Source: Iphinoe sp. HA4291-MV1 (GTDB lineage: Bacteria > Cyanobacteriota > Cyanobacteriia > Cyanobacteriales > Nostocaceae). Taken from it: a stretch of DNA of 64,000 nt. Shown in pieces: positions 1 through 64,000 of the stretch (position 1 is the first letter of the stretch; the number at the start of each line of letters is the position of its first letter). The position numbers and the translations under genes are program-made. The notes under the pieces were generated by a model. That model was given only the letters and a program-made list of their open reading frames with translations. It was not told the DNA's origin and searched no databases. Location: assembly GCA_019359415.1 (NCBI GenBank), contig JAHHHH010000008.1, positions 1 through 64,000 of the forward strand, in the 5' to 3' direction.

Positions 1-168
1 CAAACACTCGTCTACAAGTATCAAACACTCGTCTACAAGTATCAAACACTCGTCTACAAGTATCAAACACTCGTCTACAAGTATCAAACACTCGTCTACA
101 AGTATCAAACACTCGTCTACAAGTATCAAACACTCGTCTACAAGTATCCAACACTCGTCTACAAGTAT
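1..168. repeat. 21-nt direct tandem repeat, 8 copies
   Basis: Eight head-to-tail copies of a 21-nt unit (CAAACACTCG...AAGTAT) run from the first base of the window. Seven copies are identical and the eighth differs by one base (CCAAC for CAAAC). The array is cut by the window edge, so the true copy number is unknown. Twenty-one is a multiple of three, so the array would keep a reading frame, but no open frame runs through it into the next gene. Confidence 0.95.
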
Positions 169-215
169 CAAGAGCTTTAAGAGCTTATCCGAACCGTATT
201 GCCTATTTTTGAACC

Positions 216-1625
216 ATGAATTTAGAAGAAGCTGATGCTGTTGCAATTGCCACTGCTATACGAGAAGGCAAAGTGAGTGCAGTGGAGGTAACAAAAGCTG
301 CTTTACAAAGAATTACGGCGAGGAATAATGAACTCAATTGTTTTACAACTATAACTGCTGAGACTGCTTTGACACAAGCAGAAAGAATTGATGAGGAAAT
401 TGCCCAAGGTAAAAATCCTGGTTCTTTAGCTGGTGTCCCTTTCGCTGTCAAAAATCTTTTCGATATTGCTGGGTTAACGACTCTTGCTGGTGCAAAAATT
501 AACGCGGAAAATCCTCCAGCCACTCAGGATGCAACAGCAGTCGCAAGGTTGAAACAAGCGGGTGCAGTGCTCGTAGGCGCTTTAAATATGGATGAGTACG
601 CCTATGGGTTTGTGACAGAAAATTTTCACTATGGTGTGACACACAATCCTCATGATTTAAAGCGGATAGCTGGTGGTTCATCGGGTGGTTCAGCGGCTGC
701 TGTTGCAGCTGGTATGGTTCCACTGACGCTGGGTTCTGATACAAATGGTTCCATTCGCGTCCCTGCGGCTTTATGTGGTGTTTTTGGTTTAAAACCAACT
801 TACGGGCGATTATCGCGTGCTGGAGTCGCATTACTTTCCAGCAGTTTAGACCATGTTGGACCATTTGCCCGTTCGGTACGGGATATTTCTACAGCGTTTG
901 ATGCACTTCAGGGGGAAGATGAGAAAGACCCGGTTTGTACAAAACGTCCTCTAGAACTGTGTTTACCACAGTTAAATCAAGATATTGCTGATTTACGAAT
1001 TGCTATTGCGGATGATTATTTTGAAAAAGGAGCAAGTCCGCAAGCCTTAGAAGCAGTACAAAAGGTTGCTGATGCTTTGGATGTAACCCAGTATGTCACA
1101 ATACCTGAAGCGCATCGCGCCCGCGCAGCAGCTTTTGTGATCACAGCTTGTGAGGGAGCAAATTTACATTTGGAGAAACTGCGATCGCGAAGCGGCTCCT
1201 TTGGAGCATCGCGTCCCCAAGATTTTGATCCAGCAACACGCGATCGCTTTCTCGCTGGTGCTTTAATACCTAGTAGTTGGTACATTCAAGCACAGCGGTT
1301 TAGGAGATGGTATAGAGATAAAGTCCGAGAAATCTTTCAAAAGGTAGATGTCATTCTCGCTCCAACAACATCAATTTCTGCACCACTTATTGGTCAACAA
1401 ACCATGACTTTAGATGGTGAGGAAATTCTCGTGCGTCCTCATTTGGGGTTATATACTCAACCATTATCTTTTATCGGCTTGCCTGTTTTATCAGTGCCAA
1501 TTCAACGTATAAGCAATCTACCATTGGGCGTACAGTTAATAGCTGCACCTTATAATGAAACTCTAATTTTGAGTGTCGCAGCGGCGCTAGAAGCAAAGAA
1601 TGTCATCTCGGCACCAATCGTTTAG
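216..1625 (+). CDS. AtzE-like amidase (amidase signature family)
   Basis: A 469-residue amidase-signature hydrolase that should cleave an amide or urea-like C-N bond in the cytoplasm. The Ser-cisSer-Lys triad is visible: Lys79 in AVKNLFD, Ser155 in GGSSGG and Ser179 in SDTNGSIR. The SDTNGS form and overall similarity point to the AtzE (carboxybiuret hydrolase subunit-like) branch rather than GatA. AtzE proteins usually work with a small AtzG partner; none is visible here, though it could lie left of the window. The start is the first ATG and has no clear ribosome binding site. Around residues 321-334 the frame contains GSFGASRPQ, encoded by a palindromic repeat (1186-1215) that looks inserted. 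Substrate not determinable. Confidence 0.85.
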   Translation: MNLEEADAVAIATAIREGKVSAVEVTKAALQRITARNNELNCFTTITAETALTQAERIDEEIAQGKNPGSLAGVPFAVKNLFDIAGLTTLAGAKINAENPPATQDATAVARLKQAGAVLVGALNMDEYAYGFVTENFHYGVTHNPHDLKRIAGGSSGGSAAAVAAGMVPLTLGSDTNGSIRVPAALCGVFGLKPTYGRLSRAGVALLSSSLDHVGPFARSVRDISTAFDALQGEDEKDPVCTKRPLELCLPQLNQDIADLRIAIADDYFEKGASPQALEAVQKVADALDVTQYVTIPEAHRARAAAFVITACEGANLHLEKLRSRSGSFGASRPQDFDPATRDRFLAGALIPSSWYIQAQRFRRWYRDKVREIFQKVDVILAPTTSISAPLIGQQTMTLDGEEILVRPHLGLYTQPLSFIGLPVLSVPIQRISNLPLGVQLIAAPYNETLILSVAAALEAKNVISAPIV

Positions 1626-1685
1626 CTGACTGTCTGTGCCATTGCAAGGTAATTTAGCAATACTTCATCAATAAACGCCTGTTTT

Positions 1686-1860
1686 TTATTGGCAAGCAGA
1701 CTCGCGATTGTTGTGCACCTTCCTTTGCTCTAACCACCAGATAATAGTCACTAAAATTATTGAGGCGATCGCAATCAGTGCTGTGACGCGAAAAGTAGTA
1801 TCAAAGCCAAAAACTAGACCTTCAACAGGTGCATTTGCCACATCGGTGTCAGGTGCTTGT
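1686..1860 (-). pseudogene. C-terminal relic of a multidrug MFS-type transporter
   Basis: The last ~55 codons of a minus-strand frame read like the end of a DHA2/EmrB-type major facilitator protein: a hydrophobic stretch (ALIAIASIILVTIIWWLEQ) followed by a short charged tail. Upstream codons come from non-coding repeat sequence, so the remaining ~450 residues expected for this family are absent. I read it as a decayed gene end. It could instead be a chance hydrophobic frame; the call rests on resemblance only. Confidence 0.35.
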
Positions 1861-2113
1861 CGAAAATTGAAAAGCTTTTGGAGTAATCCGCGTACCGTGG
1901 GGCACACGGAAACGTACCTTGAAATGGGTAAACGCTTGGGGAGTTGTCCGAAAGTGGAACATAGTGTAAAAAACTGTGTTTCGGATAAGTATGAACCATA
2001 AGACCTATAAGAAGGGAAACCAGAAAAAGGCAAGTTCAGCCCAAGAATCTCCGCACTTGCAGGGCGGAGAGTGTCAACTATGGAGCTTATTATGCAGGTT
2101 TTGCGTGAACAAC

Positions 2114-2797
2114 TTATTCCACTAGACCATGCTTAATCGCAAAACGCACCAATTCTGCTCGGTTGCTAGTTTCGGTTTTTCTCAATAAACTACTAACGTA
2201 CTTTTCTATAGTCCTTGGACTCAGGTGTAACTGCTGACCCATTTCAGCATTAGAAAGACCATAAGTTAAAAGTTCCAGGACTTCCTGCTCTCTGGGAGTT
2301 AACTCAAAGAGGATGTGGGATTTTTGAATATCAGTCAACTCAGAGTGATGAGTGTCCAGCGATTTTGTGGGAGTGTGAGTCCCCAAATTTTCTGGATGAG
2401 AAAAACCATACTCAGATTGAATGATTTGCGATCGCTCCAGAAGATTGCGAATTGCTGCTGCTAACTCTTCTAGTTCAAAAGGCTTGGGCAGGTACAAATC
2501 GCATCCTGACTGGTAGCCTAGGATTCTTTCTTGAGTCTTGGTTCTCGCTGTTAGCAGTATAACAGGTAACAATCGGAACCCCGATTGTTGACGTACCCGT
2601 CGCACTAAGTCATATCCATTCATGCGTGGCATGATGATATCAGTAACCATCAAATCAGGATGATACTCCTCTACCATTGCCAAAGCCTGTTGACCATCAT
2701 CTGCTGTAATCACTGAGTAGCCAGACAGTTCAAGATAATCGCTGATAGATAGACGAGTGCCCAGATCGTCATCCACTATGAGGATCGTCAAGGGCAT
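2114..2797 (-). CDS. NarL/LuxR-type response regulator
   Basis: A two-component regulator of 227 residues from the ATG at 2797 (MPLTILIVDDD). The frame can be extended 17 codons upstream, but those precede the receiver fold and look non-native. Receiver domain: acidic pair in VDDD, phospho-acceptor Asp in DLMVTDIIMP, conserved Lys in LPKPF. The C-terminal part (LTPREQEVLELLTYGLSNAEM...) is a LuxR/GerE helix-turn-helix. No histidine kinase is adjacent, so the partner is unknown. The protein should bind DNA after phosphorylation. Followed downstream by the transporter relic, so it is probably monocistronic. Confidence 0.9.
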   Translation of the reverse strand: MPLTILIVDDDLGTRLSISDYLELSGYSVITADDGQQALAMVEEYHPDLMVTDIIMPRMNGYDLVRRVRQQSGFRLLPVILLTARTKTQERILGYQSGCDLYLPKPFELEELAAAIRNLLERSQIIQSEYGFSHPENLGTHTPTKSLDTHHSELTDIQKSHILFELTPREQEVLELLTYGLSNAEMGQQLHLSPRTIEKYVSSLLRKTETSNRAELVRFAIKHGLVE

Positions 2798-2848
2798 GGA
2801 TCGTACACCCCTAGCATTTTTTACTCTTGAGTTTGCTTTCGTAAGCAC

Positions 2849-3826
2849 TATAAGTAAACACAGGTAAGAATAGTACTCTTATGTTTCATACTATGACAGG
2901 ATTACCAATTAATAACTTCCTAATAGTTAACTGATAAAGTCAATCTTAAATCCCTCTTTAAGGTTAACGAGTTCAACTGACTACTCTATACATTATATAG
3001 TAACGTATTAATTATTACAATATTTCTAGAAATCGCGTTGAATGGGATGTGAGTTGAAAAATCTAGAGATTATAGTTTGGGCAAATCAAAGATTGAACCC
3101 AAGAGAAACGATAAGAATCTATGTCTTACTGTTTTGAATGTTGTACATAATAGGTAGCTCCGTCATGCCATTTTTTCCTTGCTTTGTCAACAAACTATGG
3201 CTAATATCTCTCCATAACTCCTTTGTTAACTGCTGTCTATAGTCATATTGTGTCTTTTTTCTTAACTGTTTCAACTTTATCTACTTAAGCGTAAATTCTA
3301 AATTGAAATCGAAGGATGATTTCTTGAGGGTGCAGCCAAGCTAAAAGCTGAGTGTAAAGCTAATCCCCATTTTTTAAATGGTTCCCCTCATAAGAAGGCA
3401 ATAAGAATAAATACTTAATTAATTTCAGAGAATAAATCTGTGCCTTGTCATTTCTCCCTATATTTAACGACAGGTATGTTATTGCTTCACCAAGATGAGA
3501 AAAGAGTGATATCCTTTTTATGTTATGTCAGACTGGGAAAACTTTCATACCTAAAACTTAATACACTAAGGCTTTGAAAGTATTTGTCAATTCGCAAACA
3601 GACCAAACTGTTCAGAGGCTGCTGTAACCTTTGTAAAGCAGACATTCTGTATTTTGCCCGCAGCGAAAGTGACACGCCAGCACATAAGCAAGATATAGCT
3701 AACGCCATTTGGTAGGTTCATGATCCCCCTTGAGTGAATTACTAGTGGGTAAAAAGTAGGTATTTTACTCATCACATCTATAATTGAATTTGATTTGTCA
3801 TTCAAAGCACACTTGGACAATAGATT
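2849..3826. other. AT-rich intergenic region, nothing recognised
   Basis: About 980 bases between the divergent regulator and ybaB genes. It is AT-rich with short poly-A/T runs and no convincing frame or structured RNA that I can recognise by eye. It must contain promoters for both flanking genes. Confidence 0.6.
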
Positions 3827-4174
3827 ATGACAGGAAAAGGACAGGGATTTGGCTTTGGCTTGGGAAAAATGAAAGAATTGGCTGATGCCTTCAAAAAAGC
3901 GCAGCAAGTTCAAGAAGGCGCAAAGCAACTCCAAGAAGAATTGGAGCAAATGGAGATTCAAGGAGAGGCTGGCGGTGGTTTAGTCAAAGTCATTGTTAGT
4001 GGTAACCAAGAACCTAAGCGAGTGGAAATCTCTCCAAATGCATTGCACGAAGGAGCAGAAGTCCTTTCTGATCTTGTAGCAGCAGCAATGAAAGATGCTT
4101 ACAACAAATCCACTGCAACAATGCGTGAACGCATGGAACAACTGACTAGTGGGTTAGAGCTTCCAGGATTTTAG
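3827..4174 (+). CDS. ybaB: YbaB/EbfC family nucleoid-associated protein
   Basis: A 115-residue protein with the YbaB/EbfC layout: glycine-rich start ([11 protein letters not shown]), a long helix ([20 protein letters not shown]), central strands with [20 protein letters not shown], and a helical C-terminus. Family members form tweezer-like dimers that bind DNA and associate with the nucleoid. Length is normal. In many bacteria ybaB sits between dnaX and recR; here it stands alone, followed by repeats and then a tyrosine phosphatase gene. Confidence 0.93.
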
Positions 4175-4594
4175 TCACAAGATTGAAAAGAACTCAGTGT
4201 CCCAGCTAGGAACTCAGCAATTTTTCAGTGGCTGGTCCTACCGTCAACTGATTTCAGACCACTGAATCTCTGATAAGCGTGGGGGCGGTGTGTACCCACC
4301 ACTCCTCAACGCCCTTCTCAAGAGCATAGACGCTCTTGGGTATCTCCTGTAGCCTACCAGCATGGCGGTGCTGCCGAACGGAGAGGCTTTGCTGTGTTGG
4401 CGCAAGCCTCCGCAAGACTTACGCCAGTTTCCTCTGTCGGGAAACGTCGGTGCAGTAACGGACCCCTCCGCACAGAATCCCACAATCCCCAAGTTGAATT
4501 CTGACTGCTGAGTTGCTGAGTTCTTTCTTGGTCAAAATTGCCTAGATTATGGACTGTAGACTATTGATTATGGACTGCACGAAGCACAATATAT
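4175..4594. other. Intergenic region with dispersed repeat fragments
   Basis: About 420 bases with no gene. Bases ~4280-4470 contain GC-rich segments (for example CTCTGTCGGGAAAC, also near 32300) of the kind scattered between genes in this window. The ~80-codon minus-strand frame here is built of repeat sequence and is not a credible gene. Confidence 0.6.
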
Positions 4595-5077
4595 ATGCCT
4601 TACAAGCTGCTGTTTGTCTGCCTGGGGAACATCTGCCGATCGCCAGCGGCAGAAAACATAATGAACTATCTCATCAACCAGCACCGATTGAGTGAACACA
4701 TTATTTGTGACTCTGCTGGGACATCAAGCTATCACATCGGTAGTCCACCTGATTCACGCATGAATGCTGCAGCACAGCAAAAACTGCAAATTAAATTGCG
4801 TGGTAGAGCACGCCAGCTCCAAATATCTGATCTTGAAAACTTTGATTTGATTTTGGCGATGGACCGAGAGAATTATGAGGAGATCCTCTATCTTGACCCA
4901 ACTGGAAAATATCAGCAGAAAGTACGCTTAATATGTGACTTTTGCTCTAAGCACAACCTCAAGGAAGTTCCAGACCCGTACTACGGTGGTGCAGACGGAT
5001 TTAATCTGGTGATTGACCTACTTGTCGATGCTTGTGAAGGTTTGCTGAAATACCTTCCTAAAACACCAATTCAGTAA
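4595..5077 (+). CDS. Low-molecular-weight protein-tyrosine phosphatase
   Basis: A 160-residue cytoplasmic phosphatase. The P-loop CLGNICRS (C-x5-R-S) lies at residues ~9-16 with the nucleophilic cysteine and binding arginine intact, and the general-acid aspartate is in VPDPYYGG near residue 130. Length is normal for the family. Such enzymes dephosphorylate tyrosines, often on exopolysaccharide kinases; no kinase is nearby, so the substrate is open. ATG start; upstream spacing consists of repeat sequence, which suggests its own promoter. Confidence 0.93.
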   Translation: MPYKLLFVCLGNICRSPAAENIMNYLINQHRLSEHIICDSAGTSSYHIGSPPDSRMNAAAQQKLQIKLRGRARQLQISDLENFDLILAMDRENYEEILYLDPTGKYQQKVRLICDFCSKHNLKEVPDPYYGGADGFNLVIDLLVDACEGLLKYLPKTPIQ

Positions 5078-5254
5078 TTACCGATAGAGTCGGTGATTCA
5101 TTTCTAGTACTGCCTCTTAAGATACACATTTTATAACGCTTATATAGCAAGGTTTTCAGAAAGTGAATAAAAATGTGTTTCTTTCATTCGTTGCGAGGGG
5201 ATTTAATTCTTTTGACTTTTGACTTTTGACTTTTGACTTCCCCTGGTGGGGCGC

Positions 5255-7387
5255 TCACATCTGTTTAGCTCCAGTTAGTCTTAATTTTAATTCGTGACAT
5301 TCTTTTACTAATGGAATATCTAATTCTGTGGCAATTGTTAAAGCTTGCTCACAATACTCAATAGCCAGTTCTTGCTCGCCTAACTTTTGATAAAGTTCTG
5401 CTAAACGCTTAATAACTCTAGCTTCGTCAGAGCGAGCGCCAATTCTTTGAAAAATTTTTAATGACTTCTGCAAATATTCTAAAGCTTCTGAATACCGTTC
5501 AAGATTCATCAAGTTAATTGCTAAAGATTCTGAAACATAGCTCTCTTGCTCATCTTGATGCGCTTCACGGAAAATTATCAAGCTCTGCTTGAAGTACTCA
5601 ATTGATTTGTCATAATTTTCTAAAAAATAGTAAGCATTACCTAAATTTAATAAAGTTAAGCTCTCTCTTTTCTCTCTTTTGCTTTCTTGGATTTTCCTAA
5701 TGAGCGCCAAGCACTGTTCTTCATACTCAATTGTTCTAGCATAATCCCCCATAGTAAGGTAAGTAGTTCCCAAATTTCCTAATCCTTCTCCCTCCATATA
5801 GCTATCCCGATTTTCTTGGGCAATTGATAGCTGTTGTTGGTAACACTCAATTGCCTTGGAATAGTTTTTTAGTTTACAGTAACTAAAGCCTAAAATTCCC
5901 AGAGACATCGCCTCCGTTCTAGGGTTTCCAATTTCTTTCTCAAATGCCAAATACTGCTCACCATACTCAATTGTTTTGCTGTAGTCTCCCAGAGAATTGT
6001 AAATATTTCTCAAACCTTGTACAGCTTGCGCCTCCAGTATACGTTCCTGGATTTCTTGTGCGATCGCCAGTTCCTGTTGATAGTACTCTATTGCCTTGAT
6101 ATGCTCTCCCAAGGAATGGTAAACTTTGCCTAAATTTCCTAGCGCCCTCGCTTCATCATAGGGTTTTTGTGTTTCCTGTGCGATCGCTAGTTGCTGCTGG
6201 TAATGCTCGATAGCCTTGGTATTATCACTTAGAGCATGAAAAACATCTCCTAAATTTCCTAAAACATCCCCCTCTAATTCACGGTGATGAATTTGCTGTG
6301 CGAATGCTAGCGCCTGAGCATAGTAATCAATGGCTGTATCATAATTTTCCAAATGATAGTAGCAGTTTCCCAAGTAGTTGAGAGTAGATACCTCCCATGA
6401 ATGATTTTGGATTTCTTGATCAACTACTAAACGTTTTTGAAAATATTCAATTGCTCTACCATAATTGTTCAAAAAGAAATAGATCCCTCCCAAAGCTCCT
6501 AAAGCAATACTTTCAGCTTGAGGGTCTTGAACTCTTCGAGCAATAACTAATTCTTGCTGATAATACTCAATCGCTTGAGTGTAGTCATTTAGAAAACGGT
6601 AAGTATCGCCTAACCCTTTAAGAACCATCCCTTCCAAAAAGGGATTCTCAATTTCCCGTGCAATTAGCAGAGACTGTTGATAGTACTTAATTGCTTTGGT
6701 ATAGTCTCCTTGGGACATATAGGCACCTCCCAGATTGCTTAAAGCATTCCCCTCTTGATGGCGATCCTGAAATTCATGCACAATTGCTAGTTGTTGTTGG
6801 TAGCAATCTATTGCTTTGGCATAGTCTTTTAGGTACCAATGGGCATGACCTAGACTGTCTAAGATTTCCGCCTCCTTTTCGCAATTTTGAATTTCTTTTG
6901 CAATTACTAAACTCTGCTGTAGGTAATCAATTGCTTTATGAGCATCTCTGTGGAAATATGCTTCTCCTAAACTTTTCAGAGCATCTGTTTCCTCTTCGCG
7001 ATCTTGAAGTTCCTGTGCGACTTTCAGTTGCAACTGGCGGCATTCAATAGATTTATCATAATCTTGCAAGGTATTGTAAAAAATTCCTAGAGTATGTAGA
7101 GTATGCCTTTCTCCCTGGCGATCCTGAATCTCCCGACAAATTGCTAAACTCTGTTGAAAACATTCAAGTTCCTTGGCGGAGTTTCCTAAGTCAGAATAAG
7201 CCATCCCTAGAACTCTGAGAGCTTCCGCTTCTGAGGAGCGAGCGTTCCACACTGTCTGCTCAAATACTAAATGGAAGTCTAAAACTTCAGCAAAGTTTTT
7301 TATATCAAAGGAAGCCATTACTAATTCGCCTAGAATAGCCTCCTTTGAGGCAAGATCTTTTTGGATTTCTTCTCTTATAATTGCCAA
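5255..7387 (-). CDS. Long TPR-array protein, main part of an interrupted gene
   Basis: A 710-codon frame made almost wholly of about 16 tetratricopeptide repeats of ~40 residues (pattern NLGxxYxxLGDYxKAIEYYQQxLAIAxE), expected to fold as a superhelical protein-binding scaffold. It has no signal peptide or membrane segment. The nominal start is a TTG without a ribosome binding site. Directly upstream and in the same frame, ten sense codons (YTKAVECHEKR...) and one TAA (7421-7423) join it to the frame at 7421-7819. TPR homology runs straight across that TAA, so this is most likely the 3' part of one gene of ~853 sense codons. The nearest internal ATG is at 7318. It follows a STAND ATPase gene on the same strand and is probably its sensor. 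Confidence 0.85.
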   Translation of the reverse strand: MAIIREEIQKDLASKEAILGELVMASFDIKNFAEVLDFHLVFEQTVWNARSSEAEALRVLGMAYSDLGNSAKELECFQQSLAICREIQDRQGERHTLHTLGIFYNTLQDYDKSIECRQLQLKVAQELQDREEETDALKSLGEAYFHRDAHKAIDYLQQSLVIAKEIQNCEKEAEILDSLGHAHWYLKDYAKAIDCYQQQLAIVHEFQDRHQEGNALSNLGGAYMSQGDYTKAIKYYQQSLLIAREIENPFLEGMVLKGLGDTYRFLNDYTQAIEYYQQELVIARRVQDPQAESIALGALGGIYFFLNNYGRAIEYFQKRLVVDQEIQNHSWEVSTLNYLGNCYYHLENYDTAIDYYAQALAFAQQIHHRELEGDVLGNLGDVFHALSDNTKAIEHYQQQLAIAQETQKPYDEARALGNLGKVYHSLGEHIKAIEYYQQELAIAQEIQERILEAQAVQGLRNIYNSLGDYSKTIEYGEQYLAFEKEIGNPRTEAMSLGILGFSYCKLKNYSKAIECYQQQLSIAQENRDSYMEGEGLGNLGTTYLTMGDYARTIEYEEQCLALIRKIQESKREKRESLTLLNLGNAYYFLENYDKSIEYFKQSLIIFREAHQDEQESYVSESLAINLMNLERYSEALEYLQKSLKIFQRIGARSDEARVIKRLAELYQKLGEQELAIEYCEQALTIATELDIPLVKECHELKLRLTGAKQM

Positions 7388-7420
7388 TCTTTTTTCATGG
7401 CATTCAACTGCTTTTGTATA

Positions 7421-7819
7421 TTATCCAACAATTTTATATGACCCACCTAAACCAAGTAATAAAGATGTGTCTAGTATGGGACTTAACTTGTTTAAAACTC
7501 TACTATATAAGTCTATTCTTTCGCGATGATAGCCCCAAGTCAAAAGTTGATTGTCTAATGTTTGTTGAGTAGGAGTATTAAGACGAACAAACAGAATTGT
7601 TTTGGCTCTTTCCCAGTCTTCTACTTCACAAAGATGCTCAAATGATTGCATGTAGCGGCGCACCTTATCTAAATTACTAACAGTAGGTGGTGGCTCATCC
7701 TCAACGTTAAAGAAGTATTCTACTGCTTGATAATAGAAAAATGTCTCTATAGGAACTTCATCTAAATTGATTCCCAAATCGGTAAACACTAAATTACCAA
7801 GTGTTGGTGAGTTATTCAT
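7421..7819 (-). CDS. N-terminal part of the TPR protein, ended by in-frame TAA
   Basis: A 132-codon frame starting at an ATG 15 bases after the STAND ATPase stop codon. It is helical and acidic (EDWERAKTILFVRL...) and ends in LLLGLGGSYKIVG, which is the first half of a TPR; the second half (YTKAVECHEKRLAII) continues after the TAA in the same frame. CAA or GAA to TAA would account for this. Whether the product is a short protein, a readthrough protein or nothing cannot be seen. Operon position suggests co-translation with the ATPase. Confidence 0.75.
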   Translation of the reverse strand: MNNSPTLGNLVFTDLGINLDEVPIETFFYYQAVEYFFNVEDEPPPTVSNLDKVRRYMQSFEHLCEVEDWERAKTILFVRLNTPTQQTLDNQLLTWGYHRERIDLYSRVLNKLSPILDTSLLLGLGGSYKIVG

Positions 7820-7834
7820 AATACTGACTTCACT

Positions 7835-9289
7835 TTACTTCAAGCTTTGCAATAATTTGTTTCGGTATTCTATCGCCACACTACGAACTAGATTATGTTG
7901 TCCTAGAAGGCGCTTATGATTATGATTATTAGAGGTTTCTACTAAGAAACGATTAAATAATTCTTCTAAAGCTTTTTCTTTCCGCTCCTTACTACACTCC
8001 TGATGCTCTACGCGCTTCACTAACCCTGCGAGTTGCATCAGCCATCCTTCCTCTTGGACGGGAACGCGATAGACTGAAGCTGCACAAATCAAGATATAAG
8101 CATCCCTTACCTGAGTTGCCAAACGCTCAAAAACAGTCTTTAGTCTTTCTGCATAAACTTCTAGTCTTACCTTTTGGGTTAGTTTGTGTAATTGCCAATC
8201 ATCGTCTGCCCCAATAATTTTCTTAGCATTTGCCTCTGCTTCTGCTATAGCCTTTTCCACCTCTTCTATATTGCTGCTAACTGTATCCCAGTATGCCTGT
8301 ACATTCCCTTCAAAAGATTCAAAAATCTCCCCAATAATTACCCGTAACATAAGAGGATGACCTTTGTAGGCTTTGCCAATTCGTAATAGCAAGGTTCTGT
8401 CGGGAGACTCTTGGCTAGCGTCTAACCCTGTTGCTTCAAATAGTGCAACCTGCTCAGATTCCTCTAGTCCATATAGAATTTGGTGATGCAAGAAAGTTTT
8501 GTAACGGGAGTACACCAGCTTCACAGGTAAATCCTGTGAAGTGATAATTAATCGACTTCGGCAAGATTCTGCTGACAAAAAGTTCAAAAAGAATTTTTCC
8601 CACCACGGATCAGCGAAATCACCCCAACCGTCTTCTTCATTTCCAGTCAGCAATCTTTCTAAAGAATCAATTAATACTAAGACCTGATGCTTGTGTAAAT
8701 ACGCCAGCAACTTTGGCAACAATAGTTCTGGTTTTTTTTCCTCTGGTGAAAGTCTTTCTCTCCACTCCTCTAACCATCTAGCAGCAACACTAGCAAAGTC
8801 CGTGGGTTTGTCCTCATAGTCAAAATTTGCTCGGCGAAATTTGTTTTTCCAGTCTCCACCAAACCAGTCTTGCAACTCGTCTGCCAATTTTTCAGCTAAA
8901 GCAGTTTTACCAATTCCTGTCAGTCCTAGGATTAGCAAGAGGCGACAAGATCCACGAAGTTCATCACTCAGTTCTGTGACTAGTTTCTCTCGACCTACCC
9001 AAGCATAGTCATAGGTATAAAATTCTGGTCTAAAATCCGTCTGCGCAGTTGGACTGTTATCAATAATCTCTTGCCAGTTATTTATATTTACTCTTTGACA
9101 AATTTCAATAAAGGTATCTCGGTCAATTGGAATCCTTCTCCAAAACCGTTTCAAACTTGCTGCTGAGATTATAGTATTGGTATTTTCAGGCTGACTCCAT
9201 TTAGCACTTGTTTTTGTCCATCCTTTCTTTTTTCTAGCCTGATCAACTATTTCTAACCCTTGCTTGGATGCTTTCAAAGAAACTGCCAT
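7835..9289 (-). CDS. STAND-class (NB-ARC-like) ATPase
   Basis: A 484-residue signal-transduction ATPase counted from the ATG at 9289; the frame extends to a TTG at 9346 but MAVSLKASKQGLEIV is where the conserved part begins. Residues 1-80 form a small helical domain (GWTKTSAKW...SLKRFWRR...FIEICQRV) often found ahead of NB-ARC modules in cyanobacteria. The P-loop GLTGIGKT is at 122-129, Walker B LVLIDSLE at ~204-211, sensor-like RLIITSQ at 246-252, and GHPL at 310-313 matches the GxP motif. The C-terminal third is helical. Unlike most STAND proteins it has no fused repeat sensor; the TPR array is in the next cistron. No catalytic effector domain is recognised. Confidence 0.85.
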   Translation of the reverse strand: MAVSLKASKQGLEIVDQARKKKGWTKTSAKWSQPENTNTIISAASLKRFWRRIPIDRDTFIEICQRVNINNWQEIIDNSPTAQTDFRPEFYTYDYAWVGREKLVTELSDELRGSCRLLLILGLTGIGKTALAEKLADELQDWFGGDWKNKFRRANFDYEDKPTDFASVAARWLEEWRERLSPEEKKPELLLPKLLAYLHKHQVLVLIDSLERLLTGNEEDGWGDFADPWWEKFFLNFLSAESCRSRLIITSQDLPVKLVYSRYKTFLHHQILYGLEESEQVALFEATGLDASQESPDRTLLLRIGKAYKGHPLMLRVIIGEIFESFEGNVQAYWDTVSSNIEEVEKAIAEAEANAKKIIGADDDWQLHKLTQKVRLEVYAERLKTVFERLATQVRDAYILICAASVYRVPVQEEGWLMQLAGLVKRVEHQECSKERKEKALEELFNRFLVETSNNHNHKRLLGQHNLVRSVAIEYRNKLLQSLK

Positions 9290-9535
9290 TCTTGGGAGTA
9301 TTTCACTTTTTAGGTATACATAAGTAATTACCAATTCAAGTTGCAACTTTCCAGATTTCCAAACAAAGTAGACTTGTAAAACTGAGCTACTCTTAATAGC
9401 TAATTTTTTTACGGATTTTAACTCACTTCTGGCTCACTTTCTCAACCAACGATGAAGATGAGCCGAAAATGAGGCTTTTAGACATAGTTATCTCGAGTTT
9501 CATAGAGATATCGAGAGCCAAGAAGGTATAACTCC

Positions 9536-9802
9536 ATGTCTCAAGCGCAAACTACTAAAACAACTGTTAGCCAACCAACAAATTCTGTACCCATCGATCC
9601 AACTCCGTTGTTGCAAAGCAATAGTCCAACTGCGATTATCCTGAGCATTGCAATTTTACTTTGGGTTTTGCGTCCGGTGATGTTACAGCAAAGGTCAGAT
9701 GATTCTGATAAGTTCGGTGATTCTGAAAACAAGCCTACCTCTTTCCCAAAAAGAGCGATCGCTGTTTTGGTGCGAGCTTTAAAGTTAGATAGCTCTCAGT
9801 AA
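9536..9802 (+). CDS. Small single-pass membrane protein, unknown function
   Basis: An 88-residue protein preceded by AAGAAGG about nine bases before the ATG. Polar, Thr/Gln/Pro-rich residues 1-30 are followed by one hydrophobic segment (TAIILSIAILLWVLRPVML, ~32-50) and a basic C-terminus. The PTPLLQSNSPTAIILSIAIL stretch resembles small cyanobacterial proteins with no assigned role. It is divergent from the STAND operon and convergent with the hydrolase gene. A short inverted TCTCGA/TCGAGA pair lies just upstream (9491-9517). Confidence 0.6.
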   Translation: MSQAQTTKTTVSQPTNSVPIDPTPLLQSNSPTAIILSIAILLWVLRPVMLQQRSDDSDKFGDSENKPTSFPKRAIAVLVRALKLDSSQ

Positions 9803-9864
9803 AAGTTTCGCTGGCGCGGACTACAGAAAACAAGGTTTTACAGCCTGCTTCCACAGGCTAAAGA

Positions 9865-10800
9865 TTAGTCCGCGTTCGCCCTTGGCGTTCCCGTTCGCGC
9901 AGCGTCTCCGACAGGAGAAGGGTAGGCGGACTTCCCTGCGGGACGCTGCGCGAACGTTTTTGTAGCCCCAGACTTCCAGTCTGAGGGGCATTTAGGATAC
10001 TCCTCTTCAGCACTACTTTCTAAAAAATCATTCGCCTTCATAATTTCGTAGAGGTTAGTATCTGTTTCTAACAAGCAAGCGTGTCCACTATCTGGTAGTA
10101 CTACCATCTTGGAATTTGGAAAGATACTAACCAAACGTTTTGCTTCAGCCAAGGAAGGTAAAAGTCGGTCGTTACCACCAGCGATAACCAAAACAGGTTG
10201 AGTGAGGTGACGTAACTGTTCCTCTTCAACACAAAACTCTTTTAGTAACGAGAGTCGCCAAAGGACAGTTTCTGACGGTACAGAACGCATGGTTTTTAGA
10301 AGTTCTTGTCTATCACTCCTAGAAATACGTGCCAAAGACGCCAAAAAAGGCAATAAACCTAGCGCACCGATATTATAAAGGTTGGATGGGACTAAGTAAG
10401 TCAGTTGAGAAACCCAAGTTAACAAAGGGCGAAGATGAAAGGCGCTTGCTGGGTTGATGAGAACAATGCGCTTAAACAATTGTGGTGCTTTGATCGCGAC
10501 TTTCTGCGCCAAACAACCACCAAAGGACTCGCCACATAGATAAACAGGACGTTGGGAGCTTTTTTCTAATTCTGCATGAATCAGATCCAATACATTATTA
10601 GTTAGTTCATCCCAACTAGTAAGGTCTTCCCTTGGAATCGCTAAACAACGGACATCAAAGCCAACTTCTAATCCAGCAGTTTGCGATCGCAACAGTTGAC
10701 CAGTTCCATCCATTCCTGGTAAATACACAAATAACGGAAACTCTGGCTGGAGTCGTTTGGGAGTGAGGAAACACGGTTTTAGCTCAACTTTTGGAATCAT
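9865..10800 (-). CDS. Alpha/beta hydrolase
   Basis: A 311-residue serine hydrolase with the nucleophile elbow GESFGG (Ser ~93), a likely catalytic Asp in GGNDRLLP, and His in SGHACLLE. No signal peptide, so it is cytoplasmic or membrane-associated. It follows an acyltransferase gene on the same strand; the two domains occur fused in plant phytyl ester synthases, so acyl transfer to prenyl alcohols or lipid turnover is a reasonable but unproven guess. The last ~40 residues are encoded by a GC-rich dispersed repeat (~9870-9990) and are probably not native, the original stop having been replaced. Confidence 0.8.
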
Positions 10801-10802
10801 TA

Positions 10803-10866
10803 GTCATTGGGAATTGGGAATTGGGAATTGGGAATTGGGAATTGGGAATTGGGAATTGGGCAATGG
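10803..10866. repeat. Heptanucleotide tandem repeat (GAATTGG)n
   Basis: About eight tandem heptamers of GAATTGG, degenerating into CAATGGG, lie directly upstream of the alpha/beta hydrolase gene. This is a short tandemly repeated repetitive sequence of the kind known from heterocystous cyanobacteria. Confidence 0.9.
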
Positions 10867-10906
10867 GCGACTAAGGAGAAACGACAAAGCATTGACGACA
10901 AAGTTA

Positions 10907-11635
10907 TTAATAGCAACCTTCACGCAGTAAGTTTGCTATTTCAGAGTGACAATGATTTGTCAACTCTGTCACCACAATTCTTGCTTTTTTTCCTTGGTAA
11001 TTTTCTTTTTGTAAAAAATTCATCCAATATGGACGACCAATGAGCACGGCGACACGATGATATATGACTAGTGGATGCCAACCTGATTGATTAAATAAAG
11101 GTTCTGAAGGGTCAAACAAACTTAATAGCCTCAAAGGTACAGCAGATGTGTTAACCTCTTCAAGGGATGCTATGGCAATTGGTAAAATTGCTAAGTCCTG
11201 CACCTGCGCTCGCAATGCCAAATGGGCAAAACCTCGTTGAAATTCACCCACCCGGTTCGGTTGAGTAAACTCCACCATTGGTTTTGTTCCTTCGGGAAAT
11301 ATTCCTACTCTTTGCTTTGACTGCAACAGGAGTTGTGACTGCTGAAAAAAGCTTGAGGAGCGCTGTTGATTTGCTTCCTCTAGAGGAAAGCAACCCAATT
11401 GTCCTGTCACAATCTCCCGCATTATTGGCACTTGTCCCATGTAGTGATGGCAAGCAAAGCGAATGGGACTCACCAGAGCTGCCATTAAAATTGGTGCATC
11501 CATAAAGCTGCGGTGATTGCTCACTACTAACACACTGGCATCTTGAGGAATGCGATCCTCATAGTAGCGAAACATTTTTGTTGATAGCGCCGCCAGTAAC
11601 CAGCGAGAAATCTCAAGGGGGCTATTTACACTCAT
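10907..11635 (-). CDS. PlsC-like 1-acyl-glycerol-3-phosphate acyltransferase family
   Basis: A 242-residue lysophospholipid acyltransferase-like protein. The catalytic NHxxxxD block is NHRSFMD (~residues 39-45) and the acceptor-binding block is FPEGTK (~114-119). Such enzymes move an acyl chain onto a glycerolipid or related acceptor at the membrane. The stop lies about 100 bases before the alpha/beta hydrolase gene, with a heptamer array between them, so they may be co-transcribed. A second acyltransferase in this window (24690-25325) is the more likely housekeeping PlsC; this one may have another acceptor. Confidence 0.85.
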
Positions 11636-12006
11636 TTTTTATAGAATCAAAAAATTTCGCAGCTTATCTTAATTAGAACTTTACATTTCTTCACTAAGAA
11701 GGACGACTGCCTTAAGATAGAAATGTCATATCAACAAAATCGGTAAAATCCTTTGTGGAAAAGAGGTTTGTCTTTCAATGATATGAAATGTAATGACAAA
11801 TTTTCTGTGGAATATTAACAAGGACTTACAGTCTTTTTTTGAGAAATTAACTGAACTTATACCTATCATCAAATTATCAAACAAACTCAAATCAAAGAAA
11901 TTTGCTAGTATTAAGATATTGTTGAAAAAATGATGCTTATGCTATATAATAACGTGGTTTTGCCAAAAAAATAAGATAGAAAACGTTTTTGACAACTAGT
12001 TTTTGC
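11636..12006. other. Intergenic region between acyltransferase and metG
   Basis: About 370 AT-rich bases between divergent genes. No open frame or structured RNA was recognised. Promoters for both genes, and any leader control of metG, must lie here, but no T-box-like pattern is evident. Confidence 0.55.
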
Positions 12007-13605
12007 ATGAATCAAGTGAAGAAAATAGAAAAGACATTTGCACTCACAACACCGCTATATTATGTAAACGACTTACCCCACATTGGTAGTGCTTATACAA
12101 CAATGGCAGCAGATGTGGTGGCAAGGTTTCATAGGCTTTTAGGGCGCAGAGTCCTCCTAATTACAGGTACAGATGAGCACGGGCTAAAAATTCAGCAAGC
12201 AGCCGAGAGTAAAGGGCGATCGCCCCAAAGCTTGAGTGATGAAATGTCGGCAGGTTTTGTTTCTCTGTGGGAGCTACTAAACATTCAATACGATAGATTT
12301 ATTCGTACAACCGCTCCTTGTCATGAAGCTCTCGTCAAAGAATTTTTCCAGAGAGTGTGGGAAGCTGGAGACATCTACCAAGGACAACAAAAAGGCTGGT
12401 ACTGCGTTTCCTGTGAAGAATTTAAAGAAGAAAGAGAACTGCTAGAAGGACACCGCTGTCCCATTCACCCCAACAAAGAAGTTGAGTGGCGAGACGAGCA
12501 GAACTATTTCTTCCGCTTATCTAAATATCAAGAGAAACTGCAAGCACTGTACCAATCTCAACCAGATTTTATCCAACCAGCAAGTCGTCGAAATGAAGTC
12601 CTCAACTTTGTGAATCAAGGGTTGCAGGACTTCTCCATTTCACGGGTGAATATAGATTGGGGTTTTCCTGTACCAGTCGATCCCAACCACACTTTTTATG
12701 TTTGGTTCGATGCGCTTCTAGGTTATCTCACCGCTTTGCTAGAACCGGATGAAGAACCAACTTTAGAGAATGCCTTAGCAAAATGGTGGCCTATAAACCT
12801 GCATCTGATTGGTAAAGATATCCTGCGCTTCCATGCAGTCTACTGGCCTGCAATGCTGATGTCAGCTCGCTTGTCATTGCCAGGGCGAGTCTTTGGGCAT
12901 GGCTTTTTGACCAAAGATGGTCAGAAAATGGGTAAAACTCTGGGTAATACTCTTGATCCTATAGCGCTGGTGGAACGCTATGGTAGTGATGCTATTCGTT
13001 ATTACTTCCTTAAGGAAATCGAATTTGGCAAGGATGGCGACTTTAATGAAAGTAGATTCATTAATGTGCTGAATGCAGATTTGGCAAATGATTTAGGTAA
13101 TTTGCTAAACCGCACTTTAAACATGGTGAAGAAATACTGTGCTGGAAATGTGCCGCCAGTTACAAATGAAGATATACCTTTAGAGCACCCTTTGAAATCG
13201 ATTGGTTTACGTCTTGGGGAACAGGTAAAAAATACCTACGAAGCGCTAACTTTCAATCAAGCCTGCGAGGCTGTCCTTTCATTGGTACAAGCCAGTAATA
13301 AGTTTATTGATGAACAAGCCCCTTGGTCATTGTATAAACAAGGACAGCAGCAAGCCGTAGAACAAGTTCTGTATGCAGTTCTTGAATCAGTGAGACTAGC
13401 AGCTTATCTCCTATCTCCGGTGATTCCAAATATCAGTAGCGATATTTACCAGCAACTGGGTTTTGGAATAGATTTTAATGAACAAATCAAAACTGCCATA
13501 AATGCTCCTTTTGCCATTCACAGGACATGGGGAGTGCTGACAAATCAACAAAAGCTGGGTGAACCCCGACCAATCTTTCAACGAATAGAACCTCCTAAAA
13601 ACTGA
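12007..13605 (+). CDS. metG: Methionyl-tRNA synthetase
   Basis: A class I aminoacyl-tRNA synthetase of 532 residues charging tRNA-Met. The HIGH-type motif is in YYVNDLPHIGSAY near the N-terminus, the KMSKS equivalent is KMGKT, and a zinc-knuckle-like CVSCEEF...HRCPIH lies near residue 130. The C-terminal helical anticodon-binding domain is present, and there is no fused tRNA-binding or dimerisation extension, giving a short bacterial form. I chose the ATG at 12007; the frame could start six codons earlier at a TTG. Confidence 0.95.
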   Translation: MNQVKKIEKTFALTTPLYYVNDLPHIGSAYTTMAADVVARFHRLLGRRVLLITGTDEHGLKIQQAAESKGRSPQSLSDEMSAGFVSLWELLNIQYDRFIRTTAPCHEALVKEFFQRVWEAGDIYQGQQKGWYCVSCEEFKEERELLEGHRCPIHPNKEVEWRDEQNYFFRLSKYQEKLQALYQSQPDFIQPASRRNEVLNFVNQGLQDFSISRVNIDWGFPVPVDPNHTFYVWFDALLGYLTALLEPDEEPTLENALAKWWPINLHLIGKDILRFHAVYWPAMLMSARLSLPGRVFGHGFLTKDGQKMGKTLGNTLDPIALVERYGSDAIRYYFLKEIEFGKDGDFNESRFINVLNADLANDLGNLLNRTLNMVKKYCAGNVPPVTNEDIPLEHPLKSIGLRLGEQVKNTYEALTFNQACEAVLSLVQASNKFIDEQAPWSLYKQGQQQAVEQVLYAVLESVRLAAYLLSPVIPNISSDIYQQLGFGIDFNEQIKTAINAPFAIHRTWGVLTNQQKLGEPRPIFQRIEPPKN

Positions 13606-13746
13606 TTGTTTCAAATTTCAATTACTGATTTTGTCTGAATTTATCAGGACTAAATTTATGAGTCCTGAAAGATTATCATAAGCCGTTCTCAGCTTGACTG
13701 TGAAAGTAAAAAAGTATCAATTATTACATTTGATAAAAAATGAGGT

Positions 13747-14385
13747 ATGACAACAATGTTGAATAATTTGGAAAATGATTCAATATTTACTCCAGAACAA
13801 GTTTTAGAAAATCGGGGTCGTGTCGCCATATTTATTGATGGCTCAAATTTATTCTATGCAGCACTGCAACTAGGAATTGAAATTGATTACACCAAGCTAC
13901 TATGTAGATTAACCGGAGGCTCTAGATTACTACGAGCCTTCTTTTACACAGGTGTAGACCGCACGAACGAAAAACAGCAGGGTTTTCTGTTGTGGATGCG
14001 ACGCAACGGCTACCGAGTCATTGCCAAGGATTTGGTACAGTTGCCAGATGGCTCAAAAAAAGCCAACTTGGATGTAGAAATTGCGGTTGATATGATGGCT
14101 TTAGTTGATTCATATGATACAGCAGTGTTAGTCAGTGGGGATGGGGATCTGGCATATGCAGTGAATTCGGTTAGCTATCGCGGTGTGCGAGTTGAGGTGG
14201 TCAGTTTGCGCTCCATGACGAGCGATAGTTTGATTAATGTGAGCGATCGCTACATTGATTTAGAAGCAATAAAAGAAGATATCCAAAAAACTCCTCGTCA
14301 AAGCTATCCTTATCGACCATTATCAGCTATGGGATTTTTGGAAGATCCCAGAGAAAGTGACAGCCAGGTAGAACTTCAAGAGTGA
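13747..14385 (+). CDS. NYN-domain (LabA-like) protein
   Basis: A 212-residue PIN-like NYN domain protein. The expected acidic residues are present: IDGSNL near residue 34, DVEIAVDMM near 115, and SGDGDLAYAV near 135. NYN proteins are predicted metal-dependent ribonucleases; in cyanobacteria LabA and its relatives affect circadian output. Length and sequence match the LabA/DUF88 group, but which paralogue this is cannot be decided. A GAGG about ten bases before the second ATG (13756) makes that start an alternative. It precedes the LptC-like gene on the same strand. Confidence 0.88.
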   Translation: MTTMLNNLENDSIFTPEQVLENRGRVAIFIDGSNLFYAALQLGIEIDYTKLLCRLTGGSRLLRAFFYTGVDRTNEKQQGFLLWMRRNGYRVIAKDLVQLPDGSKKANLDVEIAVDMMALVDSYDTAVLVSGDGDLAYAVNSVSYRGVRVEVVSLRSMTSDSLINVSDRYIDLEAIKEDIQKTPRQSYPYRPLSAMGFLEDPRESDSQVELQE

Positions 14386-14490
14386 TGAAGCAGCAAGTAA
14401 TACCATTTCACGATCAGGTCTGATACAAATGGGCAATGGCCAATGGGCAATGGGTAATTTGCATTTGTATCAAAATTAAAGTGAAACGGT

Positions 14491-14562
14491 ATGAGGAGGA
14501 TGAGGAGGATGAGGAGGATGAGGAGGATGAGGAGGATGAGGAGGATGAGGAGGATGAGGGGG
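14491..14562 (+). repeat. 9-nt tandem repeat ATGAGGAGG at the 5' end of the lptC-like gene
   Basis: Seven perfect copies of ATGAGGAGG followed by ATGAGGGGG. Each copy holds an ATG and an AGGAGG box. The AGGAGG of one copy ends nine bases before the ATG two copies on, so the array offers several ribosome binding site/start pairs in one reading frame. Confidence 0.95.
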
Positions 14563-15792
14563 AACAACAATTTGATTGATTCTGCTTCTTTGTCTACTTC
14601 CTCATCTTTCTCGTTTCGCAATCTCCCAATCTCCCTCATCCCCCTTATCTCCCTCATCTTCTCCTGCTCCCTTATTTCCATAGGGTTAGTTGCTTGCGGT
14701 GGAAGTCAAACTCACGTCGCGACCAAACCACCTTTTAAAAGTCCATCGCCTGGAGACAAGGATAGCAACTTGACTTTCTTTGATGTCATCTTAGAGCAAG
14801 CAGATGAAGTTGGCAGACCAATTTGGAAAGTCAGAGCAAAACAGGCAAAGTACACCAAAGAAAAACAAATCGGTGCGGCTGAAAGTCCATATGGTGAACT
14901 CTACCAAGATGGCAAAGTCGTTTATCAAGTACAAGCTCAAATGGCAGACATTGAGCAAGATGGTAAGCAGTTGTTTCTAAAAGGAAAGATTGTTGCTACA
15001 GATCCTCGTAATGGAATTGTATTGCGCGGTAATGAGTTGGAATGGCGACCTAAAGAAGATTTGCTGATTGTCCGAAACCAGCTCAATGGAACCCATAAAC
15101 AACTACAAGCTGTGGCGCAAGAAGCACGAGTTAAAACTCGTGAACAGCGCATAGAATTTTCTGGAGGAGTGGTGGCAAATTCCTCTGAACCGCAATTGCA
15201 AATGCGAACTGAGCATTTGATTTGGCGAATAAAAGAGGAAACATTGATAGGCGATCGCCCTGTCCAAATGGACCACTATAAAAATAACCAAATTTCTGAC
15301 CGAGGTCGAGGAGATTCTGCTGTTGTCAACTTAAAGACAAAGATTGCCACCGTTACGAAAAATGCCCAAATAGAATTACTAGACCCACCAGTGCAAGTCG
15401 CTAGTAACTCTATGAGCTGGAACCTAAACTCAGAAACCGTAACAACGAATTCTCCCGTGCGGGTTTTCCATCGCGCCGAAAAACTAGCAGTCACTGCGAA
15501 TCAAGGCGAAATGAAGATACCGCAAAAAACTGTTTATTTAACAGGAAACGTCTACGGTGTTGGAGAGCGTCGCCAATCTCTCAAATCAAAAACTTTAACA
15601 TGGTATCTCGACAAAAAATTAGTTGAGGCTCAAGGCGATGTCGTTTATCGCCAAGTGGACCCTCCGTTGGCTTTTACAGGTCAAAAAGCCTCTGGTAATC
15701 TGTACGCAGAAACTCTTGTTGTTAGCGGGGATGGTTCTGGTAACAAGGTAGTGACAGAGATTATCCCACAAGAGAGAAAAGTGAAAAATTAG
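14491..15792 (+). CDS. LptC/OstA-like lipopolysaccharide export lipoprotein
   Basis: Up to 433 residues. From the first ATG the protein begins with seven MRR triplets encoded by the 9-nt repeat; any of eight in-frame ATGs could be used. A hydrophobic stretch and a lipobox LVAC (Cys69 of the longest form) indicate a lipoprotein, though the n-region is unusually long. The rest is beta-rich: a LptC-type domain ([19 protein letters not shown]...) followed by OstA-like segments (GNELEW, TEHLIW, SNSMSW, SKTLTW), as in cyanobacterial LptC, which is longer than E. coli LptC. It should bridge LptB2FG to LptA-like proteins in lipopolysaccharide export. Confidence 0.85.
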
Positions 15793-16135
15793 TAGTTATC
15801 TGTCATTTGTCATTTGTAAAAACCAATGACCAATGACTAATGACCTGGTTGACTGACAAAACTCTGAGGCTGGCGGTTAGAAACCGCACGCCAGGTGCTA
15901 CAACGGGGGGAACCCCCGCAACGCACTGGCTCGCCTACACAAACTAAGTCTGCCTCCGCAGACTAGAAACCATTAATTTTAACCCGCGTAGGCGGGTTTT
16001 GCTTGTGTAGCCGCGACTTCCAGTCGCCAGGGCAAAAAGATTTGTCAGTCAACTAGGACTAATGACTAATGACTAATGACTAATGACCAATGACTAATGA
16101 CTAATGACTAATGACTAATGACCAATGACCAATGA
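15793..16135. repeat. Intergenic repeat block: palindrome plus TAATGAC heptamers
   Basis: Bases ~15860-16045 hold a GC-rich palindromic repeat containing an AACCCGC...GCGGGTTTT hairpin and GTAGCCGCGACTTCCAGTCG; a related copy occurs at ~25690-25795. Bases ~16058-16136 are heptamers of TAATGAC/CAATGAC that run up to the stop codon (TAG) of the following minus-strand gene. Confidence 0.85.
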
Positions 16136-17458
16136 CTAGCCTCCATATAACATCTCATTACGACTAGCTGCACCTAATTGAGGTATTGTGTTCACAGCTA
16201 TGTGAGGAATGAGACTAGCAGGGACACCAGGAGCAACTTGTAATTGCTGCACCAGACGTTGCAACAATTGGTCTTGCCCAGTGCGGAAACCTGCTACATT
16301 CGTACCACGGTTAATGATGGCAAACCAGACCAAACCGCGATCGCGTGTGGGCATCACTCCTGCTAAAGCACTGACATCCCGGAGAGTACCAGTTTTCATG
16401 ATAGTGGCAACAGGTAGGTGTCTGGAGTGCAATGTTCCTCGATGGTCAAACCCTGAGACTGGAAATAAGTCAGCCAATGTCAATTGATAGGTGAGTGCTT
16501 GCTGTTGAATTGCCATAAACATGGCACAAACGGCTCTGGGAGAAATGCGATTTTCCTGCCCTAACCCTGAACCGTTAACTAACTGAATTTCTGATTGCGG
16601 TACTCTTGCAAGCCGAGCAGCTGTTGATTGCACAACCTGCGCTCCTCCTACAGTATCTGCCAGCATTTGAGCTATTTCATTGTTACTGAAGACGTTCATC
16701 TCCCTGATAATTTGCTTTAGGGGTAGCGAGTGGTGACGTAGTAGCAAAGTCTGTTGAGGATTTGCTTGTGCTTCTACTTTCACACCTCCAGCGATAACAA
16801 CTTGAGGTTTGGGAGTTCCTTTTGGCATCAGCAAGTGTTGAAAAGTCGCCGCACGGGACCAAGTAGCGGCATTTAGTACTTGCTTAAGCATCTGACCTGC
16901 TAGCAGCGGATGACGTTGGAAATTCATAGCAAAATTGCCGGTAATGACTAAATTTCCAGTAATACGCTTAATGCCCATCTGGTTGAGACTATTACCAAGG
17001 GCAATGGCTTCTTCCCAAACAAACATCGGATCGCCACCACCTGTAATGACCAAGTCACCTTGTAATACTCCATTGTGCAACGGTCCTGTAGCACTGACCA
17101 AAGTTTGAAATTGGTGATCTGGACCAAGATTCCTTAAAGCAACGAGTGAGGTAGCAACTTTGGTTAAAGAAGCAGCTGGCAGAGGAGTTGTGCCTTCGTG
17201 ATTAGCCATAAGCATCGGTCCTGATTGTATCCAAATTCCCTGGCTTTGGGTCTGATTTGCTGCCACTAATTTCAGTGTTTGCAGTCCCTTGAGATATTCC
17301 AGCACTGTAGTAGCCCCAGCTGGATTTGGATCGGCGGCAAGAACTAAGCCGGGGCTACCTTGCCAAGTTAAGATATCCAAAGCATCTATGGGCTTGACAT
17401 TGACTCCAGCCATTTCAAGCCAAATAGAAATCAAACCTGAACCAAACAATTCCAGCAT
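16136..17458 (-). CDS. dacB: D-alanyl-D-alanine carboxypeptidase/endopeptidase (PBP4 type)
   Basis: A 440-residue class C low-molecular-weight penicillin-binding protein. All three active-site motifs are visible: SLTK (SxxK), SNN (SxN) and KTG in MKTGTLRD. It should trim peptide stems or hydrolyse cross-links of peptidoglycan in the periplasm. The N-terminus is mildly hydrophobic but has no obvious cleavable signal, so export may depend on an unrecognised upstream start. The stop TAG is formed by the edge of a TAATGAC array. Confidence 0.9.
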   Translation of the reverse strand: MLELFGSGLISIWLEMAGVNVKPIDALDILTWQGSPGLVLAADPNPAGATTVLEYLKGLQTLKLVAANQTQSQGIWIQSGPMLMANHEGTTPLPAASLTKVATSLVALRNLGPDHQFQTLVSATGPLHNGVLQGDLVITGGGDPMFVWEEAIALGNSLNQMGIKRITGNLVITGNFAMNFQRHPLLAGQMLKQVLNAATWSRAATFQHLLMPKGTPKPQVVIAGGVKVEAQANPQQTLLLRHHSLPLKQIIREMNVFSNNEIAQMLADTVGGAQVVQSTAARLARVPQSEIQLVNGSGLGQENRISPRAVCAMFMAIQQQALTYQLTLADLFPVSGFDHRGTLHSRHLPVATIMKTGTLRDVSALAGVMPTRDRGLVWFAIINRGTNVAGFRTGQDQLLQRLVQQLQVAPGVPASLIPHIAVNTIPQLGAASRNEMLYGG

Positions 17459-18155
17459 GCTTCATGCCTCTGTAGAATGTGCTACTTTATTTTCTGTATT
17501 ACTTTTTAAGTGTTCCCTGCTGCTAAACACTGAGTCATGATAACTGCTGATTTTGCTATGCGGAAGTAGGGCACACAAAGAAGTTTTCGTAAAAAGCATA
17601 ACCTTTATTCAAAATCTTTGGAAGAGAGGTTTTTCATCTTACACTGACTGGAAATAGGGAATAGGGAATGGAGAATGAGTACGTCTTCCCAATTCTCAAT
17701 TCCTAAGTTTAATTAGGTTGAGCTACTTAAAACACAAATTAAAGATTCTTTGCATCAAAGTACAGAGAGCCACTTCCGGGTTTTATGATGACACTGTTTC
17801 AGGGAAATGCAATTTCTAGAAACGGTGGATCATAAATGATGTGAAAGGAGGAAAAAGAATGAAGAAAAATTTTTACCTCTGACTTCATCCCAATGCCTTC
17901 TCTTCGCTCTTCCTACTACCTTTTGGTAAACTATCCTGCAGGAGTCTACTCACTTTGGTATTTAGTTCACATTTCATCTTTTTCAATTCAGCCTTCGACT
18001 AAGTCGGTTTTGTCTATCCAACATTTTCCTGAGATTAGCACTTCAATCAGGCTAATTTTCTGATTTTATGTAGTCCTGTGCTTTTTGTACTGCAAAAATG
18101 CTGTTTTTGTGAAAGCGATTAAATTTCATCCTCCATGCCATGGCTTTGCTCCTTA

Positions 18156-18246
18156 GTTAGGGCTTGCTGAATAAGTCTCTAAAGCAAATAAGGCTTGAAC
18201 CCCTTATCTGGACTTCCTTACACTTTTATTCAGCAAGCCCTAGTTA
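18156..18246. repeat. MITE-like element with AGGGCTTGCTGAATAA terminal inverted repeats
   Basis: The left end AGGGCTTGCTGAATAA and right end TTATTCAGCAAGCCCT are perfect inverted repeats enclosing ~45 bases without coding capacity. AGTT flanks both ends and could be a 4-bp target duplication. A half copy of the same element lies at ~62986-63036. Confidence 0.75.
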
Positions 18247-18302
18247 GCGAGAATCTTCGTGGACGTTAGCACCTTGGTACTTAGAATCTCCGCCTTCTTA
18301 GG

Positions 18303-18416
18303 GTCTACGGTGTACACATCACGCTTTTCACCTCACCCTGCCCTGTCGGGCAGGGTGAGGTGACACAGGAATTTCGAGTCATGCGATGACTTGTGTATAC
18401 ACCGTAGCTTCTTAGG
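18303..18416. repeat. Nested palindromic element
   Basis: Outer arms TCTACGGTGTACACA / TGTGTATACACCGTAG enclose an inner hairpin with perfect arms CACCTCACCCTGCC / GGCAGGGTGAGGTG around 18329-18362. No coding capacity. It looks like a non-autonomous mobile repeat. Confidence 0.7.
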
Positions 18417-18610
18417 ATAGAGAGAATGTCACACAGGTAATTCATGCTATGTTGGGCTTGGCAATATCTCTAAGAAAGGATGAAGAAGAGAGCATGAAGC
18501 TTGAAAATTTTATAAATTTACACTTCATAACTTTTGTCTTCATCAGAACATCCACTACTTTCAGTAGAGGCATCTGGTAAAATTTGTAAGGTTTCTAAAA
18601 GCTCTGAGCA

Positions 18611-19636
18611 ATGGGATCGACTGGCGCACGGATCGCAATTGACGCAATGGGAGGGGATCACGCACCCGGTGAAATCGTTGCTGGCGCACTGCGGGCACGA
18701 GAAGAATTGGGTGTAGAAGTATTATTGGTGGGCGATCCCCAACAAATAGAAAGCAAACTGCCGCCAAAAACTCATCTGGGGCAGGTAAAGATCGTTCCTG
18801 CCCAGGATGCGATCGCAATGGACGAGGAGCCTTTAAGCGCCGTCAGGCGCAAACGCAAGGCTTCAATCAACGTAGCGATGGATTTGGTAAAAAATCAGCA
18901 GGCTGATGCTGTGGTTTCTGCCGGTCACTCTGGGGCAGCTATGGCAGCAGCTTTACTCCGCTTAGGACGACTACCGGGAATTGACCGTCCAGCAATTGGC
19001 GCGGTGTTTCCCACGATGGTAGCGGGTAAACCAGTGCTCATACTTGATGTCGGCGCAAACGTAGACTGCCGTCCTAAGTTTTTAGAGCAATTTGCCGTTA
19101 TGGGATCGGTTTATAGTCAGTATGTCTTAAGCATTAGCGAACCCAAAGTAGGTTTGTTGAATATCGGTGAAGAAGACAGCAAAGGCAATGACGCGGCTGT
19201 CCGTGCTAACCAACTGCTGCATGAAAATCCCCAAATCTCATTTATTGGCAATGCGGAAGGACGTGATGTCCTTTCCGGTCAATTTGATGTGATTGTGTGT
19301 GATGGGTTTGTAGGCAATGTGTTGTTAAAATTTGCCGAAGCGGTTGGGGAAATTATACTGCAGATTCTACGAGAGGAATTACCCCAAGGCTTACGCGGTC
19401 AAATTGGAACAGCAATTTTAAAACCAAACCTCAAGCGAATTAGACAGCGCATGGATCACGCAGAACGTGGAGGAGCCTTACTTTTAGGCGTTGATGGAAT
19501 TTGCATTATCAGCCACGGTAGCTCCCAAGCACCTTCAATTTTTAATGCAATTCGCATGGCAAAAGAAGCTGTAGATAACCGAGTGTTGCACAGACTTCAG
19601 TCTCAATATCAAAGCATTCAGTTCGAGAGTGGTTAG
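18611..19636 (+). CDS. plsX: Phosphate acyltransferase PlsX
   Basis: A 341-residue peripheral membrane enzyme that converts acyl-ACP and phosphate to acyl-phosphate, the donor for PlsY in phosphatidate synthesis. The N-terminus IAIDAMGGDHAPGEIVAGA is diagnostic, as are SAGHSGAAMAAAL and the C-terminal GGALLLGVDGICIISHG. Full length. First of the plsX-fabH-fabD group on the plus strand. Confidence 0.97.
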   Translation: MGSTGARIAIDAMGGDHAPGEIVAGALRAREELGVEVLLVGDPQQIESKLPPKTHLGQVKIVPAQDAIAMDEEPLSAVRRKRKASINVAMDLVKNQQADAVVSAGHSGAAMAAALLRLGRLPGIDRPAIGAVFPTMVAGKPVLILDVGANVDCRPKFLEQFAVMGSVYSQYVLSISEPKVGLLNIGEEDSKGNDAAVRANQLLHENPQISFIGNAEGRDVLSGQFDVIVCDGFVGNVLLKFAEAVGEIILQILREELPQGLRGQIGTAILKPNLKRIRQRMDHAERGGALLLGVDGICIISHGSSQAPSIFNAIRMAKEAVDNRVLHRLQSQYQSIQFESG

Positions 19637-19793
19637 CAGTCAATTGTTTCAAGTCAAAGTCAAACTCAAAAGTCTTCTACTAACAACTAAAGACTGTTGA
19701 CTAAAGACTAACGACTAAAAACTAATGACTCATGACTAATGACTAAAAACTAATGACTCATGACAAAAAGCTGATAGCTTTGGAGATGCCAGA

Positions 19794-20786
19794 GTGCAAA
19801 ATTTAGGAATAGCAATGACAGGAAGTGGGTCAGCAGCACCAGCAACTTTCCTGGATAACCAGGCACTAACAGAATTAGTTGAGACATCAGACGAGTGGAT
19901 TACCACAAGAACGGGAATTCGTCAACGGCGATTGGCAAAAGCAAGCGAAACCATGACTGAGCTTGCTACTGCTGCTAGTCGGCAGGCGATCGCGATGTCT
20001 GGAATTGACCCACAAGACTTAGATTTAATTCTGCTGGCTACCTCCACTCCTGATGACTTGTTTGGCAGTGCTTGTCAAATTCAAGCACAATTAGGAGCTA
20101 CCAAAGCGGTAGCCTTCGACTTAACAGCAGCTTGCTCTGGTTTTGTGTTTGGATTCGTCACTGCTGCCCAATATCTCAAGACTGGCGTTTATCAAAACGC
20201 ACTCATTGTGGCAGCGGATGTCCTCTCTCGTTGGGTAGATTGGCAGGACCGACGTACTTGTATATTGTTCGGTGATGGTGCTGGGGCTGTAGTCATACAG
20301 GCAAATGAAAAGGATTGCTTGCTGGGATTTGAGATCAGAAGCGACGGAACTCAGAATAACTGCTTGAACCTTGCGTATGCATCTGAACCCGCAGAACTGA
20401 TTCAAGGCGTCAATGTTGGAAAAGGCAACTTCCAACCCATTACCATGAATGGCAAAGAAATATACCGCTTTGCTGTACAAAAAGTGCCAGAAGTTATTGA
20501 CAAAGCTTTGTTTCGCGCCAATCTTAGTGTTGACCAAATAGATTGGCTATTATTGCACCAGGCAAATCAGCGCATTCTCGACGCTGTTGCCCAACGCCTG
20601 AATATTCCAGAACACAAAGTTATTAGTAATCTCGCCAATTACGGCAACACTTCTGCCGCCTCAATTCCCCTTGCCTTAGATGAAGCAGTGCGGCAAAGCA
20701 AAATCAAGACAGGTGACATTATTGCCACTTCTGGCTTTGGCGCTGGACTGACTTGGGGTGCAGCAATCTTTCAATGGGGAAGATAG
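19794..20786 (+). CDS. fabH: 3-oxoacyl-ACP synthase III (KAS III)
   Basis: A 330-residue condensing enzyme that starts fatty acid synthesis from acetyl-CoA and malonyl-ACP. The catalytic triad is visible: Cys in TAACSGFVFG, His in LLHQANQRI, and Asn in NYGNTSAASIP. It starts at GTG (19794), the usual MQNLGIA- N-terminus of cyanobacterial FabH. It is 157 bases after plsX, the gap holding degenerate TAATGAC heptamers. Confidence 0.97.
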   Translation: MQNLGIAMTGSGSAAPATFLDNQALTELVETSDEWITTRTGIRQRRLAKASETMTELATAASRQAIAMSGIDPQDLDLILLATSTPDDLFGSACQIQAQLGATKAVAFDLTAACSGFVFGFVTAAQYLKTGVYQNALIVAADVLSRWVDWQDRRTCILFGDGAGAVVIQANEKDCLLGFEIRSDGTQNNCLNLAYASEPAELIQGVNVGKGNFQPITMNGKEIYRFAVQKVPEVIDKALFRANLSVDQIDWLLLHQANQRILDAVAQRLNIPEHKVISNLANYGNTSAASIPLALDEAVRQSKIKTGDIIATSGFGAGLTWGAAIFQWGR

Positions 20787-20835
20787 TCAACACTCAAGAA
20801 TTTTTCTACCCTTGACTCTTGAGTGTTGACCCTTG

Positions 20836-20918
20836 TGACTAATGACTAATGACTAATGACTAATGACTAATGACTAATGACTAATGACTAATGACTAATG
20901 ACTAATGACTAATGACTA
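20836..20918. repeat. TAATGAC heptamer array ending on the fabD start codon
   Basis: About twelve near-perfect heptamers (TGACTAA phase) fill the fabH-fabD gap. The last ATG of the array is the fabD start codon. Because seven is not a multiple of three, each ATG in the array falls in a different frame and most are followed at once by TAA or TGA. Confidence 0.93.
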
Positions 20919-21784
20919 AAACCGCATGGGTATTTCCTGGACAAGGTTCGCAGTCCGAGGGAATGGGAATAGACTTATTAGATATGCCATCCGCGCAAGA
21001 AAAATTTGCCAGGTCCAAGGATATATTAGGCTGGTCTGTCATTGAAATCTGTCAGAATGCCGAAAAGCTATCGCACACTTTCTACACACAGCCTTGTTTA
21101 TACGTTGTAGAAAGCATTCTCGCAGATCTCATGCGAGAAAAAGAACAACCGAATTTAGTTGCAGGTCACAGTTTAGGAGAATACGTTGCCCTCTACGTAG
21201 CTGGAGTATTTGAGTGGTCTGTTGGGTTGCGCTTGGTGAAGCGTCGTGCCGAACTTATGGACAACGCCGTAGGTGGTATGATGGCGGCTTTAATGAACTT
21301 TGATCGCGAACAGTTGGAAAAAGTTATTGCCGAAACTCCCGATGTCGTGCTAGCAAACGACAATAGTCCGGCTCAAGTGGTCATATCAGGTACACCCGCA
21401 GCAGTAGAAGCCGTCATATCCCAAGTGAAGGCAAAGCGTGCTAAACCCTTAAATGTTTCTGGAGCATTTCACTCACCCTTAATGGCAGCAGCGGCTGCTG
21501 AATTCCAAAATATTTTAGAATCTGTCGAATTTCAACAAGCTTTTGTACCAGTATTATCAAACGTAGAACCAGTTCCTGCTGTTGATGCGGCTATTTTAAA
21601 ACAACGTTTAATACAACAGATGACTGGAGGAGTGCGATGGCGAGAAATTTCACTAGCACTACCAGAAAATGGCATAGAGCGAGTGGTAGAAATCGGTCCT
21701 GGTAACGTGCTAACTGGTTTAATGAAACGCACTTGTCCTAACTTAATATTAGAAAACGTCCGCAGTCTAGCTGATTTGGGCTAA
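20912..21784 (+). CDS. fabD: Malonyl-CoA:ACP transacylase
   Basis: A 290-residue enzyme that loads malonyl onto acyl carrier protein. GQGSQ lies near the N-terminus, the nucleophile motif is GHSLGEY (~residue 87), and catalytic His is in GAFHSPLM. The start ATG is the last unit of a heptamer array and has no classical ribosome binding site. It ends the plsX-fabH-fabD run; the CRISPR array follows 330 bases later. Confidence 0.96.
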   Translation: MTKTAWVFPGQGSQSEGMGIDLLDMPSAQEKFARSKDILGWSVIEICQNAEKLSHTFYTQPCLYVVESILADLMREKEQPNLVAGHSLGEYVALYVAGVFEWSVGLRLVKRRAELMDNAVGGMMAALMNFDREQLEKVIAETPDVVLANDNSPAQVVISGTPAAVEAVISQVKAKRAKPLNVSGAFHSPLMAAAAAEFQNILESVEFQQAFVPVLSNVEPVPAVDAAILKQRLIQQMTGGVRWREISLALPENGIERVVEIGPGNVLTGLMKRTCPNLILENVRSLADLG

Positions 21785-22113
21785 ACTGACCAAATCAAAT
21801 CGTCTTAACATACAGTCTGGCAATTGTCGATAGAGGTTTGAGGGATTTTTATTTGTCAAACTAGCAAAAACTTGACAACGACAACTGTTACATTCTATTT
21901 TTAGGGAAGTGTGTTGAACTTCATCGACACCACTCCTCCGATCCTTGAAAACCGCATAACTTCGTTGACTGGTGTCGATTGCTTGTATAGCAAGAGTTTC
22001 AGCCTAAAAAATGACTAGGTTGTTGAGAAGAAAAGACCTCTTATTGATAATCAAAAAAGTGGTGTCGATTTGACGTCTGAAACCCGCTCCCAGTAAGGCT
22101 CTCTGAGCGAACT
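21785..22113 (+). promoter_or_regulatory. Probable CRISPR leader
   Basis: About 330 non-coding bases between fabD and the first CRISPR repeat, including a hairpin ATCGACACCA/TGGTGTCGAT (~21924-21981) and AT-rich stretches. The repeat ends in GGAAAC on the plus strand, like the 5' handle of many cyanobacterial type I-D and III crRNAs. This suggests left-to-right transcription and puts the leader here. Inference from orientation only. Confidence 0.5.
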
Positions 22114-22804
22114 CTTTCCATTACCTCTTCCCCTAACGGGGATGGAAACGTCTGTTCCGACGACACTTGCTATAGTGCTTAGATACTTTCCATTACCTCT
22201 TCCCCTAACGGGGATGGAAACTGTGTACAAACCATCGCGCACCATTTGACCGCGAATTTCTTTCCATTACCTCTTCCCCTAACGGGGATGGAAACTGTTG
22301 AATCTGAACAAGCTGTAGAACCGTTTTGGAGATGGTCCTTTCCATTACCTCTTCCCCTAACGGGGATGGAAACCATAGGCTGTTCCCCTTCGTTAAAAGT
22401 TGGGCTTTCCATTACCTCTTCCCCTAACGGGGATGGAAACTTTATACCTTCAGACAACGTACCCTGTTGAATAACACCGAATTCTTTCCATTACCTCTTC
22501 CCCTAACGGGGATGGAAACATTTCAACTCCCTGATATTGATACACCCCCACAGCTTTCCATTACCTCTTCCCCTAACGGGGATGGAAACTCGCGGTTCCA
22601 GCAGTTGCTTGATTACAGTCACCTTTCCATTACCTCTTCCCCTAACGGGGATGGAAACCTCTTTGATTTGATCATTTACACTAGGTGCTGATTCGACTTT
22701 CCATTACCTCTTCCCCTAACGGGGATGGAAACAATCCGGGCTTCTTAGAAGCCTCGGCTAACGTAAGCCTTTCCATTACCTCTTCCCCTAACGGGGATGG
22801 AAAC
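22114..22804 (+). CRISPR. CRISPR array, 10 repeats and 9 spacers, no cas genes nearby
   Basis: Ten identical 36-nt repeats (start CTTTCCATTACC, end GGGGATGGAAAC, with an internal CCCC-TAAC-GGGG stem) begin at 22114, 22186, 22260, 22338, 22405, 22484, 22554, 22623, 22697 and 22769. Spacers are 36, 38, 42, 31, 43, 34, 33, 38 and 36 nt. The wide spacer range and ATGGAAAC handle resemble cyanobacterial type III or I-D arrays; subtype cannot be fixed because no cas gene lies in the window. Even the last repeat is not degenerate. I saw no match of a spacer to the rest of the window. Confidence 0.98.
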
Positions 22805-23006
22805 AGGAGTGGAGAAAACCGAAGTCGGTTGAGGTTTGAACGTTTTTAAAATCGGGGACGCCACAAGTTAAAATGAATTGCTTAACCGTTATGTAACACC
22901 TACCCAAAGCTACCCACAATTGGACTTTTCTACACTTTGGGTTTCGTTTACTTCCTTGTTTCATCCTGGTAACGTCGGCGTTATCCAGTCCACAGGCTAG
23001 CATCGT
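22805..23006 (-). ncRNA. Possible TnpB right end / omega RNA region
   Basis: Two hundred non-coding bases between the CRISPR array and the 3' end of tnpB. In IS200/IS605 elements the guide (omega/reRNA) overlaps the tnpB 3' end and runs to the right element end, so this segment plus the end of the gene is where it should lie. I could not define the boundary or fold. Confidence 0.35.
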
Positions 23007-24293
23007 CTAACTGACGACTCTTGACACGCCACATGCTTCTCCTTGCGGAGACGCGCAAGGAACAAGCCGGGGAACCCGTCCAACGCAGTGGCTCAAATTA
23101 ATTGCAGCGTTCAAATCGCGGTCAAGGACAAAGCCACAATGACTGCATTCAAACACTCGCTCATCCAAAGTGAGTGTTTCTTTTTTGGTTCCACAATTCG
23201 AGCAGGTCTTGCTGGATGGAAACCATCTATCAACGACAACAAGCCTGGAACCATATAACTCGCATTTGTAAGTTAACTGACGACGGAATTCAAAAAAAGA
23301 CATGTCAGCAATTGCTTTAGCCAGCTTACGATTAGCCAACATTCCTGATACGTTGAGGTCTTCAATCACTACTGTGCCGTGGTTTTTGGCTAGTAGTGTG
23401 GTGAGTTTGTGCAACGAATATGCACGGATATTGGCAATCTTTCTATGTAGTCTAGCTATTTGCACTTGCGCTTTCTTCCAGTTAGCAGAACCGATAATTT
23501 TATGGCGATTCAACCATTGCATCCTGCTTAACTTAGCTTCGTACTTTTTGTAAGACTTAGCTCCTAGTACCACTTCACCAGTAGAGAGAGTGGCTAGTGC
23601 TTTAACACCGAGGTCAACACCTACAACGTCTGTCCTGTCTGATTCTTGAGCATATCGGGGTCTTACACGTAAAAAATCAGCCTTAGCGCAGCGGCTCCGG
23701 AGGAGCTTCCTTTGTTTCGTTGATTCGTCGGCGTAGTTGGGTACTCGTTCTAATAAGGCTGGCTGATTTTTAGGGGACAATGCGTCTACCTCAAATCTGA
23801 AACTGATAAACCATCTGTCAGCTTGACGCGAGATAGTACAAGATTTTGGTTTGACCTGTGGCAATCGTTCATAGGTTTTGAGTACACCAATCACGGGGAC
23901 TTGAATCTTGTTGCTACATAGGATTTTGACAGTACCTTCAAGCGTGAAAGAGTCGCGCTTACCTTTTTTCTTGAACAACGGATGACCAGCAGTTTTGTTA
24001 AAACAACGTTTCCAAGCTTCTCGTAAAGCCATTAATGCCTGCTGAGGAGTGGATTTACTGCATTCGTAATACCATTCATTTTCAGATTTTACTAATGCGA
24101 CTAACCATTTATGCAAGTCTATAGCACTAGGAAATTTGATTTTTGAATCAGGGTTGGCTTTGTTGTGATCTAGAATTTGCTTGGTTAAAGCCAATCCCCA
24201 GTTCCAAGCATGACGCGCTACGCCGCAATGCTTCATTAATGCTGTAGCGGCACGATTATTTAATTTCAATTCTGTTTTGAAGCCTAATAGCAT
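23007..24293 (-). CDS. tnpB: IS200/IS605 family TnpB nuclease
   Basis: About 428 residues from MLLGFKTEL (24293); the frame can be read from 24314, inside a repeat. TnpB is an RNA-guided nuclease of IS200/IS605 transposons. RuvC acids are present: Asp in VVGVDLGVK, Glu in VVIEDLNVSG, Asp in LDRDLNAAIN; the zinc ribbon is CSNC...CSHC. No TnpA partner is in the window. Between the bridge-helix region and the first RuvC motif, ~43 residues (DALSPKNQ...RVRPRY) are encoded by an inserted palindromic element. The C-terminal CVGRVPRLVPCASPQGEAC stretch is also repeat-derived. All frames stay open, so the gene may still be expressed. Confidence 0.88.
   Translation of the reverse strand: MLLGFKTELKLNNRAATALMKHCGVARHAWNWGLALTKQILDHNKANPDSKIKFPSAIDLHKWLVALVKSENEWYYECSKSTPQQALMALREAWKRCFNKTAGHPLFKKKGKRDSFTLEGTVKILCSNKIQVPVIGVLKTYERLPQVKPKSCTISRQADRWFISFRFEVDALSPKNQPALLERVPNYADESTKQRKLLRSRCAKADFLRVRPRYAQESDRTDVVGVDLGVKALATLSTGEVVLGAKSYKKYEAKLSRMQWLNRHKIIGSANWKKAQVQIARLHRKIANIRAYSLHKLTTLLAKNHGTVVIEDLNVSGMLANRKLAKAIADMSFFEFRRQLTYKCELYGSRLVVVDRWFPSSKTCSNCGTKKETLTLDERVFECSHCGFVLDRDLNAAINLSHCVGRVPRLVPCASPQGEACGVSRVVS
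23657..23785. repeat. Palindromic element inside the tnpB reading frame
   Basis: About 129 bases: left arm GGGGTCTTACACGTAAAAAA, inner inverted repeats TCAGCC / GGCTGA, right arm TTTTTAGGGGACAATGCGTC. It shares arms and middle sequence (TTGTTTYGTTGAT, TACTCG, TAATA) with the copy at 24308-24416. It also holds a further GC-rich palindromic insert (GCGGCTCCGGAGGAGC). It adds a whole number of codons to tnpB without a stop. Confidence 0.8.
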
Positions 24294-24307
24294 TGATTCG
24301 ACCTTTC

Positions 24308-24416
24308 GACGCATTGTCCCCTAAAAAATTAGCCAGCCCTTGTTTTGTTGATCTATGTTGTCCCCTGGCGTACTCGAAGTAATAGGGCTGGCTAATTTTT
24401 TTACGTGTAAGACCCC
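24308..24416. repeat. Second copy of the palindromic element, upstream of tnpB
   Basis: About 109 bases bounded by GACGCATTGTCCCCTAAAAA on the left and TTTACGTGTAAGACCCC on the right, with inner inverted repeats TTAGCCAGCCC / GGGCTGGCTAA. Its middle runs in the same direction as the 23657-23785 copy, but the outer arms are exchanged. Confidence 0.8.
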
Positions 24417-24467
24417 AGTAATGTTGTTATGCTCATATTGTATATGAGTTAATTAAAAGTTGACAAC

Positions 24468-24659
24468 ATGGCAAGGAAAAAGATTTACTCGGAAGCAAAA
24501 CGAAGATTTACAATGACTTTGACAGAAACAGCAATCCAATGGTTAGAACAAAAACAGAATGAAATGCAAGCAGGCAGTTTAAGTGATGTCATTGAACGTA
24601 TGGCACGAGAAAAGCTACCCAAAAATGAGGAATTATGGGTAGCTTTGTCCATAAAATAA
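24468..24659 (+). CDS. Small ribbon-helix-helix-like protein
   Basis: A 63-residue basic protein (MARKKIYSEAKRRFTMTLTE...) with a strand-helix-helix pattern: RFTMTLTETAIQWLEQKQ then SLSDVIERMARE, typical of Arc/CopG-like DNA-binding dimers. No toxin or partner follows. It is divergent from tnpB with 150 bases between, mostly the palindromic element, so it may repress tnpB or be a passenger of the element. Inference from fold pattern only. Confidence 0.6.
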   Translation: MARKKIYSEAKRRFTMTLTETAIQWLEQKQNEMQAGSLSDVIERMAREKLPKNEELWVALSIK

Positions 24660-24689
24660 GTTACAGTTCCTAACCCCTCCTACTCCACT

Positions 24690-25325
24690 ATGTCTCAAAG
24701 CCGCGAACCGTATGCCAGTTTGATACTTTACCACGCCTTGAAGTGGTCAGTGGTGAGTCCCATACTTCATGTTTACTTTCAAGGACAGATTTATGGTGTC
24801 GAAAATGTCCCTCAAACTGGACCATTAGTGGTAGTTAGCAATCATGCGAGTAACTACGATCCACCAATTGTTTCTAATTGTGTGCGTCGTCCAGTGGCGT
24901 ATATGGCGAAGGAAGAACTGTTTAAAATCCCAGTTCTCAGCAAAGCAATTCAATTGTACGGTGCTTATCCCGTGAGTCGGGGTAGTGCCGATCGCACTGC
25001 TATCCGTGCAGCTATGAAGTATCTTGATGATGGGTGGGCTGTCGGTGTTTTTTTGCAAGGAACACGTACTTCAGACGGGCGCATTACAGATCCCAAAAGA
25101 GGTGCAGCGCTGATTGCTGCTAAAGCAAAAGTCCCACTTTTGCCCGTATGTTTGTGGGGAACCCAGGTGATCGAGCAAAAAGGTTCGATTCCTCGTCCAG
25201 TTCCAGTAACAGTGCGAATTGGCAAATTGATAGATGCTCCTAGTTCCAATGATAAAGAGGAATTGGAGGCGTTAACGCAAGAGTGTACAGCAGCAATTAA
25301 TGCACTCCATGATTTGGGACGATAA
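24690..25325 (+). CDS. plsC: 1-acyl-sn-glycerol-3-phosphate acyltransferase (PlsC-like)
   Basis: A 211-residue membrane-associated acyltransferase making phosphatidate from lysophosphatidate. The catalytic block is NHASNYD (~residues 51-57) and the second block is FLQGTRTSDG, a variant of FPEGTR. Length is normal for cyanobacterial PlsC. It has the same orientation as plsX-fabH-fabD and fits the same pathway; the CRISPR, tnpB and small gene now separate it from them. Confidence 0.9.
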   Translation: MSQSREPYASLILYHALKWSVVSPILHVYFQGQIYGVENVPQTGPLVVVSNHASNYDPPIVSNCVRRPVAYMAKEELFKIPVLSKAIQLYGAYPVSRGSADRTAIRAAMKYLDDGWAVGVFLQGTRTSDGRITDPKRGAALIAAKAKVPLLPVCLWGTQVIEQKGSIPRPVPVTVRIGKLIDAPSSNDKEELEALTQECTAAINALHDLGR

Positions 25326-25931
25326 TTTGGAAGAGCCCGAAAATATGCTTAAAGGAGGTGGCAAAAGCCGCTGAATTTGTGGCAATTTAAAACCATCGAT
25401 ATTTAGATTTTAGATTTTGAATTGCTAATGGACGTAAATAATTGCCGATAATTATCTGAAAATCAGAAACTATCCGGCGAATGGAATGAGACTGTTAGCG
25501 AATTGATAGGGGGTTTGACCCCTCATTTCTCGTTCCTTGCCTTTGGCAAGGAATGCAGTAATCGAGGCTCTGCTAAGAGTGAGTCGAGGCGGAGCCTCTA
25601 GAATCACATTCCCAGGCTTCAGCCTGGGAACGAGGGTGAGTGCGGGGTAACACCCCTCGTGAATTGACCAACAGTATCATGGAATTCACGGCTACACACA
25701 AAGTCCGCCTGTGCGGACTAATGGAAAATTAAGAGTTTTGAACCTGCTAGTCACAGTTTTGCCTGTGTAGCTGCGACTTCTAGTCGCCAAGTGAAGTATT
25801 AAATGAGATTTCTCAAACATCCTCTGAGGAAAAGACCACATACCCCTAATCTAAAATCCTAAGTTTGACTTGATATTTGTTTCATGCTGCTGGATTTAAT
25901 TCACCATAATCAGATTCTTCCTAAATAATAT
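25326..25931. other. Intergenic region with dispersed repeats
   Basis: About 600 bases without a gene. Bases ~25500-25640 carry palindromes of the CTCGTTCCC...GGGAACGAG type, and ~25690-25795 a copy of the repeat seen at ~15930-16040 (AAGTCCGCCTGTGCGGACT, then CTGCGACTTCTAGTCG). Confidence 0.7.
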
Positions 25932-26969
25932 ATGAGTAATTTTGATGCCAAGAATCTTTGGTATCGCCTAAATAATCTAGTGTTAGTCCGTTTTTTGCTT
26001 TTAGTTGCTTCTGGATGGGCGATTGTACTACTTTTAGAGTATTTTCAATTAGTTATTGTTGTTTTTACATTTGCGGCAATTTTAGCTTTTTTATTGAGCT
26101 ATCCTGTACAATGGCTACGGCATTTTTTACCACATGGTATAGCGGTTGTTGTCATTTTTCTATTAAGCATTATCATTCTTGGTGGTTTGATAATTACTGT
26201 AGGTTTAGCCGTTTTATCTCAAGGACAACAATTAATTGACAGTGTCTCTGCATTTTTAAACTCTTTAATACCTCTAGTAGAGCGAATAGAGAATTTATTT
26301 CGTAACCGCAATTTACCAATAGATTTGAGCGCAATTGAAGAACAATTGCGAAATCAAGCTATATCTCTACTTGTTAATAGTTTAAATATTTTCCAAAGCA
26401 TGATTACTAATTTTGTGACTTTCATCTTGATTGCGGTCGTCGCTTTTTTTATGTTACTAGATGGTGAAAAGCTTTGGCTCTTTACTATAAAAACAGTACC
26501 ACCGCGACGACGAGATAGATTTACAAAGATAATCAAGCGCAACTTTTTAGGCTTTTTTCGAGGTCAGTTGATATTAACCTTATTTCTAACTTTGGCGACT
26601 TTCATTGTTTTCTTAGCAATGAAAATACCTTTTGCATTGATTTTATCAGTCATAGTTGGGATACTTGACATAATTCCCGGTATAGGAGCTACATTAGGAG
26701 TGAGTATCATCACTCTAATTGTGTTATCACAAAATGTTTGGATGGCGCTCAAAGTCTTAGTAGCTTGCGTCATACTTCAACAAATACAAGATAACTTAAT
26801 TACACCTCGAATTATGCAAGGTGCTCTCAATCTGAATCCTGTAGTTGTCTTTTTTGCTTTACTTGTTGGGGCGAAAGTGGCAGGACTATTAGGAATTTTT
26901 ATTTCTATTCCTATTGCTGGAGTTCTAGTTTCTTTGTTTGAAATTGATGAAATGAAATCAGAAGTTTAG
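25932..26969 (+). CDS. AI-2E (UPF0118/PerM) family transporter
   Basis: A 345-residue integral membrane protein with about eight hydrophobic segments: two N-terminal hairpins, a long periplasmic-like loop (SLIPLVERIENLFRNRN...), and a C-terminal membrane block with IVGILDIIPGIGATLG, the family signature. Members export AI-2-like molecules or act as Na+/H+ antiporters; substrate unknown. The stop is two bases from the start of the next gene, so they are co-transcribed. Confidence 0.9.
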   Translation: MSNFDAKNLWYRLNNLVLVRFLLLVASGWAIVLLLEYFQLVIVVFTFAAILAFLLSYPVQWLRHFLPHGIAVVVIFLLSIIILGGLIITVGLAVLSQGQQLIDSVSAFLNSLIPLVERIENLFRNRNLPIDLSAIEEQLRNQAISLLVNSLNIFQSMITNFVTFILIAVVAFFMLLDGEKLWLFTIKTVPPRRRDRFTKIIKRNFLGFFRGQLILTLFLTLATFIVFLAMKIPFALILSVIVGILDIIPGIGATLGVSIITLIVLSQNVWMALKVLVACVILQQIQDNLITPRIMQGALNLNPVVVFFALLVGAKVAGLLGIFISIPIAGVLVSLFEIDEMKSEV

Positions 26970-26971
26970 TT

Positions 26972-27274
26972 ATGAGTCATACAGACTTAAGAGCGGAATT
27001 AACAGAAAACTTAGATGAGGCGGAGTGGGAGTGGCTGATTCCCCATGTGCAACAGGATGTTGTGATTGTCGTGGCGGTAGAACTAGATTTGCTAGATGTA
27101 GGGATAGCGATCGCTAGCGATAACGTATTGAAAGTGCAAACTTGGATAGATGAGGCATTGATTACTAAACCCTCAGTTGCACAGATAGGAGAGTGGAACA
27201 ATCAGCTTACAAAGCGATTTAACACTTTGATTATCCAACCCTACGTGCTTATACAAGAAAAAGCTGCTGCTTAA
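26972..27274 (+). CDS. DUF2288 family protein
   Basis: A 100-residue acidic cytoplasmic protein. LDEAEWEWLIPHVQQDVVIVV and ELDLLDVGIAIASDN, plus the C-terminal QIGEWN, match the DUF2288 pattern found in cyanobacteria and proteobacteria. Function unknown. It is two bases after the AI-2E transporter gene and probably translationally coupled. HIP1 site inside. Confidence 0.85.
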   Translation: MSHTDLRAELTENLDEAEWEWLIPHVQQDVVIVVAVELDLLDVGIAIASDNVLKVQTWIDEALITKPSVAQIGEWNNQLTKRFNTLIIQPYVLIQEKAAA

Positions 27275-27376
27275 TTAAGGTATATCTTTATCAACAGTTA
27301 AGTTAACTGATTTAAGTAGACAGGTGGAAATAAATCGAGCTATATAAAGATTTGCAAAAACGCTTGAAACCGTTAC

Positions 27377-27440
27377 CAATGACTAATGACTAATGACTAA
27401 TGACTAATGACTAATGACTAATGACTAATGACTAATGACT
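27377..27440. repeat. TAATGAC heptamer array overlapping the ydcF-like stop codon
   Basis: About nine perfect heptamers. The TAG stop of the minus-strand ydcF-like gene (27432) lies inside the array, so the repeat now defines the C-terminus (Asn-Ser-His) of that protein. Confidence 0.92.
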
Positions 27441-28010
27441 GTTTTGAAATTCATCGGCTCCCGTGTAACCAGTTGCAACCCAAACTATAGCTCTGACTCC
27501 ATCACGGATAGATTTTTCAATTGGTTCGGGAGATGTCTCAGAAGGATCACAAGGAACTGTGATAGGTTTAAAATCAATTCCTCGACTACCCAAAACAATC
27601 TCACCGATGACTTTAGCACGGCGCATATGGTAGTCTGAAGTTACTAAATAGACACTCTTTACGCCTCTTTTTTTCAAATCATCTACTAATGTTGTAAAAT
27701 TTTCTACAGTATTATTTGCTCTGTAATCTAGGTGCAACCGCCTCATATCAACTCCAGATTTAGCAAACACCTTTTTGGTCACCCTTGGAGGACTACCTCC
27801 AGAAATCCAAATGGGTAAATGTGGGTGTTGTTGGGCGAAATTTGCTGTAAACTTCTCTCGCTCTAATTTAGATGTCGAACCACCCAAGACTAAAATTGCT
27901 TGAGGCTGCATAAATTGGCTTTGGATTTCCTTGTAACCCCACAACATCATGAATGGTAGTGCTAAGAGCATAAACCGAGAAGAAATACCTTTAGATTGTT
28001 GCTTTTTCAA
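27432..28010 (-). CDS. YdcF/SanA/ElyC family (DUF218) protein
   Basis: A 192-residue membrane-anchored protein with one N-terminal hydrophobic segment (~14-28) and a DUF218 fold: AILVLGGST, LPIWISGGSPP, NNTVENFTTL, VYLVTSDYHMRRA. Relatives in enterobacteria act in envelope or peptidoglycan integrity. The start is TTG with GAGGTG eight bases upstream; an ATG start would be internal and lose the anchor. Standalone gene. Confidence 0.85.
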   Translation of the reverse strand: MKKQQSKGISSRFMLLALPFMMLWGYKEIQSQFMQPQAILVLGGSTSKLEREKFTANFAQQHPHLPIWISGGSPPRVTKKVFAKSGVDMRRLHLDYRANNTVENFTTLVDDLKKRGVKSVYLVTSDYHMRRAKVIGEIVLGSRGIDFKPITVPCDPSETSPEPIEKSIRDGVRAIVWVATGYTGADEFQNSH

Positions 28011-28354
28011 GGTCTATCACCTCGGTTACTTAAACAGAAATTTTCCCAAGAAAAATAACGTAAATTATCAGAGTGATAAAAAACATACTCAAATTTGTGT
28101 TTGAGTCATTTTTCTGTTGCATGAGTTGCTCATCTCAAATCCGGTGTAGATACCTCTTCTAAAATCCACATCAGCAGACTTTTTTTTTACAAACCACGAC
28201 TTGCAATTGTCAAGGTTCGTAGAGATAAAAGACGTTGATTTGGTATCATCTGTGCCTAAAAATAACAGACATCTCCAGATTCAAGGGACGATTGTAACCG
28301 CGATCTAAGCAAATGCAAAGATTTCCTGACTAATTTATCCAATTTGTTAGACGA
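28011..28354. other. Intergenic region, nothing recognised
   Basis: About 340 bases between the ydcF-like gene and tRNA-Arg. No open frame or clear hairpin seen; it should hold the ydcF promoter. Confidence 0.5.
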
Positions 28355-28428
28355 CGGGACTGGCCAGATTCGAACCGGCGACCTAGCGCTTAGGAGGCGC
28401 TCGCTCTATCCTGCTGAGCTACAGCCCC
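28355..28428 (-). tRNA. tRNA-Arg (CCU)
   Basis: A 74-nt cloverleaf on the minus strand: acceptor GGGGCTG/CAGTCCC (one G-U), D arm GCTC...GAGC, anticodon stem AGCGC/GCGCT with loop CTCCTAA giving anticodon CCU, and T arm GCCGG-TTCGAAT-CTGGC. No CCA is encoded. Confidence 0.97.
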
Positions 28429-28458
28429 AAATAACCACTATTTTTAATAATAGCAGTT

Positions 28459-30193
<1,735 letters not shown>

Positions 30194-30299
30194 TGAAGTT
30201 TCCACCCATCAATACACTTGTCTTTGTCATGTCTTGTTGACATGGTAAATGCTTAGCACAGATTAGAGAAATTTATTAGAAGAAGATGAGGATAGGCTA

Positions 30300-32243
30300 G
30301 TGAAACCGCGTTACGCGCTCAAGTCGTTTTCTGATTTAGGCATCAAGCACAGCAGTCACCTGATTATGACCAAACTCCACTGGTTAGAAGTTGGCGAATA
30401 CGCTTCTCTCTCTCTCTCAGCATTAGGATTAGTTACAGCCGCTATCACACAACAGATGATTTATGCAGCTGCTCCCTTGACTGTAACAGTTTGCTTGAAC
30501 GTCGCTAATCGGGAAAGGTTAAAGTATTTGACTCAGCAGCATCAACAAGCAACAATTGCCAAATTAGATTTACTTATGGATCCACTTCGACAGCGGTTGA
30601 CAAACTTCGATACTTTCACTCAAAAACTGAGTGCTACAACCGAACAGCAGTTTGAGGACCTACGAAATAGCCAGCAACAAGATGTCAGTATTTTGACACA
30701 GCGTCTTGAAGAATTTGATGCCTCTTTCCAAGAGATCAGTACAAAAATTCAACAGCAGATACAGGTATTACAGCAAAATCAGCAAGAACAGAATACCGAT
30801 GACCTTAGAATGCACCTCACTCAACTCGACACCCTTATGCAACAGTTGAGTACAACAACACAACAGCAGATTGACCCAATTTCTCAGCGCCTTTCTCAAC
30901 TGGACTCCTTTGCACAGCAATTGAATCAATATACTCAGTACCAGATACAAGCATTACAGCAAACCCAGCAGGAACAAAATGTTGATGCGATGAGTCAACA
31001 CCTGACTCAGCTTGATGACTTCACACAACAGTTAAATACAAATACTCAAAAACAGTTCCAAGAATTCCAGTACGCGATCGCCCTACTTCAGACAGAACTA
31101 CAAGAGTTGTCCCAGCTAAAGCAGCAATACCAAAATTCGTCAGAAAAAAAGTCTCCACAATCTCCAGAAGCAACGACTAAACCACCAATCCAAATCCCGC
31201 AAAAGAAGCAAAACACAAATTCTGCTCCCAACCTATCTCCAGTCACAGCAATACAAACCCCAAACTTTCAGGTAAATAACACAACAAAAGAAGTCTCCGC
31301 ACCCATTCTGACTGCATCTCCATCACCGCCAATAGCAGAGGATCTCACGACTCAAAGTACTGTTGCACATAGAGTGACATCCGTCGCCTTTAGTCCTAAT
31401 GGGCAAACATTAGCCAGTGGTTGTGATAACAAAACTATTAAAATTTGGCGTTTAGCTGACAAGGAACCTCGCATTCTTAGGGAAACTGGAGGATTTTCTT
31501 GTTCTAGTGGAGTGAATTCCGTAGCATTTAGCCCTGATGGTAAGATTTTGGCAAGTGGAAGTGATAACAAAACGATTCAGTTGTGGGATATTTCCACAGG
31601 AAAAGAAATCTGCACCTTCACAGGGCATAAAGAAAAAGTTGATGCTGTTGCGTTTAGCCCAGATGGAAAAACTTTAGCCAGCGGTAGTAGAGATAAAACT
31701 ATAAAGCTTTGGTCTATAGATACAAATAAAGAAACATCTACACTCTATGGGCATTGTGACGAGGTTTTATGCATTGCTTTCAGTCCAGATAGCAAGATTT
31801 TAGCCAGTGGTGGTGCAAGGAAGGATAAAACTATCAAAGTTTGGTATCTGGCTGAAAATAAATTTTTGACTCTTAAGGGTCATTCTGAAGAATTGGGAGG
31901 AATTCATTCTATTGCTTTTAGTCCAGATGGTCAACAGATTGCAAGTGGCGGTACAGACAAGACTATCAAGATTTGGCAACTCTCAAGCGGTCAAGAACTC
32001 AAAACTCTTGCAGGACACTCTGATGATGTTTATTCGGTGACCTTCACTCCAGATGGTAAGCAGATCGCAAGTGGTAGTAAAGACAAAACAGTAAGACTTT
32101 GGCAAATGGAGACAGGAAAGGAAAACCGTACTTTCACAGAGAGTGAAGAGCCGATTTATTGCATTGCCTGTAGCCCAGATGGTAGGACATTAGCAGCTGG
32201 TAGCAATGGTGATAATACTGTCATGCTATTGCCTTGTGATTAG
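30300..32243 (+). CDS. Membrane-anchored coiled-coil WD40 protein
   Basis: 647 residues from a GTG; ATG at 30369 (MTKLHWLEVGEYAS) is an alternative. Layout: two hydrophobic stretches (~residues 36-65); a long Gln-rich coiled coil (~75-285) built of recurring LTQLDxxxQQLxxxTQxQ units; a Ser/Pro linker; then seven WD40 repeats (~350-647; for example VAFSPDGKTLASGSRDKTIKLW), enough for one beta-propeller. A membrane-tethered scaffold is likely. Partners unknown. Confidence 0.85.
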   Translation: MKPRYALKSFSDLGIKHSSHLIMTKLHWLEVGEYASLSLSALGLVTAAITQQMIYAAAPLTVTVCLNVANRERLKYLTQQHQQATIAKLDLLMDPLRQRLTNFDTFTQKLSATTEQQFEDLRNSQQQDVSILTQRLEEFDASFQEISTKIQQQIQVLQQNQQEQNTDDLRMHLTQLDTLMQQLSTTTQQQIDPISQRLSQLDSFAQQLNQYTQYQIQALQQTQQEQNVDAMSQHLTQLDDFTQQLNTNTQKQFQEFQYAIALLQTELQELSQLKQQYQNSSEKKSPQSPEATTKPPIQIPQKKQNTNSAPNLSPVTAIQTPNFQVNNTTKEVSAPILTASPSPPIAEDLTTQSTVAHRVTSVAFSPNGQTLASGCDNKTIKIWRLADKEPRILRETGGFSCSSGVNSVAFSPDGKILASGSDNKTIQLWDISTGKEICTFTGHKEKVDAVAFSPDGKTLASGSRDKTIKLWSIDTNKETSTLYGHCDEVLCIAFSPDSKILASGGARKDKTIKVWYLAENKFLTLKGHSEELGGIHSIAFSPDGQQIASGGTDKTIKIWQLSSGQELKTLAGHSDDVYSVTFTPDGKQIASGSKDKTVRLWQMETGKENRTFTESEEPIYCIACSPDGRTLAAGSNGDNTVMLLPCD

Positions 32244-33161
32244 ACTTGTTGCACTCATTCTTTCTTTTTGCGCTCTTCTTTGCGACGCCAGTCCCCTCTG
32301 TCGGGAAACCCTCCTGTAGTGCTGTCTCGCCTTTGCGCCTCTGTGCGGGTCTAATCAACGCAAATTAACTTCTCCAGTAACACTGTCAAAAGACTATATT
32401 TATAACAAATTTAAGGAAATGTTAAGACGGATGAATCGTCATAAAATTTGGTAAATATATAAACCTTTATCAATGGGACGATGCTACCTTGAGAATAGGC
32501 ACATGGAAGAAATGAAATTAACCTAAGTCTTCTATATTAGAGCCTGTGCCTCCTGCTCTAATGTACTCGCACTTCCCTTCTATTGTTGTTGTGTTCTATG
32601 TAATGTGTTTTCGCCTAAAGTTTAGTAAGTTGTTTTGGAGGTTTTTGAACTGACAGCAAAAATGCCTGCCTAGCTGAAAAAAAGAACACACAATTGTGAA
32701 TAGATTGGTTGTGAAGCATGTCCACGTTAGTTGAGTGACTTTCCTTTAACTTTTTACTCTTCTCATTTTTACTCTTCTCAATTGTCTACACCTAATAAAC
32801 CACTGAAAGCTGTTGATACGCATCCTTCATAGCTTTCGGTGGTTTAATCGTTAATGGCTCATTAAAACCTGAGTTCGACATAATTACCGAAGAAGAACGA
32901 AGGTGTCAGTCGTCAGGAGTCAGAATGACTCCTGTACAACGCTCGGTTGAGTCGAGGTTTAAAGCCCCTACTTTCAAGTATGGAGGAATAAAAATGCGTA
33001 AGTCCTGCGGACAGGCTTGCGCCAACGCGCAGCGTCCCGCTCTTAAGCACCTTACTTGAAACCCCTGACTTCAGGCATGGGGTATTCTGACTCCAGCAAT
33101 TCTGTATTCTGACTCCTTCTCATCAAAACCCAATATCACGGCGCTTGGTTAACCCTGCGTC
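32244..33161. other. Intergenic region with repeats and IS-end-like hairpins
   Basis: About 900 bases without a credible gene. It contains a GC-rich dispersed repeat (~32285-32345) and, at ~32905-33110, two hairpin-forming segments (AGCCCCTACTTTCAAG and ACCCCTGACTTCAGG...GGGGT) resembling IS200/IS605 ends, suggesting debris of an insertion just upstream of the truncated decarboxylase. Confidence 0.55.
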
Positions 33162-34364
33162 GTGGCTTTCATCCCCGTGCTTTTAAACTTCTTTGCCTTC
33201 TTTCCCACCGGGATTTCTGCACCATCGATTTTAGGAGAGTTAATCAGTGCAGGGTTGGGGATACAGGGAATGTTGTGGGCAACTTCTCCTGCTTGTACTG
33301 AGTTGGAAAGCCATGTTTTAGACTGGCTGGTAGATATGCTAGGGCTACCAGAACAGTTCAAATCTTCCCAAGCAGGGGGAGGAGTTATTCAAGACTCGGC
33401 TAGTAGTGCAACTCTTGTAGCTCTGCTTGCAGCTAGAGAACAGAAGACAGCAGATATTAACAAGCTGGTTGCTTATACTTCCACTCAGGCGCACTCGTCG
33501 ATGGAAAAAGCCGTTAAAATTGCGGGGCTGCGTCGGGAAAACTTGCGATCCCTTGAGGTGGATGCTAACTATGCAATGCGTGCTTCGGCGCTACAGCAGT
33601 GCATCGAAGCGGATATTAAGGCAGAGTTGACTCCATGTTTTTTGGCTGCGACTGTAGGAACAACCTCATCCAATGCGATCGATCCCATTCCGCAATTGGG
33701 AGAAATTGCACAAAAATACAATATTTGGCTCCATGTTGATGCGGCGATGAGCGGTACAGCCGCCTTATGTCCAGAATTCCGGTGGATTCATCAAGGGCTA
33801 GAGCAAGCTGACAGCTATTGCTTTAACCCTCATAAATGGATGATGACTAACTTTGACTGTACGTGCTTCTACGTGCGCGATCGCGCCTCGCTGATTCAGG
33901 CACTCTCAATTATGCCAGAGTACCTGAAAAATCAGGCAAGTGATTCGGGTAAGGTAATTGACTATCGCGACTGGCAGATTCCTCTAGGACGCAGATTCAG
34001 AAGTCTCAAACTTTGGTTTGTGATTCGCCATTACGGTATCGAAGGCTTACAACATTATGTCCGCAAGCATGTCGCTTTAGCACAAGAATTTGCTGAATGG
34101 ATAAAATCTCACCCAAATTTTGAGCTAGTTGTAAATCCTCCCTTGAATTTAGTCTGCTTTCGACACAAAGGTGGCGATAGCATTAACCAGGAAATCCTCA
34201 ACAGTCTCAATTCCTCAGGCAAACTCTACCTAACTCCGACTAAGCTTGACCAAAAACTAACTTTAAGAATGTCGATTGGACAAGCAACAACCCAAAGAAT
34301 AAATGTGGAGCAAGCGTGGAAATTAATTTGTCAAGAAGCTGATTCGCTCTCCAACGCCGTTTAA
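33162..34364 (+). pseudogene. PLP-dependent (aromatic amino acid) decarboxylase lacking its N-terminus
   Basis: A 400-codon frame matching group II decarboxylases: FFAFFPTGISAPSILGELIS, CTELESHVLDWLVDMLGLP, VHVDAAMSGTA, and the PLP lysine in NPHKWMM. The C-terminus is intact. About 75-90 N-terminal residues expected for the family are missing; the first codons (MAFIPVLLN) do not match, while another frame just upstream reads HPRAF, as expected ahead of FFAFF. This points to a frameshift plus loss of the 5' end. The missing part helps form the dimer interface, so activity is doubtful. Confidence 0.7.
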
Positions 34365-34564
34365 TATGAAGTCCGGTTGAATAGTGTTTAATCATTGAGG
34401 AGTGCTTATAGTAGTTGCGATATCAAACTCCCAGATTAAACAGGCTACTGACTTTTTCTGGGCAAGTCTGGGAACAGACTTTTTCTTATCTCTCAAGAAA
34501 CACATTCTGTAAGGCTTATGTAGCAAGGATTTGAGCAGATGGAGCATTTTGTGTATCTTGAGAG

Positions 34565-35404
34565 TTATGTGGAACTCACTAAAGTAATCACAGTAACTTC
34601 TGGTGGGCAAAATAAACGCCCTGGTGGATAAGTCCCTAACCCACGATTAATGTAGAGCTGATTTGTTCCTACCTTGTGAAAACCCTGTGCCCATTCCCAG
34701 TGTTTCACGACTTTAGAACAATCTCCTCGCAAAAATGGCACCCATCGCCGCAGTTTTTTAGGAAGTTTACGAATAAACCGCTTATAGTAAACTACCAAAG
34801 GACCAATTCCTGGGAGTACAATTTGACCACCGTGGGTATGACCAGATAGTTGTAAATCCACTCGCCATTTTTGTAATATTTCAGCAGTATCTGGGTTGTG
34901 GGATAGGACAATGCAAGGTGTAGTACCATCTAGCTGGTTCATCACAACTTTAGGATTAAATTCTCGTGACCAGTAATCAGCTAACCCAACCAGAGGTAAT
35001 TCTTTGCCTAAAGGATATGCAATTTCATTCCAAAGAACTTTGACACCTATACTATCAAATGCAGCTGTCACTTCTGCTTGTGAACGACTGTTGTAATATA
35101 TATCATGATTACCAAGCACGGCATAGATTCCAGCGCGGCTTTGCAAATGTTTGAGTCGTAGCACCAGCTGATGAATTGGTGATGGATCGTCAGTTACATA
35201 ATCGCCTGTCAATACAACTAAATCTGGTTCAGCTTCGTTACTGAGAGCGATCGCTTCTTCCAACATTTCTTCCGACAGCCGCTTACCGTCATAATGTAGG
35301 TCTGACATGTGTACCAGCTTCGTACCTTGTAACGATTCTGGCAATCCTACAATATTAACCGTCAACTTTTCGATGCTTAGAGGTCCAGATAACAACCAGT
35401 GCAT
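34565..35404 (-). CDS. YkuE-like metallophosphoesterase
   Basis: A 279-residue calcineurin-like phosphoesterase with all metal motifs: SDLHYDG (DxH), TGDYV, GNHD, SHNPD, and GHTHGGQ. This pattern with LGNHD and RGLGTYPPGRLFCPPE fits YkuE/LpxH-related enzymes acting on phospho-lipids or other phosphoesters. The N-terminus lacks the transmembrane or Tat segment of some relatives. Standalone and divergent from the Mrr-ParA gene. Confidence 0.9.
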   Translation of the reverse strand: MHWLLSGPLSIEKLTVNIVGLPESLQGTKLVHMSDLHYDGKRLSEEMLEEAIALSNEAEPDLVVLTGDYVTDDPSPIHQLVLRLKHLQSRAGIYAVLGNHDIYYNSRSQAEVTAAFDSIGVKVLWNEIAYPLGKELPLVGLADYWSREFNPKVVMNQLDGTTPCIVLSHNPDTAEILQKWRVDLQLSGHTHGGQIVLPGIGPLVVYYKRFIRKLPKKLRRWVPFLRGDCSKVVKHWEWAQGFHKVGTNQLYINRGLGTYPPGRLFCPPEVTVITLVSST

Positions 35405-35696
35405 TGCGCTGACATGACTCCTCCTATTAGCGCTTACAGCTTAACAAATCATCTCTACGTAAGTATAGGATTTTGGACGACTTTTTGAAAAATTTATGAA
35501 AGTTCTTATGAGGCAACAGATGGCTAACAGATGTAACGGATGAATTATTTGTAGGATAACAAGATGAACTATCCGCTACATAATCTGCTGCAATGAAAGT
35601 TCTTGTGGATGTTAAACTAGAATCCGTCTTAATAATAATCTTAACAACAGGGTGATTTAAGCTACCTGTAGCTATACTTATCCCCAAATCAAATCT

Positions 35697-36839
35697 ATGG
35701 AGCCTGTTTACATAAAAGACTACAGCCACTTTGAACAGCACGTAGCAACACTTCTCCATAGGGCGGGGTGGACAGTTATAACTGCCAAATCAAACCAGCC
35801 TGGTTATGATTTAATTGTTAAAAAAGGAAATTTAGTTGGCGCTGTTTCCATCAAGTGGCTAAGAAACAATGTCGCCGCACCGCAGCTTTTAAAATTTGCC
35901 AATTTTTTAGATTCTGATGAAGGCAAAAAGTTTAATTTTGGCTTATTTATAACAACAAGAGGTTTCAGCGGACCTGCGCTGGCTTTAATCAGATCCTGGG
36001 GTAAAGATGCTAAAATCCGCTGTGGAATTGCGAAGGAAAATAAGCTTGCTGGGATAGATAGTGCTGACTACGAAGATAGAGTTAATGATGACTCAATTAG
36101 ACCAGAAAAAGTTTATTTTGGCATTTTTACCTGTAAAGGTGGAGTTGGTAAAACGACTATAGCAGGACATTTAGCAGGAGCATTTGCACTACAAGGATTC
36201 AATGTGGCGCTTGTAGACTTAGATCCAGAACAAAATTTGCAAAAGCTAGTGGGTGATGGGGTTTTTGTTCCTAATCATAGAGGTATGGGAACGACAATTG
36301 AAGTGTTTGATGGCAGAGATTGGCATGAAGATTCCGCCCGTGATTGTAAGATAGTCATTTGCGATTGCTCGCCTGCACTTGAGCGTAACCCTACAAACTT
36401 AGTCGAGAAATTTCACTATTGTCTTATACCAACAACTTTAAATCCGCTAGGTTTAAACAAGCATGGTAAAGTTATTCGAGATACTGTGATAGAAGTACGT
36501 CAAATTAATAAAAATGCTCACTTGTTTGTTCTAGTTAATAACTTTAAAAATCCTGGTTCTCAGAAATTACGTCTTCTCAGAAAAGTTTATTTCGAGACGT
36601 ATAAAGATATTATCAAAACAGATGAGAAATTTCATTGTATAGACCCAAAAGAAGTTTGTATTCGTGCTAGTGAACAACTTTATTATTGGGGGATACATAT
36701 TCTAGAAAATCCAGAAAATCCATCTAGCAAATTAGCATTTGACCTGGTTGGAGGAACTTGCTATCCGCGTGATGATTTTATCCGCTTGGCAGATTACATA
36801 GAGAGAAAAGCTGGTATCGGAATCCTGCGAGATCGGTAG
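35697..36839 (+). CDS. Mrr-like PD-(D/E)XK domain fused to a ParA/MinD ATPase
   Basis: A 380-residue two-domain protein. Residues ~8-120 resemble the Mrr_cat restriction endonuclease fold: FEQHVATLLHRAGWTVI, then PGYDLIVKK with Asp38, and AVSIKW with Lys53; the usual E/Q before xK is Ser51, so catalysis is uncertain. Residues ~138-380 are a ParA-type deviant Walker ATPase: CKGGVGKTT (147-154), VALVDLDPEQN (~170-180), and KIVICDCSPAL (Walker B). There is no ParB, no methyltransferase and no plasmid gene nearby; neighbours are a phosphoesterase and menB. Plausible role: ATP-controlled, oligomerising DNA-binding or DNA-cutting protein, possibly defence. Function not known to me. Confidence 0.85.
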   Translation: MEPVYIKDYSHFEQHVATLLHRAGWTVITAKSNQPGYDLIVKKGNLVGAVSIKWLRNNVAAPQLLKFANFLDSDEGKKFNFGLFITTRGFSGPALALIRSWGKDAKIRCGIAKENKLAGIDSADYEDRVNDDSIRPEKVYFGIFTCKGGVGKTTIAGHLAGAFALQGFNVALVDLDPEQNLQKLVGDGVFVPNHRGMGTTIEVFDGRDWHEDSARDCKIVICDCSPALERNPTNLVEKFHYCLIPTTLNPLGLNKHGKVIRDTVIEVRQINKNAHLFVLVNNFKNPGSQKLRLLRKVYFETYKDIIKTDEKFHCIDPKEVCIRASEQLYYWGIHILENPENPSSKLAFDLVGGTCYPRDDFIRLADYIERKAGIGILRDR

Positions 36840-36943
36840 GCAGAAACGTTGTGATATGAAATTCAGATGAAGTGTTATCCATTGAATTACTATGCCCAAC
36901 AAAGGATAAAATTTTTAAGCTGAAGTAGTCATTCTTTGTCACT

Positions 36944-37777
36944 ATGCAAATTAACTGGCAAACAGCTAAAACCTACCAAGACATTTTTTATCACAAAGCT
37001 GATGGCATTGCCAAAATTACCATCAACCGTCCTCACAAACGAAATGCCTTTCGTCCCAAAACCGTTTTTGAACTGTACGACGCCTTTTGCGATGCCCGCG
37101 AAGATACTAGTATCGGTGTTATCCTATTTACTGGTACTGGTCCACACACTGACGGTAAGTACGCTTTCTGTTCAGGAGGCGATCAAAGTGTACGAGGACA
37201 CGCCGGCTATGTTGACGATGATGGCATACCACGTTTGAACGTACTAGACTTACAACGCCTGATTCGTTCTATGCCAAAAGTCGTCATTGCCCTTGTTGCT
37301 GGGTATGCGATCGGCGGAGGACACGTCCTTCACTTAATTTGTGACCTAACCATTGCTGCTGATAACGCCATTTTCGGGCAATCTGGTCCTAAAGTAGGTA
37401 GTTTTGATGGAGGTTTTGGTGCTAGCTATCTTGCTCGCGTTGTTGGACAAAAAAAGGCGCGAGAAATCTGGTTTCTCTGCCGACAGTACAATGCACAGCA
37501 AGCACTAGAAATGGGCTTAGTTAATTGCGTTGTTCCAGTAGAACAAATTGAAGCTGAAGGTATTCAGTGGGCGCGAGAGATTTTAGAAAAAAGCCCGATC
37601 GCCATTCGCTGTTTAAAAGCAGCATTTAACGCTGACTGTGATGGACAAGCTGGTTTGCAAGAATTAGCTGGCAATGCCACCTTACTTTATTACATGACAG
37701 AAGAAGGAAGAGAGGGAAAACAAGCATTTCTAGAAAAGCGTCCACCTAACTTTCATCAATATCCCTGGCTACCTTAA
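36944..37777 (+). CDS. menB: 1,4-dihydroxy-2-naphthoyl-CoA synthase
   Basis: A 277-residue crotonase-fold enzyme forming the naphthoate ring in phylloquinone/menaquinone synthesis. [42 protein letters not shown] and [18 protein letters not shown] are MenB hallmarks. Full length, ending HQYPWLP. A strong hairpin terminator follows after six bases, so the transcript ends here. Confidence 0.96.
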
Positions 37778-37783
37778 AAACAC

Positions 37784-37817
37784 AAAAATCGCGCCTTTTA
37801 TCAAAGGTGCGATTTTT
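37784..37817 (+). terminator. Rho-independent terminator after menB
   Basis: The arms AAAAATCGCGCCTTT and AAAGGTGCGATTTTT pair almost perfectly around ATC and end in a T run. The A-rich left side means it could work in both directions. Confidence 0.85.
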
Positions 37818-38052
37818 GAAGTATTAATATTAAAAGCGAATTTTATTTTTGATAAACCACTTTTTTGACACTGTTTTTAACCCTATTTGTGTCACTTTCA
37901 CAAAGTAAAGTGTGAAATATTCGCGCTTTAGAAGGTTTAAGTCTAATTTCTCTTCCATGACAACAGGTGTGAATCAATCCGCTCAAAACAGCACTAAAAT
38001 TGTGCTTCAGCGATTTGATTTTTCCTGTTTTGGCAAAAGTGGGCAAAAAAAG

Positions 38053-38352
38053 CTACATTAATATAGCCTTAGCTTTCGTCTTTTCACAAGAGCAGGTAGT
38101 AGCTGTTTCTTCAACAGGAGCATGCGCAGGTTCGTTTAAACCTGAAGCTAAGACTGATGTTGCATTTGGCAAACTCCAAGCATCTTCTAAATTTTCCCAA
38201 GAGGGGGCAAACGGTGGGATCGCCAAAGAACAAGCCTTCCAATTCCCTTGAACTGGTGCCCCTAGCTGTTGGCAGATTCCTCCACGACGCCCTTCTGGCT
38301 TGTAATAACGACAATATCTACAGGCAGAAGTCAATGATTTTATCTGTTTCAT
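38053..38352 (-). CDS. Cysteine-rich cyanobacterial protein, unknown function
   Basis: A 99-residue protein from ATG 38352 (MKQIKSLTSACRYCRYY); the frame extends 13 codons further but the conserved part starts here. The N-terminal half has CRYCRYY, GGICQQLG and WKACSLA: four cysteines (C11, C14, C27, C42) spaced like a small metal site. It then becomes Pro/Ala-rich with a further CSC near the C-terminus. I recall similar short proteins throughout filamentous cyanobacteria, but no function. Preceded and followed by long non-coding stretches. Confidence 0.7.
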   Translation of the reverse strand: MKQIKSLTSACRYCRYYKPEGRRGGICQQLGAPVQGNWKACSLAIPPFAPSWENLEDAWSLPNATSVLASGLNEPAHAPVEETATTCSCEKTKAKAILM

Positions 38353-38904
38353 ATTTAGTGCCTTTAGCGCCGTTTTAGGGCTTATTTTCATCTTTTATTT
38401 TGCGTCTCTACATAAATGTGGGTTTGAGCCAAAACCTTTGAATTGACGTGATTCTAGCGATCCCAACAAAAAAATTAACTTTAGAATCTTTTTAGCTTTG
38501 TGTTATATTTTTCAATTTTTTTGTTAACAAAGCGATACATTAATTGCAATGGATTATGCATACTCAATTTTAGCTGAAAATGGATGGGGATCAAAGGTAA
38601 TTACAAATTTAACGATTTAATCAGCCTTTGAACTTCAGCCTCAAGAGACACTTTTTAGAGAAAACAAACTGTATCTTTTGAATGAATTGACATTATTAAA
38701 CTTTAACTGAAATAACATCTCAAGAAATATAGTTTTTCTATCTTTAGGAAGAGGAAAGAACTTGCAAAAGAATTAATATATTATCCATCGCAAAACTGTT
38801 TTGATAAAATCTAAGTCGAAGATTGCTTAGCAGCAGCCCCACGGGCGGCGCACCGCCCGCTACGAATGAAAGAAACACCTCCTTCTGTTCTACTGTGTTC
38901 CCTG
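38353..38904. other. Intergenic region with a hairpin and short repeats
   Basis: About 550 AT-rich bases. A GC hairpin CCCACGGGCGGCG...CCGCCCGC lies at ~38837-38862, followed by AAGAGTTCCC repeats that run into the 3' end of the DUF721 gene. The promoter of the cysteine-rich gene should be near 38360-38450. Confidence 0.6.
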
Positions 38905-39474
38905 TTAAGAGTTCCCGGTTAAGAGTTCCCTGTGTTTCTTCAAAGCACACAGAGAACAGACACCCCAGCGCTGAAGTTCACCCAATGGGGTGGGACAGTC
39001 GCACAGAGGACAAAGAGGCAAATCGCGCGATCGCGCTTGCACTGTCTTAGCCCAATTTTGAAAAGCTGCATTGGCATCTTCGGCTGTGGGCGTCACATCA
39101 GAGCGTACATTCATCCCATCACCCACGTAACTGGGATGTTCGTGTATCGAGATTGTTTGTTGTTCTGTGGGAGTGTTTTGAGGACGCTGCCATCCAGCTG
39201 TAGAAAAATGAATATCTTTTAAACCAATTGACAATTTTTCATTCAACTTTAAAGCTAGGCGCTGGCGCTCAAAAGTTAGGTTCTGTGCCCAAACCGCGCT
39301 AGAAGTTGCCACCCGCAATACATCGCGCTGGAGCGACAACGGTTGAGTATGAGCAGCGACTACTGCTCCTACGACTTCTGCCCAACACGTGAGCAAAAGT
39401 TGAAATGGCTGCTCTTGCCATTTAGACTGAGCTGCCAAAACACTTAAAATATCATTAACTGATTTCAGCGACAT
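38905..39474 (-). CDS. DUF721 / DciA-like protein
   Basis: A 189-residue protein. Residues ~1-80 (WQEQPFQLLLTCWAEVVG, LRVATSSAVWAQNLTFERQRL) are the DUF721 domain shared with DciA, the ancestral loader of the replicative helicase. The C-terminal part has CPLCDCPTPLGELQRW and CSLC, a possible zinc ribbon that E. coli-type DciA lacks. The last ~8 residues (RELLTGNS) come from an AAGAGTTCCC repeat. It probably acts in replication initiation, but only the family match supports this. Confidence 0.83.
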   Translation of the reverse strand: MSLKSVNDILSVLAAQSKWQEQPFQLLLTCWAEVVGAVVAAHTQPLSLQRDVLRVATSSAVWAQNLTFERQRLALKLNEKLSIGLKDIHFSTAGWQRPQNTPTEQQTISIHEHPSYVGDGMNVRSDVTPTAEDANAAFQNWAKTVQARSRDLPLCPLCDCPTPLGELQRWGVCSLCALKKHRELLTGNS

Positions 39475-39597
39475 TTAGCCAACCTTGGCAAAAATTACAG
39501 TATAGGTGTGCAATATATTTATGATAATTTTCGCGCTTGATTGGCAAAAATATATTTTTAGATTAATCCGGCAGTCTAGGTTTGAGGCAGACAGGCA

Positions 39598-40941
39598 ATG
39601 AGTCAAAACCCTCTAGTAGATTCGGGTGCTCAATCTTCTAAAACAACAGGGTTGAAACCACCACTAAGAGCAGCATTGGCTAGTTTGGAAGTCCAACTAG
39701 ATCAAGAGTTAGCTCGATACCGACGTACACGAACTGGATACAGAACCCCAAGCCAACCGCATTTAGGTGTTTCCACAAGCAGTAAACTTCAACAGTTAAC
39801 TGCTATGAGTACGACAGAGGACAATCTCGAAGAGAGTTTCCAGAAAATTGGGTTGACAACAGAGGAAACCTCTACTCCAAGTACTTTGGAGCCAGAGAAC
39901 TCTCTTCCCACAGAAACAAAAATTAACGTGCCGAAACCTGTAGTAGAGACTTCAGATGAGTCGCCAGCATTAGGTACAACACTGAACACTTTATTGCCAT
40001 CGGAAACCTCTCAAAACTCGCATACATCAGTTTCCTCAAATACACAACATCTGCAATTTCATACTCATTCAACCCCAAGCAACTTTGCTGAAGCACAAAC
40101 CACTCCAGTGACAAATGCCAGTATTGTACTTCCAGGAGTTAAGGAACAAAGTCAAAGTCAGAAGGAAAATATTGTAGAGTCAGACGATAACACAAGCAAA
40201 CAACCAAATGACTATTTGGAATCGTCTGAAGCACTGCTGAGAAGTTTAGCAGAAGAAGAACCAAAGACTCACAAGCCAAGCAATTCTAACAACGGTTTGC
40301 TATCTCCCTTAGGAATTGGCTCCATGCTACTACTATTATTAGCAAGTTTTACGTTGGGCTACGTAGTCTTCAATCCCAAGAGCTTGCCACAATTTAGTTT
40401 CAGTGGATTGTTTCAACAAAATGCACCCACAACTGCAGAAAATACAACAGCCACTACAGTAGAAGGTAACAAAAATGTGAAAACTGTCGCTCAACCAACT
40501 TTCACACCCATACCTAATTTAGTCACAAAAGAGTCTCCAGAGGTGAGAAATCCAAATGATGTTGTTGGCTTAAAACCCAAATCCGAATCAACACCAACAG
40601 CATCGCCCAACCCAGGTGCTACCCAAAACCCCATCAATCCAGTCCCAATACCAAATGTACAGCCTCCACTGGGACAGGATTCTGCATCACCCTCAACGTT
40701 AGAAATCCCACAAAAGCCGAATACACAAATTAAACCATCTGCTGATGGGTTTTATCATGTAGTTATAGACAATCAAGGCGATCGCACTTTTGCCTCTGCA
40801 CGGCAAGCCGTTCCTGATGCTTACTTATCATCCGACGGTAAAATTATTTATCTGGGTGCCCTAAAGAGCAAAGAGCAAGCAGAAAAACTGCTGCAAGAAC
40901 TACAAGCAAAAGGTGTTAAAGCCAAGATTGAGCAGCCTTAA
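39598..40941 (+). CDS. Single-pass membrane protein with C-terminal SPOR-like domain
   Basis: A 447-residue protein. Residues 1-235 are Ser/Thr/Glu-rich and disordered. A transmembrane helix follows (LGIGSMLLLLLASFTLGYVVF, ~237-257), then a Pro/Thr-rich linker, and a final ~65-residue domain (FYHVVIDNQGDRTFASARQ...SKEQAEKLLQELQAKGVKAKIEQ) of SPOR type. SPOR domains bind denuded peptidoglycan glycan strands, so a cell-wall or division role on the periplasmic side is likely. Divergent from the DUF721 gene, 123 bases away. Confidence 0.82.
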   Translation: MSQNPLVDSGAQSSKTTGLKPPLRAALASLEVQLDQELARYRRTRTGYRTPSQPHLGVSTSSKLQQLTAMSTTEDNLEESFQKIGLTTEETSTPSTLEPENSLPTETKINVPKPVVETSDESPALGTTLNTLLPSETSQNSHTSVSSNTQHLQFHTHSTPSNFAEAQTTPVTNASIVLPGVKEQSQSQKENIVESDDNTSKQPNDYLESSEALLRSLAEEEPKTHKPSNSNNGLLSPLGIGSMLLLLLASFTLGYVVFNPKSLPQFSFSGLFQQNAPTTAENTTATTVEGNKNVKTVAQPTFTPIPNLVTKESPEVRNPNDVVGLKPKSESTPTASPNPGATQNPINPVPIPNVQPPLGQDSASPSTLEIPQKPNTQIKPSADGFYHVVIDNQGDRTFASARQAVPDAYLSSDGKIIYLGALKSKEQAEKLLQELQAKGVKAKIEQP

Positions 40942-41213
40942 GACAATTGACTGAGTTCTGAAAGGCGATAAAAAATACGGGGTGTAGGGGAGTTGAAATA
41001 GGGATACAACTGAAAGAATAAAAGAAAAATTAAAATTGTAAATATTTCCCAAATCTATAACCCCCAAACCCTCACTTTGTTTAAATTCAAAATTCTTAAT
41101 TCATAATTCAAAAACGAGATTCTTAATTTTGAATTGATAATGCGTAAATTTTGAAGAAAGCGTAGGGGGTTGACCTCTTACACCCCTATTTAAAATTGAA
41201 TGGAGGGTCCAAC

Positions 41214-41915
41214 ATGGGACTGATTGACCGTATGATGCGGATGATTCGCGCCAACTTCAATAGTTTGGTTGTGGGTGCAGAAGATCCAGAAAAGATTCTG
41301 GAACAAACTGTCTTAGAAATGCAGGAGAATCTAGTGCAATTGCGCAAAGCAGTAGCCCAAGCGATCGCAACCCAAAAGCGTACTGAACGACAAATGACTG
41401 ATGCCCAGTCTCATGCAGAAGAATGGTATCGCCGCGCTCAACTAGCTCTTCAACAAGGTAACGAACCTCTGGCACGAGAAGCTCTTACCAAACGCCGAGC
41501 ATATCAACAAACGGCTGTTGCTCTTGCCACTCAGAGAGAGGAACAAAGTACTATCGTCGCTAGAGTCAAAAAAGATATGCGGACGCTAGAGCTAAAAATG
41601 ACTGAAGCAACAACAAAAAAAGATATGTATATTGCTCGCGCCCGTTCTGCCGAAGCGTCATATAAATTCCAAGAAATGTTGGGCGGAACTTCTAGCATAG
41701 ATGATATCAAAGCTTTTGAGCGTATGGAGGAAAAAGTTTTGCAGCTAGAGGCTCAAACAGAAGCTATCTCTACAACCAGTACAGATGATTTGCGTCATCA
41801 GTTTACTTCTTTAGAAGAGAGTCGTGATGTTGATGCAGAACTAGCAGCATTGCGAAAGCAGCTTTCCCCTGAATCAGAAAAAAGACAACAACTACCTAAA
41901 ACTCCAGATTCATGA
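41214..41915 (+). CDS. PspA/IM30 family protein
   Basis: A 233-residue coiled-coil membrane-stress protein from ATG 41214, supported by GGAGGG seven bases upstream. The start MGLIDRMMRMIRANFNSLV is the amphipathic membrane-binding helix; long heptad helices follow (VLEMQENLVQLRKAVAQ). It lacks the C-terminal extra helix of Vipp1 and so is the PspA-like paralogue. ESCRT-III-like rods or rings are expected at the inner membrane. It is followed 164 bases later by vipp1. Confidence 0.93.
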   Translation: MGLIDRMMRMIRANFNSLVVGAEDPEKILEQTVLEMQENLVQLRKAVAQAIATQKRTERQMTDAQSHAEEWYRRAQLALQQGNEPLAREALTKRRAYQQTAVALATQREEQSTIVARVKKDMRTLELKMTEATTKKDMYIARARSAEASYKFQEMLGGTSSIDDIKAFERMEEKVLQLEAQTEAISTTSTDDLRHQFTSLEESRDVDAELAALRKQLSPESEKRQQLPKTPDS

Positions 41916-42079
41916 AGATTGGGCAATAATCCAATTAGGAGCGTATCTTAAAAAATAAGAACGCTTGAGGAGGTACCAATCCAAACCGAAACGATTACAT
42001 TGAAATAAGTAGCTATTAAATAGTAAAAAAGCTAACTACCCCAACTAGGCGCGTAAATCACAAGAGGAAAAACAGAGTT

Positions 42080-42856
42080 ATGGGATTATTTGATCGCATT
42101 AAGCGAGTCGTCGGTGCCAACCTCAACGACTTGGTCAGTAAAGCAGAAGACCCCGAAAAAATGCTGGAACAAGCCGTTGTAGAAATGCAGGAGGACTTGG
42201 TACAGCTGCGTCAGGGCGTTGCTCAAGCAATAGCAGCCCAAAAACGGACTGAGAAACAGTACAATGATGCTCAAAACGAAATCAATAAATGGCAGCGCAA
42301 TGCCCAGCTGGCACTGCAAAAAGGTGATGAAAACCTAGCAAGGCAAGCACTGGAGCGTAAAAAGACTTTTACTGACACATCAAATGCACTTCATACCAGT
42401 CTTGATCAGCAAACTGCTCAGGTAGAGACTCTCAAGCGCAACTTAATCCAACTGGAAAGCAAAATTTCTGAGGCAAAGACCAAGAAAGAAATGCTCAGAG
42501 CGCGGATTACAGCTGCCAAGGCTCAAGAGCAACTCCAAGGCATGGTGCGTGGTATGAATACCAGCAGTGCAATGGCTGCTTTCGAGCGCATGGAAGAAAA
42601 AGTGTTGATGCAAGAAGCCCGTGCTCAATCAGCAGGTGAGTTGGCAGGTGCAGATCTAGAAAGCCAATTTGCAGCTTTGGAAGGTAGTAGTGATATTGAT
42701 GATGAATTGGCACGTTTGAAAGGGGAGTTGTCTCTACCAGGTGGTTCACCAAATCAACCCCAACTACCGCAACAAACCACTGCTCCAAAATCAAATAATA
42801 ATGAAGTGGTTGATGCTGAGTTGGATTCGCTACGCAAGGAATTGGATAAAATGTAA
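42080..42856 (+). CDS. vipp1: Vipp1 (IM30), thylakoid-maintenance PspA homologue
   Basis: A 258-residue paralogue of the preceding gene. Beyond the PspA core (MGLFDRIKRVVGANLNDLVSKAEDPEKML...) it has a flexible Pro/Gln linker and a C-terminal helix (VVDAELDSLRKELDKM), the extension that distinguishes Vipp1 from PspA. Vipp1 forms ESCRT-III-like rings needed for thylakoid biogenesis and membrane repair. A 20-bp hairpin follows the stop. Confidence 0.95.
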   Translation: MGLFDRIKRVVGANLNDLVSKAEDPEKMLEQAVVEMQEDLVQLRQGVAQAIAAQKRTEKQYNDAQNEINKWQRNAQLALQKGDENLARQALERKKTFTDTSNALHTSLDQQTAQVETLKRNLIQLESKISEAKTKKEMLRARITAAKAQEQLQGMVRGMNTSSAMAAFERMEEKVLMQEARAQSAGELAGADLESQFAALEGSSDIDDELARLKGELSLPGGSPNQPQLPQQTTAPKSNNNEVVDAELDSLRKELDKM

Positions 42857-42917
42857 CTTCTGCACTGACAAGCGCTTTCATTTGGGTTCACCAGAAGCGG
42901 ATTCATACTGTTCCAGT

Positions 42918-42968
42918 AGAAACCTTGATAGTTCTTTATGCTTTTTACAAAGAACTATCAAGGTTTCT
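42918..42968 (+). terminator. Long perfect hairpin after vipp1
   Basis: Twenty-base arms (AGAAACCTTGATAGTTCTTT and its exact complement) enclose an 11-base loop. It begins 62 bases after the vipp1 stop. The T run after the stem is short, so it could be a terminator, a 3'-stabilising structure or a small mobile palindrome. Confidence 0.6.
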
Positions 42969-43031
42969 CTTTGAGCGCGTTACTTAAGGCTGTGATATCA
43001 TGTCCGGTTAATTGCTTATAAATCCCGCACA

Positions 43032-43073
43032 ACCCCACCCCGGTTTTGTCTTGCGCCAAAACCGGGGTGGGGT
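43032..43073. repeat. GC-rich hairpin
   Basis: Perfect 17-base arms ACCCCACCCCGGTTTTG / CAAAACCGGGGTGGGGT with an eight-base loop. Flanking CCCGCA/TGCGGG extends the pairing. A typical intergenic cyanobacterial palindrome. Confidence 0.75.
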
Positions 43074-43920
43074 GCAGATATTGCGGGAATCACAACTAAT
43101 CCTCTCACCCTTGCAAGCAGGAGCGAACGTAAAGTCTGTTGTTGGCGATAAGCCAGAGGCTTGACGCTACACGTATCGCATGACTTTCCGGGTGCAAAGC
43201 ATCCAGATATTGATAACCTGCAACTTGGATTATTAGCGTACTACTTAACGTATTTCATACTCAAATTCGACTCACACACATATTTTCCCAAATTATCTGT
43301 ATTTTTAGATACAAAATTAAATGCGCTTACCCTGGATACAAGCCCCTTAATTTATTAATGGAAAGAATAAAAAATTTGTTGAGAGACGCTCCGCGCGAAT
43401 CAACAAGGCGTCCTTGTTTAAATCCCCTAATTTTAATTATGGGGATTAAGAGTTCCCTCTTGCCTGTTCCCTGTTCCCTGTAAACGTTTCCCTCATTAGG
43501 AAAATCTTTTAGTAAGGATTAAGAGTTCCCTCTTGCCTGTTCCCTGTTCCCTGTTCCCTCTTAATAATTTTGACCCACTAACCAAGAAGCATATATTTAA
43601 AGATACATTTTTTGATTTAAGGCAATAATTTTGTTCCTTCTGTTAGAGTACCAGTTGTTCCTTCTGTTAGAGTAGTAGTATATCATTATGAGTATGAGGG
43701 GGTACTATTTGAAATTCCCCAAGTATTTCATAATTTTTTATAAACTATCTATATATCTTAAGCTAGATATTTGTCTGTATGAAATAGTAAGAAGATAATA
43801 GTTTTCTTATTTCTATCGGTGGATGCAAGTTTGATAAAATATCATCTACCTTTGGTTTTGGAAAATAAAAGAAACATTCAGCAAAAAGTCGGCTCTTAGC
43901 AGATGTAATTAACACGCTTA
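43074..43920. other. Intergenic region with tandem TTCCCTG repeats
   Basis: About 850 bases with no gene. At ~43447-43563 a segment with AAGAGTTCCCTCTTGCC and multiple GTTCCCT heptamers occurs twice, and GTTCCTTCTGTTAGAGTA is duplicated at ~43633-43675. The promoter of the following regulator should lie close to 43850. Confidence 0.65.
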
Positions 43921-44652
43921 GTGAGTGTAGCAATGAATGAAATTAGCATTGTTTTAATCGAGGATCATGACCTGACGAGAATGGGGTTAAAGACTGCTTT
44001 ACAGTCGAATAGCACACTTCGAGTCATTGGTGAGGCACCAAATGCTACCAAAGGGCTAAAGCTTCTGGAAACAGCTAAGCCAGATGTGGCTGTTGTGGAT
44101 ATTGGTTTGCCCGATATTGATGGGATCGAACTCACGCGAAGATTCAGACAGTTCCAAGCACAGACAAGTGATTCAACAACGAAAATTCTTGTTTTAACAA
44201 TGGATCATTCAGAGGATGCTGTACTTGCAGCTTTTGCAGCAGGAGCTGACTCCTATTACATGAAGGATACAAGCATCGACAAATTGACGGAAGCAATCCA
44301 AGCAACTCATGCAGGTAACTCTTGGATTGATCCAGCGATCGCTAACGTGGTGTTGCAGCAGATGCGGCAAGGTTTCCCAGAAAATCAGCAACCTGAGCAA
44401 TCCAAAACTGTAAAAATCGAGGCACTGTCATCAGAGTACGAGCAAGTTTTGGAAACTTATCCACTCACACAACGAGAGCTGGAGATTCTGGAGTTGATTG
44501 TCGCTGGGTGTAGTAACGGACAGATTGCTGAGAAACTATACATCACAGTTGGTACCGTTAAGACTCATGTTCGCAACATCCTGAATAAACTTTGTGCCGA
44601 TGATCGTACCCAAGCTGCTGTTCGCGCTCTACGTTCTGGTTTAGTGGCATAA
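43921..44652 (+). CDS. NarL-type response regulator
   Basis: A 243-residue regulator starting at GTG (43921) or ATG (43933, MNEISIVLIEDHD). Receiver: IEDHDLTRMGL, phospho-acceptor Asp in VAVVDIGLPDIDG, conserved Lys in YYMKDTS. LuxR-type helix-turn-helix at the C-terminus (LTQRELEILELIVAGCSNGQ, GTVKTHVRNILNKL). No kinase adjacent. It is upstream of a group of stress-protein genes and may control them, but this is position-based inference. Confidence 0.92.
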   Translation: MSVAMNEISIVLIEDHDLTRMGLKTALQSNSTLRVIGEAPNATKGLKLLETAKPDVAVVDIGLPDIDGIELTRRFRQFQAQTSDSTTKILVLTMDHSEDAVLAAFAAGADSYYMKDTSIDKLTEAIQATHAGNSWIDPAIANVVLQQMRQGFPENQQPEQSKTVKIEALSSEYEQVLETYPLTQRELEILELIVAGCSNGQIAEKLYITVGTVKTHVRNILNKLCADDRTQAAVRALRSGLVA

Positions 44653-45477
44653 ACTATGTGCTGAATTTAGATTGAGTCTTGTGAATCATTACATTAGTTC
44701 TCCATTCTGAATGACACACTCAACTTTCTACTCTCAAGAGGGAATGCACTGTAGAATTTTGCCAATTCTAGTAACAAGTTGATAATAAATTGAAATTCTC
44801 AACAAGAGTGCTTGTGACCTTCAGTTGAATGATGAACAAGAGTTCAAACAGTCTAACTATCTACTTTGCACTTCCTCTGACGTGTTAGGTTTAATATCAG
44901 TCATGCGAACTTACTTGAGTATAGTTTGTGTTACGTGAATGTGAGTCCGTAGATTTAGCAATTTTCTTTTATCATTTATCTTCTTATTTGTTCTTGTCAG
45001 AAATGACAATTAATCAATGATTTTTGCCAAGCAACAAGTAAGAACTTGGTTTACTTCCTTAAATAGCACTTAACTGGGAGTATCCCAAATGTGTAAATTT
45101 ATTTTCTTTTGTAGTGGGGATCGGACAGCCCGCTTCAGTAGTAAAGTAGGGGTTTTTCCGGACCCCCACTACTGTCTTTTTTGCATGCATTGGGATTGGC
45201 TTGTCTTACTCTTAAAAGATAAAACAACCCTAATGAAAAGTTTTGCAAACACTTATTGAAAATAAAAATAAGTGAATTTCTATAGCACAAAATTGGACTG
45301 TTCTACTCTTTAAGAAATAGATACTACGTCTTAATAAAAGGCAAGTAACACTGGAATTTATACTAATAGTTATATCTTACGACAGAATACTGACTGGACT
45401 TGCGATAGAAGATATAACTGATTTGAATTGATAGATTCTATGTATGTAGTTTTATTGAAGAATTTGGAAATCAAATT
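44653..45477. other. Intergenic region containing MITE copy A
   Basis: About 820 AT-rich bases. No gene recognised. The repeat at 45082-45196 is listed separately; the promoter of the YeaQ/GlsB gene is probably within 45200-45470. Confidence 0.6.
45082..45196 (+). repeat. ~115-bp MITE-like element, copy A
   Basis: Bounded by ATCCCAAATG and GCATTGGGAT, imperfect terminal inverted repeats. The inside carries GTAGTGGGGATCGGACAGCC and GGACCCCCACTACTGTC, themselves complementary in part (TAGTGGG/CCCACTA). A copy in the opposite orientation lies at 46667-46789. Confidence 0.85.
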
Positions 45478-45756
45478 ATGAACCTTATTGCTTGGATCAT
45501 TCTTGGTCTTATCGCTGGCGCAATTGCTAAAGCTATCTATCCTGGTCACCAAGGTGGTGGAATTCTCGCTACAATGATTTTAGGCATTGTCGGAGCTTTT
45601 GTTGGAGGTAGCATTTTTACTTTGTTACAAACAGGAACACTTCAAATAACTGCAGCTGGTGCTGGTCTGAGTATTCCTGGTTTGATTGTTGCTATTATTG
45701 GAGCAATGGTTGCTATCTTCATATGGGGCTTAATCACTCGTCGCAGCGCTGTTTAA
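45478..45756 (+). CDS. GlsB/YeaQ/YmgE family membrane protein
   Basis: A 92-residue protein with three hydrophobic helices: IAWIILGLIAGAIAKAIY, GILATMILGIVGAFVGGSIF, and a C-terminal IPGLIVAIIGAMVAIFIWG. The pattern and G-rich hairpins match the transglycosylase-associated/YeaQ family, small inner-membrane proteins induced by stress. Exact function unknown. Between two inverted copies of a MITE-like repeat. Confidence 0.9.
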   Translation: MNLIAWIILGLIAGAIAKAIYPGHQGGGILATMILGIVGAFVGGSIFTLLQTGTLQITAAGAGLSIPGLIVAIIGAMVAIFIWGLITRRSAV

Positions 45757-45835
45757 GTCAAGGATAATAGAAACAATGGTTAGGACAAATTTATGAGGAC
45801 TAACCTTTTTTGTTTGGCTTCAAGCTACCAAAAGA

Positions 45836-45860
45836 CTCCACTATGAATGACACAGTGGAG
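45836..45860 (+). terminator. Weak hairpin after the yeaQ-like gene
   Basis: CTCCACT / AGTGGAG with an 11-base loop, followed by CTATTTTATTT. The stem is short; terminator function is possible only. Confidence 0.35.
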
Positions 45861-45927
45861 CTATTTTATTTCATAAAGTATCTAGTTAATTAACTATTTA
45901 CCGAATTTTATTAGAATGGTGAATAGA

Positions 45928-46110
45928 CTATTCTACAATTTTCTTCACCTCATCTTTGATGTTCTCAACAGTATGCGAAACCTGGGCTTCAGCTTGCTTT
46001 GCTTGACCCTCAGCTTTTTGTTGTGGGTTCCCAGCTAATTCGCCAACTACCTCTTGAATTTTTCCTTCGATATTTTTGGCTGTTGCTTCTACTCTCTTCT
46101 CAATGCTCAT
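45928..46110 (-). CDS. CsbD family stress protein
   Basis: A 60-residue, highly charged helical protein: MSIEKRVEATAKNIEGKIQE at the N-terminus, then GELAGNPQQKAEGQAKQAEAQ, as in CsbD-like general stress proteins. Cysteine-free and soluble. Molecular role unknown. Convergent with the YeaQ/GlsB gene and inside the same MITE-bracketed segment. Confidence 0.9.
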   Translation of the reverse strand: MSIEKRVEATAKNIEGKIQEVVGELAGNPQQKAEGQAKQAEAQVSHTVENIKDEVKKIVE

Positions 46111-46666
46111 ATTGTACCTCTAGTTTTAGAGTGCTGCTATATAAGAAAATATCAAAACTTGCCTTTATATGTACCTATCATAAGAGAGATTTTACTTATC
46201 AAGAGAAAGCTGTTCTGACTTTTCCCGTTAAGTCGTGAAACAACGAAATAGCAAGGGTTTCACAATCTATCTTATTCTCAAAAACTTAATTTTAATGATA
46301 ATGAATCACGAGAGAATAGGGCTTTGGGCTAAGGGTATAGTAAGCGATCGCTCCCTGCGCGGAGATAACGGGAAAAGTCAGAAAGCTGTTTTGTACGAAA
46401 AATTTTACAGAAGAAGAGTCTTTTAGATAGATTAATAGAAAATTCTGTCTGACGATGGATGCAAACAATAGATATAAATAGATAATATATTCATCCTGTT
46501 GAAAATAAAAGTAGTTACAACCTTATGAATGGTGGGCAGTCAAGAAATAAATAAATATAGACTGTCAAGGAAAGATAAAAGTATTAGTTGGTTACTTAGA
46601 GTCAATAAGTCTGAGGTCATTGCTAAAATGATTTCTTTGACTAATTAGTAGTCGATGAAATGGGGA

Positions 46667-46789
46667 GCATCCCAATGCATGCAAAAAGGACGGTAGTGGG
46701 AGTCCGGAAAGCTCCCTACTTTCATTACAGAAGCGGGCTGTCTGGTCCCCACTACAAAAGAAAATAAATTTACAACACATTTGGGATGC
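46667..46789 (-). repeat. ~120-bp MITE-like element, copy B (inverted)
   Basis: The reverse complement matches copy A (45082-45196) almost throughout, with a three-base insertion in the GTGTAAATTTATTTTCTTTTG part and a few substitutions. Ends are GCATCCCAATGCATGC and ACACATTTGGGATGC. The two copies bracket ~1.5 kb holding the YeaQ/GlsB and CsbD genes. Confidence 0.87.
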
Positions 46790-46888
46790 TTTCATGAAAT
46801 GTTATGCAACACATCTATACAGCTTGTTGATAAACTAATATCTACTATAAAAAATTATTATTCAAAAAGTATTCACAACAAGCGAAGT

Positions 46889-47623
46889 ATGAGTGTAGGA
46901 AGAAAGCGTAGGAAAAATTTGTGGGCAAATGAGATTAATGACATTATTCGAGGTGCTTGCGGAGGTTTTTTGTTTGGTATTCCTTTGCTTTATACAATGG
47001 AGGTTTGGTGGATAGGATCACTTGCAAAACCATCAATAATCATGTTGGCGATCGCATTGATGTTTCTGGTGGTTTTCTTGCTTAACCAAACAGAAGGTTT
47101 TCGAAAACGCAGAAGTAAGTGCCCACCTTCTGAAGCAGCAATAGATACTGTGGAAGCGATAGCGCTCGGACTGGCTTCCTGTACCTTTATGCTACTGCTA
47201 TTGCGAGAACTTACATCAGAAACTCCCCTTAAGGAAGTTCTTGGTAAAGTTGTTTTTGAAAGCGTACCATTTACGTTGGGTGTGGCGTTAGCTAACCAGT
47301 TTTTGGGAGATACTCGTAACGGCAATAATGGACAAGGGCAAATGAGTCGTCAGGCAAACAATGAAAGCGAAAAAAAACCAGATGAGTTACACGCCACCTT
47401 ATCCGATATTGGTGCAACCTTAATTGGTGCAACCGTAATTGCATTTAACATCTCGCCAACAGATGAAATTCCGATGTTAGCAGCAGCGGTTTCGCCACCA
47501 TGGCTTTTGGCAATTATTGCCACATCTTTGCTGATTTCTTATGGCATTGTGTTTGAGGCAGGCTTTTCAGATCAGCAAAAGCGCAGACAGCAAAAAGGAA
47601 AGTCAAAAGTATTTTACTCATGA
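46889..47623 (+). CDS. TIGR02587-type integral membrane protein
   Basis: From ATG 46889 (MSVGRKRRKN) 244 residues; the longer frame from 46781 begins inside a MITE and is unlikely. About six to seven hydrophobic segments. The block INDIIRGACGGFLFGIPLLY and TMEVWWIGS are typical of the TIGR02587/DUF2391 membrane family, function unknown. The central loop (NGNNGQGQMSRQANNESEKK) is polar. It sits among stress-type genes just outside the MITE-bracketed segment. Confidence 0.85.
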   Translation: MSVGRKRRKNLWANEINDIIRGACGGFLFGIPLLYTMEVWWIGSLAKPSIIMLAIALMFLVVFLLNQTEGFRKRRSKCPPSEAAIDTVEAIALGLASCTFMLLLLRELTSETPLKEVLGKVVFESVPFTLGVALANQFLGDTRNGNNGQGQMSRQANNESEKKPDELHATLSDIGATLIGATVIAFNISPTDEIPMLAAAVSPPWLLAIIATSLLISYGIVFEAGFSDQQKRRQQKGKSKVFYS

Positions 47624-47744
47624 CCAATACTCCTTTTTACTTATTCAGTTGACAGACTGAGGGGGTAGATGCAGAAAATTTACCTATACCTCAATCTGCC
47701 GTTTGAGACTCAAACTTTATGCTTTAGGCTCAATCTGTCAATGG

Positions 47745-48284
47745 CTACACGCCTACAGGAGTTTTTGTTTGTCCTAGCGTCTGTGAACCATCTGACTGTA
47801 TTTCTTCCCCTTCAATGAATGAGCGCAGCATCCAAGCCATCTCCTCATGTCCTTCCATCAATCCAGTCAGGAAGTCAGCTGTTCCTTCGTCATGGAAATT
47901 ATCACTGCACTGGTCTATATGCTCCCGCAAGTTACGAATAATCTGCTCGTGGTCTTCCACTAGTCGAGCCACCATACCAGTTGCTGTGGGGATGTTACCA
48001 CCTTCCTCCTTAAGGGAAGTTATTTTGAGAAATCCTTCCATTGTGCCAATAGGATAACCACCCAAAGCACGAACCCGCTCAGCCACAGAATCGATATTTT
48101 CAGTCAGTGTTTGGTAATGCTCTTCCCAAAGCTTATGAAGAGTGCGGAATTGAGGTCCGACCACATCCCAGTGGAACTTTTTAGTTTTGACTAACAGGAG
48201 ATAGGCATCTGCTAAATCTTGATTCAACAGATTAATCACACCCTGACGTTGTTCGTCCGTCAAACCAATGTTTAACTTTCGCAT
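47745..48284 (-). CDS. Dps family ferritin-like DNA-protection protein
   Basis: A 179-residue Dps-like mini-ferritin. The ferroxidase ligands are in KKFHWDVVGPQF and NIDSVAERVRALGG, with downstream helices EDHEQIIRNLREHIDQ and GMLEG-like LMEGHEEMAWMLRSF. It should form a 12-subunit shell that oxidises iron with hydrogen peroxide and shields DNA. The polar C-tail (DGSQTLGQTKTPVGV) is extended. Convergent with the TIGR02587 gene. Confidence 0.93.
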   Translation of the reverse strand: MRKLNIGLTDEQRQGVINLLNQDLADAYLLLVKTKKFHWDVVGPQFRTLHKLWEEHYQTLTENIDSVAERVRALGGYPIGTMEGFLKITSLKEEGGNIPTATGMVARLVEDHEQIIRNLREHIDQCSDNFHDEGTADFLTGLMEGHEEMAWMLRSFIEGEEIQSDGSQTLGQTKTPVGV

Positions 48285-48403
48285 TGCTTTAAATCCCTTC
48301 GGCTCGCTTCCCTATCAACATTCACAAATTCAATACCCTATCATCATCAACCGAAGGAAAGATTGTCATTTCTCACTAAATAAAATTTCTAACTAAATAG
48401 AAA

Positions 48404-48435
48404 TAGACATCTCGAATTAAAAATCAAGATGTCTA
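48404..48435 (-). terminator. Possible hairpin downstream of the 48563-48922 gene
   Basis: TAGACATCT / AGATGTCTA arms of nine bases with a 14-base loop. It lies 128 bases after the stop of the minus-strand gene. No T run, so function is uncertain. Confidence 0.3.
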
Positions 48436-48562
48436 CCTAATGGTGAGGTAAATAGTGAACTGCTCAAAACGCTAGAACATCGAGCAATAATTTACTTGTC
48501 ACACCCACTTCTCAAAACACACACTGGTTTAATGAAAAGGTATGGAAGGTAAGAAACGCTGC

Positions 48563-48922
48563 TTACTTTTTACCTGTGATTTTTTCCAAAAAGTTCTCAG
48601 CTTGATCTTCGAATGAGGTTGCTTGTTGAGAATTCTCGGGACGGTTCATTTTGTCAATATCAGCAGCTCCTTGAACCTCGTTAAGCCCTTCGTTTGCTTT
48701 CTTTTGTGTTTCTTTCAATCCTGGAGGTGGTTGTGCAGTTAGTTTGTCAGTTTCTTTCTGAGTCCCAAGTAGCTGCGTTTCACCTTTTTCAGGATTGCTT
48801 TGTTGGGTACTGATTGCAGCAGCAGGAAAAGCATGAGAGAAAACGAGTAAGGCGCAAGTGAACGCCACTATAAGAAAGCGCACTGGACGTAACATAGATA
48901 AATCAAAACCAATATTCTTCAT
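48563..48922 (-). CDS. Exported low-temperature-induced-like protein
   Basis: 119 residues from ATG 48922, chosen because GGAGGAG lies six bases upstream; the frame extends 12 codons further. Residues ~9-36 form a signal sequence (FLIVAFTCALLVFSHAFPAAA). The mature part is hydrophilic, with KETQKKANEGLNEVQGAADI and DKMNRPENSQ, which I recall from proteins annotated low-temperature-induced in Nostoc. It is probably periplasmic. Function unknown. Confidence 0.75.
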   Translation of the reverse strand: MKNIGFDLSMLRPVRFLIVAFTCALLVFSHAFPAAAISTQQSNPEKGETQLLGTQKETDKLTAQPPPGLKETQKKANEGLNEVQGAADIDKMNRPENSQQATSFEDQAENFLEKITGKK

Positions 48923-49420
48923 TGAAACTCCTCCAAGCATGATATTAAGGATCTCCAAAAGATAAGCATAGTCTTAAACACGGGCAAACAATCATTGTAG
49001 ACGCTGCCTGTCATGAATCTTCACCATAGCTTATCCAATTTGGTATATATCCAGAAAGTTTTGAGCAGTGGTTGCAAAGCAATCTTAACTTTAAAAGAGA
49101 AGCTTCGGCTTTAATTTCACCAATATTTAGTGTTAAAATCTAGCTGTGCTTCTATCTTTACTTGCTTGATTGCAGCTCCCATTTAAACTTCATCAAGATT
49201 CAACCTAATCTTTTTTCTACTTTGAATTCACAGATAGATTCATCGTCCTGTAGACTGAAATCTTTTTTCTGTACCTAAATATATAGAATCAATCTAAAGA
49301 TAGATAAAATCCGTACAACTTTAGCAGGTTAAGCAATGATTGTTTACTACATTATTACTACATTAACTGTTAGTTATTATTTATATATTAATCATTCTTC
49401 ATATAACAAAAGACTCATGA
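48923..49420. other. Intergenic region, nothing recognised
   Basis: About 500 AT-rich bases between two minus-strand transcription units. It holds the promoter of the 48563-48922 gene. No structured element seen. Confidence 0.5.
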
Positions 49421-52339
49421 CTAATTCACCTTGAAGGTACCAACACTCGCCTGCAATTGCTGAGAAATCTCAACAGTTTGTTGCAAAGATTGGGAAACCT
49501 TCATGGAAGAATCGCTAGTGCGCTGCGAGGAAGCAGCAATGTCTTTCATGAATTGGCTCACTGTTTGCGATGTTTGCACCTGTGATGCTGTCGCAAGAGA
49601 AATCGATTGTACAAAAGCGTCAATGTGCCGCGATATCTCCAATATCTGAGCCAGATTTTGCTTGGCATCTTCGACTATTCGTGTTCCCTCCACCACCTGA
49701 GTGGTTCCTACCTCCATCGCTTGCACCACTTCGGTGGTTTCGCGTTGGATATTCTCCACAATTTGTTCTATTTCTTTAGTCGCCACCGCTGAACGACTTG
49801 CCAGTTCCCCGACTTCTTCTGCTACCACCGCAAAACCTTGACCTTCTTCTCCAGCGCGTGCTGCTTCAATTCCTGCGTTGATGGCGAGTAAGTTGGTTTG
49901 CATGGATATCTGATTGATTAATGCCACAACACGGGAGATTTGTTGTGTTGATTCGCCCAAGCGCTTGACTTTCTTGGTAGTTTCGCCGACTGTCTCGCGC
50001 AAATGCAAGATGTTCTGCACTGTCATATCCATTGCCATGCCACTCTTTTTGGCAGTTTGGGCTGCACTGTTGGCAACAGCTGCTGCTTGCTGAGCACTGT
50101 ATGCCACTTGTTGAATGGATTGGGTCATCTCATCGACCGCATCCAGTGTATGGTTGATTTCTGCGGCTTGAGTGAGTGCTTCTTCTGCCAGTTGGTGGAT
50201 TGCTCCAGAGTTGGTCCCGATCGCCTTATTGACTTGCAATGCCGATACTTTCACTTTCGTCACAATCAAGCGCAAACTTTCAACGATAGAGTTGAAAAAG
50301 TCTGCAACTGTGCCAATTTCTCCTGTCGTCACTTCAGCACGCACCGTCAAATCACCCTTAGCTGCACCTTCAATATCATTTAGCAGTTCCAGTAACTGCG
50401 TTTGCAGGGCTTCTTTTTGTTGCCGTTCCTGAATTGAAGCTGTTTCAGCAATTTTACGACTTTGTTCCATTTGTTGGAGAAGCTCTGATTGTTCTAGAGC
50501 ATAACCAACTTGAATTGCAACTTGCTTAAACAAGGTGATTTCTATATCTTGCCACTTTCGGTAATCCAAACACTGATGCACTACCAATAAACCATATAGC
50601 TTTTTGTTGAGGAAAATAGGTGCCAGTAAATACGCTTTGACGCCAAATGATTCGAGGTGTTTAAGGTATTGCTGACTCAAATTAGCTTCGTAAATGTTTT
50701 CAACTACTTTAACCTGACCTATTTTATACTCTTGAGAGTGTTCTTCTGCATCAAAGGGTTTAGTAACGTTTGTTCTTAAAGCTGATGACCCTTCGTAATT
50801 AATGGATTTAGTAATAACTGTACCTTGATAGTTCTTATCTAAATGATAAAAAAGTACTCGCTCAACTTGTATGGTTTTTCGCGTGCTAGAAACTGCTGCT
50901 TTCAAGATTTTTTCAGTGTCTAATGATTCACGCATAGACGCAGTTATTTCATTGAGTTGCAGTGCTAGTTTTGTTTCATTTTCTTGGTATCGAATTTGCT
51001 TTGTGATGCCATCCGCCATTATGTTAAAATTAATAGCCAACTGACCTACTTCATCAGTAGCGAAAATCTCAGCACGAGAAGAGCGATCGCCTTTAGCAAA
51101 TTTTTGCGCTGTTTGCTGTAGACTTTCGATAGGTTTGATAATTGTCCGCCTAAGAATGACTGCCCAGATAGCAATGATGATGAGGGCTAGAACAACGGTG
51201 AGGGCTTGCTCCACCAAACTTTGTGTCAGTAAATAATTTAAAGCTTTTTCTGGAGTTCCTCGCACTAAAATAGCACTTGATTGTCCGTCAAAAACTGCTG
51301 ATGGTCCATTAACTTCTTCAACTATTTTATTGGGGACAGCCTTTGCTGCTATTGTGTAAGTTTGGTTACCTACTACCATGCGTCCAGTAACCACTTTTCT
51401 TTCGGTTGACCTTGCTGCTTCTTGGAGTAAAGATTCCCCTTCTTTTTTTGGTAACTCTACAATAGAGCGAGCTTGGTTTAAATCCTCAGATTGACCTTTA
51501 TCCAGAGAAGTTGCTAGAGCAAATTCTCCCGTAGGTTTGCGTAAATAAACAGCACTGTAGCCACCTCCAGTAGCTTGCAAAGTATTTCTCACAATAGGGT
51601 CTTTGCCATTAACAATGTCTCCAGAAATTAAAGCACCAACCACAGTTTGTGTCTTTGGATCTCTTACAGGAGTTACCGTATAACGAACGAGAGCATCTTT
51701 ATTACTAAAACCTTTTGGTAAAGGAGGTGATTCTCTATTCAGGTCTGACCAGCTAACAATTCTACTGGCTTTAATTTGTCTGGAATTTCTAAAAACATCA
51801 CTGACTAAGTTGTGAGGATTGAAAACTTCACCTTCACGATTAGCATTAGCATTAACAATAATCTTAAAATCTTTACCTACTAAAGTAGCATACTCAATTT
51901 TGCGAGCCTTAATTTCGTTGACGAGAATTTGCTTTACTTCCGCTTTTAAATCTGAGCTTAAAGTTGTCTTTGAATCATAGATAACAGATGCTTTAATAAT
52001 TGCAGTATTATCTGATTGTCCTCGAAAGCCAAAGCCCATTTGATTAACTTTAATATTGTAATTTATATCCAAAACTGCAACTTCTGACTTGGCTTGTTCA
52101 AACAGTTGAGTCCGCAAACCGTTAGTAATAATTAAGGTGGCTCCAATACCTATTCCCAAAATAGATACTAATTCAGAGGCAATTAAAGCAATTAACTGTT
52201 TGCGGCTAATAGGAAGGTTATAAAACCATTTCCTTATAGACATAATGACTTTTTTTCGGTCGGCAGCAATATTTGCTTCTTCAATTGAGTGCGGTATCCT
52301 ATTATTTTTAGTCAGTAATATCCCGTTATTTTTAGTCAT
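49421..52339 (-). CDS. Methyl-accepting chemotaxis protein (Cache-HAMP-GAF-MCP)
   Basis: 972 residues. TM1 at ~43-70 ([21 protein letters not shown]), a large periplasmic Cache-like domain, TM2 at ~375-395, HAMP, a GAF domain (~465-620), then the MCP signalling hairpin with tip [20 protein letters not shown]. The GAF lacks both cysteines seen in the paralogue (KPFDAEEH instead of [13 protein letters not shown] instead of AACYT), so it should not bind bilin. The last ~930 bases are nearly identical to those of the MCP gene at 56432. It lies 918 bases downstream of the cheA-like gene, perhaps with its own promoter. Confidence 0.93.
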
Positions 52340-53257
52340 TAGAGTTTAAATTAAAATTGTATATTCTCTACTACATTCTGCCCTGAAACCTATATTCTGC
52401 ATTGGTGAATGTACTGAAAAATCATCTAAAATTTATATTATATAAGTGAATATACTTAAAAATGAAGTGAATGTCAAGTCAATACAGTTCGGATAAGAAC
52501 TTGGACAGAAACCCGGTTTCTCTAAGCAACAATTACGTTAACCGAACCGTATTGAATGTCAAGTGAATATACTGAAAAGTTATGTTCTGTGTGCAGATTG
52601 TCTCATCAAAACCAGAATTTTTCTCAGGGTAAGCGCATCTCAAATGGGATTGACAAAACATACACTTAATGCATTAACGATAAAATAAGGATTTAGGGTT
52701 CGATTGATTTCTACGGGCTAATCCCTGTTTTGTCACTCTCGGAAAAGAAAAATCAAAGCCAAATTTTGAACTGTAGATAGAACGGGCATTTGAGCGTTTA
52801 TTTTCTAACACAATGCCTTAAATCATGGCTTTTGGTAAAAGTCTTATGCTGTAAGCATTCCAGATTATTCTCTACCGAAAGTGACAAAAGAGAGATAATA
52901 GCGATGCCTCCGGCAAGCCGCAAAGCGTCTACGCCTAAGTGCTTATCAAGAAACGGGGCTTAATGCGATTCTTTGACTCTTTCTTGAGATTCTTGCGTTC
53001 TTATTGACAAGATGCGCTTGCCCTGGAATTTTTCTAAATTACTTCAAATCTAGTTCCGTATTTTCACAGATAATTAAAATATAAAAAAAACAAGATAATA
53101 AATTTTGAACAGATCAGTAGGGTAAGCATAAGCTACCCTACTGCCTAGCTTCAAATGATTGACAGATGTTAGTAATAAGATATACAAAAAATGTGAGTTT
53201 TGAGTTTTAAGTTTAGAGTCAACAACTTATAACTCATAACGCTTTCAGCATGATCCT
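52340..53257. other. Intergenic region with an inserted palindrome
   Basis: About 920 bases between the cheA-like gene and the second MCP gene, holding the element at 52480-52554 and a GCGATGCCTCCGGCAAGCC-type repeat (~52900-52940). No gene recognised. Confidence 0.65.
52480..52554. repeat. 75-bp MITE-like palindrome with intact target duplication
   Basis: Ends CAATACAGTTCGG and CCGAACCGTATTG are inverted with one mismatch; AATGTCAAGT flanks the element directly on both sides, a 10-bp direct repeat. The inside has AGAAACC/GGTTTCT pairing. A half copy (TTATCCGAACCGTATTG) lies at ~186-202. Confidence 0.85.
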
Positions 53258-56200
53258 TTAGTTAGAAGCTTCTGCCATAGGCAAAACAATTTCATCTAAA
53301 GTTTTCAGTAATTCTTGCTCATTGTAAGGTTTGGAGAAGTAGGCTCTGGCACCCAATTGTATTGCCAGTTGACGATGTTTGTCGCTACTGCGAGAGGTTA
53401 ACATGGCGACTGGTATATCTTTAAAGTCAGTGTTTGATTTGATACGACCTAAAAAGCCATAACCATCAACACGAGGCATTTCAATATCACAAATCACAGC
53501 CTGAACTCTCAAACCACTTTGAAGTTTTTCTAGCGCATCTTGACCATCTTTGGCTTGTTCTACTTGATATCCTCCTTTTTCTAGAGTTAGGGCTAAGAAA
53601 CGCCGGACATTAATTGAGTCATCTACAATTAAAACTGTGCCTTTTTGATGAATTGGCAGTACTGATTTGTCGCTAGCTGGTGTCAGGAAAACAGTCTTTA
53701 ACCTTGCTGATGGTAGTTGATTGGTTCTGGGCGTGCGCTCATTGGTAGCAATCCAATAAAGTAACTCGTTGGCATTCACCAGTGGAACTACCCGACCATC
53801 ACCCAGAATCGTACAGTTGTTAAAGCCACTAGGCAGAGGTATGTTTCCTTCAACTCGACGGATAGCAACTTCTTGCTCTCCCCAACAACGATCTACTTGC
53901 ACCGCCACTGGTTGATTACCTTGGTTGACGATGAGTATGCTAGCAGCATTAATTGCAGGGGGAGTTTCCAAGTTCGGGTTATCGTAACGAGGGCAATTAA
54001 ACTCTAAATGCCGACCGAGGCGAACCAAAGGTAGCATGTTTCCTTGCCAATTAAGGATTTCGCTGGTCGCCATTTGGAATATCTGCTCTTGATCAAGCAA
54101 GAATATCTCCGAAACCACATCTGTGGGAAATGCTAAAAGCATTCGATTGCTTTCTATCAGTAGGACTCTTGCGACTGACAGTGTAAACGGCACTGATAGT
54201 GTATAAGTCGTCCCCTTTCCTGAGACGGTATCAACTTTAACGTCTCCCCGCACTTGTTTCAGGTTACTGCGAACCACATCCATTCCGACACCGCGCCCGG
54301 ACAAGGTTGTCACTTCGTCAGATGTGCTAAATCCTGGCTCAAAAATGAGCGATAGCAGTTCTTCATCAGTAGCTTGCGCTATGAGAGTTGGCTCTAACCC
54401 CATAGCTATAGCACGAGTGCGGATTTTATCTAGTGGAATCCCACGTCCATCATCTCTGAGGGTAATGATTGTGCGATTGCCTTGATGCGTGGCTTTAATC
54501 TCAATTAATCCTTGTTCTGACTTACCACAAGTGCGGCGTGTTGCCGGATCTTCGATACCGTGGTCGAAGGCATTTCGCAACATATGCATCAAAGGTTCAT
54601 TTAAAGCCTCCAAGATGCTACGTTCAATCAAGATACCAGCACCCTCGATTTTCAGTTGCACGTTTTTGCCGTACTCTACACACAGGTCGCGCAAAGCTCT
54701 AGGAAAGCGATCAACAATATCGGACAGCGGACGCATCCGTACTTGAGTTAGCTTTCTTTGCAGCTGCTTGGATGTTTTGGTGAGTTTGCGGGCAAATAGG
54801 TCTGTATCGTCAATACTGAGTTGAATATCAGTGGTGACTTCTTGCACCTGAACGATAGTTTCCATCACTTCTTGAGAGAGCAGGTTCAATTCGTTATAGC
54901 TATCCATTTCTAAGGAATCAAACCTACCTTGTGTCTGGTCGCTATCGCCAGATGCTATGATGTCCTCTTCGTTTTCACTCGGTGGTAACCCCGGCAATAA
55001 TGGAACACCAGATGGCAGCATGCCCTGAGTTGCTATCCTGTCGTAAGCTGTACGTAATTGCTGATTTTCTCTGTCGAGAGTTTGCACTCGCTGGTTCAAG
55101 TTGCGAATAAGTTTGCGTAACCTCTCCAGTTGTAAATTCAATCCGTTGCGCTGAATAATCACTTCCCCGAACAAATCGTTAATTTGCTCGAGTTGCTTAC
55201 TGGGAACTCGGACTGTATTTTCTTGAGGTTCACTCTTATTGCTACCAACAGTTTGTTCAACTTTACGTTCAACAAATTTGTAATTTGTTGTTGGAATTTC
55301 TTGAGAAACAACCGTCTCTGGTGGCACTTCAACTTGAGTGTTACTCTCATCAGCAAAAGCTGCTTCTAAAGCTTCAAAATCAGCTGCAATGATTTCACGC
55401 TCCAGCCAAGTTTCTTCAGTTTTTTCTGGTTGCAGAATATCTGGTTGTGCAACTTCTGTTTCTGGGTCTAGTGTGAGTGCAACTTCTACGTTTAGCAGTT
55501 CTGGTTGAGTTTGTACTGCGGCTTCGACAGCCAAATCCTCAGGCTGAATTTCTGTTGGTAAGCTATCGAGTTGATTTGTGATGACCAAAGCTTGCGATCG
55601 CCGCCATCCTTCCAATGCCGCACGGGCAACTATTTCAATCTCAGAGGAAGCAGCAGTTTCCAAGTGGTTTGCCACTGATTCGCAAAGTTGAGTAAAAGCT
55701 CGTAATTGCAGCATTTCACCCAAACCACCCAACTCAGCTGCCATAATCGCAACTTCTTCTTTCAAACAGGGCTGTTCGCCATCTGCCAATACGGATTCTA
55801 AGCGTTGCAAACACCCTTCTACTTCTGTTTCAAACAGTAAAGGGATGATGTTTTGCCCATCCTCTGGAGACAGCATACTTGCTGCATCCTCTGAAGTTGG
55901 GTCGCCTAAACGCGTATGCAGTTCTTCAAAAACTGGATAACAGAAAGTCGATAACCACTGCTCATCTATAGTATTGCCTTGTGATAGCAATTCCACTATC
56001 TGACGTAGCCAATCTACTCCAGATAGCAATAAACTTTGCAACTCCGTGTCAATTTCTAGAGAGTTTTTTCTAGTTTTTAAAACTTTAAAGGAATCTTCCA
56101 GACGATGAGCTAAATCGCTTAGGGCGCGAAATCCCATCATCCCTGCCCCACCTTTGATTGAGTGGGCAGCTCGAAGTGCAGCATTGATTTTTTCTAAAGA

Positions 56201-56311
56201 GATGCGATCGCTGGTACTGAGTTCCAGCAATATCCCTTCCAGGATATTCAGGTAATCAGTCGCTTCCTCCAGAAACTGCATCTGGATTTCTAATTCTTTG
56301 TCTTGTGACAT
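53258..56311 (-). CDS. CheA-type hybrid histidine kinase (PilL-like)
   Basis: 1017 residues. An Hpt domain at ~1-110 with phospho-His in AAHSIKGGAGMMGF (~50); a second helical Hpt-like region without the histidine (~160-255); an acidic linker; a dimerisation helix pair (~370-420); a CheA ATPase with MHMLRNAFDHGIEDP, LRDDGRGIPLDKI and GRGVGMDVVRSNL; a CheW-like domain; and a C-terminal receiver (LIVDDSINVRRFL, Asp in VICDIEMPRVDG, Lys in YFSKPY). It takes signals from the MCPs via CheW and phosphorylates the CheY and PATAN receivers, controlling type IV pili-driven motility. Fourth of five genes in the main run. Confidence 0.95.
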   Translation of the reverse strand: MSQDKELEIQMQFLEEATDYLNILEGILLELSTSDRISLEKINAALRAAHSIKGGAGMMGFRALSDLAHRLEDSFKVLKTRKNSLEIDTELQSLLLSGVDWLRQIVELLSQGNTIDEQWLSTFCYPVFEELHTRLGDPTSEDAASMLSPEDGQNIIPLLFETEVEGCLQRLESVLADGEQPCLKEEVAIMAAELGGLGEMLQLRAFTQLCESVANHLETAASSEIEIVARAALEGWRRSQALVITNQLDSLPTEIQPEDLAVEAAVQTQPELLNVEVALTLDPETEVAQPDILQPEKTEETWLEREIIAADFEALEAAFADESNTQVEVPPETVVSQEIPTTNYKFVERKVEQTVGSNKSEPQENTVRVPSKQLEQINDLFGEVIIQRNGLNLQLERLRKLIRNLNQRVQTLDRENQQLRTAYDRIATQGMLPSGVPLLPGLPPSENEEDIIASGDSDQTQGRFDSLEMDSYNELNLLSQEVMETIVQVQEVTTDIQLSIDDTDLFARKLTKTSKQLQRKLTQVRMRPLSDIVDRFPRALRDLCVEYGKNVQLKIEGAGILIERSILEALNEPLMHMLRNAFDHGIEDPATRRTCGKSEQGLIEIKATHQGNRTIITLRDDGRGIPLDKIRTRAIAMGLEPTLIAQATDEELLSLIFEPGFSTSDEVTTLSGRGVGMDVVRSNLKQVRGDVKVDTVSGKGTTYTLSVPFTLSVARVLLIESNRMLLAFPTDVVSEIFLLDQEQIFQMATSEILNWQGNMLPLVRLGRHLEFNCPRYDNPNLETPPAINAASILIVNQGNQPVAVQVDRCWGEQEVAIRRVEGNIPLPSGFNNCTILGDGRVVPLVNANELLYWIATNERTPRTNQLPSARLKTVFLTPASDKSVLPIHQKGTVLIVDDSINVRRFLALTLEKGGYQVEQAKDGQDALEKLQSGLRVQAVICDIEMPRVDGYGFLGRIKSNTDFKDIPVAMLTSRSSDKHRQLAIQLGARAYFSKPYNEQELLKTLDEIVLPMAEASN

Positions 56312-56431
56312 AGTCTTTGCTATCAGTCAAAAGTCAAGAGGAGGCAGTGCGTTAGGGCAACTGCCGTTCAAGAGTCAAGAGTCAACAGTCAAGAGTCAAA
56401 ACACTAATGACAAAGGACAAAGGACCAATGA

Positions 56432-59239
56432 CTAATTCACCTTGAAGGTACCAACACTCGCTTGCAATTGCTGAGAAATCTCAACAGTTTGCTGCAAAGA
56501 TTGGGAAACCTTCATGGAAGAATCGCTGGTGCGCTGCGAGGAAGCAGCAATGTCTTTCATGAATTGACTCACTGTTTGCGATGTTTGCACCTGTGATGCT
56601 GTCGCAAGAGAAATCGACTGCACTAAAGTGTCAATCTGCCGCGATATTTCCAATATCTGAGCCAGATTGTGCTTGGCATCTTCGACTATCCGTGTTCCCT
56701 CCACCACCTGAGTGGTTCCTACCTCCATCGCTTGCACCACTTCGGTGGTTTCGCGTTGGATATTCTCCACAATTTGTTCTATTTCTTTAGTCGCCACCGC
56801 TGAACGACTTGCCAGTTCCCCGACTTCTTCTGCTACCACCGCAAAACCTTGACCTTCTTCTCCAGCGCGTGCTGCTTCAATTCCTGCGTTGATGGCGAGT
56901 AAGTTGGTTTGCATGGATATCTGATTGATTAATGCCACAACACGGGAGATTTGTTGTGTTGATTCGCCCAAGCGCTTGACTTTCTTGGTAGTTTCGCCGA
57001 CTGTCTCGCGCAAATGCAAGATGTTCTGCACTGTCATATCCATTGCCATGCCACTCTTTTTGGCAGTTTGGGCTGCACTGTTGGCAACAGCTGCTGCTTG
57101 CTGAGCACTGTATGCCACTTGTTGAATGGATTGGGTCATCTCATCGACCGCATCCAGTGTATGATTGATTTCTGCGGCTTGAGTGAGTGCTTCTTCTGCC
57201 AGTTGGTGGATTGCTCCAGAGTTTGTCCCAATCGCCTTATTGACCTGAGTTGCAGCTTGTTGAACTTGAGTCACAATCAAGCGCAAACTTTCAACGATAG
57301 AGTTGAAAAAGTCTGCAACTGTGCCAATTTCTCCTGTCGTCACTTCTGCACGCACCGTCAAGTCACCACTAGCTGCACCTTCTACTTCAGATAGGAGTTC
57401 TAAAAGTTGCATTTGTAGGGTTTCTTTTTGTTGGCGTTCGTCTTCGGATGATCTTTCTGCTATAGCCCGTGCTTTTTCTACCTCTTCAAGAAGCTGTGCT
57501 TGCTCTAGAGCATAGCCGACTTGAGTGGCGAGCTGTCTAAACAGATCTATCTCAGCTTGTTGCCAATTCCGGGGGCTGTCGCAATGATGAGCAATCATCA
57601 AACCCACCAATTGCCCTTCGATCATAATTGGTGCCACCAAATTTGCCTTAACTGCAAATTTCTCCAACATTTTGGTGTAACAAGCTGCATTGCTTAGATT
57701 GGCATCTTGATAAATGTTGGATATTGCCCGCACTCGACCATCCTTATAAGTTTCTGCATGACGCTCTCGAAAACAGGGATCGTCAATTTGAACTCCTAAC
57801 ATTCTTGGTAAACCAGCCGTAACTGATTCAGCAACGACATCTCCATCCCAGGTTTCTGGATTGAATTTATAGATGAGAACCCTGTCTGTCTTCATGACCT
57901 GACGAACTTCCCTCACAGCTGTTTTATAGATGTCCTCAACTTTCAAGCTTCTACGAGTACGCAGGATAATCTCTGTAAGTAACTTCGCCTTTTCAGTGTC
58001 CAGCTCTTGGTGTTTCACTAGGGTTTGGAGTTGCGACGCCATTTGATTAATGTTATGACTCAAAATGCCAAACTCGTCTTCTGATTGTACTTCCAAACGG
58101 GTATCAAGTTCTCCCTTGCCAAGTTTTGCCACTGCTGCGGTCACTTTGGTAATTGGTTCTGTGGTTCGTTTCGCTAACCATACCGCAATCAACGCGACAA
58201 TTAATGCTGTCAATCCTGTTCCGATCGCTACTGTTAACAATAGTTGCCTTTGAGGCGCAAATGCGGTTGCTGTATCTGTAGCTAGAATGAATTGCCAATT
58301 CAAATTAGGCAATCCATCTTGCGTTCTGGATGAGTAGCTGACAAGTTGCTCTTGGTTATCAGTGATAAAAGTATCGTCTTTTCTTTGTGCTTGCCGTTCG
58401 GCTAAACCAGGAAAATCTACTCTGGCACTTCTACCTATATGTTTTTTATCTGTTGCCAAGAAGAATTTGTTCGATCCATCAATCAAATAGTATTTCTGTC
58501 CTGACTCTACAGCATAATTTTTGACGACATTCTCTAGAGCTTTCACGGGTATCCTAGCTTTGACTATAGCGATAGTTTCTCCTGTGCTACGTTTGACAGG
58601 TGCTGCGATAATAACGCTCAAATTCCCCGTATTTTTTGTTACTTCTGGTTGACTGATATAAAAACGGTCGTTTTGTTGTACTGCTTGAAAGTCCCGACTA
58701 CTGCTTTGATTGGCAATGGAATCTCCCCGATATTGTGCAATAACATCACCGTTTAAGTTAAGTACCACAATGCTGTCATAGACTTTGTAAGTATCTACAA
58801 ACTTATCCAGCAATGCTTGCTTTTCCTTTTGAGAGAGAGTATCACCAAGCTTAGAATTTGTGAAGATTGGTAGACTAGATATAAATTGAATATTGTTATA
58901 CCGCTCTACCATGAAACGGTTGACTTTGTCTGCCAGACTTTTCGCTTCCGCTTGTTGAATTTGGGAAACTTTATTAGTTAATGAGTTATTTGCAACTAAG
59001 TAGGCAAGCGCTCCAGTTGCTAAGACTGGAAGCGTCCCAATAGCGATCGCGAGTAATGTCGCTTTGGTACCTAAACTTAGCCGCTTCAAAGAAGATGTAC
59101 GATTCGGTGTAGAATCACCAGCAATTTCAGTATTCACCTCGTGAAGCAGTGTTATGTTATTTTCTGTGAGATTTTCAGATGAAGAAATGGATGTTCTATT
59201 TTGAGTATTAATATCCTTAGTTGCATCAGTTTTATTCAT
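56432..59239 (-). CDS. Methyl-accepting chemotaxis protein with cyanobacteriochrome-like GAF
   Basis: 935 residues from ATG 59239, chosen because AGGAGA stands nine bases upstream; a GTG at 59302 is the alternative. TM1 ([20 protein letters not shown]), periplasmic Cache domain, TM2 ([20 protein letters not shown]), HAMP, GAF (~420-590) and MCP signalling domain with [20 protein letters not shown]. The GAF has DPCF (Cys489) and, 31 residues later, AACYT (Cys520), in the places of the two cysteines of DXCF cyanobacteriochromes; the usual Cys-His is Cys-Tyr. Bilin binding is thus possible but unproven. Third from last in the minus-strand chemotaxis run. Confidence 0.94.
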
Positions 59240-59304
59240 AAAGATATTCTCCTGAGGTGGTGAATGAAAATATGAAAAATCAGTGTTTTCTTTGGAGTAC
59301 ACTC

Positions 59305-59802
59305 TTAATCACTACGGAGAATAGAAGACTGCACAATAGCTTGTGCATCTAAGACAAGCAATATTTCTTTTTGTTGAACAACACAACCACGTAGATAAGG
59401 GATTAAACTGGATGCCACTTGTCCCACAGGAGAGCGAATCTCATCAGGCATGAACTTAGTTGTACCTTGTATCTCTTGTACAACTAAACCTAAAAGTACT
59501 GAATCTACCCGGATAATTATAACGTTATACTGCCGAAGCCTATTATCTAGGTATTCAAGATTGAACATCCTTGGCAAATCGATTACCCAAACTACGCGAC
59601 TACGCCAGTTCATCAATCCTATGATACAGGCAGGCATATTTGGCATTGATGATATGGTTTCAGGTGACGCAACAACAGCTTCTTGCGTATGCCTCATTGG
59701 AAGGGTGGCAGATATATATCTAGTTAGCCGAAACCTAAGATAGCCATCCCCCAAGTTATTTTGATTTTGTTTTAGAGAGAGTACTAGTTTTGAACTATTC
59801 AT
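59305..59802 (-). CDS. CheW/PilI-like coupling protein
   Basis: 165 residues from ATG 59802; a TTG three codons earlier overlaps the preceding stop. CheW-type beta-barrel signs: [54 protein letters not shown]. It should couple the MCP to the CheA-like kinase in the signalling array. The neighbouring genes are five bases upstream and about 65 bases downstream (using the chosen MCP start), so this is an operon. Confidence 0.9.
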
Positions 59803-59807
59803 TCGAT

Positions 59808-60185
59808 TCAAATGACCACTGATTTAATAGCTCGTAGGAGCTGCTCTCGAGTGTAAGGCTTTGTGACATAGGCATTAGCGCCTTGTCTCATTGCCCACAA
59901 TCGGTCAATCTCCTGGTTTTTAGAACTGCAAATGACAATTGGTACTTTTTGAGTCACCGGATTTCTCTTCAGAGAACGACACAACTCAAAACCGCTCATT
60001 CCTGGCATAACCACATCGGTGACGATGACGTCTGGGTTTTGTGATTGTGCTTTTTCTAGAGCTTCTTTTGCACCAGTAGCTTGAATGACGTTATAACCAC
60101 CCTCTATAAGATAATGGCTCATCAGTTCCAATTCACTGCGAGAATCTTCAACAATCAAAATTGTGCCAAGCAAAGTAATATTCAC
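59808..60185 (-). CDS. CheY/PilH-like single-domain response regulator
   Basis: 125 residues from GTG 60185 with AGGGG just upstream (an open frame extends to a TTG at 60281, which lacks a binding site and adds non-conserved sequence). Receiver features: ILIVEDSRSELEL, phospho-Asp in VIVTDVVMPGMSG, Thr/Ser region ICSSKN, Lys in YVTKPYTREQ. It should be the diffusible output or phosphate sink of the CheA-like kinase. Confidence 0.9.
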   Translation of the reverse strand: MNITLLGTILIVEDSRSELELMSHYLIEGGYNVIQATGAKEALEKAQSQNPDVIVTDVVMPGMSGFELCRSLKRNPVTQKVPIVICSSKNQEIDRLWAMRQGANAYVTKPYTREQLLRAIKSVVI

Positions 60186-60277
60186 CCCTAAATCTCCTAT
60201 ACCACTAATATGCACTGTATGAAACTGTGTGTAAGATGTACTGTATGAAACTGTGATGTGTTCTTTGCCTCTCGACC

Positions 60278-61351
60278 TCAACTACCAATATGTTTAAACA
60301 CCATTTTTAACAAGTCTGATTGAGAGAAAGGCTTAGTCAAATAGCCTGATGCTCTGACCATTTTTGCCTTTGCTCTATCTATAAATCCTGTCCTACCAGT
60401 CACCATAATGATAGGAATACTCTTAAAGGCTGAATGTCTCCGCAACAAAGAACATAGCTCATAGCCATCTAGATTTGGCATTTCTACATCTAGTAAAATT
60501 AAGTCGGGTTTGCTGCGGAGAATTTGCATCAAAGCCTTTACAGGGTCGTTGATCATCACAACTGAAAATGTACTTTCATCCAAAAAGTGCTTGATAGAAT
60601 TCAACACTGTTGGACTGTCATCTATACAGGCAACTGTATATTTACTTTTTTCAACTGTTTGGTGAAAGCCTTTGTTGCTGTTAAGATGAGAAGTATCAAT
60701 CATTTTCTGTCTTGGCAATTGTTCCCTTGGTTGGACTTGATTTTGCTGGATTGAGGGAACTTTTGTGGTGGGCAGAAACTGGTGGGGGGTGACTTGCGTA
60801 TCAACCGTTGATTGAGTCTGTTGACGATTGCGTAACTGCTTTTGACAATGTTCCACCAATAATCGCAAGTCCAAGCGACAGTACTTCGGTAGTTGATCTA
60901 GGGGAGTTTCACTCTTAAATTCATAGCTTCCTTGTTTTATTGTTAAAAATGACTCCAGCACTTCTTTTGCCAATTCGTCTACCAGGACTGCTGCTTGCGG
61001 CGGAGTGATGTATTCTTCATTGACTAACCAGCAAATTGCTTGATAATCTGGTTGTGGTGTTGACTGATTCTCTCCGTTTTGGTCAAATATCAGTCTTACC
61101 TGCATAAGAAATGCACTGTTGAGAGTTTGTGTTTGATGGCTTAACCGCCCCAAAAGATTTTCAAGCCGCTCAAACATTTTATCCGAAGAGGCATATACTA
61201 GTTTACCGTCCTCTAGATAGATTGACCAAGAAACTGACTCTGTAAATACTTGTAAGCAGCCTGTAGCACGCCGGCTTGTTAATTGTGCTAGTAGAGATAG
61301 CGGGTGTAGTTTCTGGAAAAACTTATAGCTACCTATAGGAGTTGTGCTCAT
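60278..61351 (-). CDS. PATAN-receiver response regulator (PatA/PixG/PilG-like)
   Basis: 357 residues. Residues ~12-180 are a PATAN/DUF4388 domain (LLAQLTSRRATGCLQV, WSIYLEDGKLVYASS, ICWLVNEEYITPPQA), a linker of ~50 residues, and a C-terminal receiver (CIDDSPTVLNSIKHFL, Asp in LILLDVEMPNLDGYEL, Lys in LTKPFSQSDL). Same architecture as PatA and the PixG/HmpA class that links chemotaxis kinases to pilus extension motors. First gene of the cluster, with AAGGAAAG before its ATG. Confidence 0.92.
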   Translation of the reverse strand: MSTTPIGSYKFFQKLHPLSLLAQLTSRRATGCLQVFTESVSWSIYLEDGKLVYASSDKMFERLENLLGRLSHQTQTLNSAFLMQVRLIFDQNGENQSTPQPDYQAICWLVNEEYITPPQAAVLVDELAKEVLESFLTIKQGSYEFKSETPLDQLPKYCRLDLRLLVEHCQKQLRNRQQTQSTVDTQVTPHQFLPTTKVPSIQQNQVQPREQLPRQKMIDTSHLNSNKGFHQTVEKSKYTVACIDDSPTVLNSIKHFLDESTFSVVMINDPVKALMQILRSKPDLILLDVEMPNLDGYELCSLLRRHSAFKSIPIIMVTGRTGFIDRAKAKMVRASGYLTKPFSQSDLLKMVFKHIGS

Positions 61352-62160
61352 GTTGCTTTCCTTAGGCTAAATTCTTGCTGGTGTGAGCTAAATTTATGCA
61401 GGGCTTTTCCACAAGTCCTGTGCAACGGTTCAGAGCTTTTGTTATAAAAAGTACAAAAGTCTAACTTTAAGATTTGCGGTCAAACTCAGCGGCAGCACCC
61501 TTCTCTTGAGATGAAGAAAACCTCAGATAACTTGTAAATTGCAGTGAAATTTACTAACTCATACTGAGATTAGCAGACATCTTTACACAATAATGAAAAA
61601 AAATGTAAAGACTAGATGAAACCACTTGTTTCATAATAGACTTTGCCTAATGGCAACCGAGATAATACTGGTTTTAGTAGTCAACTCAACCTACTATTTT
61701 CAGTACTCGTACCCAAGTATAGTACGGTTTTTCCAGATTAGGGGAAATCTCAGGTGTCTTTTGCTAAAATACCAGTATTTCTACTTGCATATTTTGTAAA
61801 GCTAACATAAAAATATATTCTAATTACAGAACAGTACTACTGTTTGTTATATATCCCAAAAGCTAAATCTGCCAATTATATTGTTAATGTAACTTTTAAA
61901 AGTTATAGAGTTTAAGTTTATACGAAATGAAGATTAATACTTATAATGGCAAAATAATACATTTTTCTGTATCAATTGTCACTGGAGTTCTGCTTCTTGG
62001 TAAAGAGGTATTCCGTTGTGCGATATGATTGAGCTACAAATACCGTTGAGCTGAGCAATTACCGCAGCCTAATAAATTGTTAGCCTGCTTGAGTTTTGAG
62101 TTGAGGCAGTAGCTGATGTAAAGGATGCTAAGCCATTTCAAGTGATCGCTTAGACCTTGC
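61352..62160. other. Intergenic region upstream of the chemotaxis cluster
   Basis: About 800 AT-rich bases without a credible gene. The cluster promoter should lie in the first ~300 bases. No repeat or RNA recognised. Confidence 0.55.
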
Positions 62161-62643
62161 CTAAGCTGCTATAGGCTGAATTGGCTGTCCTAAAATTTGC
62201 TCGATCATCTCTGGTTGCATGGTCTGCAAATATTGGGTTTCAAATCCTGGCGGCAGAAACTCAAACAAGATTCGATTCTCCAACCAAAACTCAATCAGCC
62301 TGAAAGCACCGTCTCCCTGATCGCGAGTCAAAACGCGCCATCCTTCCCGTTGCCCAATCTGCTCAATCTGTTGCTGGGTTGTGGGGACCGAAATTGCGGC
62401 ATGGATAGCCACCAAATCGGTAGATGCATCTGGGAGCAATTGAGCTGATTTGGTATTATCAGCACCTGGAGCCCATACAGTCCCTTGAGGAAGCACCACA
62501 ACGGCAGTGCCATAGCTGTCAAAGGGCATCACGTTGTAACTGCCAGGATAGAGGAATTGATAGGCTTTACCGTTCCAGATTTCTGCTAGAACGCTAGCAA
62601 CTCGCAACGGATTGTGAGCGTCGATCGAGATATGGTGAATCAT
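62161..62643 (-). CDS. VOC/glyoxalase-like protein
   Basis: 160 residues from ATG 62643 (MIHHISIDAHNPLRVASVLAE), with GGAG upstream; the frame extends six codons further. The N-terminal beta-alpha pattern and central FRLIEFWLENRILFEFLPP fit a single vicinal-oxygen-chelate fold; the metal ligand set is incomplete by eye. Function unknown. Standalone. Confidence 0.7.
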   Translation of the reverse strand: MIHHISIDAHNPLRVASVLAEIWNGKAYQFLYPGSYNVMPFDSYGTAVVVLPQGTVWAPGADNTKSAQLLPDASTDLVAIHAAISVPTTQQQIEQIGQREGWRVLTRDQGDGAFRLIEFWLENRILFEFLPPGFETQYLQTMQPEMIEQILGQPIQPIAA

Positions 62644-62985
62644 GAAAGCAACTCCATTCAATCAAAATGTCTTCATCTATGCTCAGAATAAATAGCGATT
62701 CCAAGATCGTCAGTTAGAAAAGGTCGGATAAAGTCTGAACTTAAGTCTGAGAAGATCGGATCTGCGATCACTCCGCTTCATTTTCCATAGACAAAAATGG
62801 ACAACCCTACACAATGTCTACTTGGGGTATGCTGAAAAACTACATAACGCAAATCTAGATTCCAGACAGTACAAGAAATGGTAGTTTCAGAGGTTGGTTT
62901 CTAAATTCACCCCATAATTTTCCACCGAAGTGCAGGGATTTTGAGCCTTTAAATGCCATAGGCTTGCACTCGCTTGGAAGAAAAA

Positions 62986-63036
62986 GGATTGAAACCCTTA
63001 TTTGGAATAGGTTATAGCTTTATTCAGCAAGCCCTA
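62986..63036. repeat. Half copy of the AGGGCTTGCTGAATAA element
   Basis: Bases GATTGAAACCCTTAT... to TTTATTCAGCAAGCCCTA match the right half of the element at 18156-18246; the left inverted repeat is missing. A relic. Confidence 0.65.
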
Positions 63037-63060
63037 CTTGTAAAACTCAAGATCTGGGTG

Positions 63061-63121
63061 TATTTTGGCGGCCATACCCAAGTTTTTGGGTAAAACGAGT
63101 TGACTGGAGGCCGCCAAAATA
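63061..63121. repeat. Palindrome with TATTTTGGCGGCC arms
   Basis: Thirteen-base perfect inverted arms TATTTTGGCGGCC / GGCCGCCAAAATA enclose an inner TACCCAAGTTTTTGGGTA hairpin. MITE-like and non-coding. Confidence 0.8.
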
Positions 63122-63324
63122 CAAGGGTTGTCCATTTTTGTCGAGGGTTTGCCCAACCCCCAAAATAGAGGCGCAGTTGTTCGAAGTTTTTACAACAGTG
63201 ACAAATCCTACAAGATTTTCTATCTTCAGCGAAAGGTTAAGTACAATGGCGGTGTCTGGAGTTGGGAGGTTCCAGGAAGTTTGGTGGGGGCGATTGCCGA
63301 ACAACGCTGGCTAACAACCCCTCA

Positions 63325-63471
63325 CGTAGGAGAGTTCACCATCTCAGTAAAAGCCAATTGATTGCAGGGTTCAAACTGACTGGCTTTTACGAAGATGATT
63401 GGGGCGATGAAGAGCCGATTGATCGATACTTTAAGGGGTACATTGCGACTCGTGCGGAAAAACCAGAATGA
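63325..63471 (+). pseudogene. C-terminal relic of a SAM-dependent methyltransferase
   Basis: The frame ending at 63471 reads QLIAGFKLTGFYEDDWGDEE then IDRYFKGYIATRAEKP, the usual end of a class I SAM-dependent methyltransferase. The N-terminal SAM-binding region is absent upstream. Overlapping frames in 63128-63361 do not continue this homology. Probably a decayed remnant. Confidence 0.5.
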
Positions 63472-63858
63472 GTGTAGATTATTCGTGACAGGTTAAGATA
63501 ACATTGCTTTTGTCAATTAGAAATTATGCTGAAAAATGAGTAAAAACTAAGGTATTCAACTAAGCTTTGTACTGAGGTTTCAACACAAAGATGGATGATG
63601 AGTACAAAGTTTAGGCGATAAGCCGAACGCGAGTGCGTCTCCGGTAGGAGAAGGCTTAAAGCTCCGCTTATCGCTAACCCAAAAATGAGATGTTTTCTAT
63701 CACGGTTTTTGGCAGAACTTCCATTCTATAGGTATATTGACAAATGCATCATAACTTTAACCTGTCACCAATGGCGTCAAAGCCAGTCATGCCTGCTCAG
63801 ATCTACTTAGCGCGAATTTGCTATTCTTCTATTCTTCTATCTATTCATTTTTTTATAG
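63472..63858. other. Intergenic region with a GC-rich repeat
   Basis: About 390 bases. Around 63610-63675 there is a GGCGATAAGCC...GGCTTAAAGC...CTTATCGC palindromic repeat of the type scattered in the window. No gene. Confidence 0.55.
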
Positions 63859-63940
63859 TGCGGATGAAAGGACTTGAACCTTCACGCCTTGCGGCACTAG
63901 AACCTAAATCTAGCGCGTCTGCCAATTCCGCCACATCCGC
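63859..63940 (-). tRNA. tRNA-Leu (UAG)
   Basis: An 82-nt class II tRNA on the minus strand: acceptor GCGGATG/CATCCGC, anticodon stem CTAGA/TCTAG with loop TTTAGGT (anticodon UAG), a long variable arm (TGCCGCAAGGCG), and T arm GAAGG-TTCAAGT-CCTTT. The discriminator is A; no CCA encoded. Confidence 0.96.
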
Positions 63941-64000
63941 ATCAGTTTACCATATTATCATAACAAAGTGATGTATTGCAATATCTAACGGTTGATTATG

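Follow-up and report, generated by a model that had tools for sequence, protein, structure and literature searches.

The window analysed here is a stretch of 64,000 nucleotides from the cyanobacterium Iphinoe sp. HA4291-MV1 (contig G000:C122 of a 7.36 Mb genome assembly in 140 contigs), and it carries an open reading frame that joins an Mrr-like nuclease fold to a ParA-type ATPase in a single protein (Table 1). The reading frame and residue numbering given by the first-pass annotation of this DNA are exact, with D38, K53 and the Walker motifs confirmed in the translation, and its description of an Mrr-like segment followed by a complete ParA-type domain likewise holds: both halves score above their Pfam cut-offs (Mrr_cat, PF04471, E 3.2e-10, 40.6 bits vs. 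a cut-off of 21; CbiA, PF01656, residues 145-289, E 1.3e-13, 51.5 bits vs. 25.4), the fold being called by sequence profile and the ParA-type motifs being intact. The motifs comprise PGYDLIV (containing D38) and S51-I52-K53-W54 in the N-terminal half, and CKGGVGKTT (146-154), LVDLDPEQN and ICDCSP in the ATPase; the Pfam scan of the window protein returned no domain beyond Mrr_cat and CbiA. Elsewhere in the window, two large minus-strand ORFs that we take to be of the methyl-accepting type (49421-52339 and 56432-59302) are by eye near-identical in their C-terminal part and flank an ORF at 53258-56311 that is presumably CheA-like, and the minus-strand ORF at 23007-24314 presumably encodes, to judge by its sequence, a TnpB/OrfB-type transposon protein. 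At 14491-14563, some 8 tandem copies of a 9-base unit (ATGAGGAGG) encode the start of an ORF, the true start of which may lie downstream. Arrays of 7-base tandem repeats with 94-100% matches, a common feature of filamentous cyanobacteria, lie at 10806-10860, 16057-16138, 20836-20919 and 27378-27440. The same genome holds another Mrr_cat match (L049, G000:C127:134573-134842), which looks broken because there is one TAA inside the matched stretch.

Table 1 Features of the fusion gene and its immediate neighbours, in window coordinates.
Feature	Position	Strand	Basis or remark
Divergent metallophosphoesterase gene	34565..35404	-	292 bases from fusion gene; conserved by position
Mrr-fold/ParA fusion gene, 380 aa, ATG start	35697..36839	+	ORF, Pfam, homologues
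Mrr_cat (PD-(D/E)XK) domain, residues 10-99	35724..35993	+	PF04471; aligns weakly with Hjc 1gef by profile
Glu13, motif I acidic residue, pairs with Hjc E9	35733..35735	+	Alignment
Asp38, motif II, pairs with Hjc D33	35808..35810	+	Alignment
Ser51 (Gln in 31/31 sequences outside the window clade), pairs with Hjc E46	35847..35849	+	Alignment
Lys53, motif III lysine, pairs with Hjc K48	35853..35855	+	Alignment
ParA/MinD-type ATPase core, about residues 137-289	36105..36563	+	PF01656; hhalign
Deviant Walker A TCKGGVGKTT, residues 145-154	36129..36158	+	K147 and K152 invariant in 42/42
C-terminal family region, residues 290-380	36564..36836	+	19/91 columns invariant in 20 members
menB, 104 bases after fusion gene	36944-37777		NCBIfam

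Homologues with the same fusion, which the first-pass annotation had proposed to look for, do exist. All 20 that were scanned match both Pfam families at E 0.01 or better, and full-length relatives with 61-92% identity are found at 18 loci of named records, all of them cyanobacterial (the closest being Nostocales cyanobacterium HT-58-2, Scytonema, Tolypothrix and Brasilonema). The fusion is thus more than a product of chance or of assembly, and since the 20 include five members of a more divergent set (39-44% identity; L029-L033, the same genes with longer flanks being L042-L046), it is old in the family. Directly downstream of the divergent fusions at L042 and L045 lies, by eye, the same large ORF in opposite orientation. 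One main-type and one divergent fusion occur together in each of three genomes (G306, G382 and G005). With a 20-row profile and the best 5 or 8 candidates per genome scored, a fusion match at E 1e-40 is present in 39 of 218 genomes of the taxonomic family and in 11 of 386 genomes drawn across the phylum. Within the window genus the fusion is present in seven of eight genomes, and the eighth is 89% complete and gives no match for the adjacent phosphoesterase either. The family is therefore conserved in architecture but patchy in occurrence. It may be wider than these counts, because the scan of named records used exact peptide patterns that reach close relatives only, the profile searches were made within cyanobacteria, and a limited number of candidates was scored per genome.

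What kind of domain forms the N-terminal half? PF04471 matches 19 of 19 N-terminal pieces (best 1.8e-14), and other Pfam families match as well: PDDEXK_5 in 13/19, NA-iREase1, an inactive-REase family, in 11/19 (best 2e-5) and, weakly, Hjc in 4/19 (best 0.0067). When the N-terminal profile (A3, 19 rows) is compared with solved structures, five matches are obtained, all with E 0.5 or worse, two of which are Hjc-type resolvases and three unrelated. In the weak alignment to 1gef (E 0.75, chain residues 8-52), E13, D38, Q51 and K53 of the family fall on E9, D33, E46 and K48, which are the motif I, II and III active-site residues of Hjc according to an excerpt of PMC1913061. We consider it exceedingly improbable that Mrr_cat was matched spuriously and that the N-terminal half is another kind of domain: such a reading could draw on the poor matches to solved nucleases, but PF04471 is found in 20/20 full proteins as well as in every N-terminal piece, the related PDDEXK_5 and NA-iREase1 match too, and the four active-site columns stand at the places expected from the fold.

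The state of that site differs within the family. We compiled a motif table of 42 distinct coding sequences (exact duplicates dropped), made up of 33 of the 39 family carriers, loci L019, L026, L027 and L028, and five members of the divergent set; the carriers outside it are G420, G436, G532, G540, G552 and G556. Position 51 is Gln in all 31 sequences outside the window clade and in none of the 11 inside it, where Cys (6), His (3), Ser (1) and Ala (1) are found instead. These 11 Q-less rows come from three genera and form one clade with support 100/100. Conservation of Asp38 and Lys53, a check suggested at the outset, is nearly complete: both are present in 11/11 sequences of the window clade, and outside it in 30/31 and 31/31, respectively. 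E13 is likewise kept in 30/31 outside the clade, and the sole exception for both E13 and D38 is the divergent L030, which has no E13 and an Asp one column earlier. Inside the clade E13 is replaced by Lys in 3/11 rows; these are separate tips, each beside a row with Glu, so that they are most simply explained by three changes. The rest of the family hence has a complete D-QxK motif, a form known from the PD-QxK sites of EcoKMrr and MspJI (PMC12707154, from the part of the article available), and the window protein lacks a complete D-(E/Q)xK motif, with D38 and K53 present and Ser51 in place of the Gln.

This raises the question as to whether the N-terminal domain of the window clade is simply decaying. 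Selection was gauged as mean dN over mean dS from pairwise NG86 estimates, for which the pairs are not independent. For the Mrr domain this ratio came to 0.121 among the Q-less rows, vs. 0.127 for 15 comparison rows and 0.143 for the 8 of these that belong to the Nostoc group; the corresponding ATPase values are 0.090, 0.095 and 0.108. With a ratio near 0.1 in the Q-less clade, the Mrr domain is not drifting, and relaxed selection across the whole domain in the window clade, which we had considered, is not seen in these ratios. Changes were also counted in columns that are unvarying in the other main rows. In the Q-less clade (set A), 7 of 24 such Mrr columns have changed vs. 2 of 111 ATPase columns (p 7e-5), compared with 5/22 vs. 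12/121 in set B (p 0.14) and 1/18 vs. 4/113 in set C (p 0.53). The basal divergent set D (C and D are not clades) also has an excess, 16/33 vs. 22/131 (p 3e-4), with E13, D38, Q51 and K53 not among its changed columns. An Mrr excess alone is therefore not specific to the Q-less clade, since D shows one too; what is specific is the loss of a motif residue by the whole set. Q51 is the only such Mrr-domain column lost in every row of a set, the ATPase columns lost in this way being E202 in B and F190 and T199 in D.

The suggestion of the first-pass annotation that Ser51 could mean binding without cutting thus gains support, as a suggestion, from a Gln that is gone in 11/11 sequences of one clade in a domain that is still constrained. 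Loss of activity is not certain, because residues capable of binding metal (His and Cys both are) replace the Gln in 9/11 clade rows. A stronger form of decay, in which the gene of the window lineage is a functionless remnant of a former nuclease gene, appears highly unlikely to us. The loss of Q51, together with that of E13 in 3/11 rows, could be taken as its signature, but none of the listed family matches contains an internal stop, dN/dS is about 0.1 in both domains, which by itself already disfavours a remnant, and the gene is kept in 7/8 genomes of the genus, the eighth being the incomplete one.

In the ATPase half, K147, K152, D174, D176 and D223 are invariant in 42/42 sequences, so that both the deviant Walker A (KGGVGKT) and the Walker B aspartate are in place, and hhalign pairs residues 141-286 with a two-sequence alignment of ordinary ParAs (probability 99.0). 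The last ~90 residues are left unaligned to those two proteins; among 20 members, invariant columns number 3 in residues 1-136, 44 in 137-289 and 19 in 290-380. Seven ParB_N matches, six of them over the cut-off, are found in the window genome, and none on the window contig; by eye, no parB was recognised within two ORFs of the fusion in 13 loci. A ParA-type gene of the same genome (match at C106:4579-4791), by contrast, is directly followed by a ParB_N-matching gene (match at C106:5586-5813), and ParB also adjoins the Polaromonas plasmid ParA used for comparison. A simple partition gene with a ParB partner, which the first-pass annotation had named as one case that would overturn its reading, is consequently not supported, because there is no ParB_N match on the window contig.

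The window protein hit 12 plasmid and 97 phage records, none of which covered at least 80% of it in one place. Two divergent relatives used as queries hit 1155 and 324 plasmid records with the same outcome, and a full-length fusion was confirmed in none of the 56 viral-contig stretches in which a pattern matched. A plasmid or phage partition gene was accordingly rejected as the main reading, there being no full-length copy in the plasmid, phage or viral-contig records hit, and the role in plasmid or phage control that had been put forward initially is not supported, in view of the same counts (0/12, 0/97 and 0/56) and of scanned neighbours that, one weak case aside, have no defence match. In a broader version the protein would be an ATPase for positioning or segregation, akin to ParA, MinD or McdA, with the Mrr fold as an adaptor for DNA or cargo; this seems to us unlikely, although several points favour it. 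Larger plasmid ParAs have an N-terminal DNA-binding domain at a place comparable to that of the Mrr fold, the ATPase motif residues are invariant and the core aligns with ordinary ParAs as described above, and the same chromosomal neighbour recurs in 21/32 loci. Set against this are the absence of a ParB_N match from the contig (an ordinary ParA encoded in the same genome has ParB next to it), the best NCBIfam match (ParA_partition, at 53.4 bits well under the cut-off of 180) and the 179 of 218 family genomes without a match.

That recurring neighbour is the metallophosphoesterase gene, which is the nearest upstream conserved neighbour in those 21 carrier loci; the downstream genes vary by group. 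In the window, a mechanical minus-strand ORF overlapping the start of the fusion gene was skipped in naming it. The phosphoesterase is not the nearest upstream conserved neighbour in L011, L019 and L039-L046 (in L039 a relative of it lies ~4.6 kb away), and L010 is truncated by its contig end. The phosphoesterase is present in 15 of 16 selected genomes, and 14 of those 15 have no fusion match; we therefore read its proximity as a position shared by descent and rejected a functional partnership. When the same place was searched in 14 family genomes with the phosphoesterase and without the fusion, 13 gave no fusion match at E 1, and the remaining one (L075) gave a single match (E 4.5e-7) on a separate ParA-type ORF ~5.7 kb away. 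In one genus, G191 (L034) carries the fusion between the phosphoesterase pair and another ORF, hydrolase-like as we read its sequence, and in G019, G024 and G042 (L076, L078 and L079) the same two flanking genes lie 40-121 bases apart with no fusion between them. Since the same position is common to several genera, these data suggest an old gene that has often been lost.

The neighbourhood also bears on a role in defence. A Pfam scan of four window neighbours identified the phosphoesterase, MenB and a decarboxylase and gave no match for a 112-residue ORF. A restriction-modification pair was rejected, as no methyltransferase is found among these four, nor by eye within two ORFs on either side in 13 loci; the exception, L037, has a SAM-methyltransferase-like ORF two genes away that is by eye of the small-molecule type. 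Defence-island context is common, though not constant, for type IV restriction and anti-phage systems. No such context is seen at the window locus, where nine of ten flanking genes have no PADLOC-DB match at E 1e-5 and the tenth (ORF 30300-32243, presumably a WD40-like protein) has a weak ZorA-like match (E 3.8e-6). These observations count against a reading in which the protein is an active, solitary, ATP-controlled Mrr-like restriction nuclease directed at foreign or modified DNA, with Ser, His, Cys or Ala at position 51 tolerated in the window lineage too, as do the PADLOC-DB matches of the fusion protein itself (three, all weak, best E 6e-5 and mostly over the P-loop) and the losses of Q51 in 11/11 and E13 in 3/11 clade rows. 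Its appeal comes from Q51 and K53 being kept in 31/31 sequences outside the clade, from the patchy occurrence (39/218), which is often a trait of defence genes, and from the contrast between G191 and its three congeners that have the two flanking genes and no fusion. On balance we regard it as rather improbable.

How does the fusion compare with known systems? With the Mrr-type PD-QxK endonucleases EcoKMrr and MspJI it shares the Mrr_cat match and, outside the window clade, the D-QxK motif; it differs in its fusion partner, a ParA-type ATPase where those enzymes have a winged-helix or an SRA domain, and in the missing motif Gln of the window clade. Hjc resolvase is alike in the four aligned active-site columns and in the few weak Pfam matches; the sequence similarity is very weak, and Hjc has no ATPase domain. 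ParA/MinD-type proteins (ParF 4dzz, Soj, McdA) have the deviant Walker A, the Walker B and the overall core in common with the fusion, which departs from them in the absence of a ParB_N match from its contig, its N-terminal nuclease fold and its unaligned C-terminal region. Mrr-NACHT, wH-Mrr-NTPase and RAMA-Mrr-NTPase proteins also combine the nuclease fold and an NTPase in one chain (PMC1913061, PMC11037411); in the excerpts of these articles the NTPase is NACHT, of unstated type or McrB-like, not ParA, and no further domain was matched in the window protein. Both Mrr-like REase and MinD/ParA-like domains are among the effectors of conflict systems of multicellular prokaryotes, but, as far as the available part of PMC7159879 goes, as separate effectors of multi-gene systems with the MinD/ParA-like domains predicted to be inactive, whereas the fusion is a stand-alone gene with intact ATPase motifs. 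Excerpts of two further articles describe an Mrr-family domain in Argonaute-linked proteins (PMC2743648) and Orc/CDC6 ATPases that carry inactive REase domains as insertions (PMC10853773). A ParA-Mrr fusion is not named in the titles or abstract openings of the literature matches listed, which mostly leave out the subscription literature and so are no proof of absence. The combination of a nuclease fold with an NTP switch is thus known already; what was not found described among the matches listed, as far as these texts extend, is ParA as the switch.

ATP makes ParA-type ATPases dimerise, and these proteins bind DNA or other surfaces; PD-(D/E)XK enzymes, too, often act as dimers. The simplest mechanism would combine the two properties: ATP binding would let the ParA halves form a sandwich dimer, and this dimer would bring two Mrr-fold domains together on DNA. 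Most of the family, with D-QxK intact, would then be an ATP-gated dimeric nuclease that cuts, and in the window clade cutting would be lost or much weakened while ATP-gated DNA binding would be kept. The ancestral protein was probably a DNA cutter, an activity that has probably disappeared from the window lineage, and a cutting site without its key residue in a domain that is maintained suggests that the protein binds DNA under the control of ATP instead of cutting it. The explanation we favour, to which we give about an even chance of being correct, is that a single chromosomally inherited gene encodes an ATP switch that acts without a partner and contacts DNA through its nuclease fold, presumably a nuclease ancestrally, in which cutting would have been lost or much weakened in the window clade. 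A bolder proposal, which we put forward as a tentative one with the chances somewhat against it, is that in one lineage of filamentous cyanobacteria an ATP-gated ParA-nuclease became an ATP-switched DNA binder deficient in cutting, with the fold now selected as a reader or clamp and the Q51 relatives representing the still-cutting form.

ParA ATPases are positioning switches that bind DNA or membranes, and nucleases are enzymes that require control. If the two are stably joined in one gene that has no adjoining ParB, the product would represent a type of ATP-gated nuclease not found among the literature matches listed. Because one clade has lost the motif Gln and its relatives have kept it, the question of cutting vs. 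binding is directly testable by comparing natural proteins, and if the bolder proposal is true, this family would show, in naturally occurring proteins, the states before and after the conversion of a nuclease to a DNA-binding switch.
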